A DNA stretch of 64,000 nt from positions 1,116,001 to 1,180,000 of the forward strand of contig NZ_BNEL01000001.1 in the NCBI RefSeq assembly GCF_018327685.1, given 5' to 3'. Position 1 is the first letter of the stretch, and every line of letters begins with the position of its first letter. Below, in pieces: positions 1 to 64,000 of the stretch. The notes beneath the pieces were generated by a model. That model was not told the DNA's origin, made no database searches, and saw nothing but the letters and a program-made list of their open reading frames with translations. Both the position numbers and the translations under genes were made by a program. This stretch comes from Streptomyces sp. TS71-3 (lineage in GTDB: Bacteria > Actinomycetota > Actinomycetes > Streptomycetales > Streptomycetaceae).

Positions 1-1095
1 TCACTGGTACAGCGTGCCCGTGTTCAGCACCGGCTGGGCCGCGCGGTCGCCGCAGAGCACCACCATCAGGTTCGAGACCATGGCCGCCTTCCGCTCCTGG
101 TCGAGTTCGACGATGTCCTGCTCCGTGATCCGGCTGATCGCGGCCTCCACCATGCCGACCGCCCCGTCCACGATCTGCCGCCTCGCCGCGACGACCGCGC
201 CGGCCTGCTGGCGCTGGAGCATGGCCGAGGCGATCTCGGGCGCGTAGGCGAGGTGCGTGAAGCGGGACTCGATGATCTGCACGCCGGCGGTCTCGATGCG
301 CGCGTGCAGCTCGACGGCCAGCTTCTGCGTGATCTCCTCGGCGTTGCCGCGCAGCGACAGGCCCTCCTCGTCGTGGGCGTCGTAGGGGTACTCGATGGCG
401 ATGTGCCGCACGGCGGCCTCGGTCTGGGTGGAGACGAACTCCTTGAAGTCGTCCACCTCGAACGTGGCCTGCGCGGTGTCCTCCACCCGCCAGACGACCA
501 CCGCGGCGAGCTCTATCGGGTTGCCGTAGGCGTCGTTGACCTTGAGGACGGGCGTCTCGTGGTTGCGGACGCGGGTGGAGATCCTGGTGCGGGACGTCAG
601 CGGGTTCACCCAGCGCAGGCCGTCCTTGCGGATGGTGCCGCGGTAGCGCCCGAAGAGCTGGACGACCCTGGCCTCGCCCGGCGCCACCGTGTTCAGGCCG
701 CTCATGGCGAATATGGAGCCCAGGATCACGACGACGCCCAGGATGATCAGCGCCGGCTGCCCGCCGCCCGTGGCGACCGCGGCGCCGAGCGGGATCATCG
801 CCACGCCCGCCAGCACCCCCACCAGGGTGAGCAGCAGGGCGAGGCCGCCGCCGACGCTGTGCGCGGCGAACTCCCGCACCCGCGGCCGGGGCATCTCCGG
901 CACGCCCTCGGCGGCGGGATCGCCGGAGCGCGGGGCGCGGCCGCCTCCAGGGGTTCCGGCGGGAGCTCCGATCGGGGCTCCGGTTGTGGGCGCCCCGCCG
1001 TCGCCCTGGCCTTCCCCGGCCGGATCTCCCGCGGGCGAGGCGCTGCCCGCCCCGATGCCGCCGCCGATTCCGGATTCGCTGCCTGATGAACTCAT
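1..1095 (-). CDS. SPFH/band 7 domain membrane protein
   Basis: This is a 364-residue protein, complete at both ends; its stop codon is the first three bases of the window. A long Gly/Pro/Ala-rich N-terminus (about residues 1-75) is followed by two hydrophobic stretches (about 84-105 and 112-132). An SPFH (stomatin/prohibitin-like) domain then starts near [20 protein letters not shown] and runs through [18 protein letters not shown] to [20 protein letters not shown]. Such proteins form oligomeric scaffolds on the cytoplasmic membrane; no enzymatic role is implied. The start ATG at 1095 has a purine-rich stretch upstream. It is transcribed divergently from the penicillin-binding protein gene, and an inverted-repeat region lies between them. 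The family call is firm; the cellular role is unknown. Confidence 0.85.
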
Positions 1096-1123
1096 GAGGA
1101 CCCCCGGTTCTACGTCGATGCTG

Positions 1124-1156
1124 GTGTGTGCTCACCACACACTATCAATATGATAG
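1124..1156. promoter_or_regulatory. two adjacent inverted repeats upstream of the SPFH gene
   Basis: GTGTGTG (1124-1130) and CACACAC (1136-1142) form a 7-bp inverted repeat with a 5-nt loop. It abuts a second one, CTATCA-ATA-TGATAG (1142-1156). The AT-rich second palindrome is unusual in this GC-rich sequence and lies 47 bp upstream of the SPFH start codon. That is where a repressor site or promoter-overlapping operator would be expected. No regulator gene is adjacent, so the binding protein is unknown. Confidence 0.45.
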
Positions 1157-1373
1157 CACAAATTCCATGCTGGCAACCTTCGGCACTTCTCACTCGTCGA
1201 TTCCGTTGGAGACCGTTGGAACCGTTGCGGGTTCCGTCGGGGCCGGTGCTGATTGTCACGTCCGGAAAGGCCGGATCGGCCAGCGTTTGTCCTGGCGCGC
1301 GGTGCTAGTTTGCAGAGCCGTCCCCGGCGCCCGGTCGACGGACGAACGAGAACGAAGCGGAGCCAGGGCACCC

Positions 1374-3629
1374 ATGGGACGAGCCGAAGCGAGACGAGCG
1401 CGGCAGCGCGGTGGCGCACGCCGGGCAGCGCACCAGCGCTCGGCGGGACACGCGAGAGGGGGGATACGCCGCATGTTCACCTGGAAGAAGATCCTGGGCT
1501 GCCTCTTCGGCCTCTGCCTGCTCGGCATGGGAGCCTTCATCGTGCTCTACCTGACGGTCCCCGTCCCCGAGGGCAACGCCCAGGCCAAGCTCCAGAGCAA
1601 CGTCTACAAGTACAGCGACGGCACGGTCATGGCCCGCACCGGCAAGGTCAACCGCGAGATCGTCGACCTCTCCGAGGTGCCCAAGGACGTGCAGCGGACG
1701 TTCGTCGCCGCCGAGAACAAGACGTTCTACAAGGACCAGGGCGTCGACCTCAAGGGCACCGCGCGCGGCCTGATCAACACCCTGACCGGCAAGGGCACCC
1801 AGGGCGGTTCGACGATCACCCAGCAGTACGTCAAGAACTACTACCTGAACCAGGACCAGACCGTCACCCGCAAGCTCAAGGAACTGGTCATCTCGCTCAA
1901 GGTCGACCGCCAGAAGACCAAGGACGACATCCTCGCGGGCTACATCAACACCAGCTACTACGGGCGCGGCGCCTACGGCATCCAGGCCGCCGCGCAGGCG
2001 TACTACGGAACGGACGCCCGGGACCTGAACGTCGCCCAGGGCGCCTACCTCGCCGCGCTGCTCCAGGCCCCCAACCAGTACGACTGGGCGCTCGCCACGC
2101 CCACCGGCAAGCGGCTGGCCCAGGACCGCTGGAACTACGTCCTCGACAACATGGTCGAGGAGCACTGGCTCGACGCCGGCGCCCGGCAGGGCCTGAAGTT
2201 CCCGGTGCCGCGGACGCCGACGGCGGCGGCCGGGCTGAAGGGCCAGGAGGGCTACATCATCCAGGCCGCCAAGGACCAGGTGATGCGCGACCAGGACATC
2301 AGCGACGCCGAGTTCGAGGCCGGCGGCTGGACGATCACGCTCACCATCGACCGGAAGAAGGAGCAGGCCCTGGAGAACGCCGTCCAGGCCCAGCTGAACG
2401 ACCACCTCAACCGCAAGACCCGCAGGGTCGACGGCGACGTGCAGGCCGGCGCCGTCTCGGTCGACCCCGGCAACGGCCATGTGGTGGCCCTCTACGGCGG
2501 CCGGGGCCTCACCGACCACTGGACGTCGAACGCCACCAGGACGGACTACCAGCCCGCGTCCACGTTCAAGCCCGTGATACTCGCCGCGGCCTTCAACGAC
2601 GACGCCGAGACCCAGGACGGCCGCCCCATCACCGCGGACACGCTGTACGACGGCACCAACCGCCGCCGTGTCGTGGGCGGCCACGGGTTCGCCCCGCCGA
2701 ACGAGGACGAGGTCTCCTACGGGCAGATCACCGTCCAGAAGGCCATGAACAAGTCCGTCAACGCGGTCTTCGCGCAGATGGGCGTGGACGTCGGCATATC
2801 CAGGATGCTGGACACCGCCGGCAGACTCGGCATGGACGTCAAGGACCTGCCGGTGGTGCCCGCGCAGACCCTCGGCTCGATGGGGGCCAGCCCCATGGAG
2901 ATGGCCGGCGTCTACGCGAGCCTGGACCACCACGGCCGCAAGGTCACCCCGCAGATCGTGCGGGCCGCCAGCCACCAGGGCACCCCGATCGACATCCCCG
3001 AGGCGATCGGCGACCAGGCGATCAGCCGTCAGGCGGCGGACGCCGTCACCTCCGTGCTGACCGGAGTGGTCAACGACGGCACGGGCTCCGCGGTGCGCAA
3101 CCCCGAGCAGGCCGTGGCCGGCAAGACGGGCACGTCCGACGAGAACAGGTCCGCCTGGTTCTCCGGCTACACGCCGAAGCTGGTGACGTCCGTGGGCCTG
3201 TTCGGCGAGGCCGCCAAGACCCACAAGGACAGCAAGGGGAAGCTCATCAAGCAGGGTGAGCACGTCTCCATGGCAGGCGCGGGCGGGCTGCCGCGCGTCG
3301 ACGGCGCCAGCTTCCCGGCCCGTATCTGGGCCGCCTACACCTTCAAGGCGATGGGCTCGCCCAGCACGTTCGACCTCGACACCGACAAGGGCGACGGCAT
3401 CGCGCCGCCTGCGGACCCGACCACCAGCGCACCCGAGCAGACCCCGACCGAGGCTCCGCCGTCCACTCCGCCGACGGAGAGCGCCCCGCCCCCGCCGCCC
3501 CCGCCGACGGAGAGCTCCCCGCCCACCACGCCGTCCCAGCCGCCGAGCAGCCCGCCCCCGTCGGAGCCGTCCACGCCGCCTCCGCCGAGCAACAGCCCCT
3601 TCCGCCAGGGCCTGGGGCTGACGGGCTGA
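1374..3629 (+). CDS. class A penicillin-binding protein (transglycosylase/transpeptidase)
   Basis: This is a 751-residue bifunctional peptidoglycan synthase. A basic cytoplasmic N-terminus leads into one membrane anchor (ILGCLFGLCLLGMGAFIVLY, about residues 38-60). The GT51 glycosyltransferase domain contains AAENKTFYKDQGVDLKG and GGSTITQQYVKNYYL. The transpeptidase domain carries the three expected motifs: STFK with nucleophile Ser396, SVN at 461-463 and KTGTS at 584-588. The last 70 or so residues are a Pro/Ser/Thr-rich tail of the kind common in actinomycete PBPs. I chose ATG 1374 (MGRAEARR) because the basic N-terminal extension is typical of Streptomyces relatives; ATG 1473 (MFTWKK), which has a GAGAGGGGGG upstream, is the alternative. 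It is intact and probably monocistronic. Confidence 0.93.
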   Translation: MGRAEARRARQRGGARRAAHQRSAGHARGGIRRMFTWKKILGCLFGLCLLGMGAFIVLYLTVPVPEGNAQAKLQSNVYKYSDGTVMARTGKVNREIVDLSEVPKDVQRTFVAAENKTFYKDQGVDLKGTARGLINTLTGKGTQGGSTITQQYVKNYYLNQDQTVTRKLKELVISLKVDRQKTKDDILAGYINTSYYGRGAYGIQAAAQAYYGTDARDLNVAQGAYLAALLQAPNQYDWALATPTGKRLAQDRWNYVLDNMVEEHWLDAGARQGLKFPVPRTPTAAAGLKGQEGYIIQAAKDQVMRDQDISDAEFEAGGWTITLTIDRKKEQALENAVQAQLNDHLNRKTRRVDGDVQAGAVSVDPGNGHVVALYGGRGLTDHWTSNATRTDYQPASTFKPVILAAAFNDDAETQDGRPITADTLYDGTNRRRVVGGHGFAPPNEDEVSYGQITVQKAMNKSVNAVFAQMGVDVGISRMLDTAGRLGMDVKDLPVVPAQTLGSMGASPMEMAGVYASLDHHGRKVTPQIVRAASHQGTPIDIPEAIGDQAISRQAADAVTSVLTGVVNDGTGSAVRNPEQAVAGKTGTSDENRSAWFSGYTPKLVTSVGLFGEAAKTHKDSKGKLIKQGEHVSMAGAGGLPRVDGASFPARIWAAYTFKAMGSPSTFDLDTDKGDGIAPPADPTTSAPEQTPTEAPPSTPPTESAPPPPPPPTESSPPTTPSQPPSSPPPSEPSTPPPPSNSPFRQGLGLTG

Positions 3630-3702
3630 ACGGCAGCCGGGAGGCCGGCCGTCACGGCTTGTGGCAGGTTGACGAGCCCGCGCGCATGCCTCCTGGCGGC
3701 CT

Positions 3703-4674
3703 TCAGGCCTTGGACTCGATACGGCCGTAGGCGGCGGTGTGCCGCTCGAAGGCCGCGCGGGCTTCTTCCCAGGCGTCGCTGCCGGAGTCGGTGGCGCTGC
3801 GCAGGTATGCCCAGGTCATGCGCTGTGTGAGAGCGAGGAGTTCGGGGCTCTCGTCATCGGTCTCCGCGAGGTTGTAGCCCATGATGCCGCCGAGGAAGTG
3901 CCTGGCGCCGAAGAACGTGATCAGGTCGCCGTCGCCGGGGCTCTGGCGGTAGGGCTCGGCGTGCCATTCGGCGCCGTAGAGCATCATCGCCGGGTTGACG
4001 TCGGTGTCTCCGTAGACCACCAGGGCGGGGGCGGTCATGTGGGAGAAGTCGACGTCCAGCTCCGGGTACGCCTGGCGCACCGCGGGGACGAGCCCCTCGC
4101 CGCTGCCGGTCGGGGCCAGGAGCAGGCCGGCCCCGATGCGCGGCTCGCGGAGGTCCTCGTCGCTCGTCTTGCCGTCGACGCCCTTCAAGCGGGCTCCGAG
4201 CAGGACGGCGATGGTCTGCGCGCCCGCGGAGTGGCCCGCGCCGACGACGTGGTCGTGGTCGAGGCGCCCGGCGAGCCCGGGGACCCGCTGCTCTATCTCG
4301 GTGAGGCCGTCGAGGATCTGCCGCATGTCGGCCAGGCGGGCGGCGCTGAACATGGAGTGGCCCGGTTTCCCGGGGTCGAGGCCGAAGCCGCCGATCTTGG
4401 AGCTGAGATGCGTCGGCTGCACGACCGCGAAGCCGCGTGCCGCCCAGAACTGCACGAGCGGGTCGTAGCCGTCCTTGGACGCCAGGTACAGGGAGTCGCC
4501 CCCGCCATGGGAGAACAGGACGACCGGGAGCCTCTCGCCGGCCGCGGGGGCGGTCACGCGTACTTCCAGAGGCAGTCCGCGCTCGGGGGCGGCCAGGACG
4601 ACGGTCGTGACGGTGAGGCTGGGCTCGGCGTCCGGAACCGGGATGTTCAGGGCGTCATGGATGAGCTTGTTCAT
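3703..4674 (-). CDS. alpha/beta hydrolase (chlorophyllase/PAF-acetylhydrolase-like)
   Basis: This 323-residue alpha/beta hydrolase has the oxyanion-loop sequence FSHGGG near residue 55 and a nucleophile elbow GHSAG with Ser149. A plausible acid lies in YGDTD (223 or 225), and the likely catalytic His is in ARHFLGG (259). The substrate cannot be told from sequence; chlorophyllase-type esterases and PAF-acetylhydrolase-like enzymes share this layout. ATG 4674 is preferred over the upstream in-frame start because GGAG sits 8 nt before it. The gene is divergent from a TetR regulator, with a perfect operator-like repeat in between, so it is very probably the regulator's target. Confidence 0.8.
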   Translation of the reverse strand: MNKLIHDALNIPVPDAEPSLTVTTVVLAAPERGLPLEVRVTAPAAGERLPVVLFSHGGGDSLYLASKDGYDPLVQFWAARGFAVVQPTHLSSKIGGFGLDPGKPGHSMFSAARLADMRQILDGLTEIEQRVPGLAGRLDHDHVVGAGHSAGAQTIAVLLGARLKGVDGKTSDEDLREPRIGAGLLLAPTGSGEGLVPAVRQAYPELDVDFSHMTAPALVVYGDTDVNPAMMLYGAEWHAEPYRQSPGDGDLITFFGARHFLGGIMGYNLAETDDESPELLALTQRMTWAYLRSATDSGSDAWEEARAAFERHTAAYGRIESKA

Positions 4675-4742
4675 CGGGCATTCTCCAGGAGTGGTACGCC
4701 ATGTGCCTGGGCGGCGGGGGCGGGAGTCCGGGCTCGACACGA

Positions 4743-4790
4743 AAACGGAACAACGTTCAGTCGATTACGCTACTGAACGTTGTTCCGTTT
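4743..4790. promoter_or_regulatory. perfect 19-bp inverted repeat, probable TetR operator
   Basis: AAACGGAACAACGTTCAGT at 4743-4761 is repeated as its exact reverse complement at 4772-4790, separated by 10 bp. Each arm also contains its own smaller palindrome, GAAC-3 bp-GTTC, which suggests two dimer sites. The element lies between the divergent hydrolase and TetR genes, 18 bp upstream of the TetR start and 69 bp upstream of the hydrolase start. It could therefore control both promoters. Confidence 0.8.
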
Positions 4791-4807
4791 CGCAAAAGGG
4801 GATCGCC

Positions 4808-5389
4808 ATGACGAACCAGCCCGCCGTCGGCGAGACGGCCCGCCCGGCCCGCCGTGACGTCCAGCGCAACCTCGATGCGCTGCTGAGCGCGGCGGCCGTG
4901 GTGTTCGCGGCGGAGGGGGTCGACGCGCCCGTCCGGCGGATCACCGCCGAGGCGGGCGTGGGTACGGGCACCCTGTACCGGCACTTCCCCGAGCGCTCGG
5001 ACCTCATCGTCGCGGTCTTCCGCCGGGAGGTGGACACCTGCACGGCCGCCGCCGCCGAGCTCGCAGCCGTACACGAACCCGTCGAGGCCCTGCGCCTGTG
5101 GCTGGAACGCCTGGCCGACTTCGTGGCGACCAAGCGCGGCCTCAAGGCCGCCCTCCACTCCGGCGACCCTGCCTACGAGAGCCTGCCCGACTACTTCCGG
5201 GAACGGTTCCTGCCCGCCCTCGACACCCTGATGGCCGGCGCGGCCCTGGCCGAACCCCTCGACCCCGCCATCAGCGCATACGACCTGCTCCGCGCCATGG
5301 GCTCCGTCACCGCCCCCGAGGACCCCGCCTACACCCGCCGGATGATCCGCCTGATCGTGAACGGTCTGCGCCACCCCTCCGGCACATGA
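4808..5389 (+). CDS. TetR/AcrR family transcriptional regulator
   Basis: This is a 193-residue regulator. The N-terminal helix-turn-helix reads RRITAEAGVGTGTLYRHFPE (about residues 39-58), the standard TetR recognition-helix pattern. The C-terminal half (from about 75) is the variable ligand-binding and dimerisation domain with the SBP/TetR-like pattern RLWLERLADFVATKRGL. The start is ATG 4808, with AAGGGG 7 nt upstream. It is divergent from the alpha/beta hydrolase and probably represses both genes by binding the adjacent perfect inverted repeat. The ligand is unknown; the neighbouring hydrolase suggests a lipophilic ester or related xenobiotic. Confidence 0.92.
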   Translation: MTNQPAVGETARPARRDVQRNLDALLSAAAVVFAAEGVDAPVRRITAEAGVGTGTLYRHFPERSDLIVAVFRREVDTCTAAAAELAAVHEPVEALRLWLERLADFVATKRGLKAALHSGDPAYESLPDYFRERFLPALDTLMAGAALAEPLDPAISAYDLLRAMGSVTAPEDPAYTRRMIRLIVNGLRHPSGT

Positions 5390-5793
5390 CCAGCCACCCG
5401 GCCTCGGCCGCCTCCAGCAGCGGGAACTGACCGTCGTCGGCGGCCGGCCGTGTCTTGGCGCCAGGACTATGTGAGGGCCCGGACGGCGTCGAGGCAGCTG
5501 GAGGCCGCTGGAGGCGCGTCGGGGTACTGACCGGAGGGACCCGCTCAGCCGTGCTCTCCCGTGCCTCTCCGCGCCCCTGACGGGGCGTGCGGGCCGGGGC
5601 GAGCGGCCACCGCGCCGGTGCACCCGCGCCGCGGCGCGAGGAGCCTGCTCACGGCGGCGGGGGCGCCCCGTCAGGGGCGCGGGCGGGCCGCCCGCGCCGG
5701 TTCAGGCCACCTGGACCCGCACGGCCCGTTCGCGGGCCGGGGCCCGTAGGGCGCCGCCGGTGGCCGGGCCGGCCCGCCCGGCCGCCCGGGGGA
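5390..5793. other. 404-bp intergenic region with a long inverted repeat
   Basis: No credible gene was found. The 17-mer GCGCCCCTGACGGGGCG at 5571-5587 recurs as its exact reverse complement at 5664-5680. Each copy is itself nearly palindromic, so the region can form two small hairpins or one long stem. CGCCCCTGA/TCAGGGGCG blocks like this are common in Streptomyces intergenic DNA. The region separates the TetR gene from the convergent phosphatase gene and may help terminate both. Confidence 0.5.
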
Positions 5794-8040
5794 TCAGCCC
5801 AGTCCCGGCCGGTGCACCTCGAACCACACGACCTTGCCGGTGCTCAGCCGGGTCGCTCCCCAGCGCCGCGCCAGCTTGTTGACGAGGTAGAGCCCGCGCC
5901 CGCCCTCGTCGGTGGCGCGCGCCTGCCGGAGCCGCGGGAGCTGCGGCACGTCGTCGCCGACCTCGCAGCGCAGCACGTCGGTGCGGAGCAGCCGCAGGGT
6001 CACCGGCCGGGAGGCGTACCGGACGGCGTTCGTGACGACCTCGCTGACCAGCAGCTCCACGGCGTCGCTCAGGTCGTCCAGGTCCCAGCGGGACAGCGCG
6101 CTGCGCACCAGCCGGCGGGCCCGGCCCGGCGTCGCGTCCTCCGGCTCCAGGAACCAGTAGGCCACGTCGCTGGGCGCGATCCCGTCGAACCGGGCGGCGA
6201 GGAGGGCGATGTCGTCGTCCCGGTCGCCCGGGCCGAGCATGTCGAGGATCTCCTCGCAGAGGGCCTCCAGCGGCGGCGGGTGGTCAGGGCCGGTCAGCCG
6301 GGCGGTGGCGGCGAGCCGTTCGCGCAGCTGCTCGATGCCCGTCCACACGTCACGCAGCCGGGACTCCACCAGGCCGTCGGTGTACAGCAGGAGCGTGGCA
6401 CCCGCGGGCGCGTCCAGCTCGACGGCCTCGAAGTCGACGCCGCCCACGCCGATCGGCGCGCCCGGCGGCACCCTCAGCACCTCGGCACGCCCGCCGAGGT
6501 GCAGCAGCACCGGCGGCGGGTGGCCGGCGTTGGCGATGGTGATGCGGTGCGAGACCGGGTCGTAGACCGCGTACAGGCAGGTGGCCATGCGGTCCGAGCC
6601 GAGCCGCTGGGCCTGCTCGTCCAGGTGGTGCAGGACCTCCTGGGGCGGCAGGTCGAGGCCGGCCAGGGTCTGGGCGGTGGTGCGGAGCTGGCCCATGATC
6701 GCCGCGGAGGTCATGGAGTGCCCCATGACGTCACCGACGACGAGGGCGACCCGGCTGCCGGGCAGCGGGATGGCGTCGTACCAGTCGCCACCGACGCGCG
6801 CCGTCTCGGCGGCGGGCAGGTAGCGGGACGCGAGCCTGACGCCGGTGGGCCGCGGCAGCGTCTCGGGGAGCATGGTGCGCTGCAACTCGTCGGCGATGTA
6901 GGCCTCGCGGCCGTACAGCACGGCCTTGTCGATGCCGAGCGCGCTGTGCGTGGCGAGCTGCGCGGCGACCAGCAGGTCCTCGCTCTCGAAGGCCGGACGG
7001 TCGGGCCCCCGCAGGAAGATGGCCGCGCCGATCACCCGGCGCCGGCCGCGGAGCGGGGCGAGTATCGCGCGCCGCCCGCCCGGCACCGAGCGGGAGCCGA
7101 GGAGTTCCGGCAGCGCCGCCAGGGCCGCGGGGGAGTCGGCGAAGACCGGGCGCACGCCGCGGAGCACTTCGGCGAGCGCACCGCCCGGCTCCACCTCGCA
7201 CAGCTCGGTCGTGGCCGCCAGATCGGGCTGGGCGGGCACCAGCTGGGGCTGCAGGGCGGGCGACAGCGGGCTGCCCTCGCTCTCCTGCTCCTCGGTGCCG
7301 TCCTCGATCAGCCGCAGGCGGTCGGTGCGGCGCAGCCGCAGCACCACGGGTCCCGTGGGCCGCTCGTCGCCGACGGGCAGCGGGTCGCGGAGGTAGACCA
7401 GGATCGCGTCGGCGAACGTGGGCACGGTGGCCCGGCACAGGCCCATCACGATCTCGTCGAGGTCCATGCCGCGCGCGATGCGGCGCGTCGCGGCGCCGAC
7501 GAACCTGAGGCGGTCGCCGTCGCGTTGCAGCGCGGCCTGGCCCACGGCGTGCGCGAGGCCCTGCGCGGGCAGGCCGGGCACGGGCACACCGGGCGCACCA
7601 CCGGTGGGGGCGCCCGTGATGCCGGGTCCGGTGGGGAGGGGCCCCGGGGGTACGGGGTGCTGCGTGGGCGTAGGGGTCATGGCTCCGGGATGAGCAGGGC
7701 GCGGCCGGTGGGAGTCCGGCTGGTCCGGGGACGACTGGTGCGTGACCGGCTGGGCATGCTCATCGCTGTCACCGGCGCCGGGTGTGGCGGACGCGCCTGC
7801 TCTGTCATGCTGGCCGGTGGCCTGGTCCTGCCGGCCGCCGGGGGCCCTGTCCTGGGCTCCGCAGGAGGATATGGCGCCGGTGTGCGCGGGGTCGCCGGAC
7901 CGGCCGTGCGCCGTCAGGGCCGCGGTCGCCGGCTCGGGGGCCTCCGGGGTACGCAGCAGCGCCCCGCGCGGGTCCGCGGGGTCGGGTGGCCGGACAGCGC
8001 TGGGCTGTCGGTCCTCGTGGGAGGTGGTGTGCTCCGTCAC
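5794..8040 (-). CDS. SpoIIE-family PP2C phosphatase with GAF and HATPase domains
   Basis: This is a large cytoplasmic regulator, about 748 residues with the start chosen here. After a Pro/Ala/His-rich, apparently disordered N-terminus come three domains. A GAF-like sensor spans about 175-360. A PP2C/SpoIIE phosphatase spans about 375-590 and has GGDWYDAIPL, VGDVMGHS, NAGHPPPVL and LLYTDGLVE. A C-terminal GHKL ATPase spans about 620-745, with N-box LLVSEVVTNAVRY and G-box DEGGRGLYLVNKLA. The combination is typical of Streptomyces partner-switching proteins that act on anti-sigma-factor antagonists. GTG 8040 is a best guess: GTG 8109 and ATG 7680 (MTPTPTQ) are also in frame, and none has a convincing ribosome binding site. 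Confidence 0.85.
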   Translation of the reverse strand: MTEHTTSHEDRQPSAVRPPDPADPRGALLRTPEAPEPATAALTAHGRSGDPAHTGAISSCGAQDRAPGGRQDQATGQHDRAGASATPGAGDSDEHAQPVTHQSSPDQPDSHRPRPAHPGAMTPTPTQHPVPPGPLPTGPGITGAPTGGAPGVPVPGLPAQGLAHAVGQAALQRDGDRLRFVGAATRRIARGMDLDEIVMGLCRATVPTFADAILVYLRDPLPVGDERPTGPVVLRLRRTDRLRLIEDGTEEQESEGSPLSPALQPQLVPAQPDLAATTELCEVEPGGALAEVLRGVRPVFADSPAALAALPELLGSRSVPGGRRAILAPLRGRRRVIGAAIFLRGPDRPAFESEDLLVAAQLATHSALGIDKAVLYGREAYIADELQRTMLPETLPRPTGVRLASRYLPAAETARVGGDWYDAIPLPGSRVALVVGDVMGHSMTSAAIMGQLRTTAQTLAGLDLPPQEVLHHLDEQAQRLGSDRMATCLYAVYDPVSHRITIANAGHPPPVLLHLGGRAEVLRVPPGAPIGVGGVDFEAVELDAPAGATLLLYTDGLVESRLRDVWTGIEQLRERLAATARLTGPDHPPPLEALCEEILDMLGPGDRDDDIALLAARFDGIAPSDVAYWFLEPEDATPGRARRLVRSALSRWDLDDLSDAVELLVSEVVTNAVRYASRPVTLRLLRTDVLRCEVGDDVPQLPRLRQARATDEGGRGLYLVNKLARRWGATRLSTGKVVWFEVHRPGLG

Positions 8041-8105
8041 GCGTGTCGAATCCGTCCGTCCGGGGCTGCGCGCCGTGCGCGCCGTCCATGCGTCACCTGG
8101 GTGCG

Positions 8106-8798
8106 TCACGCGTGGATCTGGTGCGTCGGCAGTTGGGGAACAGCTGGTGCTCGGGTAGAGCGTCGGTACTCGCCGGGCTGTACGCGCGCGCCCTCCCCGG
8201 CGATCTCGAAACCCGCATCGTGTACGACCTGGCGCAATTCGTCCCGCAGGAATCCCGATACCCGGATTATGTGGCCCAGGAACGAAATCTCGGTGTCGGC
8301 CAGGGCGGCCTCGGCCTTGGCGAGGGTAAACAAGCCATGGGGCCGGGGCGTTCTGCGGAGTCTGTGCAGCGCCCGGCGGGTCCCGCCGCGGGACGGCTTC
8401 AGCGCCGCGGGGGTGCGGGTGGCACCGCCTCGGAGCGGGGTGGCACCGCCTCGGAGCGCGAGGCCGCGCTGCTCCCCGGGGGTCGGGATGCCCAGGTCAC
8501 GGTGGGTCAGCCCGCTTGCCCGTGTGCTGTTTCCGGCCGGCCTCGGGGTCACCGTCGATAAATCGACATCGGCATGGCGGCCCGCGCCGGTGGACCGGCG
8601 CCCGGTGGGCCGTGCGCCATCGAGTGCGCGGGAGCCGCAGTGGGGCCCGGACGCCTGCCGGGCGCCCGCCGTGACACGGCCTTCCCGGTTCGGGAAGGTT
8701 TGCTCGTAGCGCGCCCCGATGGCGTCGAAGGCGTGCACCCGGCCGGTACGGTCCGCCGTCGCGACCCCGCAGTCCAGGTCAGCCTCGCTACCGTTCAC
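8106..8798 (-). pseudogene. decayed class I SAM-dependent methyltransferase
   Basis: The reading frame is open from GTG 8798 to the stop at 8106, but only its ends look like protein. The N-terminus (VNGSEADLDCGVATADRTG then FDAIGARYEQTFPNREG) and the C-terminal stretch (EISFLGHIIRVSGFLRDELR) resemble the start and end of a known actinobacterial methyltransferase type. The middle should hold the glycine-rich SAM-binding motif. Instead it is Arg/Pro/Thr-rich and only vaguely echoes it (TGRRSTGAGRHADVDLS). This pattern fits compensating frameshifts or a deletion. A 21-bp-spaced duplication of GTGGCACCGCCTCGGAGCG (8419 and 8440) lies in the damaged middle. It could still be translated as a 230-residue product, but activity is unlikely. 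Confidence 0.5.
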
Positions 8799-8914
8799 GA
8801 TTACTGCCGCTCCTCGATGACGTTGTGTCAGGGGTGGTGCAGACCATCGAAGTTGCCGGTGCACCCTTGCGGGGGACGATCCTACGTTTGAACCATGGGG
8901 GCACAGCAAGAGTC

Positions 8915-9733
8915 TCATGACGACTGATGTGAGGACTCGGGTGTGGGGCCCCGGTCCCAATCGTCCGGAAGTGGCGGGACCGTCCAGCGGGGGTCGGGTC
9001 GCCAGTCGGGCCAGCTCTCCGAGAACGGTGGTTCCCAGGCCGTGATCGCCTCGACGGCCGCCCAGCCTGCCTGCCGTACGGATCTCGCCTTGGCCGGATC
9101 CATCAGCCCTTCGCGCTGGGCCTGCGCGAACTCGTCCTCGTCGAGCCACCGCCAGCTCCGGTCGGGGCGGACGCTGATGTCGAGGAAGTGGTCTTCGGAG
9201 TCTACGCCGCCCGACCAGCGCGCGAGGGGTTCCTCGAGATTGACGTACCAGTTCTTGAAGCGCCAGCCGGGTTCCCAGAACAGCCAGACCGACCAGGGCC
9301 GGCCGGGCCTGGCGAGCTTCAGCAGGCCGGTGCCCCTCCAGTGGCCGAGGGCGACGGTGCGGGGCCTGGTGTAGCGGGACGCCAGCGGCTCCGCGTGGAT
9401 GGGGGTGCCGTCGGCCAGAACGGGTTTGACGCAGGGTGTGCCCGGGGCGACCCAGACGGCGAGCAGGTCCTCGGTGTCCTGCACGACGGTGACGGGGCGG
9501 CAGATGTGCACGCGGGGGCCGCCGTTCTCCCGGTAGCGCCACAGGATGTGGCTGCCGCGGGGCCAGCGGGCGGTGGGCGCTCCTGTCCTCGCGGGAGCGG
9601 ACGCACCGGTCCTCGCGGGAGCGGGAGCGTGGGCGGGGGTGGCGGAAGCCGTGGCAGGGGGCTTGGCGCCGGTGCCGGCCGGCGGCCCGAGTGCTGAGCC
9701 GTTGACCGGGGCGTGCGCTGTTTCCTCTGCCAT
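8915..9733 (-). CDS. DUF402 domain protein
   Basis: This 272-residue protein has about 55 low-complexity Ala/Pro/Thr residues before a DUF402 domain. The domain reads ILWRYRENG, TRPRTVALGHWRG, WSVWLFWEPGWRFKNWYVNL and EDHFLDISVRPDRSWRWLDE. DUF402 proteins include FomD-like and Ntdp-type nucleotide phosphohydrolases, in which acidic residues of the D-x-x-L-D-I region bind divalent metal. That suggests, without proving, a nucleotide pyrophosphate or phosphate hydrolase. The start is ATG 9733. The gene lies between the methyltransferase remnant and the fumarase genes, with 218 bp of unremarkable GC-rich DNA towards fumC. Confidence 0.8.
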   Translation of the reverse strand: MAEETAHAPVNGSALGPPAGTGAKPPATASATPAHAPAPARTGASAPARTGAPTARWPRGSHILWRYRENGGPRVHICRPVTVVQDTEDLLAVWVAPGTPCVKPVLADGTPIHAEPLASRYTRPRTVALGHWRGTGLLKLARPGRPWSVWLFWEPGWRFKNWYVNLEEPLARWSGGVDSEDHFLDISVRPDRSWRWLDEDEFAQAQREGLMDPAKARSVRQAGWAAVEAITAWEPPFSESWPDWRPDPRWTVPPLPDDWDRGPTPESSHQSS

Positions 9734-9951
9734 GTACAGATATTAGGTGGGACGTGCCGGAGTCGCTGCGGGGTGGGTCACTCGTGGGGGCGGGAGCGGG
9801 TCGCCCGAGGAGGCGGAGGGGCGGCCGGTGGGCGGGGTGGCGGCCGCACGCCCCGGCGGCTCCCGGCGCGCGCACCTGCCCAGGCGCCCTCCGGTGCGCT
9901 CCGCCCCGTACCGCCGTCGCGCGCTGCCCCCGCCGGCCGCCTAAGGGTGCG

Positions 9952-11373
9952 TCAAGGGTGTGTCATGCGCAGGACGTCCAGCGCCTCGTCGAGCTGTTCC
10001 CCGGTCAGCAGGCCGCGTTCGACGTAGCCCAGTTCGAGGACCGTCTCGCGGATGGTCTTCCGCTCGGCCAGGGCCTTCTTGGCGACCTTCGCGGCTTCCT
10101 CGTAACCGATGAACTTGTTCAACGGTGTCACGACGGACGGTGAGGACTCCGCGTACTCGCGCGCCCGCTCGACGTTGGCCGTGATGCCGTCGACGGTGCG
10201 GTCGGCGAGGAGGCGGGTGACGTTGGCGAGCAGCCGGATGGACTCCAGCAGGTTCTTGGCGATCACGGGGAGCATGACGTTCAGCTCGAAGTTCCCCGAG
10301 GCACCGGCGGTGGCGATGGTGGCGTCGTTCCCGGTGACCTGGGCGGCGACCTGGAGGACCGCCTCCGGGATCACCGGGTTGACCTTGCCGGGCATGATCG
10401 AGGAACCGGGCTGGAGGTCGGGGAGGCTGATCTCGGCGAGGCCGGTGCGGGGGCCCGAGGCCATCCACCGCAGGTCGTTGGAGATCTTGGTGAGGGAGAC
10501 GGCGAGGGTCCTGAGCTGGCCGGAGGTCTCCACGAGCCCGTCCCGGGCGCCCTGCGCCTCGAAGTGGTCGCGGGCCTCCGTCAGCGGCAGCCCGGTCCGC
10601 TCGGCGATCTCGCCGATGACGGCGGCGGCGAAGCCGGGCGGGGTGTTGATGCCCGTGCCGACGGCGGTGCCGCCCAGGGGGAGTTCGGCGAGGCGGGGGA
10701 GGGAGGCGCCCAGCCGCTCGATGCCGTGCCGGATCTGCGCGGCGTAGCCGCCGAACTCCTGGCCGAGGGTGACCGGGGTGGCGTCCATGAGGTGGGTGCG
10801 GCCGGACTTCACGACGTCCTTGAACTCGTTCGCCTTGCGCTCCAGGGCCGTGGCCAGGTGCTCCAGGGAGGGGAGGAGGTCGTGGGTGACGGCGGCCGTG
10901 GCGGCGATGTGGATGCTGGAGGGGAAGACGTCGTTGGAGCTCTGCGAGGCGTTGACGTGGTCGTTCGGGTGGACGTCGCGGCCGAGGCGCTCGGTGGCGA
11001 GGGTGGCCAGGACCTCGTTGGTGTTCATGTTGCTGGAGGTGCCGGAGCCGGTCTGGAAGACGTCGATCGGGAAGTGGTCGTCCCAGCGGCCCTCGGCGAC
11101 CTCGGCGGCGGCTTCCTGGATGGCGCGGGCCATGTCCTCGTCGATCACGCCGAGATCGGCGTTCACCTTGGCCGCGGCGCTCTTGACGCGGGCCAGGGCC
11201 TCGATGTGGGCGCGCTCGATGCGCTGCCCGGAGACCGGGAAGTTCTGCACCGCCCGCTGGGTCTGGGCACGCCACTTCGCGTGGGCGGGGACCCGCACCT
11301 CGCCCATGGAGTCGTGCTCCGTGCGGTACTCCGCCGGGTCCTGCCCGCCGCTGGCGGCCTTCTCGCTTGTCAT
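9952..11373 (-). CDS. fumC: class II fumarate hydratase
   Basis: This 473-residue protein converts fumarate to L-malate in the citric acid cycle and needs no iron-sulfur cluster. The superfamily signature [12 protein letters not shown] is intact (about residues 330-341). Other conserved blocks include [31 protein letters not shown] and [16 protein letters not shown]. Its length matches the family (about 460-470). The start ATG 11373 encodes a short Glu/Ala-rich leader before the fumarase fold. A class I fumarase gene lies 344 bp upstream on the same strand, so the organism has two unrelated enzymes for one reaction in one locus. Confidence 0.96.
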
Positions 11374-11717
11374 CTCGTGGTACCTCCCGCCGGTACAGCA
11401 CCGAGGCCGCTTCCCGTGTTCCCTCCTGGCCCTCGTTTCCCTCTCAGGGCTCGGCTTCCGTCTCAGGGCCTGGCTTCCGTCTCAGCGCCCGGCTCCGCTC
11501 GACGGCGAGGTACCCCTGGGCCGCGGATGTAGGCCGGACGGGCTGGACGGCTGGACGGCTGGACGGCTGGAAGGGCTGGATGGGGCCGATGGGTCGGACG
11601 TTCTCAAGGTCGGATAGGCCGCCCGTTGGAAAGCTGGGCGGCCGGTCGTCCGGCCGGACGAGGAAACGCCCTCCCCGGTGGAGGTCCGGGGAGGGCGCGT
11701 CTGGGGGTCTGCGGCAC
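11374..11717. other. 344-bp intergenic region with short tandem repeats
   Basis: No gene is visible. The stretch holds four tandem copies of an 8-mer GGCTGGAC (11541-11572, last base of the last copy changed) and a direct repeat GGCTTCCGTCTCAG (11453-11466 and 11472-11485). Near its right end is the strong hairpin described separately. The repeats look like slippage products in non-coding DNA. Confidence 0.5.
11667..11697 (-). terminator. strong hairpin after the class I fumarase gene
   Basis: CGCCCTCCCCGG (11667-11678) and CCGGGGAGGGCG (11686-11697) form a perfect 12-bp stem with a 7-nt loop. The hairpin lies 20 bp past the stop codon of the class I fumarase. There is no clear U-run, which is usual for Streptomyces terminators. 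Confidence 0.75.
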
Positions 11718-13409
<1,692 letters not shown>

Positions 13410-13556
13410 TGCGCCCATTCCTCACTCGACAGACAGCGACACCGCCCCGCCGGCAGCGCGCGACTAGCGTAGTCCCGGCTCGCGCGCCCTACGCGCATGG
13501 CGCCTGCCGCAGCCGCGGTGCGGGCTGCGGCGAGGGCGGCGGGGTGGTCGGTGGGG

Positions 13557-13580
13557 TTGTCCACAGGGGAGTTGTCCACA
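13557..13580 (+). promoter_or_regulatory. two tandem DnaA boxes
   Basis: TTGTCCACA occurs twice in the same orientation, at 13557-13565 and 13572-13580, with start-to-start spacing of 15 bp. This is the published Streptomyces DnaA-box consensus. They lie 43 bp upstream of the DUF1707 gene start. Two boxes do not make an origin; they could titrate DnaA or place the downstream promoter under DnaA control. Confidence 0.6.
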
Positions 13581-13609
13581 GGGGGTAGTCGCGATCTATC
13601 GCGTTTCGG

Positions 13610-13623
13610 TACGCTGCTCTCCG
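13610..13623 (+). promoter_or_regulatory. candidate leaderless promoter of the DUF1707 gene
   Basis: TACGCT (13610-13615) matches the TANNNT -10 element and ends 7 nt before GTG 13623. Transcription would therefore start at or next to the start codon. No ribosome binding site precedes the GTG, which agrees with a leaderless mRNA. Confidence 0.5.
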
Positions 13624-14327
13624 TGGACCTCGAAAAGCGCCCTCAGCAAACGAAGCCCGCCGCACCGACGGCGCCGGCCCAGCCCCCCGCGGGGCTCCGC
13701 GCGTCCGACGCCGACCGCGACCGCGTGGCCGACATCCTGCGCGAGGCGCTCGCCCAGGGCCGGCTCACGGCCGACGAGCACGCGGAGCGCGTCGACGGCG
13801 TCTACCGGGCCAAGACGGTCGGTGACCTCGAACCCCTCGTGGCCGACCTCCCGCAGGACGGCGCCGGGGGGTACGAGCCGAGCGCCCCCGAGGCGTCCGG
13901 CCCGGCCCCGTCCCGCCCCACGGCCGGCGCGATACCCTCCGTCGCCGACGACAACCTCGTGGCCGTGCTCAGCAGCTCGATGCGCAGGGGCCGTTGGCGC
14001 GTGGGCCGCAGGACGCACGCGTACGCGATCTTCGGCAACGTCGAGATCGACCTCAGCGAGGCGCTCTTCGAGTACCGGCAGGTGGTGATCAAGGCCATCT
14101 CGGTCTTCGGCAACGTCGAGATCCGCGTCCCGGAGAACATCTCGCTGCGCGGCAGCGGCGGCGGCGTCCTCGGCAATTTCGAGGTCGACACCCTCGACTC
14201 CACGGACCCCGACGCCCCGGTGGTCTTCGTGGACGGCATAGCGGTGCTCGGCAACATCGAGGCGAAGCCCAAGCGGGGCCGCCTGGTACGCGACCTCCAG
14301 CACAAGCTCCGCAAGTACCTGGACTAG
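13623..14327 (+). CDS. DUF1707/LiaF-like domain protein
   Basis: This 234-residue protein has two recognisable parts. The N-terminal DUF1707 domain reads LRASDADRDRVADILREALA and continues to VYRAKTVGDLEPLVADLP (about residues 21-75). The C-terminal beta-rich region has SSSMRRGRWRVGRRTHAYAI, FGNVEIDLSEA, VFGNVEIRVPENI and GVLGNFEVDTL, resembling the LiaF/cell-wall-active-antibiotic-response fold. No membrane segment is present, so it is probably a cytoplasmic or membrane-peripheral regulator; the function is unknown. GTG 13623 is chosen because of the leaderless promoter pattern. It is divergent from the class I fumarase, with tandem DnaA boxes in between. Confidence 0.8.
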   Translation: MDLEKRPQQTKPAAPTAPAQPPAGLRASDADRDRVADILREALAQGRLTADEHAERVDGVYRAKTVGDLEPLVADLPQDGAGGYEPSAPEASGPAPSRPTAGAIPSVADDNLVAVLSSSMRRGRWRVGRRTHAYAIFGNVEIDLSEALFEYRQVVIKAISVFGNVEIRVPENISLRGSGGGVLGNFEVDTLDSTDPDAPVVFVDGIAVLGNIEAKPKRGRLVRDLQHKLRKYLD

Positions 14328-14766
14328 CACTGGACTAGCAGCGGGACTGGTGACGGGAGTGCCTGAGGCCATGGGGGAGCGTGAGGCCATGCAGGCCATG
14401 GGCGAGCCTGAGGCCATGCAGGCCATGCAGGCCATGGGGGTGCCTGAGGCCATGGCGGTACCTGGGGCCCGGACTGGCCGGCGAAGTACACCAGGTGCAT
14501 GGACCGGCCGCCGGAGTACCTGAGGTTCCCCGGCCGGCCTGAGGAGTACACGAGTTACATGGACCGGCCAACGGAGTGCACCGGTCCCTGATCGACGGCT
14601 ACCGCCCTGTTCAAGGCCGGTTTTCGCCTGGCTGAGAACACGCGTGCATAGGAACTCAGTGCTTAGGCGCGCGCACAGCGGGTAGGCCTTGCTGCATCGT
14701 CGCTCTCCCCCACAGCCTCAAGGACGTGGGAGGGGCCCCCAGCGAAGCCGTCGTCAGGAGTAGACC
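14328..14766. other. 439-bp intergenic region with short tandem repeats and a hairpin
   Basis: No gene was accepted. From 14358 to 14456 the 9-mer AGGCCATGC/G recurs seven times in two spacings (CTGAGGCCATG and CAGGCCATG). A looser repeat with GGACCGGCC and GGAGTACC follows to about 14585. CTCCCCCAC and GTGGGAGGG around 14706-14735 form an imperfect hairpin about 35 bp upstream of the WhiB-like gene. This hairpin resembles the element CTCCCAC...GTGGGGGAG at 20792-20819. Confidence 0.5.
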
Positions 14767-15141
14767 GTGCTGCAGCCGCCGCGTCAGTCCCTGCAGATCG
14801 CTGCCGTCCCCACCCGGCGGGTGCCCACGGGACAACGGGATCAGGACGCCCCGTGGCACACGGAGGCGGTATGCCGGCGCGACGAGGCCGGCCTCTTCTT
14901 CGCCCCGTCGAAGGAGCCCACCGCGGCCCGGCTCTCCCGCGAGGAGGCCGCGAAGCGGGTCTGCGCCCGGTGTCCGGTGATGGTGGAGTGCCGCGAGCAC
15001 GCCCTCGTCCAGCCGGAGCCGTACGGAGTGTGGGGCGGGCTGACCGCGGCGGAGCGGCGCGTGGTGCTCGCCCGGCGCCGCCGGCGCGACCTCGAACTCA
15101 AGAAGGCGCACGCGGCCGGGCCCATAGCGGCGGCCGGATAG
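14767..15141 (+). CDS. WhiB-like iron-sulfur transcription factor
   Basis: This 124-residue WhiB-family protein has the four cluster cysteines in the expected pattern (Cys36, Cys66, Cys69, Cys75; C-X29-C-X2-C-X5-C). They are followed by the GVWGG turn (about 87-91) and a basic C-terminal tail (ARRRRRDLELKKAH) for DNA contact. WhiB-like proteins bind a [4Fe-4S] cluster and usually regulate through the primary sigma factor. GTG 14767 has AGGAG 7 nt upstream. From its position between DUF1707 and glpX I suspect it is the orthologue of S. coelicolor WblI, but this rests on remembered gene order. Confidence 0.92.
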   Translation: MLQPPRQSLQIAAVPTRRVPTGQRDQDAPWHTEAVCRRDEAGLFFAPSKEPTAARLSREEAAKRVCARCPVMVECREHALVQPEPYGVWGGLTAAERRVVLARRRRRDLELKKAHAAGPIAAAG

Positions 15142-15255
15142 CGGCGGCGTTCAGCGCCCCGAACGCGGCCCCGGTCCACCGGAGTCGGGGTCAGGGTCGG
15201 GGTCGGGACCCCAGGGCCGGGGCCCCGGCAGCCGCAGGGGCGCCGGAGCCCGTCG

Positions 15256-15276
15256 GGGGCCGCCTCGGGCGGCCCC
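15256..15276. terminator. bidirectional hairpin between the WhiB-like and glpX genes
   Basis: GGGGCCGCC (15256-15264) and GGCGGCCCC (15268-15276) form a perfect 9-bp stem with a 3-nt loop. It lies between the convergent WhiB-like and glpX genes, so it could stop transcription from both sides. Three copies of CTTCGCGCGG lie between it and the end of glpX. Confidence 0.55.
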
Positions 15277-15326
15277 GCGCGGTCCTGCTTCGCGCGGCTC
15301 ACTTCGCGCGGTCCGCCACCCGCGGC

Positions 15327-16358
15327 CTACTTCGCGCGGTCGAAGTCGACGGTGCTGTACGCCCGCAGCTTCGCCAGCCGGTGGGTGGAGTCGATCTGCC
15401 GGATGGTGCCGGACTTCGACCGCATCACCAGCGACGACGTCATCGCGGTCTCGGCGCGGTAGCGGACACCGCGCAGCAACTCGCCGTCGGTGATGCCGGT
15501 GGCGACGAAGAAGACGTTGTCGCCGGCGACCAGGTCATCGGTGTCCAGGACGCGGTCCAGATCGTGCCCCGCGTCGATCGCGCGCTGCCGTTCCTCGTCG
15601 TCCTTGGGCCAGAGCTTCCCCTGGAGGGTGCCGCCCAGGCACTTGATGGCGCAGGCCGAGATGATGCCCTCCGGCGTGCCGCCGATGCCCAGCAGCAGGT
15701 CCACGCTGCTCTCCTCGCGCACGGCCAGGATCGAGCCCGCGACGTCGCCGTCGGAGATCAGCTTGATGCGCGCCCCGGTCTCCCGGACCTCCTTGATCAG
15801 CCCCTCGTGCCGCGGACGGTCCAGGATGACGACGGTGACGTCCTCGGGGGAGGACCGTTTCGCCTTGGCGACCCGCCGGATGTTCACCGCCACCGGGGCG
15901 TCGATGTCCACGTAGTCCGCGGCCTCGGGGCCCGTGGCCAGCTTGTCCATGTAGAAGACGGCGGACGGGTCGAACATGGCGCCCCGGTCCGCGGCCGCCA
16001 GCACCGCCACCGCGTTGGGCATGCCCTTCGCCGTGAGGGTGGTGCCGTCGATCGGGTCGACGGCGATGTCGCACTCCGCGCCGGTGCCGTCGCCCACCCG
16101 CTCCCCGTTGAAGAGCATCGGCGCCTCGTCCTTCTCGCCCTCGCCGATGACGACCACGCCGTTCATCGAGACGGTGGAGACGAGGGTGCGCATGGCGCGT
16201 ACGGCGGCGCCGTCGGCGCCGTTCTTCTCGCCCCGGCCCACCCAGCGGCCCGCGGCCATCGCGGCGGCCTCGGTGACGCGGACGAGTTCCAGAGCAAGGT
16301 TGCGGTCGGGGGCCTCGGGGGAGACCTCGAGTTCGGAGGGCAGATGGTGCTCGGTCAT
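15327..16358 (-). CDS. glpX: class II fructose-1,6-bisphosphatase
   Basis: This 343-residue enzyme removes the 1-phosphate from fructose 1,6-bisphosphate in gluconeogenesis. GlpX-family blocks are clear: [32 protein letters not shown] (metal site), [20 protein letters not shown] (the Li-sensitive phosphatase D-P-I-D-G-T motif) and [23 protein letters not shown] 16358 is selected from several in-frame starts because GGAAGG lies about 10 nt upstream and the length fits the family. It is divergent from the DUF4245 gene, with 272 bp between them holding both promoters. Confidence 0.95.
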
Positions 16359-16630
16359 CGCAATCGCACCTTCCTGAAACGGCCACGGCCGGCCGGGGGT
16401 TGTCTCCGACAATAACCGTTGTCTCACCCCGATGAGCAGGGGCCACCACGCATGAGCGCATACAGAGGGTGTGGGTCTGGTCACTGCTGAAGGTCGCTGC
16501 CCTGTTCCGGGCAGGTATGGCGCCCGAGCGGCCGGTGCGCCGGAGGTTTCCAGGTCGGCGGGGGTCGTGCGGCGGCACGCTGCGGCGGGGTGGTCGCGGC
16601 GTGCGCGCGACCGCCTGCGACGATGGGGGC

Positions 16631-17149
16631 GTGGCAGGCAGGCAAGGCAAGCAGAAGGTGCGGGACATGCTGCTGTCGCTGGGCGTCATCGCCCTCGTCG
16701 CAGGTGTCATATACGTCTTCATCCCGCACGACGACTCGAAGAGCCCCGTCAAGCGCGTCGACTACAGCGTCGAGCTGACGACGGCACGGCGCGCGGCGCC
16801 CTACCCGGTCGCGGCGCCCGAAGGCCTGCCCACGTCGTGGAAGGCGACGTCCGTGCGCTTCCAGGGCGACAGGTTCAACTCCTGGCACCTCGGCTTCCTG
16901 GGCCCGGGCGGGCAGTACGTCGCCGTCGAGCAGTCCACGCAGGAGTCCGCCCCGTTCATCGCGAGCGCCAGCCAGGGTGCCAGGAAGACGGCGGCCACGC
17001 AGCGCATAGGCGACCACGTCTGGCAGCGCTACCAGGGCGGCCGCTACGACGCCCTGGTCCGCCAGGACAAGTCCGCCACGACGGTCGTCACGGGCACCGC
17101 GCCGTTCAGCGAGCTGGCGAAGATGGCGCAGGCGCTGAAGACGTCCTGA
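16631..17149 (+). CDS. DUF4245 membrane-anchored protein
   Basis: This 172-residue protein has a basic N-terminus and one membrane segment ([20 protein letters not shown], about residues 13-32), followed by an extracytoplasmic DUF4245 domain. The domain contains [38 protein letters not shown] and [15 protein letters not shown]. The function is unknown; the family is restricted to actinomycetes. GTG 16631 is the likely start, possibly leaderless because GACGAT lies close upstream. An IS110 transposase begins downstream, between this gene and xseB. Confidence 0.8.
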
Positions 17150-17303
17150 GCGGTGCGATGGCGGTTCGGGGGGCGTCGGCGTCGACGCCGCTGTCGCTGT
17201 CGCCGTCGATCGCCGGTCTGAGCGGCGTGGGCGGGGCGCGGTGCGTGGTCCGGGGCGTACGCGGCGGGCGGCGCGGCTCAGGGGGGTGCCTCTATGTCCT
17301 TGG

Positions 17304-18506
17304 TCAAGCGGGGCGTGGGGTTCGGTGTTCGTAGAAGGTGCCGTCGCGGAGCATCGCGAAGAGCACGCTGATGCGCTGGCGGGCCAGGCGGAGGAGAGCC
17401 TGGGTATGAGTCTTTCCCCTGGCTCGGCAGCGGTCGTAGTAGGTGCGGGAGACGGGATCGTGCAAGGCGGCGAAAGCGGACAGGAACATCGCCCGTTTGA
17501 GCTGGCGGTTTCCGCCTCGTGGCGCGTGTTCGCCGTGGATCGATGTGCCCGACGACTTGGTGGTCGGGGCCAGGCCGGCGTAGGAGGCGAGATGGGCGGC
17601 GGTGGGGAAGCTGGTGCCGTCGCCGACGGTGACCAGCAGGGTGGCAGCGGTCCTGACCGCGATCCCCGGCATCGAGATCAGGACCTGGGAAAGAGGGTGC
17701 TCCTCCAGCAGGGCCTCGATCTGCGCTTGAAGAGCGCGGCGCTGTTCGTGGACAGCCGCGAGCGAGCGGGCCAGCGAGGGGATCACGATGTCGAGCGTGC
17801 CGGTCCCCGGGACCACGACGGTCTGTTCGTCGAGTGCGTCGAAGACGTCGTCGATCAGCCGCTGGGCCATGCGCGGGGCTTTGGGTCGGATGGTTTCGAC
17901 GAGTTTGCGGCGGCCGGCTTTCCTGAGGGCGGATGGGGATCCGTAGCGCTCCAGCAGCCAGGTGACTGCTTGGTGATCCAGCCGCGGGCCCAGGACGCGT
18001 TCGAGGCTGGGGTGGAACTGTGTGAGCAGGCCGCGTATGCGGTTGCTGGTGCGTGTGGCCTCGGTGGCAAGATCCTGGTCGAAGCCGACCAGCACGGTGA
18101 GTTCGGCGGTGATCTCATCGGTCAGTTCCAGGGACCGCAGGGTGTGGGGCATGGTGCGGGCGGCGTCCGCGATGACCGCGGCGTCCTTGGCGTCGGTCTT
18201 GGCCTCGCCCGGGTAGAGGTCGGCGATCCTGCGCATCGCAAGTCCGGGCAGGTAGGCGACCTTGCAGCCTGCGTCCCGGGCCACGGTCAGTGGCAGAGCG
18301 CCGATCGAGGCGGGCTGGTCCACGATCAGCAGGACGGTGCCGAATTTGGCGGCCAGCTTGTCGAAGACGGCTCGCAGTTTCGGTTCGCTGTTGGGCAGGG
18401 GCTTGTCGAAGACCTTCTTGCCGGCTGGGGTGAGTCCGTGGCCGTGGTGGGCGGTCTTGCCGACGTCAAGGCCGAGGAAGACGCCCACGTCGCCGGTGTC
18501 GAACAT
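17304..18506 (-). mobile_element. IS110-family insertion sequence, intact transposase gene (minimum extent)
   Basis: The 400-residue transposase has the IS110 layout. An N-terminal RuvC-like DEDD domain reads FLGLDVGKTAHH, LLIVDQPASIGALPL and GEAKTDAKDAAVIADAAR. A coiled-coil-like middle follows, then the C-terminal transposase-20 domain with MPGIAVRTAATLL, SYAGLAPTTKSSG (catalytic Ser region) and APRGGNRQLKRAMF. ATG 18506 (MFDTGDVG) has AGGAG 13 nt upstream; ATG 18563 is an alternative. IS110 elements lack obvious inverted ends, so I cannot fix the element boundaries. The reading frame is intact, so the insertion may be recent. It lies between DUF4245 and xseB without breaking either. Confidence 0.9.
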
Positions 18507-18869
18507 CGTGCTGTCAGCTCCTTTGGTGCGGCTGGCCTGGGCTTCGGTGTCGTACGCGCGCATCCACGTTATGCAGACCTGCCGCCCGTGAACTGTCCGG
18601 CGTTGCGCCGGACCGGACGGTGGCCGGACCTCTCATCAGCGGCTCCGACGGCACCTCTCGGGCCCGGTGAACACCACCCCCCACGTCATCTCGGACAGGG
18701 GGACACAGTCATGCCGGGCCCGGAGGCCAGCGGCCCTCTTGCAGGACCGCGAAAAAGATAACGGGGGCGGCCCCGGAGCCCCGGGCGCGTGACGGCCCGG
18801 GCGCCTGGCAGCGCGGGCGCCCCCGCGTGCTCGCCGACCCGTCCTGGGCATCCCTCCTAGGCGTCCCTT
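18507..18869. other. 363-bp region: IS110 upstream non-coding DNA and xseB downstream DNA
   Basis: No gene was found. The part next to the transposase start (18507 to roughly 18720) should include the left non-coding end of the IS110 element. In IS621-type members this end encodes the bridge RNA that specifies donor and target DNA. A small stem CCGGCGTTGCGCCGG (18598-18612) lies there. Closer to xseB, GC-rich blocks end at an A-run (18752-18756) that reads as TTTTT on the minus strand. That is a weak terminator-like feature for the xseA-xseB operon. Confidence 0.4.
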
Positions 18870-19187
18870 CTAGGCCTCCGGACGGCCGTCGGCCTCCGGG
18901 CCGCCTCCGGCCTCCGTGTCGCCGTCCGCGCCCGTCTCGTGGATCTCCGCCCGGGTGACGTCCGCGTCCTCGCCCTCGGCGAGCGCCGCGTCGAGGCGTG
19001 CCCGAGCGCCGGCCAGCCACTGGCGGCACACCTTCGCGAGCTCCTCGCCGCGCTCCCAGAGGGCGAGGGACTCCTCCAGGGTGGTGCCGCCGGTCTCCAG
19101 GCGGCGGACGACCTCGATCAGCTCGTCCCGTGCCTGCTCGTAGCCGAGGGCCGCCTCCTGGGGACCGGCTTCCGTGCTGCTGCTCAT
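18870..19187 (-). CDS. xseB: exodeoxyribonuclease VII small subunit
   Basis: This 105-residue XseB has the family core [20 protein letters not shown] and [21 protein letters not shown] (about residues 16-60). These helices pack on the large subunit. Beyond the core is an acidic, Gly/Glu-rich tail of about 40 residues that many actinomycete homologues share. Together with XseA it degrades single-stranded DNA. The start is ATG 19187. It follows xseA with only 10 bp between them, so the two are co-transcribed. Confidence 0.93.
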
Positions 19188-19197
19188 GGGCCTCACC

Positions 19198-20502
19198 CTA
19201 AGAGTCCGTAGTGATGTCGGTGTCAGAAGGCGGCGCGGGCGGCGAGGACGGGTCCGGGGCACCGGGATCGTCGGCGTCCGCGGATCCGGGCGGCAGCGCG
19301 GCCACCCGTACGGTGAACTCGCCGGCGGCCACCCGCGCCCGCAGGTCCTCCGCCTCCGCGATCTCGCCGGGCGCCCGCACCACGTGGCCGTCGGCCTTCT
19401 GGAGCACCGCGTACCCGCGCCTGAGGGTCGCGGCGGGGGAGAGGGCCACCACGCGCGCGTGGGTGTGCATCAGCTCCGAGTCCGCGCGGTCCAGGAGGTG
19501 GCCGAGGGTGCGGCGGGCGCGGTCGGTCAGCGTGCCGATCTGCTGCTCGCGCTCGTCCACCATCCGGTGCGGGTGCTGTATCGAGGGCCGGGCGAGCGCG
19601 TGGGCGAGGCCGCGCTCCTCGCGGTCGAGCAGGGCGGCCATGCCCCGGCGGGCGCGGTCGGACAGCCAGCGCACCCGCTCGTACTCCTCGCCGACGTCGG
19701 GCACGACCTTCTTCGCCGCGTCCGTCGGGGTGGAGGCGCGCAGGTCGGCGACGTGGTCGAGCAGGGGGTTGTCGGGTTCGTGGCCGATCGCCGAGACCAC
19801 CGGCGTGCGGCACGCCGCGACCGCCCTGACCAGCTGCTCGTCGGAGAACGGCAGCAGGTCCTCCACGCTGCCGCCGCCCCGCGCGACGATGATCACGTCG
19901 ACCTGGTCCAGCGCGTCCAGCTCCTTGACGGCCTGCACGACCTGAGGCACGGCGTGCACGCCCTGCACGGCGACGTTGCGCACCTCGAAGCGGACGGCGG
20001 GCCAGCGGTGCCGGGCGTTCTCCAGCACGTCGCGCTCAGCGGCGGAGGCGCGGCCGCAGACGAGGCCGATGAGCTGCGGCAGGAAGGGCAGCGGCTTCTT
20101 GCGCTCGGGAGCGAAGAGGCCCTCGCGCGTCAGCGCCTTCTTCAGCATCTCCAGGCGCGCCAGCAGCTCGCCCACGCCCACCGGCCGTATCTCCGTGGCC
20201 CGCAGGGAGAGCTGGCCGCGGGGCGCGTACCACTCCGGCTTGGCGTGTACGACGACCCGGGCGCCCTCCGAGACGACGTCGGCGATCGCGTCGAACACCG
20301 CGCGGTAGCAGGTGACGCTCACCGAGATGTCGTGCGAGGGGTCGCGCAGGGTCAGGAAGACGACGCCCGCGCCGGGCCGCCGGGAGAGCTGGGTGATCTG
20401 CCCCTCCACCCACACGGCGCCCAGCCGGTCGATCCACCCGCCGATGAGCCGCGACACCTGGCCGACGGGCAGCGGGGCGTCCGCGGACGTGTTCACAGCC
20501 AT
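19198..20502 (-). CDS. xseA: exodeoxyribonuclease VII large subunit
   Basis: This 434-residue catalytic subunit begins with an OB-fold domain ([39 protein letters not shown]). The nuclease core follows, with [63 protein letters not shown] and [15 protein letters not shown] helical region then leads to a Pro/Asp-rich tail. The motifs are intact, so the enzyme is probably active. ATG 20502 is the start. It is the first gene of the xseA-xseB operon and divergent from ispH. Confidence 0.95.
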
Positions 20503-21033
20503 GCGCCCGAGCGTATCGGCCGGGACCGACAGTCCCGGCCGCCAACGGTTCCGGTGCCCGCGGTGCCCGCGGTGCCCTTGGTACCCCGCTGCCCCCGGTG
20601 CGGGGGTGTCCGGGTGCGGACGGCGAGGCGTGGCTTGGGCCGTGGCCGGGCTGCGGCGGGTGGCCGGTTGCGTGCGCAGTTCCCCGCGCCCCCTGGGGCC
20701 ACTGTGCGCACCTGTGTCCAGAGCTGTGGCCCTGCGGTCGCGCAGTTGATGGGCGCGTAGCGCCCTCTGAGGGGCGCGGGGATGGGGGTACCTCCCACGC
20801 CTTCAAGGCAGTGGGGGAGCAAGCAACCACGACGAAACCGTCACACTGCCATGCCGCCCATGCCGCCCACCGCCCCCCGCCGGAGGCCGAAAGGGAACGC
20901 GCCCGTCGTCGCCCGTGCAACCTGGGCCCGAACCGGCGTCGCCCACCGACCCGCACGGTCACCGTCCAGAGCGGCCCGCGCCGCACCCGGGGGGATCCGT
21001 AAGGGCGGACGCGCCGCCCTTACGATGGTGGCC
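20503..21033. other. 531-bp intergenic region with Streptomyces-type repeat blocks
   Basis: No gene was accepted. A block at 20673-20820 contains TGCGCAGTTCCCCGCGCCCC, GAGGGGCGCGGGGATGGGGG and a hairpin CCTCCCACGCCTT-CA-AGGCAGTGGGGGAG (about 20791-20819). I recognise these as common intergenic repeats in Streptomyces genomes. Near xseA there are short GGTGCCCGC repeats. The divergent promoters of xseA and ispH must lie in this region. Confidence 0.5.
21001..21033 (+). promoter_or_regulatory. leaderless promoter with overlapping palindrome before ispH
   Basis: TACGAT (21021-21026) is a good -10 element and ends 7 nt before ATG 21034, implying a leaderless ispH mRNA. An inverted repeat AAGGGCGG-ACGCG-CCGCCCTT (21001-21021) runs into the -10 box. 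A protein bound there, or the hairpin itself in read-through RNA, could affect initiation. Confidence 0.55.
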
Positions 21034-22083
21034 ATGACCGCTTCGTCAGCCCGCCGCGTCCTGCTCGCCGCCCCCCGTGGCTACTGCGCGGGCGTGGACC
21101 GTGCCGTGATCGCCGTCGAGAAGGCCCTGGAGCAGTACGGGGCCCCGATCTATGTCCGCCACGAGATCGTCCACAACAAGCACGTCGTGCAGACCCTGGA
21201 GAGAAAGGGCGCGATCTTCGTCGAGCGCACGGCGGAGGTGCCCGAGGGGTCGATCGTGATGTTCTCCGCGCACGGCGTGGCCCCGGTCGTCCACGAGGAG
21301 GCAGCCGAGCGCAGGCTGGCCACCATCGACGCGACCTGCCCCCTGGTGACGAAGGTCCACAAGGAGGCCGTGCGGTACGCCAAGGAGGACTTCGACATCC
21401 TCCTGATCGGCCACGAGGGCCACGAGGAGGTCATCGGCACCTCCGGAGAGGCCCCCGAGCACATCACCCTGGTCGACGGCCCCGAGGACGTCGCCAAGGT
21501 GGAGGTCCGCGACCCCTCCAAGGTCGTCTGGCTCTCCCAGACCACGCTCTCCGTCGACGAGACGATGGAGACGGTCGACGCCCTGAAGGGGAAGTTCCCG
21601 AAGCTCGTCTCGCCGCCCAGCGACGACATCTGCTACGCCACCCAGAACCGCCAGCTTGCCGTCAAGCAGATGGGCGCCGAGGCCGACCTGGTGATCGTGG
21701 TCGGCTCGCGGAACTCCTCGAACTCCAAGCGGCTCGTGGAGGTCGCCAAGCTCGCCGGCGCGCGCGACGCCCACCTGGTGGACTTCGCCGAGGAGATCGA
21801 CGAGGCCTGGCTGGAGGGTGCCGGCACGGTCGGCGTCACCTCCGGAGCCTCCGTGCCCGACGTGCTCGTCGAGGGCGTGCTGGAGTGGCTGGCGGCCCGC
21901 GGCTACGAGGACGTGGAGATCGTCAAGGCCGCCGAGGAGTCGATCACGTTCTCGCTGCCCAAGGAGCTCCGCCGCGACCTGCGCGCCGAGGCCTCGGCCC
22001 TCGCCGCGGGGGGCCAGGCGGGTGCGGAACCGGCCGGCACGGCGACGGAGGCGGACGCGACCGGCGGCGCCGGGCGCTCGTAG
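21034..22083 (+). CDS. ispH: 4-hydroxy-3-methylbut-2-enyl diphosphate reductase
   Basis: This 349-residue enzyme carries out the last step of the methylerythritol phosphate pathway, reducing HMBPP to IPP and DMAPP. The three [4Fe-4S] cysteines are present: Cys18 in PRGYCAGV, Cys102 in [14 protein letters not shown] and Cys200 in [11 protein letters not shown]. Substrate-binding segments [15 protein letters not shown] and [14 protein letters not shown] are also conserved. A tail of about 30 Ala/Gly-rich residues follows the fold. ATG 21034 is favoured over ATG 21025 by the promoter spacing. Confidence 0.96.
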
Positions 22084-22479
22084 GCCCCCGGGCGCACACC
22101 GCGGGCCCGCGCCCTGCACACCGGGCGTGCGCGCCCACCGGAGACCCAGCGTGCGCGCCCACCGGAGGCGGGGGAAACCGCACCGCAGACGCGAGCGAAA
22201 CCGCACGCTACGCGCGAGCGAAACCGCACGCTACGCGCGAGCGAAACCGCACGCTACGCGCGAGCGAAACCGCACGCTACGCGCGAGCGAAACCGCACGC
22301 TACGCGCGAGCGAAACCGCACGCTACGCGCGAGCGAAACCGCACGCTACGCGCCAGGGAAACCGCAGATTGCGCGCCCTCGCCCTCCAGGTGACCAAGAG
22401 ACGACGATCCACCCCGGGCCCGTTGTCCGGGGCGGATCTGAGCGCGCGTGACGAGGCCTGATCGCCGTAACGTAGGAAT
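22084..22479. other. 396-bp intergenic region between ispH and ppgK
   Basis: Apart from the 23-bp tandem repeat array this contains a short GCGCACACCGCGGGCCC-like stretch, a repeated GTGCGCGCCCACCGGAG (22123-22139 and 22151-22167) and the ppgK promoter. TAACGT and AGGAAT lie just before ATG 22480, so ppgK could use either a very short leader or a weak ribosome binding site. No gene is supported. Confidence 0.45.
22168..22375. repeat. 23-bp tandem repeat, seven near-identical copies plus two diverged
   Basis: The unit around GAGCGAAACCGCACGCTACG recurs with an exact 23-bp period. GAAACC starts at 22174, 22197, 22220, 22243, 22266, 22289, 22312, 22335 and 22358. The seven middle units are essentially identical and the two outer ones are degenerate. 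The period is not a multiple of three and the block lies between ispH and ppgK, so it is non-coding. Confidence 0.9.
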
Positions 22480-23226
22480 ATGCAGATCTTCGGTGTGGAC
22501 ATCGGCGGCACGGGCATCAAGGGCGCCCCTGTGGACCTCGGCCGCGGCGACCTCGCCGACGATCGGTTCAAGGTCCTGACGCCGCATCCGGCGACGCCGG
22601 ACAAGGTGGCCGACGGGGTCGCCGAGGTCGTGAACCACTTCGGCTGGCAGGGCCCGGTCGGCATCACGTTCCCGGGCGTGATCGCCGACGGATCCACCGT
22701 GCGGACGGCCGCGAACGTGGACAAGTCCTGGATCGGCGTGGACGCCCGGGCCATGCTGCACGAGCGCACGGGCGGCCTGCCCGTCACCGTGATCAACGAC
22801 GCGGACGCCGCGGGAGTGGCCGAGATGCAGTTCGGCGCGGGCCGCGGGCGCGGCGGCACCGTCCTCGTCCTCACCCTGGGCACCGGCATCGGCAGCGCGC
22901 TCTTCATCGACGGCCGCCTCGTGCCCAACACCGAACTCGGCCACCTGGAGCTGCACGGGCACGACGCCGAGAAGCACGCGTCGACGAAGGTCAAGGAAGA
23001 CCACGACATGAGCTGGGAGCACTGGGCGAAGCGGGTGCAGAAGTACCTGGCGCACGTCGAGATGCTCTTCTCACCGTCCCTGTTCATCATCGGCGGCGGA
23101 GTCAGCCGCAAGGCGCACAAGTTCCTGCCGCTCATCGAGGGGATCGAGGCCGAGGTGGTCCCGGCGCGCCTGCAGAACAACGCGGGGATCGTGGGAGCGG
23201 CCATGCAGGCGGCGAAGGAGGCGTAG
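22480..23226 (+). CDS. ppgK: polyphosphate glucokinase (ROK family)
   Basis: This 248-residue ROK-family kinase phosphorylates glucose using polyphosphate, or ATP in many homologues. The phosphate-1 motif [17 protein letters not shown] is at the N-terminus. Active-site [18 protein letters not shown] contains the catalytic Asp, and [16 protein letters not shown] is the phosphate-2 motif. ELGHLELHG and [18 protein letters not shown] are typical of PpgK rather than other ROK proteins. The length matches the family. It ends 251 bp before the convergent DUF6542 gene. Confidence 0.95.
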
Positions 23227-23477
23227 GGGCCCGTGGGTTCGCCCCCGGGTTCGCCTCCAGGTCCGGCCCCCAGGCTCGGCCCCCGGGCTCGCCCGCGGAT
23301 CCGGCCAGGCGGCGGCTCGGCCCGGGTGGCGGGTTCGGCCAGGCGGCAGGTGCGGCCCGGGGGCCCGGATGCCGGATCCGCCCGGATGCCAGGCCCCGTC
23401 GTACCGGCCGCGGGCGCGGGATGATCCCGCGCCCCGATGATCGCGCCCCGCGCCCGATGATCGTGCCCCGTTGATCG

Positions 23478-24419
23478 TCAGGCGGGACGCCGCCGAGGGC
23501 GGGGCGGCCCCTCGCCCGGGTGCGGCGGACGCAGCCGCCGCCTGGGAGCCCCCGCTGCCGACCCCCCGGACCCGGAACCACCGGTGCCCTTGCCCTTGCC
23601 ACCGGAGAACCGCCCCCCGCCGGTCCGCGAAGCCGTCCCGGCACCGGCACCGCCCCCGGGCCCCGCGGCAGACCGGGGACCGGGCGCGACCCGCCCCGCG
23701 CGCCCCGGCGCGGAAACCCCCGGAGCAGCGGAGTAGCCCGAACGGCCCGTCGCGGTCCCGCGGAACCCCGCCGCCGGCACGTTCCGCCCCTGGGCGGCGG
23801 CCCGCCGGTTCATCAGCCAGATCAGCCGGAGCTTGCGGGCCGTCGTGATCACACCGGCGATCAGGGTGCCGCCGTACAGCCAGCCCGCGTACATCGCCAG
23901 TGCCGTGAAGAGACCCATCAGCCGGGAGGTGACGCCGCCGTCCGCGTCGCCCACGATCGGCAGGGCACCGAGGGCGAAGCCGATGGGCACGGCGACCGGT
24001 GCGGTCAGCAGGTCGGCCCGCCGCACCCAGAGCGCGGTCAGCGCGCTGACCGGCAGGAACAACGCCCCGTAGACCATCAGTGACCCGTCCAGCAGCACCC
24101 GGTCCAGACAGGCGAGCAGGAACATCGTCGCGGCGCAGAACAGCCCGCTTCCGATCCCGGTCAGCCGGGGGTTGGGGGCGTTCCGCAGCCTGCGTACGAG
24201 ACGGGGGACGGCCCGCACCAGACGCGGCACGGCGTGCAGGAGCACCGCACCGGCGCGCGCGAGGCCCCGTGCGACGGTGTCGGTGGGCGGCGGGTCGGGT
24301 CGGCGCGAGCGGTTCGACGCGGGGCACACGGCGGCGGAGCCGCGCGGCCCGCCTTGCGGCGGCAGGGGCGTGGTCCGGCGCGGTCGTGACTGTGGGGGAC
24401 GCGTCCTGGGGTGGTCCAC
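23478..24419 (-). CDS. DUF6542 membrane protein
   Basis: This 313-residue protein has a Pro/Arg-rich N-terminus (about 1-75), then four hydrophobic spans. They include GIGSGLFCAATMFLLACLDR, LMVYGALFLPVSALTALWV, VAVPIGFALGALPIVG and LFTALAMYAGWLYGGTLIAG. A long Gly/Ser/Arg low-complexity tail follows. It matches the actinomycete DUF6542 family of unknown function. GTG 24419 is preferred because TAGGTT on the minus strand (24427-24432) ends 7 nt before it, which fits a leaderless transcript; ATG 24443 is an alternative. Confidence 0.7.
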   Translation of the reverse strand: MDHPRTRPPQSRPRRTTPLPPQGGPRGSAAVCPASNRSRRPDPPPTDTVARGLARAGAVLLHAVPRLVRAVPRLVRRLRNAPNPRLTGIGSGLFCAATMFLLACLDRVLLDGSLMVYGALFLPVSALTALWVRRADLLTAPVAVPIGFALGALPIVGDADGGVTSRLMGLFTALAMYAGWLYGGTLIAGVITTARKLRLIWLMNRRAAAQGRNVPAAGFRGTATGRSGYSAAPGVSAPGRAGRVAPGPRSAAGPGGGAGAGTASRTGGGRFSGGKGKGTGGSGSGGSAAGAPRRRLRPPHPGEGPPRPRRRPA

Positions 24420-24730
24420 ATGCACCAACCTAGGTCCGATCATGTGCCGAACACGTCTTTGGACACGCACTTTGGCTGACCTTCATCAAGCGTTCGACGG
24501 AGCGGGGCCCGGCGGGCGGCCGGTGGGCCCGCCCCGGCCACCTCCGCCGCCCGGAGGCGCCGGGGGACGGGCGAGGACGGGTGGCCCCCGGGTGCCGCTG
24601 CCGCCGTAGGAGGAGCCGCCGCGGAACCCCGTAGACTGGTGGATCGGCCCGCACACCCGGGCCGCCCCTATGGGGCCCTTGCATCATGGCCGCTGACCCA
24701 GCCCAGCCCAGACATCCGGGAAGTCGCAAC
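24420..24730. other. 311-bp divergent promoter region
   Basis: This separates the divergent DUF6542 and ychF genes. Apart from the TAGGTT -10 candidate for DUF6542 and the ychF ribosome binding site (GGGAAG, 24719-24724), I see only GC-rich DNA with no clear hairpin or gene. Confidence 0.4.
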
Positions 24731-25819
24731 GTGTCGCTCACGATCGGAATCGTCGGTCTGCCCAATGTCGGCAAGTCGACCCTGTTCAATGCCCTGACCA
24801 AGAACGACGTGCTCGCGGCCAACTATCCGTTCGCCACGATCGAGCCCAACGTCGGCGTGGTGGGCGTGCCCGACCCGCGACTCGACAAGCTGGCCGAGAT
24901 GTTCTCCTCCGCGCGCGTCCTTCCGGCCACCGTGGACTTCGTCGACATCGCCGGCATCGTCCGGGGCGCCAGCGAGGGCGAGGGGCTCGGCAACAAGTTC
25001 CTGGCGAACATCCGCGAGTCCGACGCCATCTGCCAGGTCATCCGGGCGTTCAAGGACGAGAACGTCGTTCACGTGGACGGCAAGATCTCGCCCAAGAGCG
25101 ATATCGAGACGATCAACACCGAGCTGATCCTCGCCGACCTCCAGACCATCGAGAAGGTCCTGCCGCGGCTCCAGAAGGAGGCGCGGATCAAGAAGGACCT
25201 CCAGGCGAAGCTGAAGGCGGTGGAGTCCGCGAAGGACATCCTGGACGGCGGCCGCACCCTCTTCGCGGCGGGCATCGCCCAGGGCACGGAGTCCGCGGAG
25301 CCCCTGCACGACCTGCACCTGCTCACCACCAAGCCGTTCCTCTACGTCTTCAACGTCGACGAGGACGAGCTGGCCGACGAGGCCTTCAAGGAGGAGCAGC
25401 GCACCCTGGTCGCCCCCGCCGAGGCGATCTTCCTGGACGCCAAGCTGGAGGCGGACCTCGCGGAGCTCGACGCGGACGAGGCCCTGGAACTCCTCCAGTC
25501 CGTCGGCCAGGAGGAGCCGGGCCTGGCGACCCTGGCCCGGGTCGGCTTCAACACGCTCGGCCTCCAGACGTACCTGACCGCGGGCCCCAAGGAGGCCCGC
25601 GCCTGGACCATCAAGAGGGGCGCCACCGCCCCGGAGGCCGCCGGCGTCATCCACACCGACTTCCAGAAGGGCTTCATCAAGGCCGAGGTCATCTCCTACG
25701 ACGACCTCATCGAGGCCGGCTCCGTAGCCGACTCCCGCGCGGCGGGCAAGGCCCGCATGGAGGGCAAGGAGTACGTGATGCAGGACGGGGACGTGGTGGA
25801 GTTCCGGTTCAACGTTTAG
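24731..25819 (+). CDS. ychF: redox-regulated ATPase YchF (Obg family)
   Basis: This 362-residue protein is almost exactly the length of E. coli YchF. It has a P-loop GLPNVGKSTLFNAL (about residues 8-21), switch II DIAGIVRGASEGEGLGNKFL and an NVDE motif in place of the GTP-specifying NKxD, which explains the family's ATP preference. A coiled-coil region and the C-terminal TGS domain (GLQTYLTAGPKEARAWTIKR, HTDFQKGFIKAEVISYDD) follow. GTG 24731 gives the normal N-terminus and has GGGAAG 6 nt upstream. It marks the end of the conserved core block before the CRISPR locus. Confidence 0.96.
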   Translation: MSLTIGIVGLPNVGKSTLFNALTKNDVLAANYPFATIEPNVGVVGVPDPRLDKLAEMFSSARVLPATVDFVDIAGIVRGASEGEGLGNKFLANIRESDAICQVIRAFKDENVVHVDGKISPKSDIETINTELILADLQTIEKVLPRLQKEARIKKDLQAKLKAVESAKDILDGGRTLFAAGIAQGTESAEPLHDLHLLTTKPFLYVFNVDEDELADEAFKEEQRTLVAPAEAIFLDAKLEADLAELDADEALELLQSVGQEEPGLATLARVGFNTLGLQTYLTAGPKEARAWTIKRGATAPEAAGVIHTDFQKGFIKAEVISYDDLIEAGSVADSRAAGKARMEGKEYVMQDGDVVEFRFNV

Positions 25820-26239
25820 CGGGCGCCGTAGCATCGGTGTGGCGATCTAGCAAACGTGCAGGTCAGGCGGGGTCGGTCCCATTCGGGGTCGGCCCCGTTG
25901 CTGTATCCCCTGCTGGATCCGTGCTGGATCGACTGACGTCTCGTCATCTGTCGTCATCCCTGGTTGTCCGTACCGCTGCTGGATCGGTGCTGGATACGGC
26001 TGGTGGCGGGTCAGGCAGCGGGCGGCGTGGGTGGGGGCGTGGATTCCGTTGCGGGTGGGGTGCTGGGGGCGGTTGTCGGGGGCGTCGGGGCCGGGTGGGG
26101 TGTTGGTGGTGTCGTTGCCGGTGGTTGGCGGGCGGGGGCGGTGATGGGGCCGTCATGTTCGGCCACCGGTGGTGGGGGAGACGTGGGGTCTTCTTGGCCG
26201 CGGGTTCGAGTCCGCCATCTTCGAGGGCGGGGCGGGCGT
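25820..26239. other. 420-bp region between ychF and the end of CRISPR array 1
   Basis: No gene is supported. TGCTGGATCCGTGCTGGATC (25911-25930) is imperfectly repeated 67 bp downstream (TGCTGGATCGGTGCTGGATA, 25978-25997). A tRNA T-arm-like GGTTCGAGTCC occurs at 26203-26213 but no tRNA fold is present. The rest is GT-rich low-complexity DNA. This is the leader-distal flank of the array, so it is expected to hold decayed material. Confidence 0.4.
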
Positions 26240-28465
26240 GGGGGCATCCCTGCGGGTGCGGGGAGCAGGCCTTCCTGCTCAACCGGCGCACGAAGACCGC
26301 GGGACCATCCCCGCGTGTGTGGGGAGCAGTGCGACTTACCGGGCCTATACGTCGCAGGCTTGGGGCCATCCCCGCGGGTGCGGGGAGCAGGGGGGCCGCG
26401 CTGTTTCCCGTGTCCCGACGTTGGGACCATCCCCGCGGGTGCGGGGAGCAGGTGAGGACTGCCCGCAGTGCGTGGACCACATGGGGACCATCCCTGCGGG
26501 TGCGGGGAAGCAGGCAATCGGGGAAATGGAGGGCTACTTACGCGTGGGACCATCCCCGCGGGTGCGGGGAGCAGCCGTACTCCACGCACCGGGCGTATTA
26601 CGCGGTGGGACCATCCCCGCGAGTGCGGGGAGCAGCACCAGCGGATGCGGAAGGGAGGGCGGCGGCCGGGACCATCCCCGCGGGTGCGGGGAGCAGGTCC
26701 ACCCCGTGAAGCCCCACACGACGTGGGCGGGACCATCCCCGCGGGTGCGGGGAGCAGAGGGCAGCCGTGCTCAGGCCGGTGGCGATAGCGGGACCATCCC
26801 CGCGGGTGCGGGGAGCAGGAGCCGGGGGCGCGGTACGGGATCGCCGGCGGGGGACCATCCCCGCGGGTGCGGGGAGCAGTCCTCGGTGGCGCCGAGGCCG
26901 GCGATGCGGGAGGGACCATCCCCGCGGCTGCGGGGAGCAGTCAGCACCTTGTGTGTCCTGGTCAGCTCCGGCGGGACCATCCCCGCGGGTGCGGGGAGCA
27001 GAGTTGCTGCACCACGATGGCGAGCCACTCGCCGGGACCATCCCCGCGGGTGCGGGGAGCAGTGGCTGGTGGCTGGGCTGGGACGGTTGTGGACGGGACC
27101 ATCCCCGCGGGTGCGGGGAGCAGCTTGCCCACGTGAAGGGCATCGACGTCGACGCGGGACCATCCCCGCGGGTGCGGGGAGCAGGCGAAAGGAAAAGCAA
27201 TGCAGCAAACGGTGAAGGGACCATCCCCGCGGGTGCGGGGAGCAGAGACACCGGATACAGCTACCCAAGCATTCGCCGGGACCATCCCCGCGGGTGCGGG
27301 GAGCAGCTTGGATTTTCATCCTGCCATTTCAGAGCGAGTGGACCATCCCCGCGGGTGCGGGGAGCAGGTTCGAGTCCGGCCCAGGGCACCGCGCTCTCCG
27401 GGACCATCCCCGCGGGTGCGGGGAGCAGGCAACACAGAGAGTGAGAGAAACCCTGTGCGTGGGACCATCCCCGCGGGTGCGGGGAGCAGACCCGTCTTCC
27501 CGCCCTACCTCGGCCGCCGCAGGGACCATCCCCGCGGGTGCGGGGAGCAGCCCGATTGGGGTTCGCACCGGCCCGGCTACGCGGGACCATCCCCGCGGGT
27601 GCGGGGAGCAGAGTAGGAAGAAGGCAAGTTCTGTCGACGGGTAGGGACCATCCCCGCGGGTGCGGGGAGCAGAACTCGTCCTTCCTGAAAAGCTACGCGC
27701 TGGTGGGACCATCCCCGCGGGTGCGGGGAGCAGGGCCGTCAGCGCGGTCAGGACCAGGCGCAGGCGGGACCATCCCCGCGGGTGCGGGGAGCAGGCGCGG
27801 AACGAGACCGGGATCGCATGGATGCCGGGACCATCCCCGCGGGTGCGGGGAGCAGGCCGGCCTCGCGATCGCGCTGGAGTCGGCGCAGGGACCATCCCCG
27901 CGGGTGCGGGGAGCAGACCTGGCCGGATCACCATGCGCGCCTGCGTGAGGGACCATCCCCGCGGGTGCGGGGAGCAGTTCGGGCGGTGGCAAGTCGCCGT
28001 CGCGCAGCCGGGACCATCCCCGCGGGTGCGGGGAGCAGCCAACCTTGCACGAGAGGCGGTTAGCGTATACGGGACCATCCCCGCGGGTGCGGGGAGCAGT
28101 CTTCGGTCTGTCCCTCGAACTTCAGTGGTTCGGGACCATCCCCGCGGGTGCGGGGAGCAGCCCCCGCAGGACGGCACCGCCAACCCGGGCGAGGGACCAT
28201 CCCCGCGGGTGCGGGGAGCAGCCGCGGACCGGCTTTCAGCAGGTCAGAAGAAGGGGACCATCCCCGCGGGTGCGGGGAGCAGGACAAGGATTCCTGTCAT
28301 GACGGCATATGACAGGGACCATCCCCGCGGGTGCGGGGAGCAGTCCGAGCGCCCCGGGTGCGGTGCGGCCGAAGCGGGACCATCCCCGCGGGTGCGGGGA
28401 GCAGCGGGCGGCGGGCGTAGCCCGAGCGCGCCGGTCGGGACCATCCCCGCGGGTGCGGGGAGCAG
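26240..28465 (-). CRISPR. CRISPR array 1, type I-E, 37 repeats and 36 spacers
   Basis: Repeats of 29 bp alternate with 32-bp spacers at a 61-bp period. The repeat core CCCCGCACCCGCGGGG (minus-strand sense) forms a 6-bp stem with an ACCC loop, as in I-E repeats that Cas6e cuts. Orientation is leftward: the leader and cas2 lie at the right end and the repeats decay at the left end. The repeat at 26240 has several changes, 26301 and 26362 have one to three each, and 26484 carries a 1-bp insertion. Single changes occur at 26607, 26912 and 27339. Spacers appear unique to the eye. The peptide-like repeats seen in all reading frames here are artefacts of the array. Confidence 0.98.
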
Positions 28466-28556
28466 ACTGGCTGACCTGCGGCTTTAGTGGGGCAGGGGTC
28501 GGTATGCGAGCACTTTCATTGATTCCGGCAAATTGCCCATAAGGGGCTAGTGTGCA
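28466..28556 (-). promoter_or_regulatory. leader of CRISPR array 1
   Basis: This 91-bp stretch lies between the stop codon of cas2 and the first repeat. Read on the minus strand, its 60 bp next to the array share GAATC, ATGAA, GTGCTCG, CTAAAG and CGCAGGTCA in the same order and spacing as the leader of array 2. The leader should contain the array promoter and the Cas1-Cas2 integration signal. Confidence 0.75.
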
Positions 28557-28925
28557 TCAGCTTCCCCCGAAGCGTCGTCGCTTGGAAGCTCTGCTCCAGC
28601 CGGACGGGGGCCGCTTCTCGCGGGGAGTTGTGCTGGGTGGTGCGGTGGCGTTGGGGTCGGGGCGGTGGATGAGGGTGATGCCCTCGTGGTCGGTGGGGTG
28701 CCAGGCGTGGTCGTGGGTGCGGAAGGTGAAGCCTTGTTCGTTGTTGGTGGTGTGGGCGAGGAGGGCGCGGCCCTGGCCTGCGTATTGCTGGACTTCTTCC
28801 CAGAGCGTGTCGCGTATGCGGGCGGAGGGGTTGCCCACGAATACGCCTGCGGAGATTTCCAGAAGCCAGCGGGTGAGGAAGCCTCTGAGGCCTGCAGGGC
28901 AGTTGGTGAGGACGATGACGGTCAC
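28557..28925 (-). CDS. cas2: type I-E CRISPR-associated Cas2
   Basis: This 122-residue Cas2e is the structural partner of Cas1 in spacer integration. The typical I-E opening VTVIVLTNCPAGLRGFLTRW is followed by LEISAGVFVGNPSARIRD and TLWEEVQQYAGQGRALLA. A longer C-terminal extension ends in a basic segment (SRASKRRRFGGS). GTG 28925 overlaps the cas1 stop by four bases, so the two are translationally coupled. It is the last gene of the cas operon and abuts the array 1 leader. Confidence 0.96.
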   Translation of the reverse strand: MTVIVLTNCPAGLRGFLTRWLLEISAGVFVGNPSARIRDTLWEEVQQYAGQGRALLAHTTNNEQGFTFRTHDHAWHPTDHEGITLIHRPDPNATAPPSTTPREKRPPSGWSRASKRRRFGGS

Positions 28926-29896
28926 CAGAGGGCGTCCTCGTACTCGTGGTTGTCGGGGCCGTCGTGGTTGATGCCGGAGGCGACATGGTGTCCTCCGTCG
29001 CTCTGGAGGCTGACCACGTCCCGGTCGGTGGCGGGGTCGCTGGAGTCGGCTGTCGCTGGCAGTAGGAGGCGTTTGATGTCGTTGACGCACCTGTCCAGCA
29101 GGGAGGTTTCATTGATGCGGTCCCGCAGTGCACGGCGAGTACGAGAGCCGATGTCCTCCTCGTTCTGTGCGGCCACGTCGAAGGCGAGTGGGATGCCGAT
29201 CTCCGTTTTGTAGAGGTCGGCGATGTCCAGGACGAAGGACAGTTCGTGGCCGGAGTGGATGAAGCCGAGTGCTGGGCTGCATCCCAGGGAGGTGACGACT
29301 GCGTGGGTGATGCCGTACATGCACTGGGCGGCGGCGGTGATGGCCTGGTTGACGGCGTCGCCGCTGGTGAAGTCGCCGGGGGTGAAGCGGCGGCCTCGCC
29401 AGGGGACGCCTGTGCGGGCGGCTTGGACGCGGTAGCAGTCCTTGACGCGGCGTCCCTCGCGGCCGAGGAGCTCGTGCCGGGTGAGGCCGGCGGGGTCTTC
29501 ATCGGGGAAGCGGAGCCGGTACATCTCGCGTGCCACGGCGAGGCGGCTGCGCGGGTTGGCCCACTGTTGGGCCTGTGCCTCCATGAGGGCGGAGGAACGG
29601 GTCAGGGCGCGGCCGGAGGCGTAGTAGCGCACGCCTTGTTCGCCGACCCAGCAGACTGCGGCGCCGGTTTCGCCCAGCACGCTCATGGCCTGGTGGGTGA
29701 CCCGTGTTCCGGGGCCGAGGAGGAGGGTGCCGATGGTCGCCGACGGGATGTGGGTGGTGCCTTCGGCGTCCTGGGCTGTGATGGCGTTGGCGTCGCGGTG
29801 CACCGTGCAGCGTTCCAGGTAGACGAAGGAGAGGCGTTCGGCGGTGCGGGTGAGGTGTCTGGGGGTGAGGGCGGTGCGCTGCGAGATCGTGCTCAT
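28922..29896 (-). CDS. cas1: type I-E CRISPR-associated integrase Cas1
   Basis: This 324-residue Cas1e catalyses spacer integration with Cas2. Recognisable blocks are LTRTAERLSFVYLERCTVHR, GTRVTHQAMSVLGETGAAVC, and the active-site region GFIHSGHELSFVLDIADLYK with conserved His and Asp near the expected positions. The protein is longer at the C-terminus than E. coli Cas1, with an acidic tail (NHEYEDALW). ATG 29896 overlaps the cas6e stop. An open frame continues upstream of this ATG across cas6e, but it is only a shadow. Confidence 0.97.
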   Translation of the reverse strand: MSTISQRTALTPRHLTRTAERLSFVYLERCTVHRDANAITAQDAEGTTHIPSATIGTLLLGPGTRVTHQAMSVLGETGAAVCWVGEQGVRYYASGRALTRSSALMEAQAQQWANPRSRLAVAREMYRLRFPDEDPAGLTRHELLGREGRRVKDCYRVQAARTGVPWRGRRFTPGDFTSGDAVNQAITAAAQCMYGITHAVVTSLGCSPALGFIHSGHELSFVLDIADLYKTEIGIPLAFDVAAQNEEDIGSRTRRALRDRINETSLLDRCVNDIKRLLLPATADSSDPATDRDVVSLQSDGGHHVASGINHDGPDNHEYEDALW

Positions 29897-30684
29897 GATG
29901 GCTGCCGAGTTGGCTGGGCGAGGGGTGCCAGGGTGAGGAGGCCGCAGCCGTAGGCCCGGGCGCGGCCGATGCCCTGGGTCAGGGTGCGGCGCATGGCATC
30001 GGGGTCGGTGATCTCCAACCGACCGTCGAAGGTGACCGTGACGAGGGTGACCAGCTTCTTCGTGCGGGTGCCGTCGGGGATGCGGGACTTGTTGAAGGCC
30101 AGGGAGCGCGTGTCGGATACGGACAGTTCGTATTGGTCGCCGTGATGGGGCTGGCCCTGCTGGGTGGTGCCGTGTGGCAGGAGTCGTCGGTCGCTGGGTT
30201 TTTCGAGGATGCGGAAGCCGCCGCGTTTTTGGCGTTCCGGGTCGAGTAGCCAGGCCATCTGGTGGGTCGGGGTGAGGTGGGCGGTGATCTTGCGGGGTTC
30301 GCCTTCTTTGCGGCGGATGGTGTGTACGGGGTTCGCGGTCAGCCGGAAGGACCAGTGGTCGCCGGTGGCCAGGTGGTCGAGGAAGGGCCCGTAGGGTCGG
30401 GTTTCCCAGCCGGGGCTTTCCGGGGCTGCTGCTGCGGGCCATCCGGCCTGTTCGACGAGGTGGGTGAGGTCGGGCCAGTCGGGGCTGACGATGTGGAGCA
30501 GGATCTCGGCGCGGGCCCGCTGGTCCAGGCGCCATAGCACCCGCGGGGTGCCTGGGGTCGGGGCGTCGGTGGGCAGCAGGTGGGGGAAGGAGGACATGAC
30601 GGCGGCGTGCATGGTCTGGGGGGAGGACAGGAGGCGCCGGGCTCCTGGTCGCGCGGTGTTGACGCGGAAACGGGAGAGGAACAT
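29893..30684 (-). CDS. cas6e: type I-E CRISPR RNA endonuclease Cas6e
   Basis: This 263-residue RAMP endonuclease cuts pre-crRNA at the base of the repeat hairpin and stays with Cascade. The N-terminal ferredoxin-like fold has the conserved His in SSPQTMHAAVMSSFP. The C-terminal Gly-rich loop GIGRARAYGCGLLTL is intact, as is the basic region around VHTIRRKEGEPRKI. It overlaps cas5e by 1 nt (TGATG) and cas1 by 4 nt. Confidence 0.96.
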   Translation of the reverse strand: MFLSRFRVNTARPGARRLLSSPQTMHAAVMSSFPHLLPTDAPTPGTPRVLWRLDQRARAEILLHIVSPDWPDLTHLVEQAGWPAAAAPESPGWETRPYGPFLDHLATGDHWSFRLTANPVHTIRRKEGEPRKITAHLTPTHQMAWLLDPERQKRGGFRILEKPSDRRLLPHGTTQQGQPHHGDQYELSVSDTRSLAFNKSRIPDGTRTKKLVTLVTVTFDGRLEITDPDAMRRTLTQGIGRARAYGCGLLTLAPLAQPTRQPS

Positions 30685-31427
30685 CAGGCGCTCTCATCGT
30701 CGGGGACGTGGGACAGTGCTTCGAACAGATCGTGTCGTGGAGTCGTGTCCGGTGGGTTGGGCGGCAGGGGCACCTGGGTGGTGACGACGGCGCGCACGGC
30801 GTGGCGGCGGTGTGCGGCGGCGAAGCTGAGCGGCTGGTCTCGCAGGGTGTCCGTGGCCTCTGGTTCGTCGGCCGCCTTCTCGCGCTGGACGGTCAGCGTG
30901 TCAGGGGGCCGGTGGCGGTGGCGTCTGCGGTACCAGCCGGACGCCTGCCAGGGCACGCTTTCCAGTACGTCCTCCAGGCGGGCGTCCTCGTACACGCCCA
31001 GTTCGATGGGGCCGGCGGGCGGACAGGAGCGGCGGCCGAGGAACGGTGCGTACATCGGGGCTCGCACAGCCTCGTGCAGGGCCTTGAGCAGGGTGTGTTC
31101 GCCTTCGACGGCGGCGACGAAGACGGCGTCGGCGAGGTAGAACCGTTCGGACAGTGGCATCGACTTGTCGGTGTCGGGGTGGTGGGCGGTGTGGAAGTCC
31201 CGGATGCGGGTGCCGGGCTGGTCGGCGCGGACACCGAATCGTAAGGCGGCCAGAGGGGCGAGGCGCCTGTCGTCGCCGCGTTCAAGGCCGGCTGCTGATG
31301 CGAGTAGGCCGATGACGCCGCTCTTGGTGGGGGCGGATTCTGTGGTGCGGCGGGTGAAGCGGGAGGACGCGCCCCAGGATTGCAGAGGACCTGCCAGGCG
31401 TAGGGCGAGCACGGCCGTGCGGTTCAT
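30684..31427 (-). CDS. cas5e: type I-E Cascade subunit Cas5e
   Basis: This 247-residue RAMP protein grips the 5-prime handle of the crRNA in Cascade. Family blocks are LALRLAGPLQSWGASSRF, RRTTESAPTKSGVIGLLASA, GLERGDDRRLAPLAALRFGV and the C-terminal LFEALSHVPDDES. Its start overlaps the cas7e stop by 4 nt. It is intact and of typical length. Confidence 0.96.
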   Translation of the reverse strand: MNRTAVLALRLAGPLQSWGASSRFTRRTTESAPTKSGVIGLLASAAGLERGDDRRLAPLAALRFGVRADQPGTRIRDFHTAHHPDTDKSMPLSERFYLADAVFVAAVEGEHTLLKALHEAVRAPMYAPFLGRRSCPPAGPIELGVYEDARLEDVLESVPWQASGWYRRRHRHRPPDTLTVQREKAADEPEATDTLRDQPLSFAAAHRRHAVRAVVTTQVPLPPNPPDTTPRHDLFEALSHVPDDESA

Positions 31428-32617
31428 GCCGGCTTCTCCAGTCGTTCCGTAACTGCCAGGCCGACAGCGGAAACGAGGTCGTGCAGGGTGGGGGACTCGG
31501 TGCCGAGGTCCGCGAGCCTGCGGGTGTGGGGGCCGACGCGCAGGACCCAGGTGAGGGTGGTCTCGCCGTCGCCGTAGGCGCGTTCGATGTCCGGGATGTA
31601 CGTGGCGAGGCGATCGCAGGCCTCCCGTAGATGGCCGCCGTGGTCGCTGGGGATCGGGTCCTCGAAGGCGGCGACGAAACTGGCCGGCCGGGTCGTGCGG
31701 AGTTTGACGACGACGGCGTCCGGGTGCGTGTGGTGGCCGAAGGTGTTGATCTTCCCGGTGGGCAGTGAGGCGACGAAGCTGTGCACGAAGGCTTCGACGG
31801 CGCGGCGTACGGGTTCGGTACGCGGTTCGTCCTCGCGCAGTCCCTGACCGAGGTTGGCGGCGAGCTGGTGCACACCCAGGGCCGCGTAGCGGTAGAGAGT
31901 GGCGGAGTTGAAGTCGACGGTGCCGATCATGCCGGCGCCGGTCTCCTGCTCGGTGTTCTCGTCATCGACGGCGGTGTAGTAGTCGGACTCGTTGTCCACC
32001 CGGTGGACGCTGATCGCGTGGGCGACTTGCACCGCGGCATCGACGTTGATGTCGGCGGCGTCCGCGACCATGCGGCCGAACAGGGCGATGTCCACGGAGT
32101 GGCGGGTGTCCGCGATCTCGCGGACGCGTTCCTTGTTCTTCTTGTCCTTGAGGAAGCCGGTGATGTCGGCGGCGCCGTCGAGGGCGAAGCGGGCCAGGCC
32201 GTCGAGCTGGCGGGCGCTGAGGAAGACCAGGTACTTGGTCTCGGGGGCCGGCGCCGGTGCGCCGTCCTTGGCCTGGTCGGCTTTGCGTTTGGGTACCTCC
32301 GTCTTCAGGCCGCTGGCCTTGACCGTCTCGTCGGCGAGATGCAGCGCCTCCTCGGCCGTCAGGGACGGATCGAGTCCCGTGATCCGCTCGGCGAGCAGTT
32401 CGACGACCTTTTTGGTGCGTACGCCGAGTTCACTGGGTTCCAGCAGATGCTCGTCACGGAAGTAGGTGCGGATGGCGCGCTTCCACGCCTGGCTGGAGAC
32501 GCGGGCGCGGGGCACACCGCCGTACACGGCCGTTTTCGGTGCGCCGGTGTCGTCCCGGTTGAGGTTGCTGGGCGGGACTGTCTGCAGGGCGTGCACGTCC
32601 AGAAAGATGCGGTTCAC
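31424..32617 (-). CDS. cas7e: type I-E Cascade backbone subunit Cas7e
   Basis: This 397-residue protein forms the six-subunit crRNA-binding backbone of Cascade. Conserved segments include FLDVHALQTVPPSNLNRDDT, GGVPRARVSSQAWKRAIRTY, VDIALFGRMVADAADINVDA, VAHAISVHRVDNESDYYTAV and MIGTVDFNSATLYRYAALG. It overlaps cse2 and cas5e by 4 nt each, which supports one polycistronic mRNA with coupled translation. Confidence 0.97.
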   Translation of the reverse strand: MNRIFLDVHALQTVPPSNLNRDDTGAPKTAVYGGVPRARVSSQAWKRAIRTYFRDEHLLEPSELGVRTKKVVELLAERITGLDPSLTAEEALHLADETVKASGLKTEVPKRKADQAKDGAPAPAPETKYLVFLSARQLDGLARFALDGAADITGFLKDKKNKERVREIADTRHSVDIALFGRMVADAADINVDAAVQVAHAISVHRVDNESDYYTAVDDENTEQETGAGMIGTVDFNSATLYRYAALGVHQLAANLGQGLREDEPRTEPVRRAVEAFVHSFVASLPTGKINTFGHHTHPDAVVVKLRTTRPASFVAAFEDPIPSDHGGHLREACDRLATYIPDIERAYGDGETTLTWVLRVGPHTRRLADLGTESPTLHDLVSAVGLAVTERLEKPA

Positions 32618-33306
32618 GAAGCGTCCTTGTCGTCGGTGTCGGTCTCGGTGAGGGAGGTGGCCGCGTGTTCACCGACTGGTCCGGGATGCTGCCAGGTGTG
32701 GAAGGAGCGGCCCCATTCCCGGCGAACGAGGCCGGGCCCGTCGGGCCATTGCCAGGCATAGAACTGACCGGCGAGCAGGCCGTAGTCGAGGGGGACGTCC
32801 GCTCGGCGCAGCAGGACGACGATGTCGCGTAGCCGCTGGACCAGGGTGAGCAGGTCAGGAGCGGCTCCGGCGCGTACCAGTCGTTTGCGGACGGGCTCGT
32901 CGATCCCGTCCGGCGGCATCAGGCGCCGCACGCCGGCACCCAGACCCGCTGGCCGCTCGCGCTGGTGTGGGCGGTGCATCCGGGCGCCACGGGACTGCTG
33001 GTGGAACGCCCAGAGGGTGAGGGCCGCGTGCAGCGCATCCTCCGCCCGGACCAGCTCCGGCTCGCTCAGCGGCCGAAGGGCGTCGGTGTTGGTATGCAGG
33101 GGGCTGGTGTCGACCAGACTCCACAGATCGGGCAGCTCTGCCGCGTCCCGGCCCGCGCCGCGGCGCAGGCGGGCGAGTGCGGCAACGTCCTTGGGCCTGT
33201 CACGGAGGTACCCCTCCTGCCACGGCGTGATCCGGGCAGCCGCGAGATGAGCAACCCGCGAACGCACCGTGGGCGGGGCGGAAGCGATGGTCATACGGGG
33301 GGTCAT
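32614..33306 (-). CDS. cse2: type I-E Cascade small subunit Cse2 (Cas11)
   Basis: This 230-residue protein of the Cse2/CasB family stabilises the displaced DNA strand in the R-loop. Recognisable parts are ALARLRRGAGRDAAELPDLW, ALTLWAFHQQSRGARMHR, GLGAGVRRLMPPDGIDEPVR, KRLVRAGAAPDLLTLVQRLR and YGLLAGQFYAWQWPDG. The last of these precedes an RREWGRSFHTW tail. It overlaps its neighbours by 4 nt at both ends. Confidence 0.95.
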   Translation of the reverse strand: MTPRMTIASAPPTVRSRVAHLAAARITPWQEGYLRDRPKDVAALARLRRGAGRDAAELPDLWSLVDTSPLHTNTDALRPLSEPELVRAEDALHAALTLWAFHQQSRGARMHRPHQRERPAGLGAGVRRLMPPDGIDEPVRKRLVRAGAAPDLLTLVQRLRDIVVLLRRADVPLDYGLLAGQFYAWQWPDGPGLVRREWGRSFHTWQHPGPVGEHAATSLTETDTDDKDAS

Positions 33307-35075
33307 ACGAGGATCTCCGGATCGGGCGTTACACGGTCGTCAATGTCAGACACGGTGGTTGCGGATCGGGCGGTCTCCGGCCCGTTGGACGGCGCCGGCG
33401 CGGGGCGGTCGCCACCGAAGCGTTCGTCGTCGCGGTCCTCGCCGATGTCGTTGAGGCCGGTCAGCAGCCTGGCCAGGCGCCTGCGGAACCATGTGTCGGC
33501 GAGGCCCGTGTTCAGCCATCGGGTGCTCTGCTTGTCGGTGACGGTTCTGCCCTGCCAGGCGGCGTCGCCCGCACCTTCGATGAGACCGTCGCTGAGTCGG
33601 CCGATCAGGCGGCGCACGGAGCGTTTCCAGGCGGTGCGCCGCTCGAACGGGTCGTCCGCTTCGGCCAGGACGGAAAGCCAGGTGCGGTAGGGCTCCTCCA
33701 GAGCGTCGAAGCCCACTGCGCGGGCGGTTCGTCGGGGTCCTTCGTGGTCCCTTCCAGCCGCACGGGCCAGGTCGGCGGCGAGGTCTCCCAGGGCCCGCAC
33801 CGCCAGATCGGCGTCCTCCGCGGCCCCGACGGCCTGCTGGGCGTAGGTGCGGTCCTGGCGGTGGAGCAGTACGACGGGCATCGGCACGTGATCGTCGACG
33901 ATGTCGTCGATCACGGACTGCTGCGTCCCGTAGGCGGCGCCGATCACACGGGCCCGGATGAGGAAGTGGCGAGGTAGATGGCCCTCGGTGACCAGCCGGG
34001 AAACCCATTCGAGGATCGCCGGACGCAGGTACTTCGCCGCCTCCGCTCCCTGCGCGGCCTCGGCCCGATCGGCGACGAGCGAGGCGATGCCACGCCACGC
34101 GGATTGGGCAGGGTCATGTTCACGAGGCAGGTAGACCGGTGTCCGGCGGAGTTTCTTCTCCTGGGCAGTGCTGCGCCGCCACGCCGTCATCGGCTCCCGG
34201 CGATGCATGTTCCGCGACGCGAGCGGGTCCCCGTAGCCGAGGACGACACCGTGGACGCCGTTCGCGTCGTGGTGCAGCCGCAGCCGGCGCGACTGCCAGG
34301 TGTAGAGGTCGCGCGGACCGGTCACGGAGCGCTCGGACCCACCCGGACCGCACGGCTCGCGCCGCCAGGCCGGCCGGTCGTCCTCGGCGATCTCCATTTC
34401 CTCGGTGTCGGCCGCCATCAGATTCAGCAGCAGGGTCTCACGCAGTGTCTCGCCTTCGGCGAAGACGCCTCCCAGCCCGCCGGCCCAGCCCGTGCCCAGC
34501 GGGTAGACCTTGCCCCCTTTGACACGGGCGTCGCCGAGGGCACCGGACTTGATGCCGGAGGTGTCAAAGGCGTGTGCGTGGACGACCCAGCGGGCCGCCT
34601 CGGCGAAGGTCAGCCGCGTCACCGTGGGCATCCGGGCGGTGAAGAAGGGCTCCCCGTTGGGAACGTCGGCCACGATCCGGTTGAGGGGAGAGACCTCGCC
34701 CTTCGCCGTGCGAAGTCCAGCGGTCTGGAAGAACGGCTCGTCGGGATCGAGAAGATCGAAGCGCCTGCGGTGGGTGTCCAGGTACGTCTCGACGGGGGCG
34801 AAGCACTCGGGGTCGCTCCACAGGTCCGCCCAGTCCTCGATGTCACGAGGCCCCTGAAGAGCATCGTGCGCAACGGCCAGCAGGAGGCGTAACAAGGCGA
34901 ACTCCTGCGTGGCCAGATCCCCGACGATGCGCCGTAGACCGCCCACGTGGGCGAACACTTGCCGTAAGGACAACTCGTCCTCGGAGCCGTCCTGTCTGAG
35001 CACACCGATCCACGGCCTGCTGGTCAGGTCGAACGACGGGATCGTGCGGCTACTCGTCCCAGGAGGTTCAGTCAT
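33303..35075 (-). CDS. cas8e: type I-E Cascade large subunit Cas8e (Cse1/CasA)
   Basis: This 590-residue Cse1-family protein recognises the PAM and recruits Cas3. It starts SFDLTSRPWIGVLRQDGSED with the typical LSLRQVFAHVGGLRRIVGDL and DIEDWADLWSDPECFAP blocks. The mid region is ETLRETLLLNLMAADTEEM with a long helical C-terminal bundle that ends LLTGLNDIGEDRDDER. Length is normal for actinomycete Cse1. It overlaps cas3 by 8 nt. Confidence 0.95.
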   Translation of the reverse strand: MTEPPGTSSRTIPSFDLTSRPWIGVLRQDGSEDELSLRQVFAHVGGLRRIVGDLATQEFALLRLLLAVAHDALQGPRDIEDWADLWSDPECFAPVETYLDTHRRRFDLLDPDEPFFQTAGLRTAKGEVSPLNRIVADVPNGEPFFTARMPTVTRLTFAEAARWVVHAHAFDTSGIKSGALGDARVKGGKVYPLGTGWAGGLGGVFAEGETLRETLLLNLMAADTEEMEIAEDDRPAWRREPCGPGGSERSVTGPRDLYTWQSRRLRLHHDANGVHGVVLGYGDPLASRNMHRREPMTAWRRSTAQEKKLRRTPVYLPREHDPAQSAWRGIASLVADRAEAAQGAEAAKYLRPAILEWVSRLVTEGHLPRHFLIRARVIGAAYGTQQSVIDDIVDDHVPMPVVLLHRQDRTYAQQAVGAAEDADLAVRALGDLAADLARAAGRDHEGPRRTARAVGFDALEEPYRTWLSVLAEADDPFERRTAWKRSVRRLIGRLSDGLIEGAGDAAWQGRTVTDKQSTRWLNTGLADTWFRRRLARLLTGLNDIGEDRDDERFGGDRPAPAPSNGPETARSATTVSDIDDRVTPDPEILV

Positions 35076-38052
35076 GGTCGCGGGTCACCTCCAGACCGTC
35101 GAGGGGGCTGTAGCGGAGCAAGAAGCCTGCCAGACGGGTCTGACAATCCTCATCGAGTGTGAGAATCAGCTGGTCGGAGAGCCATGGGCTGCCCTTGCCC
35201 TGCCAGGCGGGCAGATACAGCTTCTCCAGTTCCGCGATGGCCCGGTCCATGGTCTCGGCGTAGGAGAACTGAAGGGGCAGCCGGAGACCGCAACTTGCCG
35301 CCGTGCGTCCCGCGAACGGCGTCGGCGTCTGGTCCTGAGGTAGTTCCAGGCCCCCGCGCTGCCGGCCCTTCCTGTCGGCCTTCAGCCATGGGAGAGTCGT
35401 GAGACTTCCATCGTCACGCCGCTGCACGACGACGACCTCCAGGCTCTCCCGGCCGTCCCGGACCTGGGCCCGCCCGCTCCGGCTGTCGTCAGCGTCACCC
35501 ACTCCCGCCGCTACCCAGCCGAACAGCGACCGTCCTTCACGGCCCACATCGCCGAGGCGGAACACGGCAGCACGCTCGGCCTGATCCGCTCGGTGTTCGT
35601 CGAACCGTGCACGAGCTTCCTCCAACGCGCCAGACCAGTGCGGCGGGCCAACCGGACCCTGCCCGTAGGCATGTTGCACCAGCAGGCTGATGTCCGACGG
35701 CAGCCGCACAGGGCGCTCCGCACCGCCTTCCAGGTGAGGCAGCAGCACCGCGGCCGACCGAAGCAGCGTGTACCTGCCATACACGGCCACCGAGCCCCGG
35801 TCCGGTTCGGGCACGGCTGCTGCCCGGTCGCCCCAGTCGGCTCCCGTGAGCAGACAGCGGGCGGTCCGTAGCTGCCGCGGCCGGTCACTCTGGCCCTCTC
35901 CGCGCCGGTGGCGGTGCAGCCGGCCCATGCGCTGCAGGAGCAGGTCCGCCGGGCACAGATCACTCACCAGCAAGTCGAAGTCCACATCCACCGACTGCTC
36001 CACCACCTGGCTGGCCACCACAATGTGCCGCCCTTCAGGCCGCCGAGCATCCTTCCCCGGAGGTCCGAAGCGCTCCAGCAGATCCCTGTCCTTCGCCATC
36101 CGGTCGACATCGACGAAACACGAGTGAGCGACGGTGACGTCCTCGACACCGAACCTGTCCCGCAGCACACGCGCGGTCTCCAGCACGCGCCTGACCGTGT
36201 TGCGTACCACCAGAACACATCCGCCACCGGCGAGCTCGGCTTCCAACCGGTCGACGAGGACGTCCAGGTCGTCGGCGAGCCACTCCACCACCACGTCCGT
36301 GGACCGTCCCGACGCCCGTGGGCGACACACCAAGGGAGCCCGTCCGGGAACGACCGCGCTGATCAGCGGATACGCGCTGCCCGCCGCACCCGCTGCGCCC
36401 GCCGCGCCCACCTCGGCACGGGGCCCGGTGCCTTCCCCCGCATATGCCCAGAGAAGTTCCTGCCGACGTGCGGCGGGTAGTGTCGCGGACAGCACGATCA
36501 CCGGGACCCGGTAAGCCCCCAACCAGGACAGCACCCGGTCCAGGTACACGTTCATATAGGTGTCGTAGGCGTGCACCTCATCGATGACGACGACCTTGCC
36601 GGCGAGCGCGAGATGGCGAAGAGCCAGGTGTCTGCTCTTCAGCCCCATGAACAGCAACTGATCGATGGTCCCCGCCACGAACGAGGCCAGCATGGCCTTC
36701 TTACGCCCGCGCAGCCACGCATGCGCAACGAGTTCTGCACCACTACGACGCCGTTTACCGGGCTGCTGCCAGGACAAATCCACCGGCTCGTCCACGTCGA
36801 CGGCCATGACCCGCCCTCCTCGGGCCATCAGCTCGGCGAAGTCCTCGTTGAGAGCCGCCTTGGAGTGCGCCAGATGCACCGAGCGCGGTGCCTCCTTCAC
36901 TCCAGGCAGCCGGCCCAACCAGTCGAGCAGACGAGGAAACATGGCATTGCCCGTGGCCATCGTAGGCAGGGCGAAGAACACTCCGCCCGCCCCCGAGCGC
37001 GCAGCGAAGATCTCCGCCACAGCGAGCGCGGCCTCCGTCTTGCCCTCGCCCATCGGCGCCTCGATGATCACCAGACCTGGCGCCTCCATCTCCCGGGCAA
37101 GCAGCACGGCACCCTCCTGGACCGGGCGCACCGTGGCTCCCGCGGGTAGCCCGAACCGTGAGACGAGCAACTCCTGAGCGCTTTCCGCAGGTTCTTCGGC
37201 CCTCCAGGGCCCCGGAAGCTCCAACCCGCGCCAGGCCGCGGCAAGCCGCTCCTCGTCGCTTCGCGACGCCCCGTCGGGGAAATACGGAAAGAGGTCAGGA
37301 TTACTGGCGATCCAGTCACAGACAATGACCAGCGCGGTGAGCAGCACCTGCACCGGCTGCGGCAGCCTCACCGTCCGCCACTGCCCGAGCCGCCCGTCCA
37401 CACCGAAATGAGCGGCGCACGCATCGAGCAACTCGGCCTGCACCTGCCGCCAGACACGACTACTCTCGCCTCGGGTGCGCAGCAACTCCTTATGCTCGTA
37501 GACGGCCTTGATCTGCCCGTGCTCGGGCGGGACACCGTGATGTCCTCCGACAGCAACGGTGAACTGACCTGTGCGGGCGGATGCCCAACCGTGCCGCTCC
37601 TCCAGCCACTCAGCCAGCAGAACCTGCCCGGCCAGGCCGTGCGGCGCGATCCGGCGATCCCTCCCCATCGCCTTGGCCGAACCCATCTCCAGACCCCGCG
37701 CACGCATGACGTCGCCAAGTTGATCCACCTGACAGGCGAAGGCGGGAGTGGCCTTGCCGATGTCATGTACACCAGCGAGCCATACGGCGAGGGCGCGCGC
37801 GTCGGACTCCCCCTGAGGCAGCGCCTCGGCTACCACCCTGCGCACTCGCACGGGCAGCCAGTGGTCCCATAACAGGCCAGCCACAGCCGCACTGTCCTCC
37901 ATGTGCCGCCACAGGGGAAGCCAGCCCTCGGTGTCACGATCATGCTTGGCCCACACGGATCGTGCCGCCGCCCCAAGCCGACCCAGCAGACCGTCAGCAC
38001 CAGATGCACGTTCCTCGGCACGTCGCTCACCGCTCATGACAGAGGAATACAT
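35068..38052 (-). CDS. cas3: type I-E CRISPR nuclease-helicase Cas3
   Basis: This protein of about 994 residues degrades DNA marked by Cascade. The N-terminal HD nuclease has HDIGKATPAFACQ (His96-Asp97) and VGGHHGVPPEHG. The SF2 helicase has Walker A EAPMGEGKTEAALA (332-340), DEVHAYDTYM (motif II, 491-494), VIVLSATLPAARRQ and QVVEQSVDVDFDLLVSDL, with QRMGRLHRHRR as motif VI. It is the first gene of the cas operon. ATG 38052 (MYSSVMSGE) or ATG 38037 are the plausible starts; the upstream extension reaches into the array 2 leader and is unlikely. Confidence 0.95.
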   Translation of the reverse strand: MYSSVMSGERRAEERASGADGLLGRLGAAARSVWAKHDRDTEGWLPLWRHMEDSAAVAGLLWDHWLPVRVRRVVAEALPQGESDARALAVWLAGVHDIGKATPAFACQVDQLGDVMRARGLEMGSAKAMGRDRRIAPHGLAGQVLLAEWLEERHGWASARTGQFTVAVGGHHGVPPEHGQIKAVYEHKELLRTRGESSRVWRQVQAELLDACAAHFGVDGRLGQWRTVRLPQPVQVLLTALVIVCDWIASNPDLFPYFPDGASRSDEERLAAAWRGLELPGPWRAEEPAESAQELLVSRFGLPAGATVRPVQEGAVLLAREMEAPGLVIIEAPMGEGKTEAALAVAEIFAARSGAGGVFFALPTMATGNAMFPRLLDWLGRLPGVKEAPRSVHLAHSKAALNEDFAELMARGGRVMAVDVDEPVDLSWQQPGKRRRSGAELVAHAWLRGRKKAMLASFVAGTIDQLLFMGLKSRHLALRHLALAGKVVVIDEVHAYDTYMNVYLDRVLSWLGAYRVPVIVLSATLPAARRQELLWAYAGEGTGPRAEVGAAGAAGAAGSAYPLISAVVPGRAPLVCRPRASGRSTDVVVEWLADDLDVLVDRLEAELAGGGCVLVVRNTVRRVLETARVLRDRFGVEDVTVAHSCFVDVDRMAKDRDLLERFGPPGKDARRPEGRHIVVASQVVEQSVDVDFDLLVSDLCPADLLLQRMGRLHRHRRGEGQSDRPRQLRTARCLLTGADWGDRAAAVPEPDRGSVAVYGRYTLLRSAAVLLPHLEGGAERPVRLPSDISLLVQHAYGQGPVGPPHWSGALEEARARFDEHRADQAERAAVFRLGDVGREGRSLFGWVAAGVGDADDSRSGRAQVRDGRESLEVVVVQRRDDGSLTTLPWLKADRKGRQRGGLELPQDQTPTPFAGRTAASCGLRLPLQFSYAETMDRAIAELEKLYLPAWQGKGSPWLSDQLILTLDEDCQTRLAGFLLRYSPLDGLEVTRDHD

Positions 38053-38272
38053 GCGAAACGGTGTTGTGTGGGCTGGATTTAGAAGATAAGAGCAACTGGG
38101 GGGTGGTTGGAGAAGACGGACTGCCGAGTCGTATCGCAGTGCATATGCTGGAGAGTTGGGGTGTGGGTGGCCTCGCTCAAGGCAGCTAATTAACAAATGT
38201 CCTATTCATCCGAATCGAATGAAGTGCTCGAAATCCAGCTCCTCCGCCGGCTAAAGTCGCAGGTCATCGAGT
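38053..38272. promoter_or_regulatory. divergent cas promoter region and leader of CRISPR array 2
   Basis: This 220-bp spacer lies between the cas3 start (minus strand) and the first repeat of array 2 (plus strand). The right 61 bp (38212-38272) are homologous to the array 1 leader, including the GTGCTCG and CTAAAG-x-CGCAGGTCA blocks. An AT-rich patch TAATTAACAAATG (38188-38200) is a likely upstream promoter or DNA-bending element. The cas operon promoter must lie in the left part. Confidence 0.7.
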
Positions 38273-40070
38273 CTGCTCCCCGCACCCGCGGGGATGGTCC
38301 CCAGAACCAGACAATGCCCAATGTCTGTAGGCACTGCTCCCCGCACCCGCGGGGATGGTCCCGTCGAGACCCGCTACGGCGCCATGTACAAGGCCTGCTC
38401 CCCGCACCCGCGGGGATGGTCCCACCACCGACATCGAGCAGAGCCGCAGCACGGTCTGCTCCCCGCACCCGCGGGGATGGTCCCAGGTCTGCTGTGCGGG
38501 CCGGTTGTCCGCATCCCTGCTCCCCGCACCCGCGGGGATGGTCCCTCGGGGTCCAGGAGGTGTCGGGGCATCGGAAGCTGCTCCCCGCACCCGCGGGGAT
38601 GGTCCCAGCCAGAGTCCACGATCAAGGGAGAACCGAATCTGCTCCCCGCACCCGCGGGGATGGTCCCGAGGAGAGTGCCCGCCGTGACCACGCACGCGGC
38701 TGCTCCCCGCACCCGCGGGGATGGTCCCCTGCATGCTGGTGATGCCGAGCGCGTTGGCGGCTGCTCCCCGCACCCGCGGGGATGGTCCCGACGAGCTCAA
38801 GGCCACCCTGGCGCAGCTCGGCTGCTCCCCGCACCCCCGGGGATGGTCCCGTACACGTCCGGGTAGCGGTCGGAGACGCCGACTGCTCCCCGCACCCGCG
38901 GGGATGGTCCCACAAGGCCAGACCGTACCGGCATTGCCGTTGGCTGCTCCCCGCACCCGCGGGGATGGTCCCTTTCCGAGAGCCCAGCGCACGGCGTGAG
39001 GGGTCTGCTCCCCGCACCCGCGGGGATGGTCCCGCGCGACGTAGCTCCTCGTCGCGACGCATCCACTGCTCCCCGCACCCGCGGGGATGGTCCCGAGCAG
39101 AATATGACCGGCGCCGCTGTTCCCGTCTGCTCCCCGCACCCGCGGGGATGGTCCCGCGAACGGGGTGTAGGGGGTGAGACGCTTCTTCTGCTCCCCGCAC
39201 CCGCGGGGATGGTCCCGCGGCCTGTCGACTCGTGCCGAGCGCGCGGCCCTGCTCCCCGCACCCGCGGGGATGGTCCGGGCGACCTGGACGACAGCGAGGA
39301 CATCGTCTGCTGCTCCCCGCACCCGCGGGGATGGTCCCGAGACGTTCGCGGAGTCCGAGCAGGATCGCGCCTGCTCCCCGCACCCGCGGGGATGGTCCCG
39401 TGACGTTTCATGACGAGGACGGGCCGCTCGGCTGCTCCCCGCACCCGCGGGGATGGTCCCACTGTCCTGTCGTCAATCTCCACCTTGATGGGCTGCTCCC
39501 CGCACCCGCGGGGATGGTCCCGGCACCTGGACCGTGCCCGGGTGATCGCCAAACTGCTCCCCGCACCCGCGGGGATGGTCCCCCGTCGGTCTGGGCTTGG
39601 AGGTAGAAGGCGGTCTGCTCCCCGCACCCGCGGGGATGGTCCCGGCATGGTCCTGGAGGTCATGGGCGAGGTCGCCTGCTCCCCGCACCCGCGGGGAAGG
39701 TCCTCCGCGCGTGCGGCGGCGACGCCGTCCCGGGTGCTGCTCCCCGCACCCGCGGGGATGGTCCCGGCTGCTGGACAACGAGGGCCGCGGCCGGCGCCTG
39801 CTCCCCGCACCCGCGGGGACGGGCCCTACCCGGACACGCTCACGCGGGTCGCGGTCAACTGCTCCCTGCACCCGCGGGGATGGTCCCGCGAGGATGAGTC
39901 CGATGTCGATTACTTCCTGCTGCTCCCTGCACCCGCGGGGATGGTCCCGTGCAGGGTTCCACCGGCTCAGCCGGGACGGCTGCTCCCCGCACCCGCGGCG
40001 ATGGCCCCAGTCCAGGTCCGCGCCGAACGCCTGACTCATCCTGCTCCCCCCACCCGCGGGGGATGGCCCC
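38273..40070 (+). CRISPR. CRISPR array 2, type I-E, 30 repeats and 29 spacers
   Basis: The same 29-bp repeat as array 1 occurs on the plus strand with 32-bp spacers (61-bp period), starting at 38273 next to the leader. Repeats are near identical up to about 39615. After that they decay: the repeats at 39676, 39798, 39859, 39920, 39980 and 40041 each carry one or more changes, the spacer before 39980 is one base short, and the last repeat has one extra base. One repeat at 38822 has CCCC in the loop and 39249 ends in G. The decay confirms that the leader-proximal end is on the left. Confidence 0.98.
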
Positions 40071-40257
40071 CGCGACGGGAGCGACTCACGAGCGAGGAGC
40101 TGGGCCTGCTGCCGTATGACGTAGGCCGAGCTCCGCCCGCCGCACAGGCCTGCGACGACGGGAAAATTACGGACTGTCGCCGCGTAAGCACGCGCGATAG
40201 CCTTGTCTCTGCCTTGTGCGGGATGACCGGCGACACAGGAGGGGCGCGAGGGGGATC

Positions 40258-41034
40258 GTGGAGCGGCGCGATATGCGAGGGCATTACGAGGAGCTGGCAG
40301 TCGAGTACGACGAGCACTGGGTCTACGGTCCGGACTACGTTCCCTGGATGTCGGGCCGGATCGCAGATGCGTTGCGGCTCGTTCCCACGGACCGAATCGC
40401 CGATGTCGGCTCGGGGACGGGTCTGTTCGCCAGAGAAGTGGCGCGTCAGCTCCAGCCTCGTCATCCCATTCTGTGTGTCGATCCGTCCGAGGCCATGCTC
40501 AGTCAGCTTGGCACGCCGCCGCCGGCCGCTCTGACGCCGATCGTTGCGTCTGCTGAGGACATCGCCGAAGGACGTACGCGTCTGCCCTACGAGCGGCTCG
40601 ACGCGATGTGGTTGAAGGAGTCCGTGCACCACGTGGCCGATCCGGCTCGCACGCTTCGTGGCCTGGCCGACCGGCTGGCGCCCGGAGGCCGGTTGCTGGT
40701 GGTGATGCTTCCGGCCAGTATCCAGTACCCGCTGTTCGAGGCGGCCCTGGCGCGGTTCGAGGAGTTGCAGCCGGATCCCGCCGTTGTCGAGGGGCATCTG
40801 CGCGCGGCGGGGCTGGAGGCCAGCCTGACTTACGTCGAGCATGAGCTGCGCATCGACCGGGACAAGTATCTCGGCATGGTGCGTGCTCGCTACATGTCTC
40901 TGCTCTCCACGTTCAGCGACAGCGAGATCGAGAAGGGCATCGAGGAGATGCGCGCCGCTCATCCGGAGCCGGTTCTGGTGCTTCCCGACCGGTTCGCCTT
41001 CGTCCTCGGTCGGCGGGTCGGGGAGTCCGTGTGA
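40258..41034 (+). CDS. class I SAM-dependent methyltransferase (first gene of STAND operon)
   Basis: This 258-residue Rossmann-fold methyltransferase opens with YEELAVEYDEHWVYGPDYVP. SAM-binding motif I is IADVGSGTGLFAREVA (about residues 47-62), and acidic VDPSEAM follows as motif II. LDAMWLKESVHHVADPARTL and LAPGGRLLVVMLP correspond to the post-I region. The substrate is unknown; the UbiE/small-molecule type is the closest by eye. GTG 40258 has GAGGGGG just upstream. The stop overlaps the GTG of the NACHT gene (GTGA, 41031-41034), so it belongs to the same operon. It sits 187 bp from the end of CRISPR array 2. Confidence 0.85.
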   Translation: MERRDMRGHYEELAVEYDEHWVYGPDYVPWMSGRIADALRLVPTDRIADVGSGTGLFAREVARQLQPRHPILCVDPSEAMLSQLGTPPPAALTPIVASAEDIAEGRTRLPYERLDAMWLKESVHHVADPARTLRGLADRLAPGGRLLVVMLPASIQYPLFEAALARFEELQPDPAVVEGHLRAAGLEASLTYVEHELRIDRDKYLGMVRARYMSLLSTFSDSEIEKGIEEMRAAHPEPVLVLPDRFAFVLGRRVGESV

Positions 41035-43685
41035 GCGCCATGGTCGACGAGCGGTTGCGGCGCCTGCGCAGTGAACTCGACGACCATTCACGGATCGCCG
41101 ATCGACTGGGGCTCGATCTGGAGCGGCCGTTACGGTCCCTCAACGACGGCTACCCCGAGAACGCGGTGGCCCTGGTCGGGAAACTGACCGAGAAGCTGCT
41201 CAAGGAGTTGTGGCGTCACCACGACATCGAGGGGGATCCTTCGACGAAGGCGCTGAACGACCTGGTCAAGCGGTGCCGTCCGCACATTCGCAGCAGCACG
41301 GTTCTGGATGCGCTCGACGACATTCGACGGCTCCGTAACCGCTCGACGCACGACGGGTACGACATCAGTGACGAGGACGGCCTGCTGGCGGTCCGCAGGC
41401 TCGTAGACGTACTGGTCTGGTTCACAGACACCGGGAGTGCCGCGCTCCTCGGTGGCGAGCCCGATATGGTGCCCGAGGTGGCGCGCCGCTGCGAGTTTCT
41501 CGCCGGGCTGTACGTCACCCTTGGGTACCGGCAGGCCAAGCGGTTCGTCCTCAGCCCGGATACCGTGTACCAGCTGTTCTGCCGTGAGTCGGGCATGCGG
41601 CTGGAGTACGTGGAGTTGATGCTCTCCCGGGATGCCGACGACCTGAGCACCGTTCTTGCCTCCAGCGGCGGGGAGCTGCTGCGTACCCGGTTGCCCAAAC
41701 TCACTCGGTTCGTCGTCCTGGACAACGACAGCGGCGCGCAGCCCGGCGCCCTCCACCAGATGCTGGGTCTCGACTTCCGCATCGTGCGCTACGACGGCTT
41801 CGTCGACACCCTCGTCGATCTTGACGCTCACCTCTCCCATCTGTCCTCCGCTCATGTCCTGGCGGGGCCGCGGACTGCTGTCCCCGCGGCGGCGCTGACC
41901 ACAGATCCGCGCACCGGCGAGTTGAGGATGGAACAGTCCGAAGACGCTGCGGAACTCCTGAGGCGCCTGGTGCGCGGCAGCGCGAACGTCCTGGTCACCG
42001 GACGCCCGGGGAGCGGCAAGAGCACGCTTTTGCGCTCCCTGGCTGCCAATCCGGAGGTCCGCCGCTTCCGCTTCTACTTCGATCTGAGTCTAAAACCGAA
42101 GGGTGAACCGTTCTCCGAGTACGCGGCCCGCCTCCTCGCGCCGGCCATGACCTCGGACCGTTCGCGTGCTTACGATCTCTTCCTCTACCTCATCCGTTCC
42201 GGCACGGCGGTGTGTGTGCTCGACGCGGTGGACGAGGGCGTCGACGAGCCAAGCCCTGCCGGCTTCCTGCGGCTCTTCACCGATCTGGCAGCCGTCCTGT
42301 CCGCCGAATCGGCAGTGGTGATGAGTTCAAGGGTCTCCTTCCTCGCGGACTCGCCCCAGGTACGCCAGCTGCTGGACAGCGGCGCGGGCCGCTCCGAGCA
42401 ACTGGTGGAGCAGATGTACGCGAACGGCCTCGATCCGTCCCGCGTGCCTCACTTCCATGTCGTACGCCTGGCTGATCCGAAGGCAACTCCTCTGGAGAGG
42501 CGCCTCACCGCGTCACTGAAGCTTCCTGCGGGGAAGCCGCTCGCGGACATCTTGGGCGTTCACCTTTCGCGGACGTTGGCGGAGGCCGGGCAGGCTGAGT
42601 TGGAGCAGCGGTTGCCCGCCGCGTTCGGCCACGCCTTCCTTACCGACCGCACTGTGTTCTCCCTCCTCGATATCCACCGGCAGTTGGGTGCCGGCGCCTT
42701 CAAGGACGGGCGCCTCGGTCTCGACAACTGTGTCCTGGCTCCTGTGCTGCGGCCTGCCGGGCGAGATCACCTTGCTTTCGCGCACACGGCGTACCAGGAG
42801 TTACTGGCTGCCAGGTTTCTGGCCGAGCCGAAGAACCGGGAAACCGCAGCGGACCTTTCAGGCGGTGCCTTCCTTACCGAGCAGGTCCGCGCGTTCCTTG
42901 CCGGAATGCCCGGCAGCCCCGAAACAGAGGACTGCGTGCTGCCCGCCGGAGCGTATCTGGTCGGGCCGGCAGAACGGCTGCTGATCCGCCGCGTCGAACG
43001 CCCCGTACGCTTCGACCGCCATGCGGTGACGGTCGAACGCTACCGCCGCTTCCTCGACGCCTTGGACGCGGACGGCACCTCGCAGTGGGACCACCCCGAC
43101 CAGCCGGCTCACGTGACACACCGCCCGTGGACCGACCGGCTGATGCGGCCCGACTACTACGAGAATCCGCGCTATGCCGACCACCCCGCCATCTGCGTGA
43201 GCTGGTGGAGCGCCTACGCCTTCGCGGCGTTCGACGGCAAGCGTCTGCCGACCTCGCTGGAATGGGAGGCCGCGGCCCGTGGAAGCTTCGGGCGCTTGTT
43301 CCCCTGGGGCGACGGCCCCGACATCGCCCGTGTCAACTGCGCCGACACATGGGTCGATCAGCCCGTCGTGACCTACCAGGCGTGGTACCGGGACTTCGCG
43401 GGCGATGCTGTCAGGCGGGCAGGGGTGACACCCGTCGGCGAACGGCCCGGCAACCGCTCGCCGTTCGGCGTCCTCGACATGGTGGGCAACTGCTGGGAAT
43501 GGACCTCCACCAGCCTGGACGACCTCGGCGAGGCCGTCATCTGCGGCGGCAGCTACGACAACCCGATGCGTGCGGTGCAGACGAGTAGCAAGGGCATCTA
43601 CCGGAAGCGCGGAACAAGCAACGCGGTCGGCTTCCGGTGTGTGCAAGACGCCGACACGTCCAGCACAGGGGAGACGACGCAATGA
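41031..43685 (+). CDS. HEPN-NACHT STAND NTPase with C-terminal FGE-like domain
   Basis: This is an 884-residue multidomain protein. Residues about 25-135 look like a DUF4145-type HEPN domain and contain RNRSTH (Arg102, His107), an R-X4-H pattern seen in HEPN ribonucleases. A linker domain leads to a NACHT-type NTPase with Walker A TGRPGSGKST (323-332), Walker B VCVLDAVDEG (Asp398, Asp401-Glu402) and MSSRVSFL. A helical region follows. The C-terminal quarter (about 660-880) is FGE-sulfatase-like: LPTSLEWEAAARGSFGRLFP, GVLDMVGNCWEWTS, CGGSYDNP and VGFRCV. The cysteine pair needed for formylglycine synthesis is not visible, so this part is probably a binding module. NACHT STAND proteins act as ligand-triggered immune switches in bacteria. 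It is coupled by 4-nt overlaps on both sides. Confidence 0.85.
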   Translation: MSAMVDERLRRLRSELDDHSRIADRLGLDLERPLRSLNDGYPENAVALVGKLTEKLLKELWRHHDIEGDPSTKALNDLVKRCRPHIRSSTVLDALDDIRRLRNRSTHDGYDISDEDGLLAVRRLVDVLVWFTDTGSAALLGGEPDMVPEVARRCEFLAGLYVTLGYRQAKRFVLSPDTVYQLFCRESGMRLEYVELMLSRDADDLSTVLASSGGELLRTRLPKLTRFVVLDNDSGAQPGALHQMLGLDFRIVRYDGFVDTLVDLDAHLSHLSSAHVLAGPRTAVPAAALTTDPRTGELRMEQSEDAAELLRRLVRGSANVLVTGRPGSGKSTLLRSLAANPEVRRFRFYFDLSLKPKGEPFSEYAARLLAPAMTSDRSRAYDLFLYLIRSGTAVCVLDAVDEGVDEPSPAGFLRLFTDLAAVLSAESAVVMSSRVSFLADSPQVRQLLDSGAGRSEQLVEQMYANGLDPSRVPHFHVVRLADPKATPLERRLTASLKLPAGKPLADILGVHLSRTLAEAGQAELEQRLPAAFGHAFLTDRTVFSLLDIHRQLGAGAFKDGRLGLDNCVLAPVLRPAGRDHLAFAHTAYQELLAARFLAEPKNRETAADLSGGAFLTEQVRAFLAGMPGSPETEDCVLPAGAYLVGPAERLLIRRVERPVRFDRHAVTVERYRRFLDALDADGTSQWDHPDQPAHVTHRPWTDRLMRPDYYENPRYADHPAICVSWWSAYAFAAFDGKRLPTSLEWEAAARGSFGRLFPWGDGPDIARVNCADTWVDQPVVTYQAWYRDFAGDAVRRAGVTPVGERPGNRSPFGVLDMVGNCWEWTSTSLDDLGEAVICGGSYDNPMRAVQTSSKGIYRKRGTSNAVGFRCVQDADTSSTGETTQ

Positions 43686-43948
43686 GCGGGGCCGGGGCGC
43701 GGCAGGGAACCATCGTCGACAGGCGCCCGAGCGGTGGAGGACCGAGCGGTGCGCTCGGCTCGTACGTCGTCCGGGACGACGAGGACGAGCGGTACTACAC
43801 CTTCGACTACCGGCAGATCGTCACCGAGGGATTCCGGACCATCCGCACCGGCGAGCACGTCCGCTTCTACATCAGCGCCGAGAGCCCCGATCGGGCCGAG
43901 TTCGTCATCCGCCTCGACCAGCCCGACCCGGCCGAGTACTACCGGTGA
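43682..43948 (+). CDS. small cold-shock-like (OB-fold) protein of the STAND operon
   Basis: This 88-residue protein is encoded between the NACHT and CorA-like genes. After a Gly/Arg-rich start, the stretch GTIVDR through GSYVVRDDEDERYYTFDYRQ and IVTEGFRTIRTGEHVRFYIS resembles the strand order of cold-shock domains, which often bind nucleic acid. The classical RNP1 aromatic motif is not obvious, so this remains tentative. The ATG overlaps the upstream stop (ATGA) and its own stop overlaps the next start (GTGA). The tight coupling argues that it is a real component, perhaps an RNA-binding or adaptor subunit. Confidence 0.65.
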   Translation: MSGAGARQGTIVDRRPSGGGPSGALGSYVVRDDEDERYYTFDYRQIVTEGFRTIRTGEHVRFYISAESPDRAEFVIRLDQPDPAEYYR

Positions 43949-45261
43949 CCACGGCCGGTAACCCACTGCTTGAGGAGGTCACGGGGGCACGCCAGGAGCT
44001 GACCGTCGTCCTGCCGGTGCGGCTGCTGCGCACCCCCCAGTGGCCCGAAGGGCCCTTCCCCTTCGATCTGGGTAACCGCCGCACGGACACCCAGACCCGC
44101 TCCACCTACTTCGCACCCGCTTCCGCCCGCGCACTGTACGGGGAACCCGGGCGGCCATGTCGATGGCATCTGCCGCTCGACGTCAAGCACGACGGGTTGC
44201 AGCTGCTCGGGATGGAACTGCTGCGTGCGGCCACCACCAGCAACACCGAGCACGCCCTTGCCGTCCTTCACTTCAGCGTGGAAAGAGAGCTGCTGCCCGT
44301 GCTGCGGGCCCTGGCCGGTCGGCGGCCGAACCACGGTGAGGAACCGCTCACCGGGCCCTTCGACCCTGCCAGGCTCCTCGCGGGCGTCGCCGATGTTCGT
44401 GACCGCGACGCACCCTTCGCCATCGCTCGGCCCTACACGATCGCCTTCCTGACCCCCACGCCGCAACAGACCCCCGCGCTCCGCTCCGGCTTGGAAGGGA
44501 CACTGCCCGCCACCGCCGACCGCTGGCTGTGGCAGCTCGCCTCACGCTCCACACCCGAGGACTTCCCCCTGCCACCCGAGACCGCCGGCCAGCAATTCAA
44601 GGACGCCATAAGGATCTCAGCGGACTGGAGCGCCCTGGTACTTCGACAAGGGGCTGCTTTCCTCGGCCATCGGGCGGACACCGGGGCGGGCGACTTCTTC
44701 GAGTTCGCCGCACTGCATTCCCGCACCGTCTACCTCGACGCCCTGCTCCTCGGCTCGCTCCAGCGCGATCACATCGACGAGCTCACGGACGAACTCTCCC
44801 ACGTGTTCACCTCCGCGCGGCTGGCCCACCGGGTCGCCAGACTGGAGAGGAACATCGCCGTCTTCCGCAGCACCTACTGGCGCCAGCACCTCACGGCACA
44901 CGGGCCGGCGAATGATCTCCTGCTCGCCTTCCAGAACCAGCACCGGTTACCCGTACGGTTCGACGAGATCCTCGCCGAAGCGGCCGACTACAGCAGGCTC
45001 GTGCAGACCCAGGAAAGCCAGCAGATCAGCGGGGCCCTGGGCGTCCTGACCATCCTCGGTCTACCGCTCAGCACAGCCCTGAGCATCCTGCAGGTCCTCG
45101 ACGACCACTCCGTGGTCGACCTGATCGTCTCCCTCACCTTGTCGATCGCCGCCACGGCCGCGGCTCTGACCACGCGGTACGGGCGCTTGGTCCTGTCGTC
45201 GCTGCGGGGCGAGATGACCAGGCGTAGAGATCACCGAACTGCCCACCGACGTGATGGCTGA
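43945..45261 (+). CDS. CorA-topology membrane protein of the STAND operon
   Basis: This 438-residue protein has a large hydrophilic N-terminal region. Near the C-terminus are two closely spaced membrane helices, about 361-381 (SGALGVLTILGLPLSTALSI) and 390-410 (VVDLIVSLTLSIAATAAALT). A basic cytoplasmic tail follows. This is the arrangement of CorA-type magnesium channels, and a helical stretch SARLAHRVARLERNIAVFRS precedes them, but the CorA GMN signature is absent. A likely role is a membrane effector whose pore opens when the STAND partner is activated, but that is inference. The GTG start overlaps the upstream stop (GTGA). It ends 51 bp from a convergent immunity gene. Confidence 0.65.
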   Translation: MTTAGNPLLEEVTGARQELTVVLPVRLLRTPQWPEGPFPFDLGNRRTDTQTRSTYFAPASARALYGEPGRPCRWHLPLDVKHDGLQLLGMELLRAATTSNTEHALAVLHFSVERELLPVLRALAGRRPNHGEEPLTGPFDPARLLAGVADVRDRDAPFAIARPYTIAFLTPTPQQTPALRSGLEGTLPATADRWLWQLASRSTPEDFPLPPETAGQQFKDAIRISADWSALVLRQGAAFLGHRADTGAGDFFEFAALHSRTVYLDALLLGSLQRDHIDELTDELSHVFTSARLAHRVARLERNIAVFRSTYWRQHLTAHGPANDLLLAFQNQHRLPVRFDEILAEAADYSRLVQTQESQQISGALGVLTILGLPLSTALSILQVLDDHSVVDLIVSLTLSIAATAAALTTRYGRLVLSSLRGEMTRRRDHRTAHRRDG

Positions 45262-45312
45262 CCGACTCAGAGCGTGTGACACAATTTTCACGCTTGACCG
45301 GGGCACCGTCCG

Positions 45313-45765
45313 TCAGTCAAGACCTCCTGTGTCGATGAGGTGGGCGAGGAACAACTCCTCCAGTGCGTCGTCGGAGGCGTTGGGCAGTCTGGTGTCAGGA
45401 ATGTCGCTTTCCAAGCCCCATTCCGTGTTGAAGGTGATGCCGAGCCTGTCAGGGATGAGGTTCGCTCGCGCCCACGCCACGAACTCCGCTGCCATCGCGG
45501 CAGTGCTTTCTTCAATAGCCAACCCTTCCGGGTTCAACTTGGCGATTCCCTCTGCTTCCTCACCTCCGTCCAGTGTGATACCGAAGAAAAGCGATGCCTC
45601 ACCACCGGGCAGTTCTGCTCGTGGGTCCTCGGTCCGGATGAACTCGTTGGGGTCGCGCGCCAGTAGTCGCTCACGGATCTGGGTGAAGGTCAGCCCCCAT
45701 GTCTCGCCTGCGGGGGGCGTAAAGATGTAGGTTGTGCGCAGCTCGGCGAGCTCACTGGTATTCAT
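45313..45765 (-). CDS. probable immunity protein for the adjacent toxin
   Basis: This 150-residue acidic soluble protein (TWGLTFTQIRERLLARDPNE, LFFGITLDGGEEAEGIAKLN) belongs to no family I recognise with certainty. It directly follows a polymorphic toxin gene with a 30-bp gap. Its size, acidity and position are what is expected of a cognate immunity protein that blocks the nuclease domain. The start ATG 45765 has AAGGA 6 nt upstream. Confidence 0.6.
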   Translation of the reverse strand: MNTSELAELRTTYIFTPPAGETWGLTFTQIRERLLARDPNEFIRTEDPRAELPGGEASLFFGITLDGGEEAEGIAKLNPEGLAIEESTAAMAAEFVAWARANLIPDRLGITFNTEWGLESDIPDTRLPNASDDALEELFLAHLIDTGGLD

Positions 45766-45795
45766 TGGTCAGTCCTTGCGTGGCTCTGCTTGTGG

Positions 45796-47334
45796 TCAGG
45801 GTGCATAGCGAGCGTAGCCCTTCACCCCGTAAGCAGCCATCATCAGGCGCCAGTATCCCACGGAGTCCGGGTTGTTCGTGACGGTCTCCACGCCGCGCAT
45901 CTCGCTGTTTCGTGGGTCTTTGAGGGCGGCGGAGTACTTGGCCAACTCCTTGCGGTCTGATGCGTACAGGAAGTCTCTCTTTCCTGTTTGGCTGCTTTCG
46001 CGGAGTTGGTCGAGGGTTCGGTAGCACTTGCGTTCGTCGTTGACATATTTTGCTTCCACCGCCATGCCGTCGCTGTTGCGGAACCCGTCGACCATAAGGG
46101 TGTTGTGCTTACCGAAACCCGGAGGGATCGGCACTTCGTACTCCGGATATCCCGCTACGCGTTTCTGATAGGCGACCTCCGCAGGCTTTCCTCCAGATAC
46201 GTCACCCTGGCGTAGTGAGTCGAGCCAGGTTTGGAAATCTTTCCGGTCGTTTCCTGTCAGGGGCGGGAAGCGCGGGTCCGGAGGTACTGGTGGAGGGATC
46301 GGTTGTCGACGTGGTCCGTTGGCCGGTCGGAAGCCAGCGGGGACGAGAACCGGCACGCGCACCGGCCACGGGATCAGTGGTGGTAGGGGGGGCAGGAGGC
46401 CGTGGTCTGTATCCGGCTTCGGGATCTTCACCTGTGCCTTGGACGCGTCCAGGGCGTGCGGTATGTGGCCCAGTCCGGCGATGTGCACGTCGTTGGCCAC
46501 CAGCTCGGGAAGTCCGCCGTCGTGGCCCTCGCCGCCGAAGACCGGCATTCTCCACACCGGCAATGGGTCACCAAGGACGGGGTCATTCTCGTCTGGGATC
46601 CTCTTGAGCGCAGTGCCAATGTGGTCGGCGTACGCTTCGCAGGCGTTGGCGAGCATTTTGCATGCTGCGGGAAGATTGGCGAGAAGGGTTTCCTGGTCGC
46701 TTACTTGAGCGGGGGGTGGATTCTTTCCAACGAACTTCTTGAACCAGCCTTCAATGGAATCAGCCGCGTCACCTGCCTGGTCGAGAGTGGCCGTTCGCCA
46801 CGCGGTGTCAGAGTCCCAATACGCGTTACCGAGGATCTCGGATGCAGTACGCCAACTCCCTGCCACCTTCCGTAATTTCTCTCGCTGGCCGTGGAATCGC
46901 TGATTGAGAAGGTATCGATCCACCCCGCTGGTCTCACCTACGACTTCGGGTAGATCCTCGGCCTCATGGCTTACTCGCGCCGAGCAGTCCGGTTTTGATG
47001 GCATCGAACCGATTCCCGGCGCCCCGGGCGATCGGTCGAGTATTTCCGCGGCGATCTTGCTTTCGTGCTTGAGGAAAATCTCCGCCCCTTCAACGAGAGC
47101 ATTCGCCCCGCCCGCCATGGCCTGGTGAGCGTGCCCTGCCGAGTCGAAAACAGCCTTCACAGCAGGCTTGTATACGGCTGCGAACGCCCGCCCGGCATCA
47201 TCGTCTCCCGCCATACCACCGTTCTCGGCGAGAGCCGCGAAGAGGAGGCTCAACATGTCGTAAATCAAGTCTCTCAAACCCACCAGCGACCACGACGCGT
47301 TGACGAAGTTCGCTGTTTGATGCCGAAGGTCCAA
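45796..47334 (-). CDS. polymorphic toxin with C-terminal restriction-endonuclease-fold domain
   Basis: This 512-residue protein has a helical, WXG/ESX-like N-terminal half, a Pro-rich linker (PLPPLIPWPVRVPVLVPAGF region) and a toxin domain from about residue 365. The toxin part contains FQTWLDSLRQGDVSGGKPAE, RVAGYPEYEVPIPPG and VDGFRNSDGMAVEAKYV. Asp416 and the Glu427-X-Lys429 pair form a PD-(D/E)XK-type nuclease site. The domain resembles the restriction endonuclease fold toxins of polymorphic toxin systems. The start is TTG 47334, supported by a perfect AGGAGG 8 nt upstream. The protein is likely exported by a type VII/ESX-like route, since no signal peptide is seen, and is neutralised by the downstream gene product. 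Confidence 0.8.
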   Translation of the reverse strand: MDLRHQTANFVNASWSLVGLRDLIYDMLSLLFAALAENGGMAGDDDAGRAFAAVYKPAVKAVFDSAGHAHQAMAGGANALVEGAEIFLKHESKIAAEILDRSPGAPGIGSMPSKPDCSARVSHEAEDLPEVVGETSGVDRYLLNQRFHGQREKLRKVAGSWRTASEILGNAYWDSDTAWRTATLDQAGDAADSIEGWFKKFVGKNPPPAQVSDQETLLANLPAACKMLANACEAYADHIGTALKRIPDENDPVLGDPLPVWRMPVFGGEGHDGGLPELVANDVHIAGLGHIPHALDASKAQVKIPKPDTDHGLLPPLPPLIPWPVRVPVLVPAGFRPANGPRRQPIPPPVPPDPRFPPLTGNDRKDFQTWLDSLRQGDVSGGKPAEVAYQKRVAGYPEYEVPIPPGFGKHNTLMVDGFRNSDGMAVEAKYVNDERKCYRTLDQLRESSQTGKRDFLYASDRKELAKYSAALKDPRNSEMRGVETVTNNPDSVGYWRLMMAAYGVKGYARYAP

Positions 47335-47497
47335 CCCTCACACCTCCTATCTACGGTGCGTGGACAGCTCGTACCAATGACAACTCTCCTCCCCGTGACG
47401 GTAGGACCGCGCTATCGGATCCGGCCATGCAGATCACCACCCCTGTGCGTGGCCTCCGATGCAGATCTTTAGGGGAAGGAGGAAGGTCTCGACGTCG

Positions 47498-48388
47498 TCA
47501 TGGGATCGCGGTCCACCTCCACGGTCGTGGGCCTTCCAGCCCTCGTATGCAGGACACGCGGTAGGCGGCCTGGTCCCGGGCGCCGGGTTGTTCGTCGGCG
47601 TACTGGACGGCGAAGGAGGCCTGGCGGAGTTCCCGGATGCTGAGCATGGTGCGGTAGCCGCTCCAGGAGGTGACGTCGTGGCCGTAGGCCTCGCAGTAGC
47701 GTTCGTAGTCCTCGCGCGGCAGGGTGCCGAAGGTTTCCATGTCGCCGGCGGTGGCGGTCAGGTCCCATTCCGGGCGGCCGAGCGACGTTCGCTCGAAGTC
47801 CAGGAGGTACGTGGTTGCCTCGGTGTCCGTGATCACGCAGTTGCCCTGCCAGGCGTCGCCGTGGATGACGCGGGCAGGTCGGCCTTCGGGGAGTTCGTTC
47901 CACTGCTGTTCCAGGTCGGCGAGCTGTCCCATGAGCCAGGTGCGGTCGGTGTCCGGGAGCCAGGATGCCTGGGTGATGCGGTCCGCGACGCGTACGAAGG
48001 GGTTCATGGTGCCGAGCGGGATGTTCGGTACCGGCAGGTCGTGCATCTGCCGAAGGAGTGGAGCCAGGTCCATGACGGTGCCGGTGCGGTGGGGTGGGAG
48101 TTCTTCCCAGAAGGTCACCGCGCGACCGCCGACTACGACCGGCTGGTCGATGTCCAGCGGCCGGACCGCACGGAGTCCGCTTCCCGCGAGCCAGCGCGTG
48201 ACCGCCACCTCGCGGACGGCGGCCTTGTCCTGGCCCGCGCGGGAGATACGAGCGACGATCTTGCCGGGGAGGCGCCAGATGTCGTTCTCGGCGAAACGTA
48301 TGGGCTCAGCTCCTGTACAGGATATGTCTGCCGCGCCTGCGGCCTCGATGAGGACCGCGAAGGACGCGCTGAGCCGGTCTGCTGTCAT
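47498..48388 (-). CDS. aminoglycoside phosphotransferase (APH) family kinase-like protein
   Basis: This 296-residue protein has the APH/choline-kinase fold. The catalytic loop VIHGDAWQGNCVITD contains the Asp and Asn of the HGDxxxxN motif, and the metal-binding LLDFERTSLGRPEWDL is the DFG-equivalent. Many Streptomyces members of this family phosphorylate unknown small molecules, so antibiotic resistance cannot be assumed. ATG 48388 overlaps the stop of the upstream helix-turn-helix regulator (ATGA). Confidence 0.85.
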   Translation of the reverse strand: MTADRLSASFAVLIEAAGAADISCTGAEPIRFAENDIWRLPGKIVARISRAGQDKAAVREVAVTRWLAGSGLRAVRPLDIDQPVVVGGRAVTFWEELPPHRTGTVMDLAPLLRQMHDLPVPNIPLGTMNPFVRVADRITQASWLPDTDRTWLMGQLADLEQQWNELPEGRPARVIHGDAWQGNCVITDTEATTYLLDFERTSLGRPEWDLTATAGDMETFGTLPREDYERYCEAYGHDVTSWSGYRTMLSIRELRQASFAVQYADEQPGARDQAAYRVSCIRGLEGPRPWRWTAIP

Positions 48389-49782
48389 GACAGGACCGTG
48401 GTGTCGATGTGCTCGCGGAGTTGGTGAAGCTCGCCTTGCGGCAGAGTGCGGTTGAGGGAGAGGCGGCGCAGGTCGCGGACGTCGTCGAGGGTGCGCTTGG
48501 AACTCACGCGGCCTGCTTCCTTCAATGCCTTGTGCGCGATGGCGACCGCCTCCCGGGGATCTCCGGTGGCCATGGTGAGCGAGGCGAGTTTGGTGCCGGA
48601 GATGGCGCGCGAGCGGAGGTAGGTGTCCCGGTGTCCGGTGATGGCGACGCGGAAGCGGTCGGCGGCGGGCCGGGGGGAGTAGCCGGAGAGCAGTGTGGCG
48701 TCGTAGAGGGCGTGACCGGTGTCTCCGTGGTGCTGGGCGCGGTCGTAGTAGGCCATCCAGGGCTGGTCCTCACCGGTCCGGGCGTGGGAGAACACCTCGT
48801 CGCTGCGGCCGATCGCGGCCAGGGTGCTCTGGACGTCACGCATCTTCGCCAGGGCTCGGGCGCGGGCGTTGTGGAGCATGGCCTGCTCGCGCGGCGTGAG
48901 ACGGTCGGCGCGGACGAGTCCCTGCTCGGCGTGGGTCAGCCCCTCGTCGGGCGCGCCGACCCAGATGGCCTGGCGGGCTCGCCAGTTCTGCGCGTTGGCG
49001 CGCAGGTGCCAGTTGCCCACGTGCTCGGCGCACTCGACGGCGAACTTCAGCAGCCGGCGGGCTTCGTTGTGCTCATAGGCGTCGAAGGCGGCGGCTCCCA
49101 TGACGACGGCGAGGTCACCTACGGCCGTGAACAGCGGCTCCTTCAGAGAGGCCGGGCAGCGTACGTGCAGTAGGCGTGATGCCCAGGTGAGCTGTCCTGT
49201 GCAGGCTTCACGCACCATGCCGGCGCCTCCGTACAGGTTGTCCCAGCCGGAGAGTGTGGTCGAGGCGGCTCGGACCTGCTCGATGTCCTGCGGGCGTACG
49301 GCCTTCGGTAGGGCGCCGTGGCCCAGGGTCGGTACCAAGCCCATGGGTGTGGCGGACATGGCGGTGCCGCTGGCGGCGGCGAGGAAGGATCGACGTTCCA
49401 CGGTTGTCTCGCTTTCACCCGGGAGCGTGTCCGGATCTTCCGGCACGGCGTCCATCGGCTTCGGAGTACCGTCAGCGACGGGGTTGGGCAGCGGGCTGGT
49501 GGTTCTGCCGCGGTGGACGTTGTCCGCATCCTCCTCGACCCGCCGCCACAGTCTGATCAGTGCTCCGCCTGCCTCCAGCGCCTCATCCAGGGCGGCGGCC
49601 CTGGCGGGCCCGCATGATCGGGTGCCCTTCTCGATCCGTTCGATCAGGGACGCGCTGACGTTGATTCTCCTGCCCAGTTCTGCCGTGCTGAGGCCGCGCT
49701 GGTTGCGCCAGTTCCGTACCTCCACGCCGAACCAGGCGTGAAGCGACACGGTGTCGTCCAAGGGCTTCGGCTTCTGCGACAT
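48385..49782 (-). CDS. XRE-type helix-turn-helix regulator with TPR-like region
   Basis: This 465-residue regulator has an N-terminal helix-turn-helix: VRNWRNQRGLSTAELGRRIN then VSASLIERIEKGTRSCGPA (about residues 21-60). A Pro/Glu-rich linker follows, including an RRSFLAAASGTAMSA motif like a Tat-type stretch. A long alpha-helical region of TPR-like character covers the rest (LLKFAVECAEHVGNWHLRAN, EQAMLHNARARALAKMRDVQ). ATG 49782 is preferred because GGGGG lies a few nt upstream; ATG 49806 is possible. It is coupled to the phosphotransferase gene, suggesting they act together. Confidence 0.82.
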   Translation of the reverse strand: MSQKPKPLDDTVSLHAWFGVEVRNWRNQRGLSTAELGRRINVSASLIERIEKGTRSCGPARAAALDEALEAGGALIRLWRRVEEDADNVHRGRTTSPLPNPVADGTPKPMDAVPEDPDTLPGESETTVERRSFLAAASGTAMSATPMGLVPTLGHGALPKAVRPQDIEQVRAASTTLSGWDNLYGGAGMVREACTGQLTWASRLLHVRCPASLKEPLFTAVGDLAVVMGAAAFDAYEHNEARRLLKFAVECAEHVGNWHLRANAQNWRARQAIWVGAPDEGLTHAEQGLVRADRLTPREQAMLHNARARALAKMRDVQSTLAAIGRSDEVFSHARTGEDQPWMAYYDRAQHHGDTGHALYDATLLSGYSPRPAADRFRVAITGHRDTYLRSRAISGTKLASLTMATGDPREAVAIAHKALKEAGRVSSKRTLDDVRDLRRLSLNRTLPQGELHQLREHIDTTVLS

Positions 49783-50011
49783 GGTGGCCCCCTTTGCCGC
49801 CCTCATGCGGACAACGAGAGCGGCTGCCGCGTTGTCCGCATCATCAACTCGGTTCTGTTCTGCCCGGGGTTGCACTCTGGTTACGGCGAATTACGGCGAA
49901 GAGAGAGCGCAGCGACTGGCGCTCTCCGTGCCGTGCGAGGCTTCGCCGGTGCGGGCGTTCCACCTCGTCGGCCCGGACGCCCACCCGCCCCCGGGCCCGG
50001 TGAAGCAGGTG

Positions 50012-50221
50012 TCACTCAGGCGATCGGTGGAGTTGGCCAGCGCCGATGGCGTCCGCGAACTCCGACCATGCCCGGGCGCCGAAGCTGACCATGGCACGGC
50101 CCGGGTCTTTCGAGTCGCGAACGAGTATGCGGCCCCTACGGGAGCGTGCGCATTCCACACATTCGTTGTTCGGATTCCCGCTGTAGCTGCTCTTGCGCCA
50201 GGCGAGCTGGGAGTGGTCCAT
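50012..50221 (-). CDS. DUF397 small protein
   Basis: This 69-residue DUF397 protein shows WRKSSYSGNPNNECVECA, ILVRDSKDPGRAMVSF and ARAWSEFADAIG, the diagnostic layout. Such proteins are nearly always encoded next to a whiJ-type helix-turn-helix regulator and modulate it in Streptomyces development. Here it follows the regulator with a 10-bp gap, so they are co-transcribed. Confidence 0.93.
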   Translation of the reverse strand: MDHSQLAWRKSSYSGNPNNECVECARSRRGRILVRDSKDPGRAMVSFGARAWSEFADAIGAGQLHRSPE

Positions 50222-50231
50222 GGATTCCTCG

Positions 50232-51131
50232 CTACGTCAGTTGCAGGTGCGTCTTTCTGGCCTCGGCGATGAGGGCTGCCGAGGAGTCGGGGTCGAGCGC
50301 CTCACCGCGGAGGAACTCGATCGCATTGGTGTACTCGGTCCGCGCGGCCGGCTCCTCCAGAACCAGGCTTCCGACCTGGTTCTCGATGAAGATCACGTCG
50401 AGCGAGGGATCGGGGCCCCCGAGGATCACGAAACTCGTGAGAGACGCGGTGTACGCGCCCTGCGAGAACGGGAGGATTTGGATGCTCGTGGATGCGGCAC
50501 GGCCACGTTCCAGCAGGTAGTCGAGCTGAGCGGCCATGACCTGGGGGCCTCCGACCTGCCGGTGCAGGACGGACTCGTCGAGTACCACCCGGTAGTCGGG
50601 CGGCGCCGGCCGGTCGAGGATCTGTTGTCGCCTCATCCGAACGCCGAGATACTCGTCGACCTCGGCCTCGGGAAGCGCGTGGCCGGGCGTGGGCCGGATC
50701 GCACGGGCGTAGTCCAGGGTTTGCAGCAGCCCGGGCACCAGCCCAAGCGCGTAGTGGCTGATCCTGGGTGCCTCGTTCTCCATGGCCAGCAGGAGCCGCA
50801 TCGGGCTCGACAGCCTCTCGGCGTACGGAAGCCACCAGCCCTCGACGTCCTTGGAGTTCTTCGCGAGAGCGACCAGGCGTTCGCGCTCCTCGTCAGAGGC
50901 TTCGTACGCCCTGGCCAAGGCGTCTACCTGGTTCCAGCGCACCGCGCCGACGGCCCGCTCGTACCGGCTCACCGTCGCCTTGGACACGCCGGCCTTTTCG
51001 CCTGCCTCCTCGGCGGTCATACCCCGTTCCGCCCTCAGCTCGCGGAGTCGGTAGCCCAACTGCCGGCGCCGGGCCGTTGGGCCTTCGCTGGTGGTCAGGG
51101 GCGGCGCAGGGTCATTGGACTGCCTGGCCAT
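50232..51131 (-). CDS. WhiJ-type XRE regulator with DUF5753 domain
   Basis: This 299-residue protein has an N-terminal helix-turn-helix (LGYRLRELRAERGMTAEEAG, VSKATVSRYERAVGAVRW; about residues 24-65) and a C-terminal DUF5753 ligand-binding-type domain. DUF5753 motifs include HYALGLVPGLLQTLDYARAI, QQILDRPAPPDYRVVLDES and AASTSIQILPFSQGAYTASL. ATG 51131 has a good AAGGAG 6 nt upstream. It is the first gene of the pair with DUF397 and is divergent from an anti-sigma-type ATPase. This layout is repeated many times in Streptomyces genomes and is often tied to development or secondary metabolism. Confidence 0.93.
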   Translation of the reverse strand: MARQSNDPAPPLTTSEGPTARRRQLGYRLRELRAERGMTAEEAGEKAGVSKATVSRYERAVGAVRWNQVDALARAYEASDEERERLVALAKNSKDVEGWWLPYAERLSSPMRLLLAMENEAPRISHYALGLVPGLLQTLDYARAIRPTPGHALPEAEVDEYLGVRMRRQQILDRPAPPDYRVVLDESVLHRQVGGPQVMAAQLDYLLERGRAASTSIQILPFSQGAYTASLTSFVILGGPDPSLDVIFIENQVGSLVLEEPAARTEYTNAIEFLRGEALDPDSSAALIAEARKTHLQLT

Positions 51132-51383
51132 CGTGCTCCTTCCTCGACGAGTGCACTCAGTGTGATCTCCGGCGTGCAGGAGCCGGAAGCACGTTACACG
51201 GCGGAACAGCTTCGGACATGGCACCGAGCATATGCGCGAAACGCCCATGCGGACACTTTCACAATGAGCGTTACATGGAGAGCGATACGAAGCCCATACT
51301 CCATGGCGTTGCTCCCGACCTCGTCGAGGGCGACGGCCAGCGAACTTGATGCGGTTTTCCCCGCCCAACATCGAGGACGTCCC

Positions 51384-51887
51384 ATGGTTCCCACGCTCTC
51401 CCCCCTGCCCCGGCCCGCCGGAGCACCACCCAACGACCCGCCGAGCCGGCCACTTCCCGGCAGTTGGGAAGTCGCGGCCGACCGCACGACTGCGCACCCC
51501 GCCCTTCTCCGCCGGATAGCGAAGGTCCACCTCGAACTCTGCGGCCTGGCCGGCAGCCCGGCGATGGACACGGTGCCGCTGCTTCTCAGCGAGCTGGTGG
51601 CCAATGCCATTCAGCACGGCGGCGGAGAGGTCCGCGTCCGGGTGCGCCTGGGTGGCTGGCGGCTCCTCATCGAGGTGACGGACGGCGGCAAGGGGCTACC
51701 GGTGCTGCGGCGCCGCGGCCTGGAGGAGGAGAGCGGCCGAGGTCTCCTCCTTGTGGAAGCCCTGGCCGAGTCATGGGGCGTCAGCGAGGACGGGGCGACG
51801 ACCTGGTGTGTCATCAGCATCCCCTGGTCATCAGGACTCCCCGCTGACCAGGGCAGAACCGACTGCTCCTCGAACCCTCCGGCCTGA
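51384..51887 (+). CDS. anti-sigma-type ATP-binding protein (HATPase, RsbW-like)
   Basis: This 167-residue protein has a single GHKL ATPase domain with N-box LLLSELVANAIQHGGGEVRV and G-boxes EVTDGGKGLPVLRRRG and EESGRGLLLVEALAESWGV. Lacking a histidine phosphotransfer domain, it fits the RsbW/SpoIIAB class of serine kinase anti-sigma factors. ATG 51384 has GAGG 8 nt upstream. It is divergent from the WhiJ-type regulator and probably belongs to the same regulatory module. Confidence 0.88.
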   Translation: MVPTLSPLPRPAGAPPNDPPSRPLPGSWEVAADRTTAHPALLRRIAKVHLELCGLAGSPAMDTVPLLLSELVANAIQHGGGEVRVRVRLGGWRLLIEVTDGGKGLPVLRRRGLEEESGRGLLLVEALAESWGVSEDGATTWCVISIPWSSGLPADQGRTDCSSNPPA

Positions 51888-52199
51888 ACCGTCTGCGTAA
51901 GGGGTTTCGACTCTTGGGCTGCTCCGTTCACCGAGGTGAGCCAGTCGCCCACGCCTGTGTGTCCTCCGAACGCCCGTCTCCTCCGGATGCCACCGCACTC
52001 CGACTCCCTCGTCGTTCCGAGCGGAATCCCGGTTGGGACGGGTTGCCACGACCAGAAGACAAGCTTCTTTGGAGTCCTTCATGCACTTCCAGTTGCCATG
52101 GGGTCCCGTCCTCCGACTCAGAAAGAGCGGCGGGGCTTCGAACAGAGCCACACGGACGGAAGCCGCGCACGAGAAGAGGCCTGTCGTGGGGGAGGAGTG
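51888..52199. other. 312-bp intergenic region before the biosynthetic cluster
   Basis: I see no gene. The start region has some tRNA-like D-arm and T-loop look-alikes on the minus strand, but they do not fold into a tRNA. GGAGG just before GTG 52200 is the ribosome binding site of the first cluster gene. The cluster promoter is presumably here. Confidence 0.4.
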
Positions 52200-54044
52200 G
52201 TGAGCGGTCTCGGCACGAGCTCCCTCGCCGTCGTCCGCGATCCGCTGGGCGGCGCGTCCGACTGGGCGCTCGTCGGAGAAGCCCTGCTGCAGAAGCACCA
52301 GTACGTCGGCGTGGCCGTGCAGAAGCTGGATCAGACCACTGTCGACGCGGGAGTCCTGAACGAGCAGGTCGAGCGGGTGATGTCCGCTCTGGAGCAGCAC
52401 AGCGGCCATCGGGCCTTGACGCCCGGCGGTGCCTCCTGGCTGCACGTCCAGCAGGTTCCGGTGCGACGTCTGATGGCTCAGCTTCTGCGGAAGCTGCTGG
52501 CGCTAGACGAGTGGGCGCCGTTCGCTGCCTCTCCCGGGCCCCTTCGCGCGGCTCCCTACGAGGGTCTGATCGGTCTTCGGGAGGCGAGTTCTCGGGAGTA
52601 CCGGGCCTACACGGCCACCTGGTCGGGCGTCGCCGGCGCGCTGGGGGCTGACATCGAGCTCAACCCGGCTCGCGCCGGCAGGCTCCGACATGCGCTGACC
52701 CGATCCCGTTGCGCCAAGGTCACCGAGGACCGGGAGGAAGCTCTGCCTCCGCAAGCCAACACGTTGGCGGTGTCCTGGTCCTCCCGGCACGTCGAGACGC
52801 TCCTGCCGGTGCTCAAGGAACTGGCCCGTTCGGGACGATCCAGCGTGCTCCTGGACATGGCCACCGATCCCGCTGATCGTTGTCCGGATCCCTTGAACAG
52901 CGCCATGACGGTGGTCCGAGTGCCCGCGACGTTGTTCGCCCTCGCTGGTAAGACGCCGGGGCTCGCGGGGCAGGGTACGCATTCTGGCGCCACCCTGCGG
53001 GTGGGGAGCCACACGGTGTGGCTGGACCGGCTGGAGCGCTTGGCCGCGATCCTGGTGGAGACGGCCGGTGGATGCACACAGCCGTCTTGGCGGAGCGCAC
53101 TTGAGCTGGAAGGGTGGCTCGACGAAGCACTGGCGGTCGTCCGGCCCCGTGCCGTCGTGGTGAGCAACGACACGAGCCCGCTCGGCATGTTGGCCGTGCA
53201 CGCCGCGGAGCGGCATGGCGCCGCGACGGTCCACGTCCAGCACGGTGCTTGGGTACCGGAGGCGGTGGCTTGGCCGGCGCTGCACAGCCGCGAGCTGGTC
53301 GTGATGGGGGAGCGGGACGCCGCCCTGGCGCGAACGTGGGCCCGGCACCCGAAGGCCGAGGTGCATGTGCTGGGCCAGCCGCGCTTCGACCCGCTGCCTC
53401 AGTCCGGTCGGGAAGAACAACGCCGCCACCTACGGGAGTTGCTGGCCGCGGCCGGTGCGGACAGGCGCTGCCGGATCGCCGTGTGGGCCTGCCAGCCCTT
53501 CGGCCCTGATCGGCTCCGGAAGCAGGCGCGTGAGCTTCTCGAGGGCCTGGCCGCGGCCAAAGAGCCTTGGAGCCTGGTCATCGCACCGCACCCGGCCCAG
53601 GCCCCGGACGCCCTCAGCGAGATCGTCCGATCCCACGAACACGTGACGGTCGCCGTCGCAGATGCCCAGGTGGGCGCCCGCGGCAGCCTGGCAGGGGCGG
53701 ACGCCCTGGTGAGCGTCTCGTCCACCTGCGGAATCGAAGCCGTACTCCTCGACGTCCCCGTCCTCGAACTGAGCCTGCCGGGCGATCCCACGCTCCGGCT
53801 TGCCGAGCACGGTGCCGCTCTGGACTGCCCGGCTGCTTCGAGCATCGTCACGGCACTCGATGCCGTGACAGAGGGCCGCGCGCACGTATCGCCCGCCGCT
53901 CGCGACGCCGTATGCCGCTGGCGCGGGCGAACCGCCGCCGACATCGCCGAGCTGGTCTCTCGGCAGGACGGCGAGCCCGCCGCCACGTCCATCGACCGCA
54001 CCGAACCGAGCACATCTCATCGAGAAGGAGCTTCCAGCCGATGA
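52200..54044 (+). CDS. GT-B fold glycosyl-/glycerophosphotransferase-like protein
   Basis: This is a 614-residue protein. The C-terminal half resembles GT-B enzymes of the CDP-glycerol glycerophosphotransferase/capsule-polysaccharide group. VVVSNDTSPLGMLAVHAAER is followed by GAATVHVQHGAW, then VHVLGQPRFDPLP, LVIAPHPAQAPDALSEI and VSVSSTCGIEAVLLDVP, the last being the donor-binding part. The N-terminal 250 residues are less clear. The substrate is unknown. GTG 52200 has GGAGGA close upstream. The stop overlaps the next ATG by 4 nt, so it is coupled to the thymidylate-synthase-like gene. Confidence 0.7.
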   Translation: MSGLGTSSLAVVRDPLGGASDWALVGEALLQKHQYVGVAVQKLDQTTVDAGVLNEQVERVMSALEQHSGHRALTPGGASWLHVQQVPVRRLMAQLLRKLLALDEWAPFAASPGPLRAAPYEGLIGLREASSREYRAYTATWSGVAGALGADIELNPARAGRLRHALTRSRCAKVTEDREEALPPQANTLAVSWSSRHVETLLPVLKELARSGRSSVLLDMATDPADRCPDPLNSAMTVVRVPATLFALAGKTPGLAGQGTHSGATLRVGSHTVWLDRLERLAAILVETAGGCTQPSWRSALELEGWLDEALAVVRPRAVVVSNDTSPLGMLAVHAAERHGAATVHVQHGAWVPEAVAWPALHSRELVVMGERDAALARTWARHPKAEVHVLGQPRFDPLPQSGREEQRRHLRELLAAAGADRRCRIAVWACQPFGPDRLRKQARELLEGLAAAKEPWSLVIAPHPAQAPDALSEIVRSHEHVTVAVADAQVGARGSLAGADALVSVSSTCGIEAVLLDVPVLELSLPGDPTLRLAEHGAALDCPAASSIVTALDAVTEGRAHVSPAARDAVCRWRGRTAADIAELVSRQDGEPAATSIDRTEPSTSHREGASSR

Positions 54045-54991
54045 TCAACCTGACCGCCGACAGCGTCGCTGAACTCTTCAGCGCAGCGGTCACCCTGGCC
54101 AAGAACGGTGAACGGGTCAGCCCCCGCGGGATGGCCACTCGCGAGGTCATGAACGTCAGCGTGACCCTGACGCGGCCCCGTGCCCGGCTTCTGTACGCGC
54201 CGCCGGCCCGGATCCTGAACCCGGCATTCGCCGTGGCGGAAACGGTGTGGATCCTGTCCGGAACCGACGACCCCTGGATCTTCGACTACAACAGCCAGCT
54301 GAAGCAGTACACGGACGACGGCGTTCTGCGCGGCGCGTACGGGCCGCGGCTCCGTGCGTGGGCTGGTGGGATCGATCAACTGCGTCGTGTCGTCGACATT
54401 TTGAGGGCGGATCCTGACTCGCGTCGAGCGATCGTCCAGGTCTTCGACCCGGCGAGGGATGCCGCGGGCCACAGCGACGTGCCCTGCACCCTCGGCTTCC
54501 GCTTCCACCTCCGCCACGGGCGCCTGCACATGTCGACGACCATGCGCAGTCAGGACGTGTGGGTCGGGATGCCCTACGACCTGTTCTGCTTCACCACCAT
54601 CCACGAACTGGTCGCCGGGTGGCTGGACGTACGGCCGGGCATGTACCGGCACCACGTCGACTCCTTCCACATCTACGAGAGCGACATCGAGAGAGCCGAG
54701 GAGCTCACCGAACCGGCGGCCAGCCCGGAGATGCCGAAACTAACGGCCCCATGGGACGGCTTCGGCATCCTTCTCGATCACGTCCGGGCAGGCAGAACCA
54801 CCGGGCATCCGGGCTGGGACGCCATGGCAGCCACCCTCTCCAGCTACCAGACCTGGAAGCGCGGAGACCACCGCCGAGCGCGGGCGATCGCCGGGGCCCT
54901 GGAAGGGCCCCTCGGCGATGCCCTGACCGCCTGGTACACCGAGCTCGACCGCCGGAAGGCTTGTCGGGCCGTGCCGGCGGGGACGAGGTGA
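54041..54991 (+). CDS. thymidylate-synthase-fold enzyme, predicted cytidylate hydroxymethylase
   Basis: This 316-residue ThyA-family protein has the catalytic Cys149 in DVPCTLGFRF, phosphate-binding arginines in DPDSRRAIVQ (residues 124-133) and MRSQDVWVG, RGAYGPRLRAWAGGIDQL, and the folate-side YRHHVDSFHIYESD. At the position of the uracil-binding Asn of normal thymidylate synthase (LPFN in E. coli), this protein has MPYD with Asp180. Asp at that site recognises cytosine in phage T4 dCMP hydroxymethylase and in related CMP hydroxymethylases. I therefore predict a (d)CMP 5-hydroxymethylase or methylase rather than dTMP synthesis. The residue after the catalytic Cys is Thr instead of the usual His. 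It overlaps the upstream gene by 4 nt. Confidence 0.8.
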   Translation: MINLTADSVAELFSAAVTLAKNGERVSPRGMATREVMNVSVTLTRPRARLLYAPPARILNPAFAVAETVWILSGTDDPWIFDYNSQLKQYTDDGVLRGAYGPRLRAWAGGIDQLRRVVDILRADPDSRRAIVQVFDPARDAAGHSDVPCTLGFRFHLRHGRLHMSTTMRSQDVWVGMPYDLFCFTTIHELVAGWLDVRPGMYRHHVDSFHIYESDIERAEELTEPAASPEMPKLTAPWDGFGILLDHVRAGRTTGHPGWDAMAATLSSYQTWKRGDHRRARAIAGALEGPLGDALTAWYTELDRRKACRAVPAGTR

Positions 54992-54999
54992 GGCGGATC

Positions 55000-56718
55000 A
55001 TGAGTATGCCTCCGTCCGTGGTCCTCGGCCTCTGCTCCTTCACTCATGACTCCGCCGCGGCCCTGCTCGTCGACGGCGAGCTGATCGGCTTCGTCGAGGA
55101 AGAACGCCTCTCGGAGCAGAAGCACACCAGCGCATATCCGGACCGGGCCGTCGCCTGGGTGCTCGCGAAAGCCGGCCTCCGACCGAGCGACGTGGATGTT
55201 GTCGCGTACAACTTCCAGTCGGCCCGCTACCTGGCCGAGGCGCCTGCCGCCATGCGACTGGCGTTTTCACCGGAGGCTCGTGGGCGTGTCATGGCCCGGG
55301 CTGCGGGCTTCACCCGGGTGGCCGTGCGCACGTGCCGGCGCGTTCATGCTCTCGCGGGCCGATTCCCGGCGGCCGAGGTCGTGGCGGTGCGACACCACCG
55401 CGCTCACCAACTCGCGGCCTTCACCGCCTCGGGGTGGGCAGGTTCCGCTGTGCTCGTCGTGGACAGTCTCGGCGAGCGTCAGACCACCACCATCGCCCAC
55501 GCGCTGGGGAGGCAGTACCCGCAGTTGGTCGAGCTCCAGGCCCTCAAGGACCCGGCCTCTCTGGGCTACGTCTACGGCGCGGTCACCCAGCATCTCGGCT
55601 GGCGGCGCGGAGACGAGGAGGGCACGGTGATGGCGCTCGCCGCGCTCGGCGATCCGTCTCGCTTCCGACGCCTCTTCGCCCGTGCAATCCGCATGACCGT
55701 ATCCGGCTTCGTTGTGGACCCCGCCCACTTTCCACCCCGCACGCTCATCTCCGGGGCTCAGCGGGTCACCCCCCGTTTCGTCGCCGAAACCTGTCCCGCT
55801 CGATCCGCGGCTGAGCCCGTTCAGCAGGTCCACCAGGACCTGGCGGCCGCTCTTCAGGAACGGACGGAGCAGGTCATGGTGCACCTCGCACGCCAAGCAC
55901 GCCTTCTGACCGTCTCGCGCCGACTGTGCGTGGGCGGCGGCGTGGCAACCAACTGCGTGAGCATCGGAAAGATCATCGAGGACGGCGCCTTCGACGAGGT
56001 CCGCGTACCGCCGGCCCCGGGCGACGCCGGCACCGCCATCGGCGCAGCCGTCGCCGCGTACATCGATCGCGACGGCCGCAAACCGCTGAGCGGGATCGCA
56101 GACGCCTGCTACCTCGGCCCTTCGTACCCGAACGCGGCACCGGACCTGAGCCAGTGGCCGGGTCTCAAGCAGAGAAGGCCGGAACACGCCGTGACGGAGT
56201 TCCTCGCGAGCCAGCTCGCCGACGGCGCGATCGTCGGCGTCTTCCGGGGGCGTATCGAGGCAGGCCCCCGCGCCCTGGGAAACCGGTCGATCCTCGCCTC
56301 GCCTCTCAGCCCCGGGGTGGTCGATCGGCTGAACTCCACCGTGAAGTTCCGAGAGCCGTTCCGGCCCTTCGCGCCCGTGACGCCTCTCTCGGAGGCTCGG
56401 ACCTACTTCGACTTGGACCAGTCCACCCCTTACATGTCCGTCGCCGCTCAGGTAACCGACATCACACGGAAGCGTATTCCCTCGATCGTCCACGCCAATG
56501 GCACCGCGCGCGTGCAGACCGTCACGGCCGCCCAGAACCCCTTCCTCCACGAGGTCCTGATGGCCTTCGGTAGGCGCACCGGTGTCCCCGTCCTGATCAA
56601 CACCTCCTTGAACGTGAAGGGCAAGCCGATCTGCGGCACACCGGACATGGCCCTGGACTGCCTGGCCCACTCCGGGCTGGACGCACTGCTGCTGGAAGGC
56701 CGGTGGATCACCAAATGA
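55000..56718 (+). CDS. NodU/CmcH/TobZ-type O-carbamoyltransferase
   Basis: This 572-residue enzyme transfers a carbamoyl group from carbamoyl phosphate via carbamoyl-AMP to a hydroxyl. The N-terminal Kae1-like domain has HDSAAALLVDGELIGFVEEE, HHRAHQLAAFTASG, DEEGTVMALAALGD and CVGGGVATNC. The C-terminal YrdC-like region has GRIEAGPRALGNRSILASP, VKFREPFRPFAPV and NTSLNVKGKPICGTPDMAL. The usual GRMEFGPRALG is GRIEAGPRALG here. ATG 55000 follows the stop of the previous gene by 8 nt; GTG 54988 would overlap it. Its place after the hydroxymethylase suggests it carbamoylates a hydroxymethyl group or a sugar hydroxyl. Confidence 0.9.
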   Translation: MSMPPSVVLGLCSFTHDSAAALLVDGELIGFVEEERLSEQKHTSAYPDRAVAWVLAKAGLRPSDVDVVAYNFQSARYLAEAPAAMRLAFSPEARGRVMARAAGFTRVAVRTCRRVHALAGRFPAAEVVAVRHHRAHQLAAFTASGWAGSAVLVVDSLGERQTTTIAHALGRQYPQLVELQALKDPASLGYVYGAVTQHLGWRRGDEEGTVMALAALGDPSRFRRLFARAIRMTVSGFVVDPAHFPPRTLISGAQRVTPRFVAETCPARSAAEPVQQVHQDLAAALQERTEQVMVHLARQARLLTVSRRLCVGGGVATNCVSIGKIIEDGAFDEVRVPPAPGDAGTAIGAAVAAYIDRDGRKPLSGIADACYLGPSYPNAAPDLSQWPGLKQRRPEHAVTEFLASQLADGAIVGVFRGRIEAGPRALGNRSILASPLSPGVVDRLNSTVKFREPFRPFAPVTPLSEARTYFDLDQSTPYMSVAAQVTDITRKRIPSIVHANGTARVQTVTAAQNPFLHEVLMAFGRRTGVPVLINTSLNVKGKPICGTPDMALDCLAHSGLDALLLEGRWITK

Positions 56719-57770
56719 AGATCGGCTACAGCTTCTGGGGATTCCTGGGCAACGGCGTCACCGACACCCCCGACGGCGGCCGAAGCCACCGCCGCCCCCT
56801 GATCGACGAGCTCCAAAACCGAGGACACAAGATCGTCTTCCTCCAGGAGAACCGTGACCTGAAAGAGGCCGGCGACGACCTCGGCGGCGCGTACACCTTC
56901 GACGACGGCTTCCCCGACCTCGATGTGCTCTTCCTCGAATGGCGCTGGCCCATCCGGCGACGCAACACCACGACCTGCGGGGCCCCCGGGCACACCTGCG
57001 ATCTGCACAGGCAGGCCGAGCTGCTGCACCACTACACCCACCGGACGAGCACGCCGACCGTGATCTGGGACAAAGACCGCCGGCTCCCCGCGAACGGCCC
57101 CTGGCGCCGGCGGTCCCACGTCGTCGTGTGCGAAGCCGCTCTTACTCCCTCGCCCGACGCGCACCGCCTGCTGTTCCCGGCCGCCGACGAACTGCTCGAC
57201 AGCGCCGATCCCCACGCGCTGGCCAAGCGCCCGAGGCCGACCCCCCTCGCCTACGTGGGCAACCAGTACGACCGCGACGAGGAATTTGACCGCTACCTCG
57301 CCCCGGCCGCCGCCCAGTTCGACCACGTGATCGCAGGCAAGTGGAACGAGACCTCCCGCTGGCCCCAGGTGACCTTCTCTGGGCGCGTGCCGTTCCAGGA
57401 GGTCGCCCGCATCCACGGGAGTGCTCTGGCGACGGTACTGCTGCTGCCCGCCCGGTACGCAGCCGTCGGCCAGATGACGCAGCGCATCACCGAGGCAGTG
57501 CTCGCCGGATGCCTGCCCCTGGCACCGGTGACCATCCAGTGCGCCGAGACATTCGTCCCCAAGGCGCTGATGATTAAGGACGGGAACGACGCCATCCGGA
57601 AGATCGCCCATCTGCAGGAGATCGCCGGCACACAGCGGCACGCCGACCTGATCCGACTCTGCTTGGACCGTCTCGAACTCTTTCGACTCAGCCGACAGGC
57701 CGACACCCTCGACACCCTCCTCACCGCCCTGGTCACAGGCGAGCAGCCGGGACGGAGGACCGGCTGGTGA
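56715..57770 (+). CDS. CgeB-like glycosyltransferase
   Basis: This 351-residue protein starts IGYSFWGFLGNGVTDTPDGG and has the CgeB/YkvP glycosyltransferase layout. An N-terminal half has YVGNQYDRDEEFDRYL at its junction. A C-terminal half has TFSGRVPFQEVARIHGSALA and MTQRITEAVLAGCLPLAPVT, the nucleotide-sugar-binding part. Its ATG overlaps the carbamoyltransferase stop by 4 nt (ATGA), so both are translated together. The donor and acceptor are unknown. It ends 99 bp before the next gene. Confidence 0.75.
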   Translation: MKIGYSFWGFLGNGVTDTPDGGRSHRRPLIDELQNRGHKIVFLQENRDLKEAGDDLGGAYTFDDGFPDLDVLFLEWRWPIRRRNTTTCGAPGHTCDLHRQAELLHHYTHRTSTPTVIWDKDRRLPANGPWRRRSHVVVCEAALTPSPDAHRLLFPAADELLDSADPHALAKRPRPTPLAYVGNQYDRDEEFDRYLAPAAAQFDHVIAGKWNETSRWPQVTFSGRVPFQEVARIHGSALATVLLLPARYAAVGQMTQRITEAVLAGCLPLAPVTIQCAETFVPKALMIKDGNDAIRKIAHLQEIAGTQRHADLIRLCLDRLELFRLSRQADTLDTLLTALVTGEQPGRRTGW

Positions 57771-57869
57771 ACACCTCTACCTGCGGGAACATGCACTTGC
57801 ACACGCCCATCCACATGCACCCGAGCACGCCCGTCGCCGCGCCGGGCGAGCACCTTAAGCTGGAGCGCC

Positions 57870-58388
57870 ATGAAGAAGGTCGCCATCGTCGGCTGCGGAG
57901 GCAGCGGCAAGTCCCACCTCGCACGACGGCTCGGCAGCATCCTCGGAGCGCCGGTGACACACCTGGACGCCGTCTTCTACGACGACGAGTGGAACTCCCT
58001 TCCCACGGAGAAGTTCGCCGCGCTGCAACGGGAGCTGGTCGCCCGGCCGGCCTGGGTGATCGACGGCAACTACAACTCCACCCTGAAGATCCGGCTCGAC
58101 GCCTGCGACACCGTCGTCCTCATGGACATGCCTACGCCCGCGGCGCTGTGGGGGATCGTCTCGCGCCAGATCCGGCACGGTGCAGGACACAAGGGCAACG
58201 GTGTGCACAACCGGATCACCTGGGGTGTGCTCAGGTACGTGGCCACGTACCGGCGCCGCATGCGCCCACGCGTCATGGCCAAGCTCGAGGAGCATGCCCG
58301 CGGGCACGCCGAGGTCGTACTCCTGCGCAGCCGGCGCCAGACGCGCCGGTGGCTGGAGGAGATCGCCGCCCGGCACGAAGGAGTCTGA
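57870..58388 (+). CDS. P-loop kinase (adenylate-kinase-like, FlaR type)
   Basis: This 172-residue NTPase has Walker A VGCGGSGKSHLARRLG (about residues 7-22), a substrate segment LGAPVTHLDAVFYDDEWNSL and VIDGNYNSTLKIRLDACDTV. An Arg-rich C-terminal half (RMRPRVMAKLEEH and RSRRQTRRW) follows. It resembles the DNA topology modulation protein FlaR/adenylate kinase-like family of small-molecule kinases. ATG 57870 has GGAG 5 nt upstream. In this cluster it may phosphorylate a nucleotide or sugar. Confidence 0.8.
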   Translation: MKKVAIVGCGGSGKSHLARRLGSILGAPVTHLDAVFYDDEWNSLPTEKFAALQRELVARPAWVIDGNYNSTLKIRLDACDTVVLMDMPTPAALWGIVSRQIRHGAGHKGNGVHNRITWGVLRYVATYRRRMRPRVMAKLEEHARGHAEVVLLRSRRQTRRWLEEIAARHEGV

Positions 58389-58419
58389 GCCGGAGCCGTA
58401 CCTCGCGGGGGTGCGGCAC

Positions 58420-59262
58420 GTGAGCAACCCGTTCGTCGCCCCGGGGCAGCAGGCCATCCTCTACGGGAGCACCACCCGGCTGGCCAGCCGAACAGGCGCG
58501 TTGAGCAGGGCGAAGACCGCTGGGCTGTACGTCCCCCGGGTCATCGTCCAACTCGTCAGGCAGTACGCCGCGGAACCCGAGCAGCGCGTCGGTGTTGTCG
58601 CGGACATCGGGTGCGGCCGAGGCACCAGCAGCCGCTTTCTGGCGGAGCACCTAAGACCGCGGACGCTGATCGGGATCGACGCCTCCCCGGCGATGGTGGC
58701 CGAAGCCCGGAGCAGAACGGGACGGTGGCCAGGCACGCGCACGGCCTTCATCCAGGGCGACTTCAACTACCTCCCCTTGCCCGATGCTGGCTGTGACCTT
58801 GTTGTCGCCGCTTTCTGCCTCTACCACTCGCGCACACCCGACGACGTGGTCCGCGAGATCGCCCGCGTACTGGCTCCAGGTGGCCTCGCCGTCCTCGTCA
58901 CCAAGGGAGTCGACAGCTACCGGGAGCTGGACGCGCTCATCGCCCTGCCTGGCCTCGACCCGGGCGCCGTACAACGCGAAAGCCTCTACACCGCGGCCCA
59001 CAGCGGAAACCTCGCTGACCTGACACGGCCCTGGCTGGAGGTGCAGACGGTCGTCCACGACGAGCACCGCTTCGTGTTCTCGGGGCTCAACCACGCGGCC
59101 GAGTACCTCGCCACCAGCCCCAAGTACGAGCTTCCGGCCGGCCTGTACGGCAGCCCCCAGGCGTTGGCTGCGGTCCTCCATGAGTGGCTCCACGACCAGC
59201 CCGTCACCACCTCCTCAACCGTCACGTACGTCGTAGCCCAGTCGAAGCGAAGCCGGACATGA
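58420..59262 (+). CDS. class I SAM-dependent methyltransferase
   Basis: This 280-residue methyltransferase carries motif I VVADIGCGRGTSSRFLAEHL (about residues 62-81), acidic motif II GIDASPAMV, then FIQGDFNYLPLPDAGCDLVV and LAPGGLAVLVTKG. It fits the Methyltransf_11/UbiE type acting on small molecules. GTG 58420 has GGGGG 8 nt upstream. The stop overlaps the next ATG (ATGA), which couples it to the following kinase-like gene. The product target is unknown. Confidence 0.85.
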   Translation: MSNPFVAPGQQAILYGSTTRLASRTGALSRAKTAGLYVPRVIVQLVRQYAAEPEQRVGVVADIGCGRGTSSRFLAEHLRPRTLIGIDASPAMVAEARSRTGRWPGTRTAFIQGDFNYLPLPDAGCDLVVAAFCLYHSRTPDDVVREIARVLAPGGLAVLVTKGVDSYRELDALIALPGLDPGAVQRESLYTAAHSGNLADLTRPWLEVQTVVHDEHRFVFSGLNHAAEYLATSPKYELPAGLYGSPQALAAVLHEWLHDQPVTTSSTVTYVVAQSKRSRT

Positions 59263-60044
59263 ACCCCTTGCGATTCACCAAGCACTACCCCACACGGGAC
59301 AAGGCGCACGCCGCCGCCCGGCACTACACCTGGCTGCTCCAGCACGCCGCCCCCCTGCGTCAGCCGGCCCTCATCGCCGTGGAACCCACGAGCCTCACCT
59401 TCGAACAACTCGTCGGCCGCCCGGCGAAGGTGAGCGACCTACGGCGACTCGCGGCCCTCTTGGGCGACGCACACGGGGCCGCGTGGGCCAGCGACCTGCA
59501 TCGCGCCCATCTCGACCGACCCCACACCTTCTCCGACGGCACATCCTTCACCAGCTACCGAGCCCCGCGAGTCACAGCCCTGACCCAGCGCTTCCTGGAC
59601 GGCTTCCTCGCCGACAGGACAGCCCTGCACTCGATGCTCACCCTGCTGGACCGCTCGGCGGAGGGCCCCGCTGCCTTCTACAAGGACTGCAACCCACGGA
59701 ACTTCGTGATCGTCTCCCGCGGAATTGTCTTCAGCGTCGACACCGACGACCTCACCCTGGCACCGTTCGGATACGACCTGGCCAAGCTGATCACGACCCT
59801 GGCGATGACCTACGGGGCACTGCACCCGACGGCCATCGACGAGGCGCTGGAGACCTACAACCGAGCCGCGGCTCGCCACGACGCCCGACTCGGCACCACA
59901 GATCGGGCGCGTCTGGGCGACTTCCTGGCCCTCCACGCCGTGCTGAACGCCCCGTACGCAGGCCGCAACGGCTACGCCAACGGCTCATCTGACCATCCAC
60001 GCGCACACCAAGCCCGGGAACCGCGGACCTCAAATTCCACGTGA
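59259..60044 (+). CDS. APH/choline-kinase-fold protein
   Basis: This 261-residue protein has a kinase-like core. KDCNPRNFVIVSRGIVFSVD resembles the catalytic loop and metal-binding strand of APH-type kinases, with a DTDD in place of the DFE. The N-terminal nucleotide-binding lobe is short and atypical. It may phosphorylate an intermediate of this cluster, or be inactive. The ATG overlaps the methyltransferase stop by 4 nt. Confidence 0.6.
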   Translation: MNPLRFTKHYPTRDKAHAAARHYTWLLQHAAPLRQPALIAVEPTSLTFEQLVGRPAKVSDLRRLAALLGDAHGAAWASDLHRAHLDRPHTFSDGTSFTSYRAPRVTALTQRFLDGFLADRTALHSMLTLLDRSAEGPAAFYKDCNPRNFVIVSRGIVFSVDTDDLTLAPFGYDLAKLITTLAMTYGALHPTAIDEALETYNRAAARHDARLGTTDRARLGDFLALHAVLNAPYAGRNGYANGSSDHPRAHQAREPRTSNST

Positions 60045-60147
60045 CCGGCAGGCCCCCCTCAACCTGCGCTTCCGCCGGGAGCGGCATGCCCCTCGACCGT
60101 GGCAGCCCCCCGGACAGAGCACCTCACCCCATCGACTGGAGCACCGT

Positions 60148-61146
60148 ATGACGGACATTCCTTCGGGCGTGCCCCGCCCGTATCCCCGCCGCGCCGTGGT
60201 CACGGGCGCGGCGGGATTCATCGGTTCCCATATCGCCCAGGCGCTTCTACGCCGCGGCGCCACCGTGATCGGCGTCGACCACCGAGACGTCTCCTGCGAT
60301 CCCCTCGCCGCGGCGAACCTCGGAACTCATGGAGAACTCGACGGCTACCTGCACGTCACGGCGGACCTGCGCACCTGCGCCATCGAGCCGCTCCTCCTGG
60401 ACGCCGACGCCGTGTTCCACCTCGCGGGCCTTCCCGGAGTACACCCTTCCTGGGGACCGCAATTCGCCGAGTACGTACACACCAACATCGTCGCCACTCA
60501 GCGCCTCATGGAAGCAGCCATCCGCGTCCGCGTCCCCCGGGTCGTCGTCGCCTCGTCGTCCAGCGTCTACGGCGCAACGGCCGGCGGCGCGAGTGCGGAG
60601 ACCGACCTGCCGCAACCGATCTCACCGTACGGAGTGTCCAAACTCGCGCAGGAACAGCTCTGCCTCGCCCACGCCACTCGCACCGACTGCCCCACGAGCG
60701 TCGTCGCCCTGCGGTACTTCACCGTCTACGGTCCTCGCCAGCGCCCCGACATGTTCATCCACCGAGTCCTGACTGCCGCGCTCACCGGCCAGCCCCTCCG
60801 CCTTTTCGGCCAGGGCCACCAACGCCGGGACTTCACCTACATCGACGACGTGACCGAGGCGACCATCGCCGCCGGCGTGGCGCCCGCCAATGCGATCGCC
60901 GTCAACATCGGCGGCGGCACCGACGTCTCCCTCATCGACGTCATCAACATGGTCAAGGCTCTGACCGGTCGCGAGATCCAGCTCCACGCCGACCTCGCGC
61001 GGCACGGCGACGCCCCCACCACGCGCGCAGACACCCGCCGTGCCGAGTCAGTGCTGAGCTGGCGTCCCGCAGTTGACCTGCTGACCGGGATGCGGGCTCA
61101 GCTCCAGGCCCTCGCTCAGCAGCCCGCATATAACGGGGCGGCCTGA
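60148..61146 (+). CDS. NAD-dependent nucleotide-sugar epimerase/dehydratase
   Basis: This 332-residue extended short-chain dehydrogenase has a Rossmann motif VVTGAAGFIGSHIAQALLRR near the N-terminus. The catalytic Ser in ASSSSVYG and Tyr-X3-Lys in YGVSK follow, with RYFTVYGPRQRPDMF and DFTYIDDVTEATIA behind them. These are typical of UDP-glucose 4-epimerase-type enzymes. It probably supplies a modified sugar for the cluster's glycosyltransferases. ATG 60148 lies 103 bp past the previous stop and the gene is in the same orientation. Confidence 0.92.
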   Translation: MTDIPSGVPRPYPRRAVVTGAAGFIGSHIAQALLRRGATVIGVDHRDVSCDPLAAANLGTHGELDGYLHVTADLRTCAIEPLLLDADAVFHLAGLPGVHPSWGPQFAEYVHTNIVATQRLMEAAIRVRVPRVVVASSSSVYGATAGGASAETDLPQPISPYGVSKLAQEQLCLAHATRTDCPTSVVALRYFTVYGPRQRPDMFIHRVLTAALTGQPLRLFGQGHQRRDFTYIDDVTEATIAAGVAPANAIAVNIGGGTDVSLIDVINMVKALTGREIQLHADLARHGDAPTTRADTRRAESVLSWRPAVDLLTGMRAQLQALAQQPAYNGAA

Positions 61147-61303
61147 AGCCGCCCTATTTTGGCTGCTGTTGTTGTGGCCCAACTCGGCATCGACCACCGA
61201 AATTAGGTGAGATATTTGCCGTATTCCGTAATTTCGATCGAGACCCACTCGTGGGAAGGAAACGCTTCGAAAGGCGTGACCGGGCTTTCGGGTAACGAGT
61301 TGA

Positions 61304-61684
61304 ATGGGCATGAAGAAATTCACGTGCACAGCCGCAGCGGCGCTCCTCGTTCTTGTCGGCTCGGCTGGATTGGCCCGCGCCGATGCCACCGTCGTGGAGG
61401 GGAAGGTCACTCTGGACGTCAGGGGGAAAGGCCTGGTTGTGAAGAAGGCCGGAGGGTGGATCGACGGCCATCCAAAGGGTGCCAAGGCAAAGCTGTACGC
61501 CGTCTACATGGGAAGTCGAACCGAAGTCACTAACTGGAAGAAGGCGAAGCGGGAAGGTTCGGGGATGACGAAAATCAGCGCGGTCGACTGGAATCTTGGC
61601 AACCGTAAGTTCACGAACGGCACCTGGTTGTGTATCCAGTTCAACAAGGGTGATGACACGCCCTGCGCGAAGATTCACCGTTGA
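61304..61684 (+). CDS. small secreted protein of unknown function
   Basis: This 126-residue protein has a signal peptide (KKFTCTAAAALLVLVGSAGL, cleavage probably after ARA near residue 26). A mature part with two cysteines that may form a disulfide (GTWLCIQFNKGDDTPCAKIH) follows. It has Gly/Lys-rich beta-like repeats (GKVTLDVRGKGLVVKKAGGW). The family is unknown. ATG 61304 or 61310 both fit, and no strong ribosome binding site is visible. Confidence 0.6.
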   Translation: MGMKKFTCTAAAALLVLVGSAGLARADATVVEGKVTLDVRGKGLVVKKAGGWIDGHPKGAKAKLYAVYMGSRTEVTNWKKAKREGSGMTKISAVDWNLGNRKFTNGTWLCIQFNKGDDTPCAKIHR

Positions 61685-61785
61685 GGCACCGACTGATGCC
61701 GAAGGTCTGACGTGCGCGGCGGTTCGCCGGTGGATGCCGACGAACCGCCGCACGTAGTGCCTGGGAACGGTGCGGCTGCGCTGTC

Positions 61786-62529
61786 TCAGTCTCTGGGCGC
61801 ACGGGACCGGGCCATACGGGCGGCGATGCGCCGCGGTGCGTGGTGGACCGCGGCCGCATAGATCTTGAAGTGCCATCCGGCCACGCTCACCGGCCGCCCC
61901 CGGCGTAGATCCTTCATGGCCTGGTCGACGACCTGGTCGACGGTGAGCCAGATCCACTTGGGGACTGTGGGGATGTCCGGTGCCGCGGTGCGTGTGAAGC
62001 CCGGGCATACGGCGAGGACGCGTACGCCGTGCGGGGCGAGGTCGAATCGGAGGGATTCGCTGAAGCGGATGAGCCAGGCCTTGGCGGCTCCGTAGGTGCC
62101 GGTGGGCAGGAGGCCGGCGACGGAGGCGATGTTGAGGATGGCGCCGCGGCCGCGCTCGGTCATGCCGGGAATCGCGGCGTGCGTGAGACGCAGCGGTGCA
62201 CGGACGAGGAGATCCAGCATGTGCTCCTCGGCCTCCAGCGGGCTGCGGGGGTAAGGCTGGGGAAGAGCATGGCCGGCGTTGTTGACGAGGATGTCGATCG
62301 GCGACGTGCTCAGGTGCCGTTCGACGACGGCGCATCCATCGGAGGTGGCGAGGTCCGCGGCGATTGCCTGCGTCCGGACGCCATATTGCTTGTGAAGCTC
62401 GGCGGCGGTCTGGTCCAGACGCTCCTTATCCCGGGCGACGAGAACGAGATCGTGTCCTTCGGATGCGAGGCGGCGGGCGAAGCCGAGGCCGATGCCAGAG
62501 GTGCCTCCGGTGATCAGCGCGGTGGTCAT
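61786..62529 (-). CDS. short-chain dehydrogenase/reductase
   Basis: This 247-residue classical SDR has the cofactor motif ALITGGTSGIGLGFARRLAS, the NNAG motif in ILVNNAGHALPQPY, the catalytic Ser in LNIASVAG and the YGAAK active site. The substrate is unknown; the C-terminus (HFKIYAAAVHHAPRRIAARM) is basic. ATG 62529 has GGGAG 5 nt upstream. It is downstream of a membrane protein gene on the same strand. Confidence 0.9.
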   Translation of the reverse strand: MTTALITGGTSGIGLGFARRLASEGHDLVLVARDKERLDQTAAELHKQYGVRTQAIAADLATSDGCAVVERHLSTSPIDILVNNAGHALPQPYPRSPLEAEEHMLDLLVRAPLRLTHAAIPGMTERGRGAILNIASVAGLLPTGTYGAAKAWLIRFSESLRFDLAPHGVRVLAVCPGFTRTAAPDIPTVPKWIWLTVDQVVDQAMKDLRRGRPVSVAGWHFKIYAAAVHHAPRRIAARMARSRAPRD

Positions 62530-62584
62530 GCGGGTCTCCCTGCTCAGGGTGGGTCGGTGGACGGGCTGCGGGGCGGCTGCTGCT

Positions 62585-63739
62585 CTATGCCGTGGAGGGC
62601 GTTGGCTCCATGCCCGGCAGAGCCTCTGACATGGACGGCCAGCTTCTGGCGATGGCGAGGAGCAGGGCTGCGTCGCCGTTGTCCAGGCCTGGCAAGGGAC
62701 CGGGGCCGGCCGCGGGCACGCCCGCGAGTTTGGCCCGCCGGGCCTGTCCCAGAGCGCCGGCCAGCGCCGCGGCGGGGGTCTGGATTGCAGGAACCCGGAT
62801 GCGTTCGGCGTGCTGGCGGGCAAGTTCGTAGGCCTGGGCGTGGACGAATCTCTGTAGGTCGAGGATCGCGTCGTACAGCTCGATGATCTGCCGGTGGGCC
62901 TGAAGAGCCATGGAAGCCCGGGGTTTCAGGATGGCGTGAAAGCGGGACGACTGCGGTTCGATGAGGGCGACAGTGGGGACGGCCACAAAGAGGTCGCGCC
63001 ACATTGGCCACAACACCCAGACCGTGCGCGCGTCGCGGGCGAACCGGGTGACGTAGGTGGCGGTCGGCACCAGAAGTGTGAGAGCCCGTGAGACGCCGTG
63101 AAGCTCGATGACCAGCGACATGTACGGCAGGGCGGCTGGAATGCGAAGGCAGACATGCACGAGGTATGCAGCCCAGTAGCCGACGGCCAGAACGCTGCCG
63201 GTCGCGAACAGGCGCAACGACCAGGCGAGGTCGCGGTCGTCGGTGCGGCGACTGTATCGGCCGCATACGAGGACTGCGATCACGTCGGTGACCAGGTGGG
63301 CGACACAGACGATCAGCCAGTATGCGGTCGACGGGGTAGCAGCGCCAGCTGGCGGGATGCTGGGCCCGGAAGAGGCTCCCGCGGCCAGGTCCATGCCGAT
63401 CAGCGTCGCTACCGCTGCCGCAAGTCCCACCACGAAAAGGGCGTGTAGGCGGCGTCCTCGGGCGGAGTCGACGATGAACCAGAGGGTGAGTCCGGCGGAG
63501 AGGACGCCGACCAGGTTCCGCAGGAGCGTCACGTCATGAGCGTCGCCAGTGACGCCGGTGGCCCAGTCGATGACTTCGGGCAGGAAGAGAGTGGTGGCGG
63601 TCGCCGCGGTGAGAACCGCCAGCCACAGGCCGCGCTGGTGGTGCCCTTTCCAGGCCGAGCGGGCTCGGACGAGCAGGGCGGCCCAGAGCAGCAGGATGCT
63701 GTACCGGCCCACTTGATCGGCGACGTCAGCGACCGTCAT
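62585..63739 (-). CDS. multi-span membrane protein (MAB_1171c/DUF6545 type)
   Basis: This 384-residue protein has about seven hydrophobic spans in its first 250 residues, such as YSILLLWAALLVRARSAW, LWLAVLTAATATTLFLP, LVGVLSAGLTLWFIVD and FVVGLAAAVATLIGMDLAAG. A cytoplasmic C-terminal part follows, with LYDAILDLQRFVHAQAYELA. It resembles the actinomycete MAB_1171c-like family, which is often encoded next to an ImmA/IrrE-type metallopeptidase, as here. The 14-nt overlap with the upstream gene supports co-translation. Confidence 0.75.
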   Translation of the reverse strand: MTVADVADQVGRYSILLLWAALLVRARSAWKGHHQRGLWLAVLTAATATTLFLPEVIDWATGVTGDAHDVTLLRNLVGVLSAGLTLWFIVDSARGRRLHALFVVGLAAAVATLIGMDLAAGASSGPSIPPAGAATPSTAYWLIVCVAHLVTDVIAVLVCGRYSRRTDDRDLAWSLRLFATGSVLAVGYWAAYLVHVCLRIPAALPYMSLVIELHGVSRALTLLVPTATYVTRFARDARTVWVLWPMWRDLFVAVPTVALIEPQSSRFHAILKPRASMALQAHRQIIELYDAILDLQRFVHAQAYELARQHAERIRVPAIQTPAAALAGALGQARRAKLAGVPAAGPGPLPGLDNGDAALLLAIARSWPSMSEALPGMEPTPSTA

Positions 63740-64000
63740 CCGCCCTCACTCCCAGGAACGCTCCGAGCCGACCGGGTGCACCAACGGGGCGCGGCGGCTC
63801 CCCCCAGCTGTGCATGAGGCTGGCGAGCATCTCCGCCCTCCGCTCCTCATCCGTGCTGTAGCGGGTCCGTGCCATCAGCCGCCTGATCAGATGCGGCTGC
63901 AGGCCGCTGAGCAGACTGTGCAGCGTCTCGTCGAGGCCGCTGTCCGCGCCGTCGTGGTGGTCGGACAACATGTGTCCGACCTCGTGCAGGATGATGTGCT
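63726..64000 (-). CDS. ImmA/IrrE-type metallopeptidase, truncated by the window edge
   Basis: Only the C-terminal part of about 90 residues is in the window. The zinc motif HEVGH lies at 63972-63986 (HIILHEVGHMLSDHHDGAD), followed by RRLMARTRYSTDEERRAEML and a Pro/Arg-rich end. HEXXH proteins of the ImmA/IrrE group often cleave repressors. The 5-prime end lies beyond position 64000. It overlaps the membrane protein gene downstream by 14 nt. Confidence 0.75.
   Translation of the reverse strand, partial: HIILHEVGHMLSDHHDGADSGLDETLHSLLSGLQPHLIRRLMARTRYSTDEERRAEMLASLMHSWGEPPRPVGAPGRLGAFLGVRADDGR

Follow-up and report, generated by a model that had tools for sequence, protein, structure and literature searches.

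Four genes, here called A to D, follow one another on the plus strand at positions 40258-45261 of a 64,000-nucleotide stretch of the Streptomyces sp. TS71-3 genome (the window). They code for a methyltransferase, a HEPN-NACHT-FGE protein, an 88-aa cold-shock-like protein and a 438-aa CorA-like protein. An earlier, sequence-only reading of this DNA had taken them for an operon around an NLR-type sensor of bacterial defence. The locus raises two questions, namely whether the four genes form a unit and, if so, what such a unit would do.

Gene arrangement and genomic setting

The genome comprises 9.79 Mb in 3 contigs, and by this locus Streptomyces is closest. At the A/B, B/C and C/D junctions we read the same 4-nt overlaps (GTGA, ATGA and GTGA) that had been reported before. 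Gene overlaps of 4 nt are frequent in Streptomyces. The idea that the overlaps alone prove function was therefore rejected; taken alone they are weak proof, and the weight rests on their conservation among relatives. The features of the locus are compiled in Table 1.

Table 1. Features of the A-B-C-D locus and its surroundings, in positions of the window
Feature	Position	Strand	Basis
CRISPR array, 61-nt period, type I-E (context, outside the module)	38258..40061	.	Repeat period and cas neighbours
Gene A, class I SAM-dependent methyltransferase, 258 aa (GTG start) or 253 aa (ATG at 40273)	40258..41034	+	Pfam; conservation
Gene B, HEPN-(alpha/beta linker)-NACHT-FGE, NLR-like, 884 aa	41031..43685	+	Sequence and predicted structure
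HEPN domain, B residues 19-141	41085..41453	+	Sequence and predicted structure
HEPN RNxxxH motif RNRSTH, B residues 102-107	41334..41351	+	LRNR[SA][STA]HD in 33/33 aligned B
NACHT NTPase, B residues 262-477	41814..42461	+	Sequence and predicted structure
Walker A GRPGSGKS, B residues 324-331	42000..42023	+	Motif in 33/33 aligned B
Walker B CVLDAVDE, B residues 395-402	42213..42236	+	Motif in 33/33 aligned B
FGE-sulfatase (C-type-lectin-like) domain without catalytic cysteines, B residues 634-875	42930..43655	+	Sequence and predicted structure
Gene C, cold-shock/OB-like, 88 aa	43682..43948	+	Weak CSD matches, conserved core
Gene D, 438 aa, membrane protein of CorA-like type; N-terminal domain rich in beta structure, followed by CorA-type helical and membrane region	43945..45261	+	PADLOC, AlphaFold, Foldseek
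Membrane helices 1 and 2 joined by a short loop, the first continuing a 50-residue helix; GMN motif absent; D residues 335-408	44947..45168	+	Hydrophobicity, model, alignment
Tox-REase-2 protein	45796-47334	-	Pfam-type domain match

The array was assigned to type I-E because models of Cas3e, Cas8e, Cas7e and Cas5e match minus-strand genes at 30684-38037, beside it. Of the flanks that the sequence-only reading had named, a CRISPR array and a toxin-immunity pair, the array and the toxin were recovered; the immunity gene (150 aa) is one by position only. Its further description of the site as a typical defence-island position held in part. When up to two proteins of 60-1200 aa per side of 34 loci were scanned (125 proteins), the defence matches among the families listed included I-E Cas proteins, type IV restriction and GajB-like proteins, and the commonest Pfam matches among those listed were DUF5753 and HTH_31 with 8 of 125 each. 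Some flanking proteins match defence models, but defence genes do not dominate the flanks.

The four genes are conserved and inherited together

A scan of species genomes with the alignment of D as the query gave 76 distinct named loci. According to tblastn, the genes found near D on the same strand are A-B-C-D in 34 loci, B-C-D in four, A-B-D in one and A-D in two, and D stands alone in 35. The 34 complete loci, all with the genes in order, are spread over Streptomyces, Frankiaceae and Thermomonosporaceae, so that the proposed check for co-occurrence of the four genes in other genomes turned out positive. Among relatives a 4-nt overlap is possible at 31 of 34 A/B, 33 of 34 B/C and 29 of 36 C/D joints with both genes called. 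Of 394 sampled genomes of the class, a set that overlaps in part with the named loci (L109 and L035, for example, carry identical proteins), 15 contain a D match below 1e-30, at least two of these matches being partial. Gene C has matches in 13 genomes of this sample. Twelve of them lie directly before D, with B preceding C in all 12 and a called A preceding B in 11; the thirteenth is marginal (E 9e-5).

The immediate neighbours of the cassette vary, with 33 upstream genes falling into 29 families and 33 downstream genes likewise into 29. The pairwise distances of A to D correlate with r 0.94-0.98 over the 30 loci, the window included, where all four genes met the length limits, and with r 0.89-0.98 after removal of Frankiaceae and Thermomonosporaceae. 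A to D share one phylogeny. Conserved order and joints, differing flanks and correlated distances together argue that the cassette was inherited and moved as one piece, and comparison of these sequences shows the four genes to be a conserved, tightly coupled unit. Among 72,556 plasmid records the sole match of D, at 85% identity, is on a 1.03-Mb plasmid of Streptomyces mirabilis; the phage records gave no match to D, which is uninformative either way.

Gene B combines HEPN, NACHT and FGE-type parts

In Pfam, B of the window has a strong FGE-sulfatase match, AAA/NACHT matches below the cut-off and a weak match to the HEPN-like DUF4145. With 20.1 bits in one search and 24.2 in another, the window copy stays below the NACHT cut-off of 26.7 bits, which three of three other B copies exceed. 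When the predicted structure of B was used for a search, the best matches of the NTPase were the NLR folds of NOD2 and NLRP7, and NLRC4, HEPN and FGE proteins were also alike. The confidence of this model is moderate (mean pLDDT 70.6, with values under 50 at residues 436-484 and over much of 757-884), and the linker at about residues 148-261 looks alpha/beta in the model with no fold assigned. The HEPN, NACHT and FGE domains first proposed for B are supported by sequence as well as by predicted structure.

The catalytic cysteine pair of FGE, whose positions we take to be those of C336/C341 in the human enzyme, is absent from B, and a cysteine-free stretch of the CGG[SA][YF]DNPxRAxQ type is present in all 33 sequences of the B alignment. 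In a phmmer search the best PDB match of the FGE part is the FGE paralogue SUMF2; 64 of the 236 positions of the FGE part of B are invariant across the 33 rows. Judged by comparison with known sequences and folds, B has the parts of an NLR-type switch, i.e. HEPN, NACHT and a C-terminal FGE fold. We infer that HEPN acts as the effector and the FGE end as the sensor of this protein.

Gene D resembles the CorA effectors of type III CRISPR systems

No match of D was found in Pfam. The PADLOC CorA models match D of the window with E 4e-10, the similarity being confined to about residues 196-388, the C-terminal helical and membrane part. When 13 diverse D sequences were compared with these models at E<=0.01, PDLC01043 matched 13, PDLC01174 matched 11 and PDLC01178 matched six. 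In the AlphaFold model of D (pLDDT 88.4) a large soluble N-terminal domain is present and a long helix leads into two C-terminal membrane helices. All seven Foldseek matches at E<=0.001 are CorA proteins, with low TM-scores of 0.19-0.23, and a second structure aligner placed CorA on a par with unrelated helical bundles. A search for solved structures by sequence gave nothing convincing (three chains, best E 0.5). The CorA-topology, two-helix membrane end described earlier is seen as two C-terminal hydrophobic helices that are of CorA type in the predicted structure. By this comparison the fold of D places it in the CorA superfamily, and its sequence is similar to that of the type III CRISPR CorA effectors. 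Together with the co-occurrence of the four genes, the predicted HEPN, NACHT and two-helix CorA-type folds support the overall reading as an NLR-type sensor operon.

In CorA metal transporters a GMN motif follows membrane helix 1. This motif is present in none of the 47 sequences of the D structure alignment. Among the names given to D relatives in databases are ZIP family metal transporter and CorA-like Mg2+ transporter.

The conserved neighbours of D are A to C and not cas10. A search with the Cas10 palm family (PF22335) gave no match in 30 of 34 genomes (33 with A-B-C and one, L037, with a different build described below) and a match in four. A wider clade of CorA effectors in Actinomycetota was also sought with PDLC01178 and was dropped as a candidate, as at E<=1e-6 only the window's own D was found in 346 genomes; this null is weak evidence, since the same model finds only six of 13 D proteins at E<=0.01. 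Two features of D had been overlooked in the first reading, namely its resemblance to the type III CRISPR CorA effectors and its occurrence alone.

Genes A and C

The methyltransferase assignment of A is based on Pfam Methyltransf_12 (48.6 bits) and four further Pfam families above the cut-off, and A is conserved in nine aligned loci. At family level its matches are ordinary small-molecule methyltransferases, far below their cut-offs. In sequence, C shows weak similarity to cold-shock proteins: the best matches span E 0.004-0.03, with Pfam CSDE1 at E 0.0047 and the best PDB match at E 0.0038. The core F[DS]YxxIVxEGFRT is conserved in 11 of 11 aligned C sequences. Cold-shock proteins carry an RNP1 motif of the KGFGFI type, which was found in none of these 11 rows.

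D without the module

The 35 loci tallied by script as D alone include four at contig ends (L056, L074, L114 and L117), which are unjudgeable, and L080, where A-B-C lies on the opposite strand together with a fragment of a second D. About 30 of the 35 can be judged, and 24 of these have a called D frame of at least 400 aa. D is probably broken in L078, L106 and L107, where the called frame is short; at L079, L097 and L104 a frame other than that of D was called. With about 30 solitary loci, a dependence of D on A to C everywhere is ruled out. Full-length B was found in two of 22 genomes reached via a D-only locus, namely that of L080, where it lies beside D on the other strand, and that of Streptomyces sp. 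B93, which also holds L069, where it lies elsewhere in the genome.

In ten pairs each, dN/dS was 0.16-0.42 for solitary D (one pair includes L074 at a contig end) and 0.10-0.23 for D of the module. Purifying selection thus acts on solitary D too, though somewhat less strongly than on D of the module. This argues for some use of D without B and counts against D serving the module only. In the tree of D (70 sequences longer than 300 aa, midpoint root, some long branches meeting) the module is found in deep branches of Frankiaceae and Thermomonosporaceae and at the base of Streptomyces, and nine changes are required among the four content states when B-C-D and A-B-D are pooled with A-B-C-D and L056, L074 and L080 are labelled as D. 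The deep module branches and the nine changes make repeated loss of A to C the likeliest origin of solitary D. Loss of the module has mostly removed A, B and C jointly and left D in place.

Every gene family besides A to C is limited to 26 of the 76 D loci or fewer. Two candidates for a fixed partner of solitary D were rejected: family F7 lies downstream of D in nine loci, but it is a separate gene with 69-174 nt between the two, and F86/F87 precede D in one locus and follow it in another.

The persistence of solitary D touches on two alternatives to defence by a sensor-effector cassette. In the first, D would be a regulated ion channel or metal transporter that A to C regulate in stress or development, the cassette having spread for a reason other than defence. 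This would fit the conservation of solitary D, partly at a fixed place directly upstream of F7, and the transporter names of its relatives. We nevertheless regard it as rather unlikely, given that the GMN motif is missing from all aligned D sequences, that D is so patchily present in the class sample, that the flanks change from locus to locus and that an NLR-type protein is coded in the same operon. In the second, A (and C) would restrain the HEPN RNase of B in the manner of an antitoxin, through a modification of B or of the RNA that the RNase targets, and infection would lift this restraint. Gene A lies directly before B in all 34 full loci, mostly with an overlap; HEPN toxins with a modifying enzyme are known (HEPN-MNT; PMC12839542), and the joint disappearance of A, B and C upon module loss would be expected as well. 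Such an arrangement leaves a CorA-type channel as fourth partner unexplained, and four B-C-D loci have no match to A, although at least some of these are cut or broken. We consider it quite improbable.

A second architecture with D and a possible SAM-based signal

In L037, whose genome belongs to the same family as the Frankia copies, D is preceded by the gene of an 848-aa protein that has its P-loop close to the N-terminus, ends in a methyltransferase domain and contains an RNDFVH motif; C and FGE are missing. The motif alone suggests a HEPN domain in this protein. Thus, D is again accompanied by an NTPase, an RNxxxH motif and a methyltransferase, here in a different arrangement. At E<=1e-15, relatives of this fusion were found in 27 of 394 class genomes, of which 26 match the methyltransferase part only and the 27th is the genome of L037 itself. 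The L037 build is a single case.

A methyltransferase next to a CorA-like protein calls to mind the type III-B system of Bacteroides fragilis, whose CorA protein binds SAM-AMP, a product of ATP and SAM (Chi et al., PMC10600005). Activated B and A might likewise make or modify a SAM- or nucleotide-derived second messenger that opens D, as a CRISPR-free counterpart of the signalling from SAM-AMP to CorA. The matches of D to type III CRISPR CorA models point in this direction, and so does the SAM-using enzyme that adjoins D both in the module and in the dissimilar L037 architecture. On the other hand, the type III similarity misses the N-terminal domain of D, where ligand binding would be expected, the family-level matches of A speak for ordinary small-molecule methylation, and solitary D persists without A. 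Furthermore, no constant signal-degrading partner is seen, since no family besides A to C is shared by more than about a third of the D loci (NrN, DEDD and SAM-AMP lyase were not queried by name). We therefore rate this reading as rather improbable. Unlikely, too, is the boldest reading considered, a SAM-based alarm without CRISPR in which a NACHT-HEPN sensor and a dedicated methyltransferase would make or edit a SAM-derived messenger gating a CorA-type channel, so that the type III CorA branch and the module would have put the same older signalling device to two uses.

A possible defence mechanism and comparison with known systems

The reading that we put forward, giving it even weight for and against, is that the module is a compact, horizontally shuffled actinomycete defence system that probably works by abortive infection. 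B would be the sensor, its FGE/C-type-lectin-like end reading a putative infection cue. This trigger would cause ATP-dependent assembly of the NACHT part, and the assembled NACHT would switch on the candidate HEPN RNase. Activated B would also open D as a membrane channel, either directly or through a small molecule, and RNA cleavage and membrane depolarisation could then stop cell and phage by arrest or death. C, as a small OB-like protein, may bind RNA or form a bridge between B and D, and A may use SAM to make, modify or restrain the signal.

The order of events could also be reversed, with D sensing a disturbance of the membrane or of ions and triggering B, whose HEPN RNase would be the sole effector. 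The large soluble N-terminal domain of D and its retention without B could be read in this way. However, B has its own C-terminal domain at the place where STAND sensors carry theirs (PMC10907252), and the type III CorA protein is described as an effector (PMC10600005), which makes this order highly unlikely.

The proposed defence module can be set beside four groups of known systems. CorA has been reported in 53 type III loci, with an Actinomyces clade tied to Csm6-2 (PMC11229360). D shares with these effectors the CorA-type membrane end after a large soluble N-terminal domain and the matches to PADLOC CorA models (PMC10600005, PMC11229360), but its partners are A to C instead of cas10 and the sequence match covers its C-terminal half only. 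With STAND proteins of the bNACHT/Avs type, B has in common an N-terminal effector-type domain, a central NACHT, a C-terminal domain in the sensor place and the NLR fold (PMC12169576, PMC10907252). It differs in its HEPN N-terminus and FGE C-terminus, other domains being those described for bNACHT/Avs in these sources, and in being coded in a constant operon whose other products are a methyltransferase, a CSD-like protein and a CorA-like protein.

STAND-FGE conflict systems have been described (PMC10907252, PMC7159879), and C-type-lectin domains on STAND proteins are stated to be experimentally uncharacterised (PMC10907252). B resembles the DGR-diversified STAND 'antigen sensors' with FGE/C-type-lectin domains (PMC10907252) and the FGS ternary conflict systems (PMC7159879) in having a C-terminal FGE-type domain after STAND/NACHT and in occurring in multicellular bacteria. 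The FGE part of B, in contrast to what is described there, is conserved and not hypervariable, and B has an N-terminal HEPN domain and a CorA-like partner. Finally, the DUF499 BREX-related systems have a HEPN-fused ATPase with an adjoining methyltransferase (PMC12839542). The module differs from that description by having no helicase, no DUF499 among the listed Pfam matches of B, a small A and a CorA-like protein.

In the open-licence PMC literature searched, no description of a HEPN-NACHT-FGE protein combined with a CorA-like protein was found, and key NACHT/STAND papers may fall outside this collection. The cassette is real and conserved and, as far as searched, undescribed; it is a new combination of known parts. 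It links NLR-like NACHT sensors, bacterial relatives of immune receptors of animals, with the CorA membrane effectors of type III CRISPR systems, two lines of bacterial immunity that have been treated separately. If the module defends, a CorA-type effector would be run by an innate sensor instead of Cas10, and a small, widespread operon in genetically tractable Streptomyces would be at hand for asking which signal opens such channels. B also provides a case of an NLR-like protein whose FGE-type end is not diversified.

The C/D joint in Frankiaceae

In Frankiaceae the 3' end of C is nearly fixed, with GGAGGT, six bases and an ATT in the frame of D, and no ATG, GTG or TTG follows within the next 35 bases. 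This pattern is present in seven of eight Frankiaceae C/D joints; in the eighth the ATT has been lost, and an ATG lies 18 bases downstream. The ATT depends on a Glu codon that is GAA at all seven joints, whereas GAA accounts for 21% of Glu codons in the eight pooled B genes. L037, which is without C, keeps GGAGGT, five bases and ATT before D. A fusion of C and D by frameshift was considered for these joints and dropped in favour of an AUU start of D. A staphylococcal gene with an AUU start and a strong Shine-Dalgarno sequence has been reported (PMC13009471). Such a start suggests that D may be kept at a low or controlled dosage.

Genes near the module and outside the window

The genes for the type I-E proteins Cas8e and Cas3e (L115:485-5060) adjoin the Thermomonospora copy of the module, as they do in the window (33303-38037). 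Near the module in several genomes, a UvrD helicase is paired with a large helicase. GajB-like models matched the UvrD helicase in both copies scanned, and a Druantia DruE-like model matched the large helicase in the single copy scanned.

On the right side of the module in the window, the Tox-REase-2 polymorphic-toxin protein gave a WXG100-like match below the cut-off, and its 150-aa neighbour may be its immunity protein. The APH-family phosphotransferase-like protein is adjoined by an HTH_31 regulator.

An S_4TM (SMODS-associating 4TM) membrane effector is encoded together with Cas10-palm-like and RAMP proteins outside the window, possibly as a type III-like hybrid locus. Upstream of these genes lies an integrase-like gene, as judged by eye.

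Variant arrangements around D

At L080, an intact solitary copy of D, the CorA-like membrane protein gene, lies about 2 kb from the oppositely oriented A-B-C genes, whose own D is reduced to a fragment, as if one D had replaced the other. The single protein preceding D in L037 carries a P-loop, an RNDFVH motif and a methyltransferase domain. In Frankiaceae, D appears to start with ATT behind a strong GGAGGT; the sole joint without ATT is that of L043, where an ATG is close by.

Features and their coordinates (L, locus; G:C, genome and contig)
Feature	Position	Strand or remark
UvrD helicase/large helicase pair	L033:12887-19899; L040:3-5780; L041:1-4760; also L049, L099, L101	near module
Tox-REase-2 protein and 150-aa neighbour	window 45313-47334	-
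APH-family phosphotransferase-like protein	window 47498-48388	-
Cas10-palm-like protein, RAMP protein, S_4TM effector	L148:8672-18388 = G000:C1 about 1224671-1234387	outside window
Solitary D and separate A-B-C	L080:9956-17422	D +; A-B-C -
D preceded by single 848-aa protein	L037:4509-8364 (G056:C32)	replaces A-B-C
Apparent ATT start of D	C/D joints of L034, L035, L036, L038, L039, L040, L041	GGAGGT before ATT
Apparent ATT start of D	L037:7122-7146	GGAGGT before ATT
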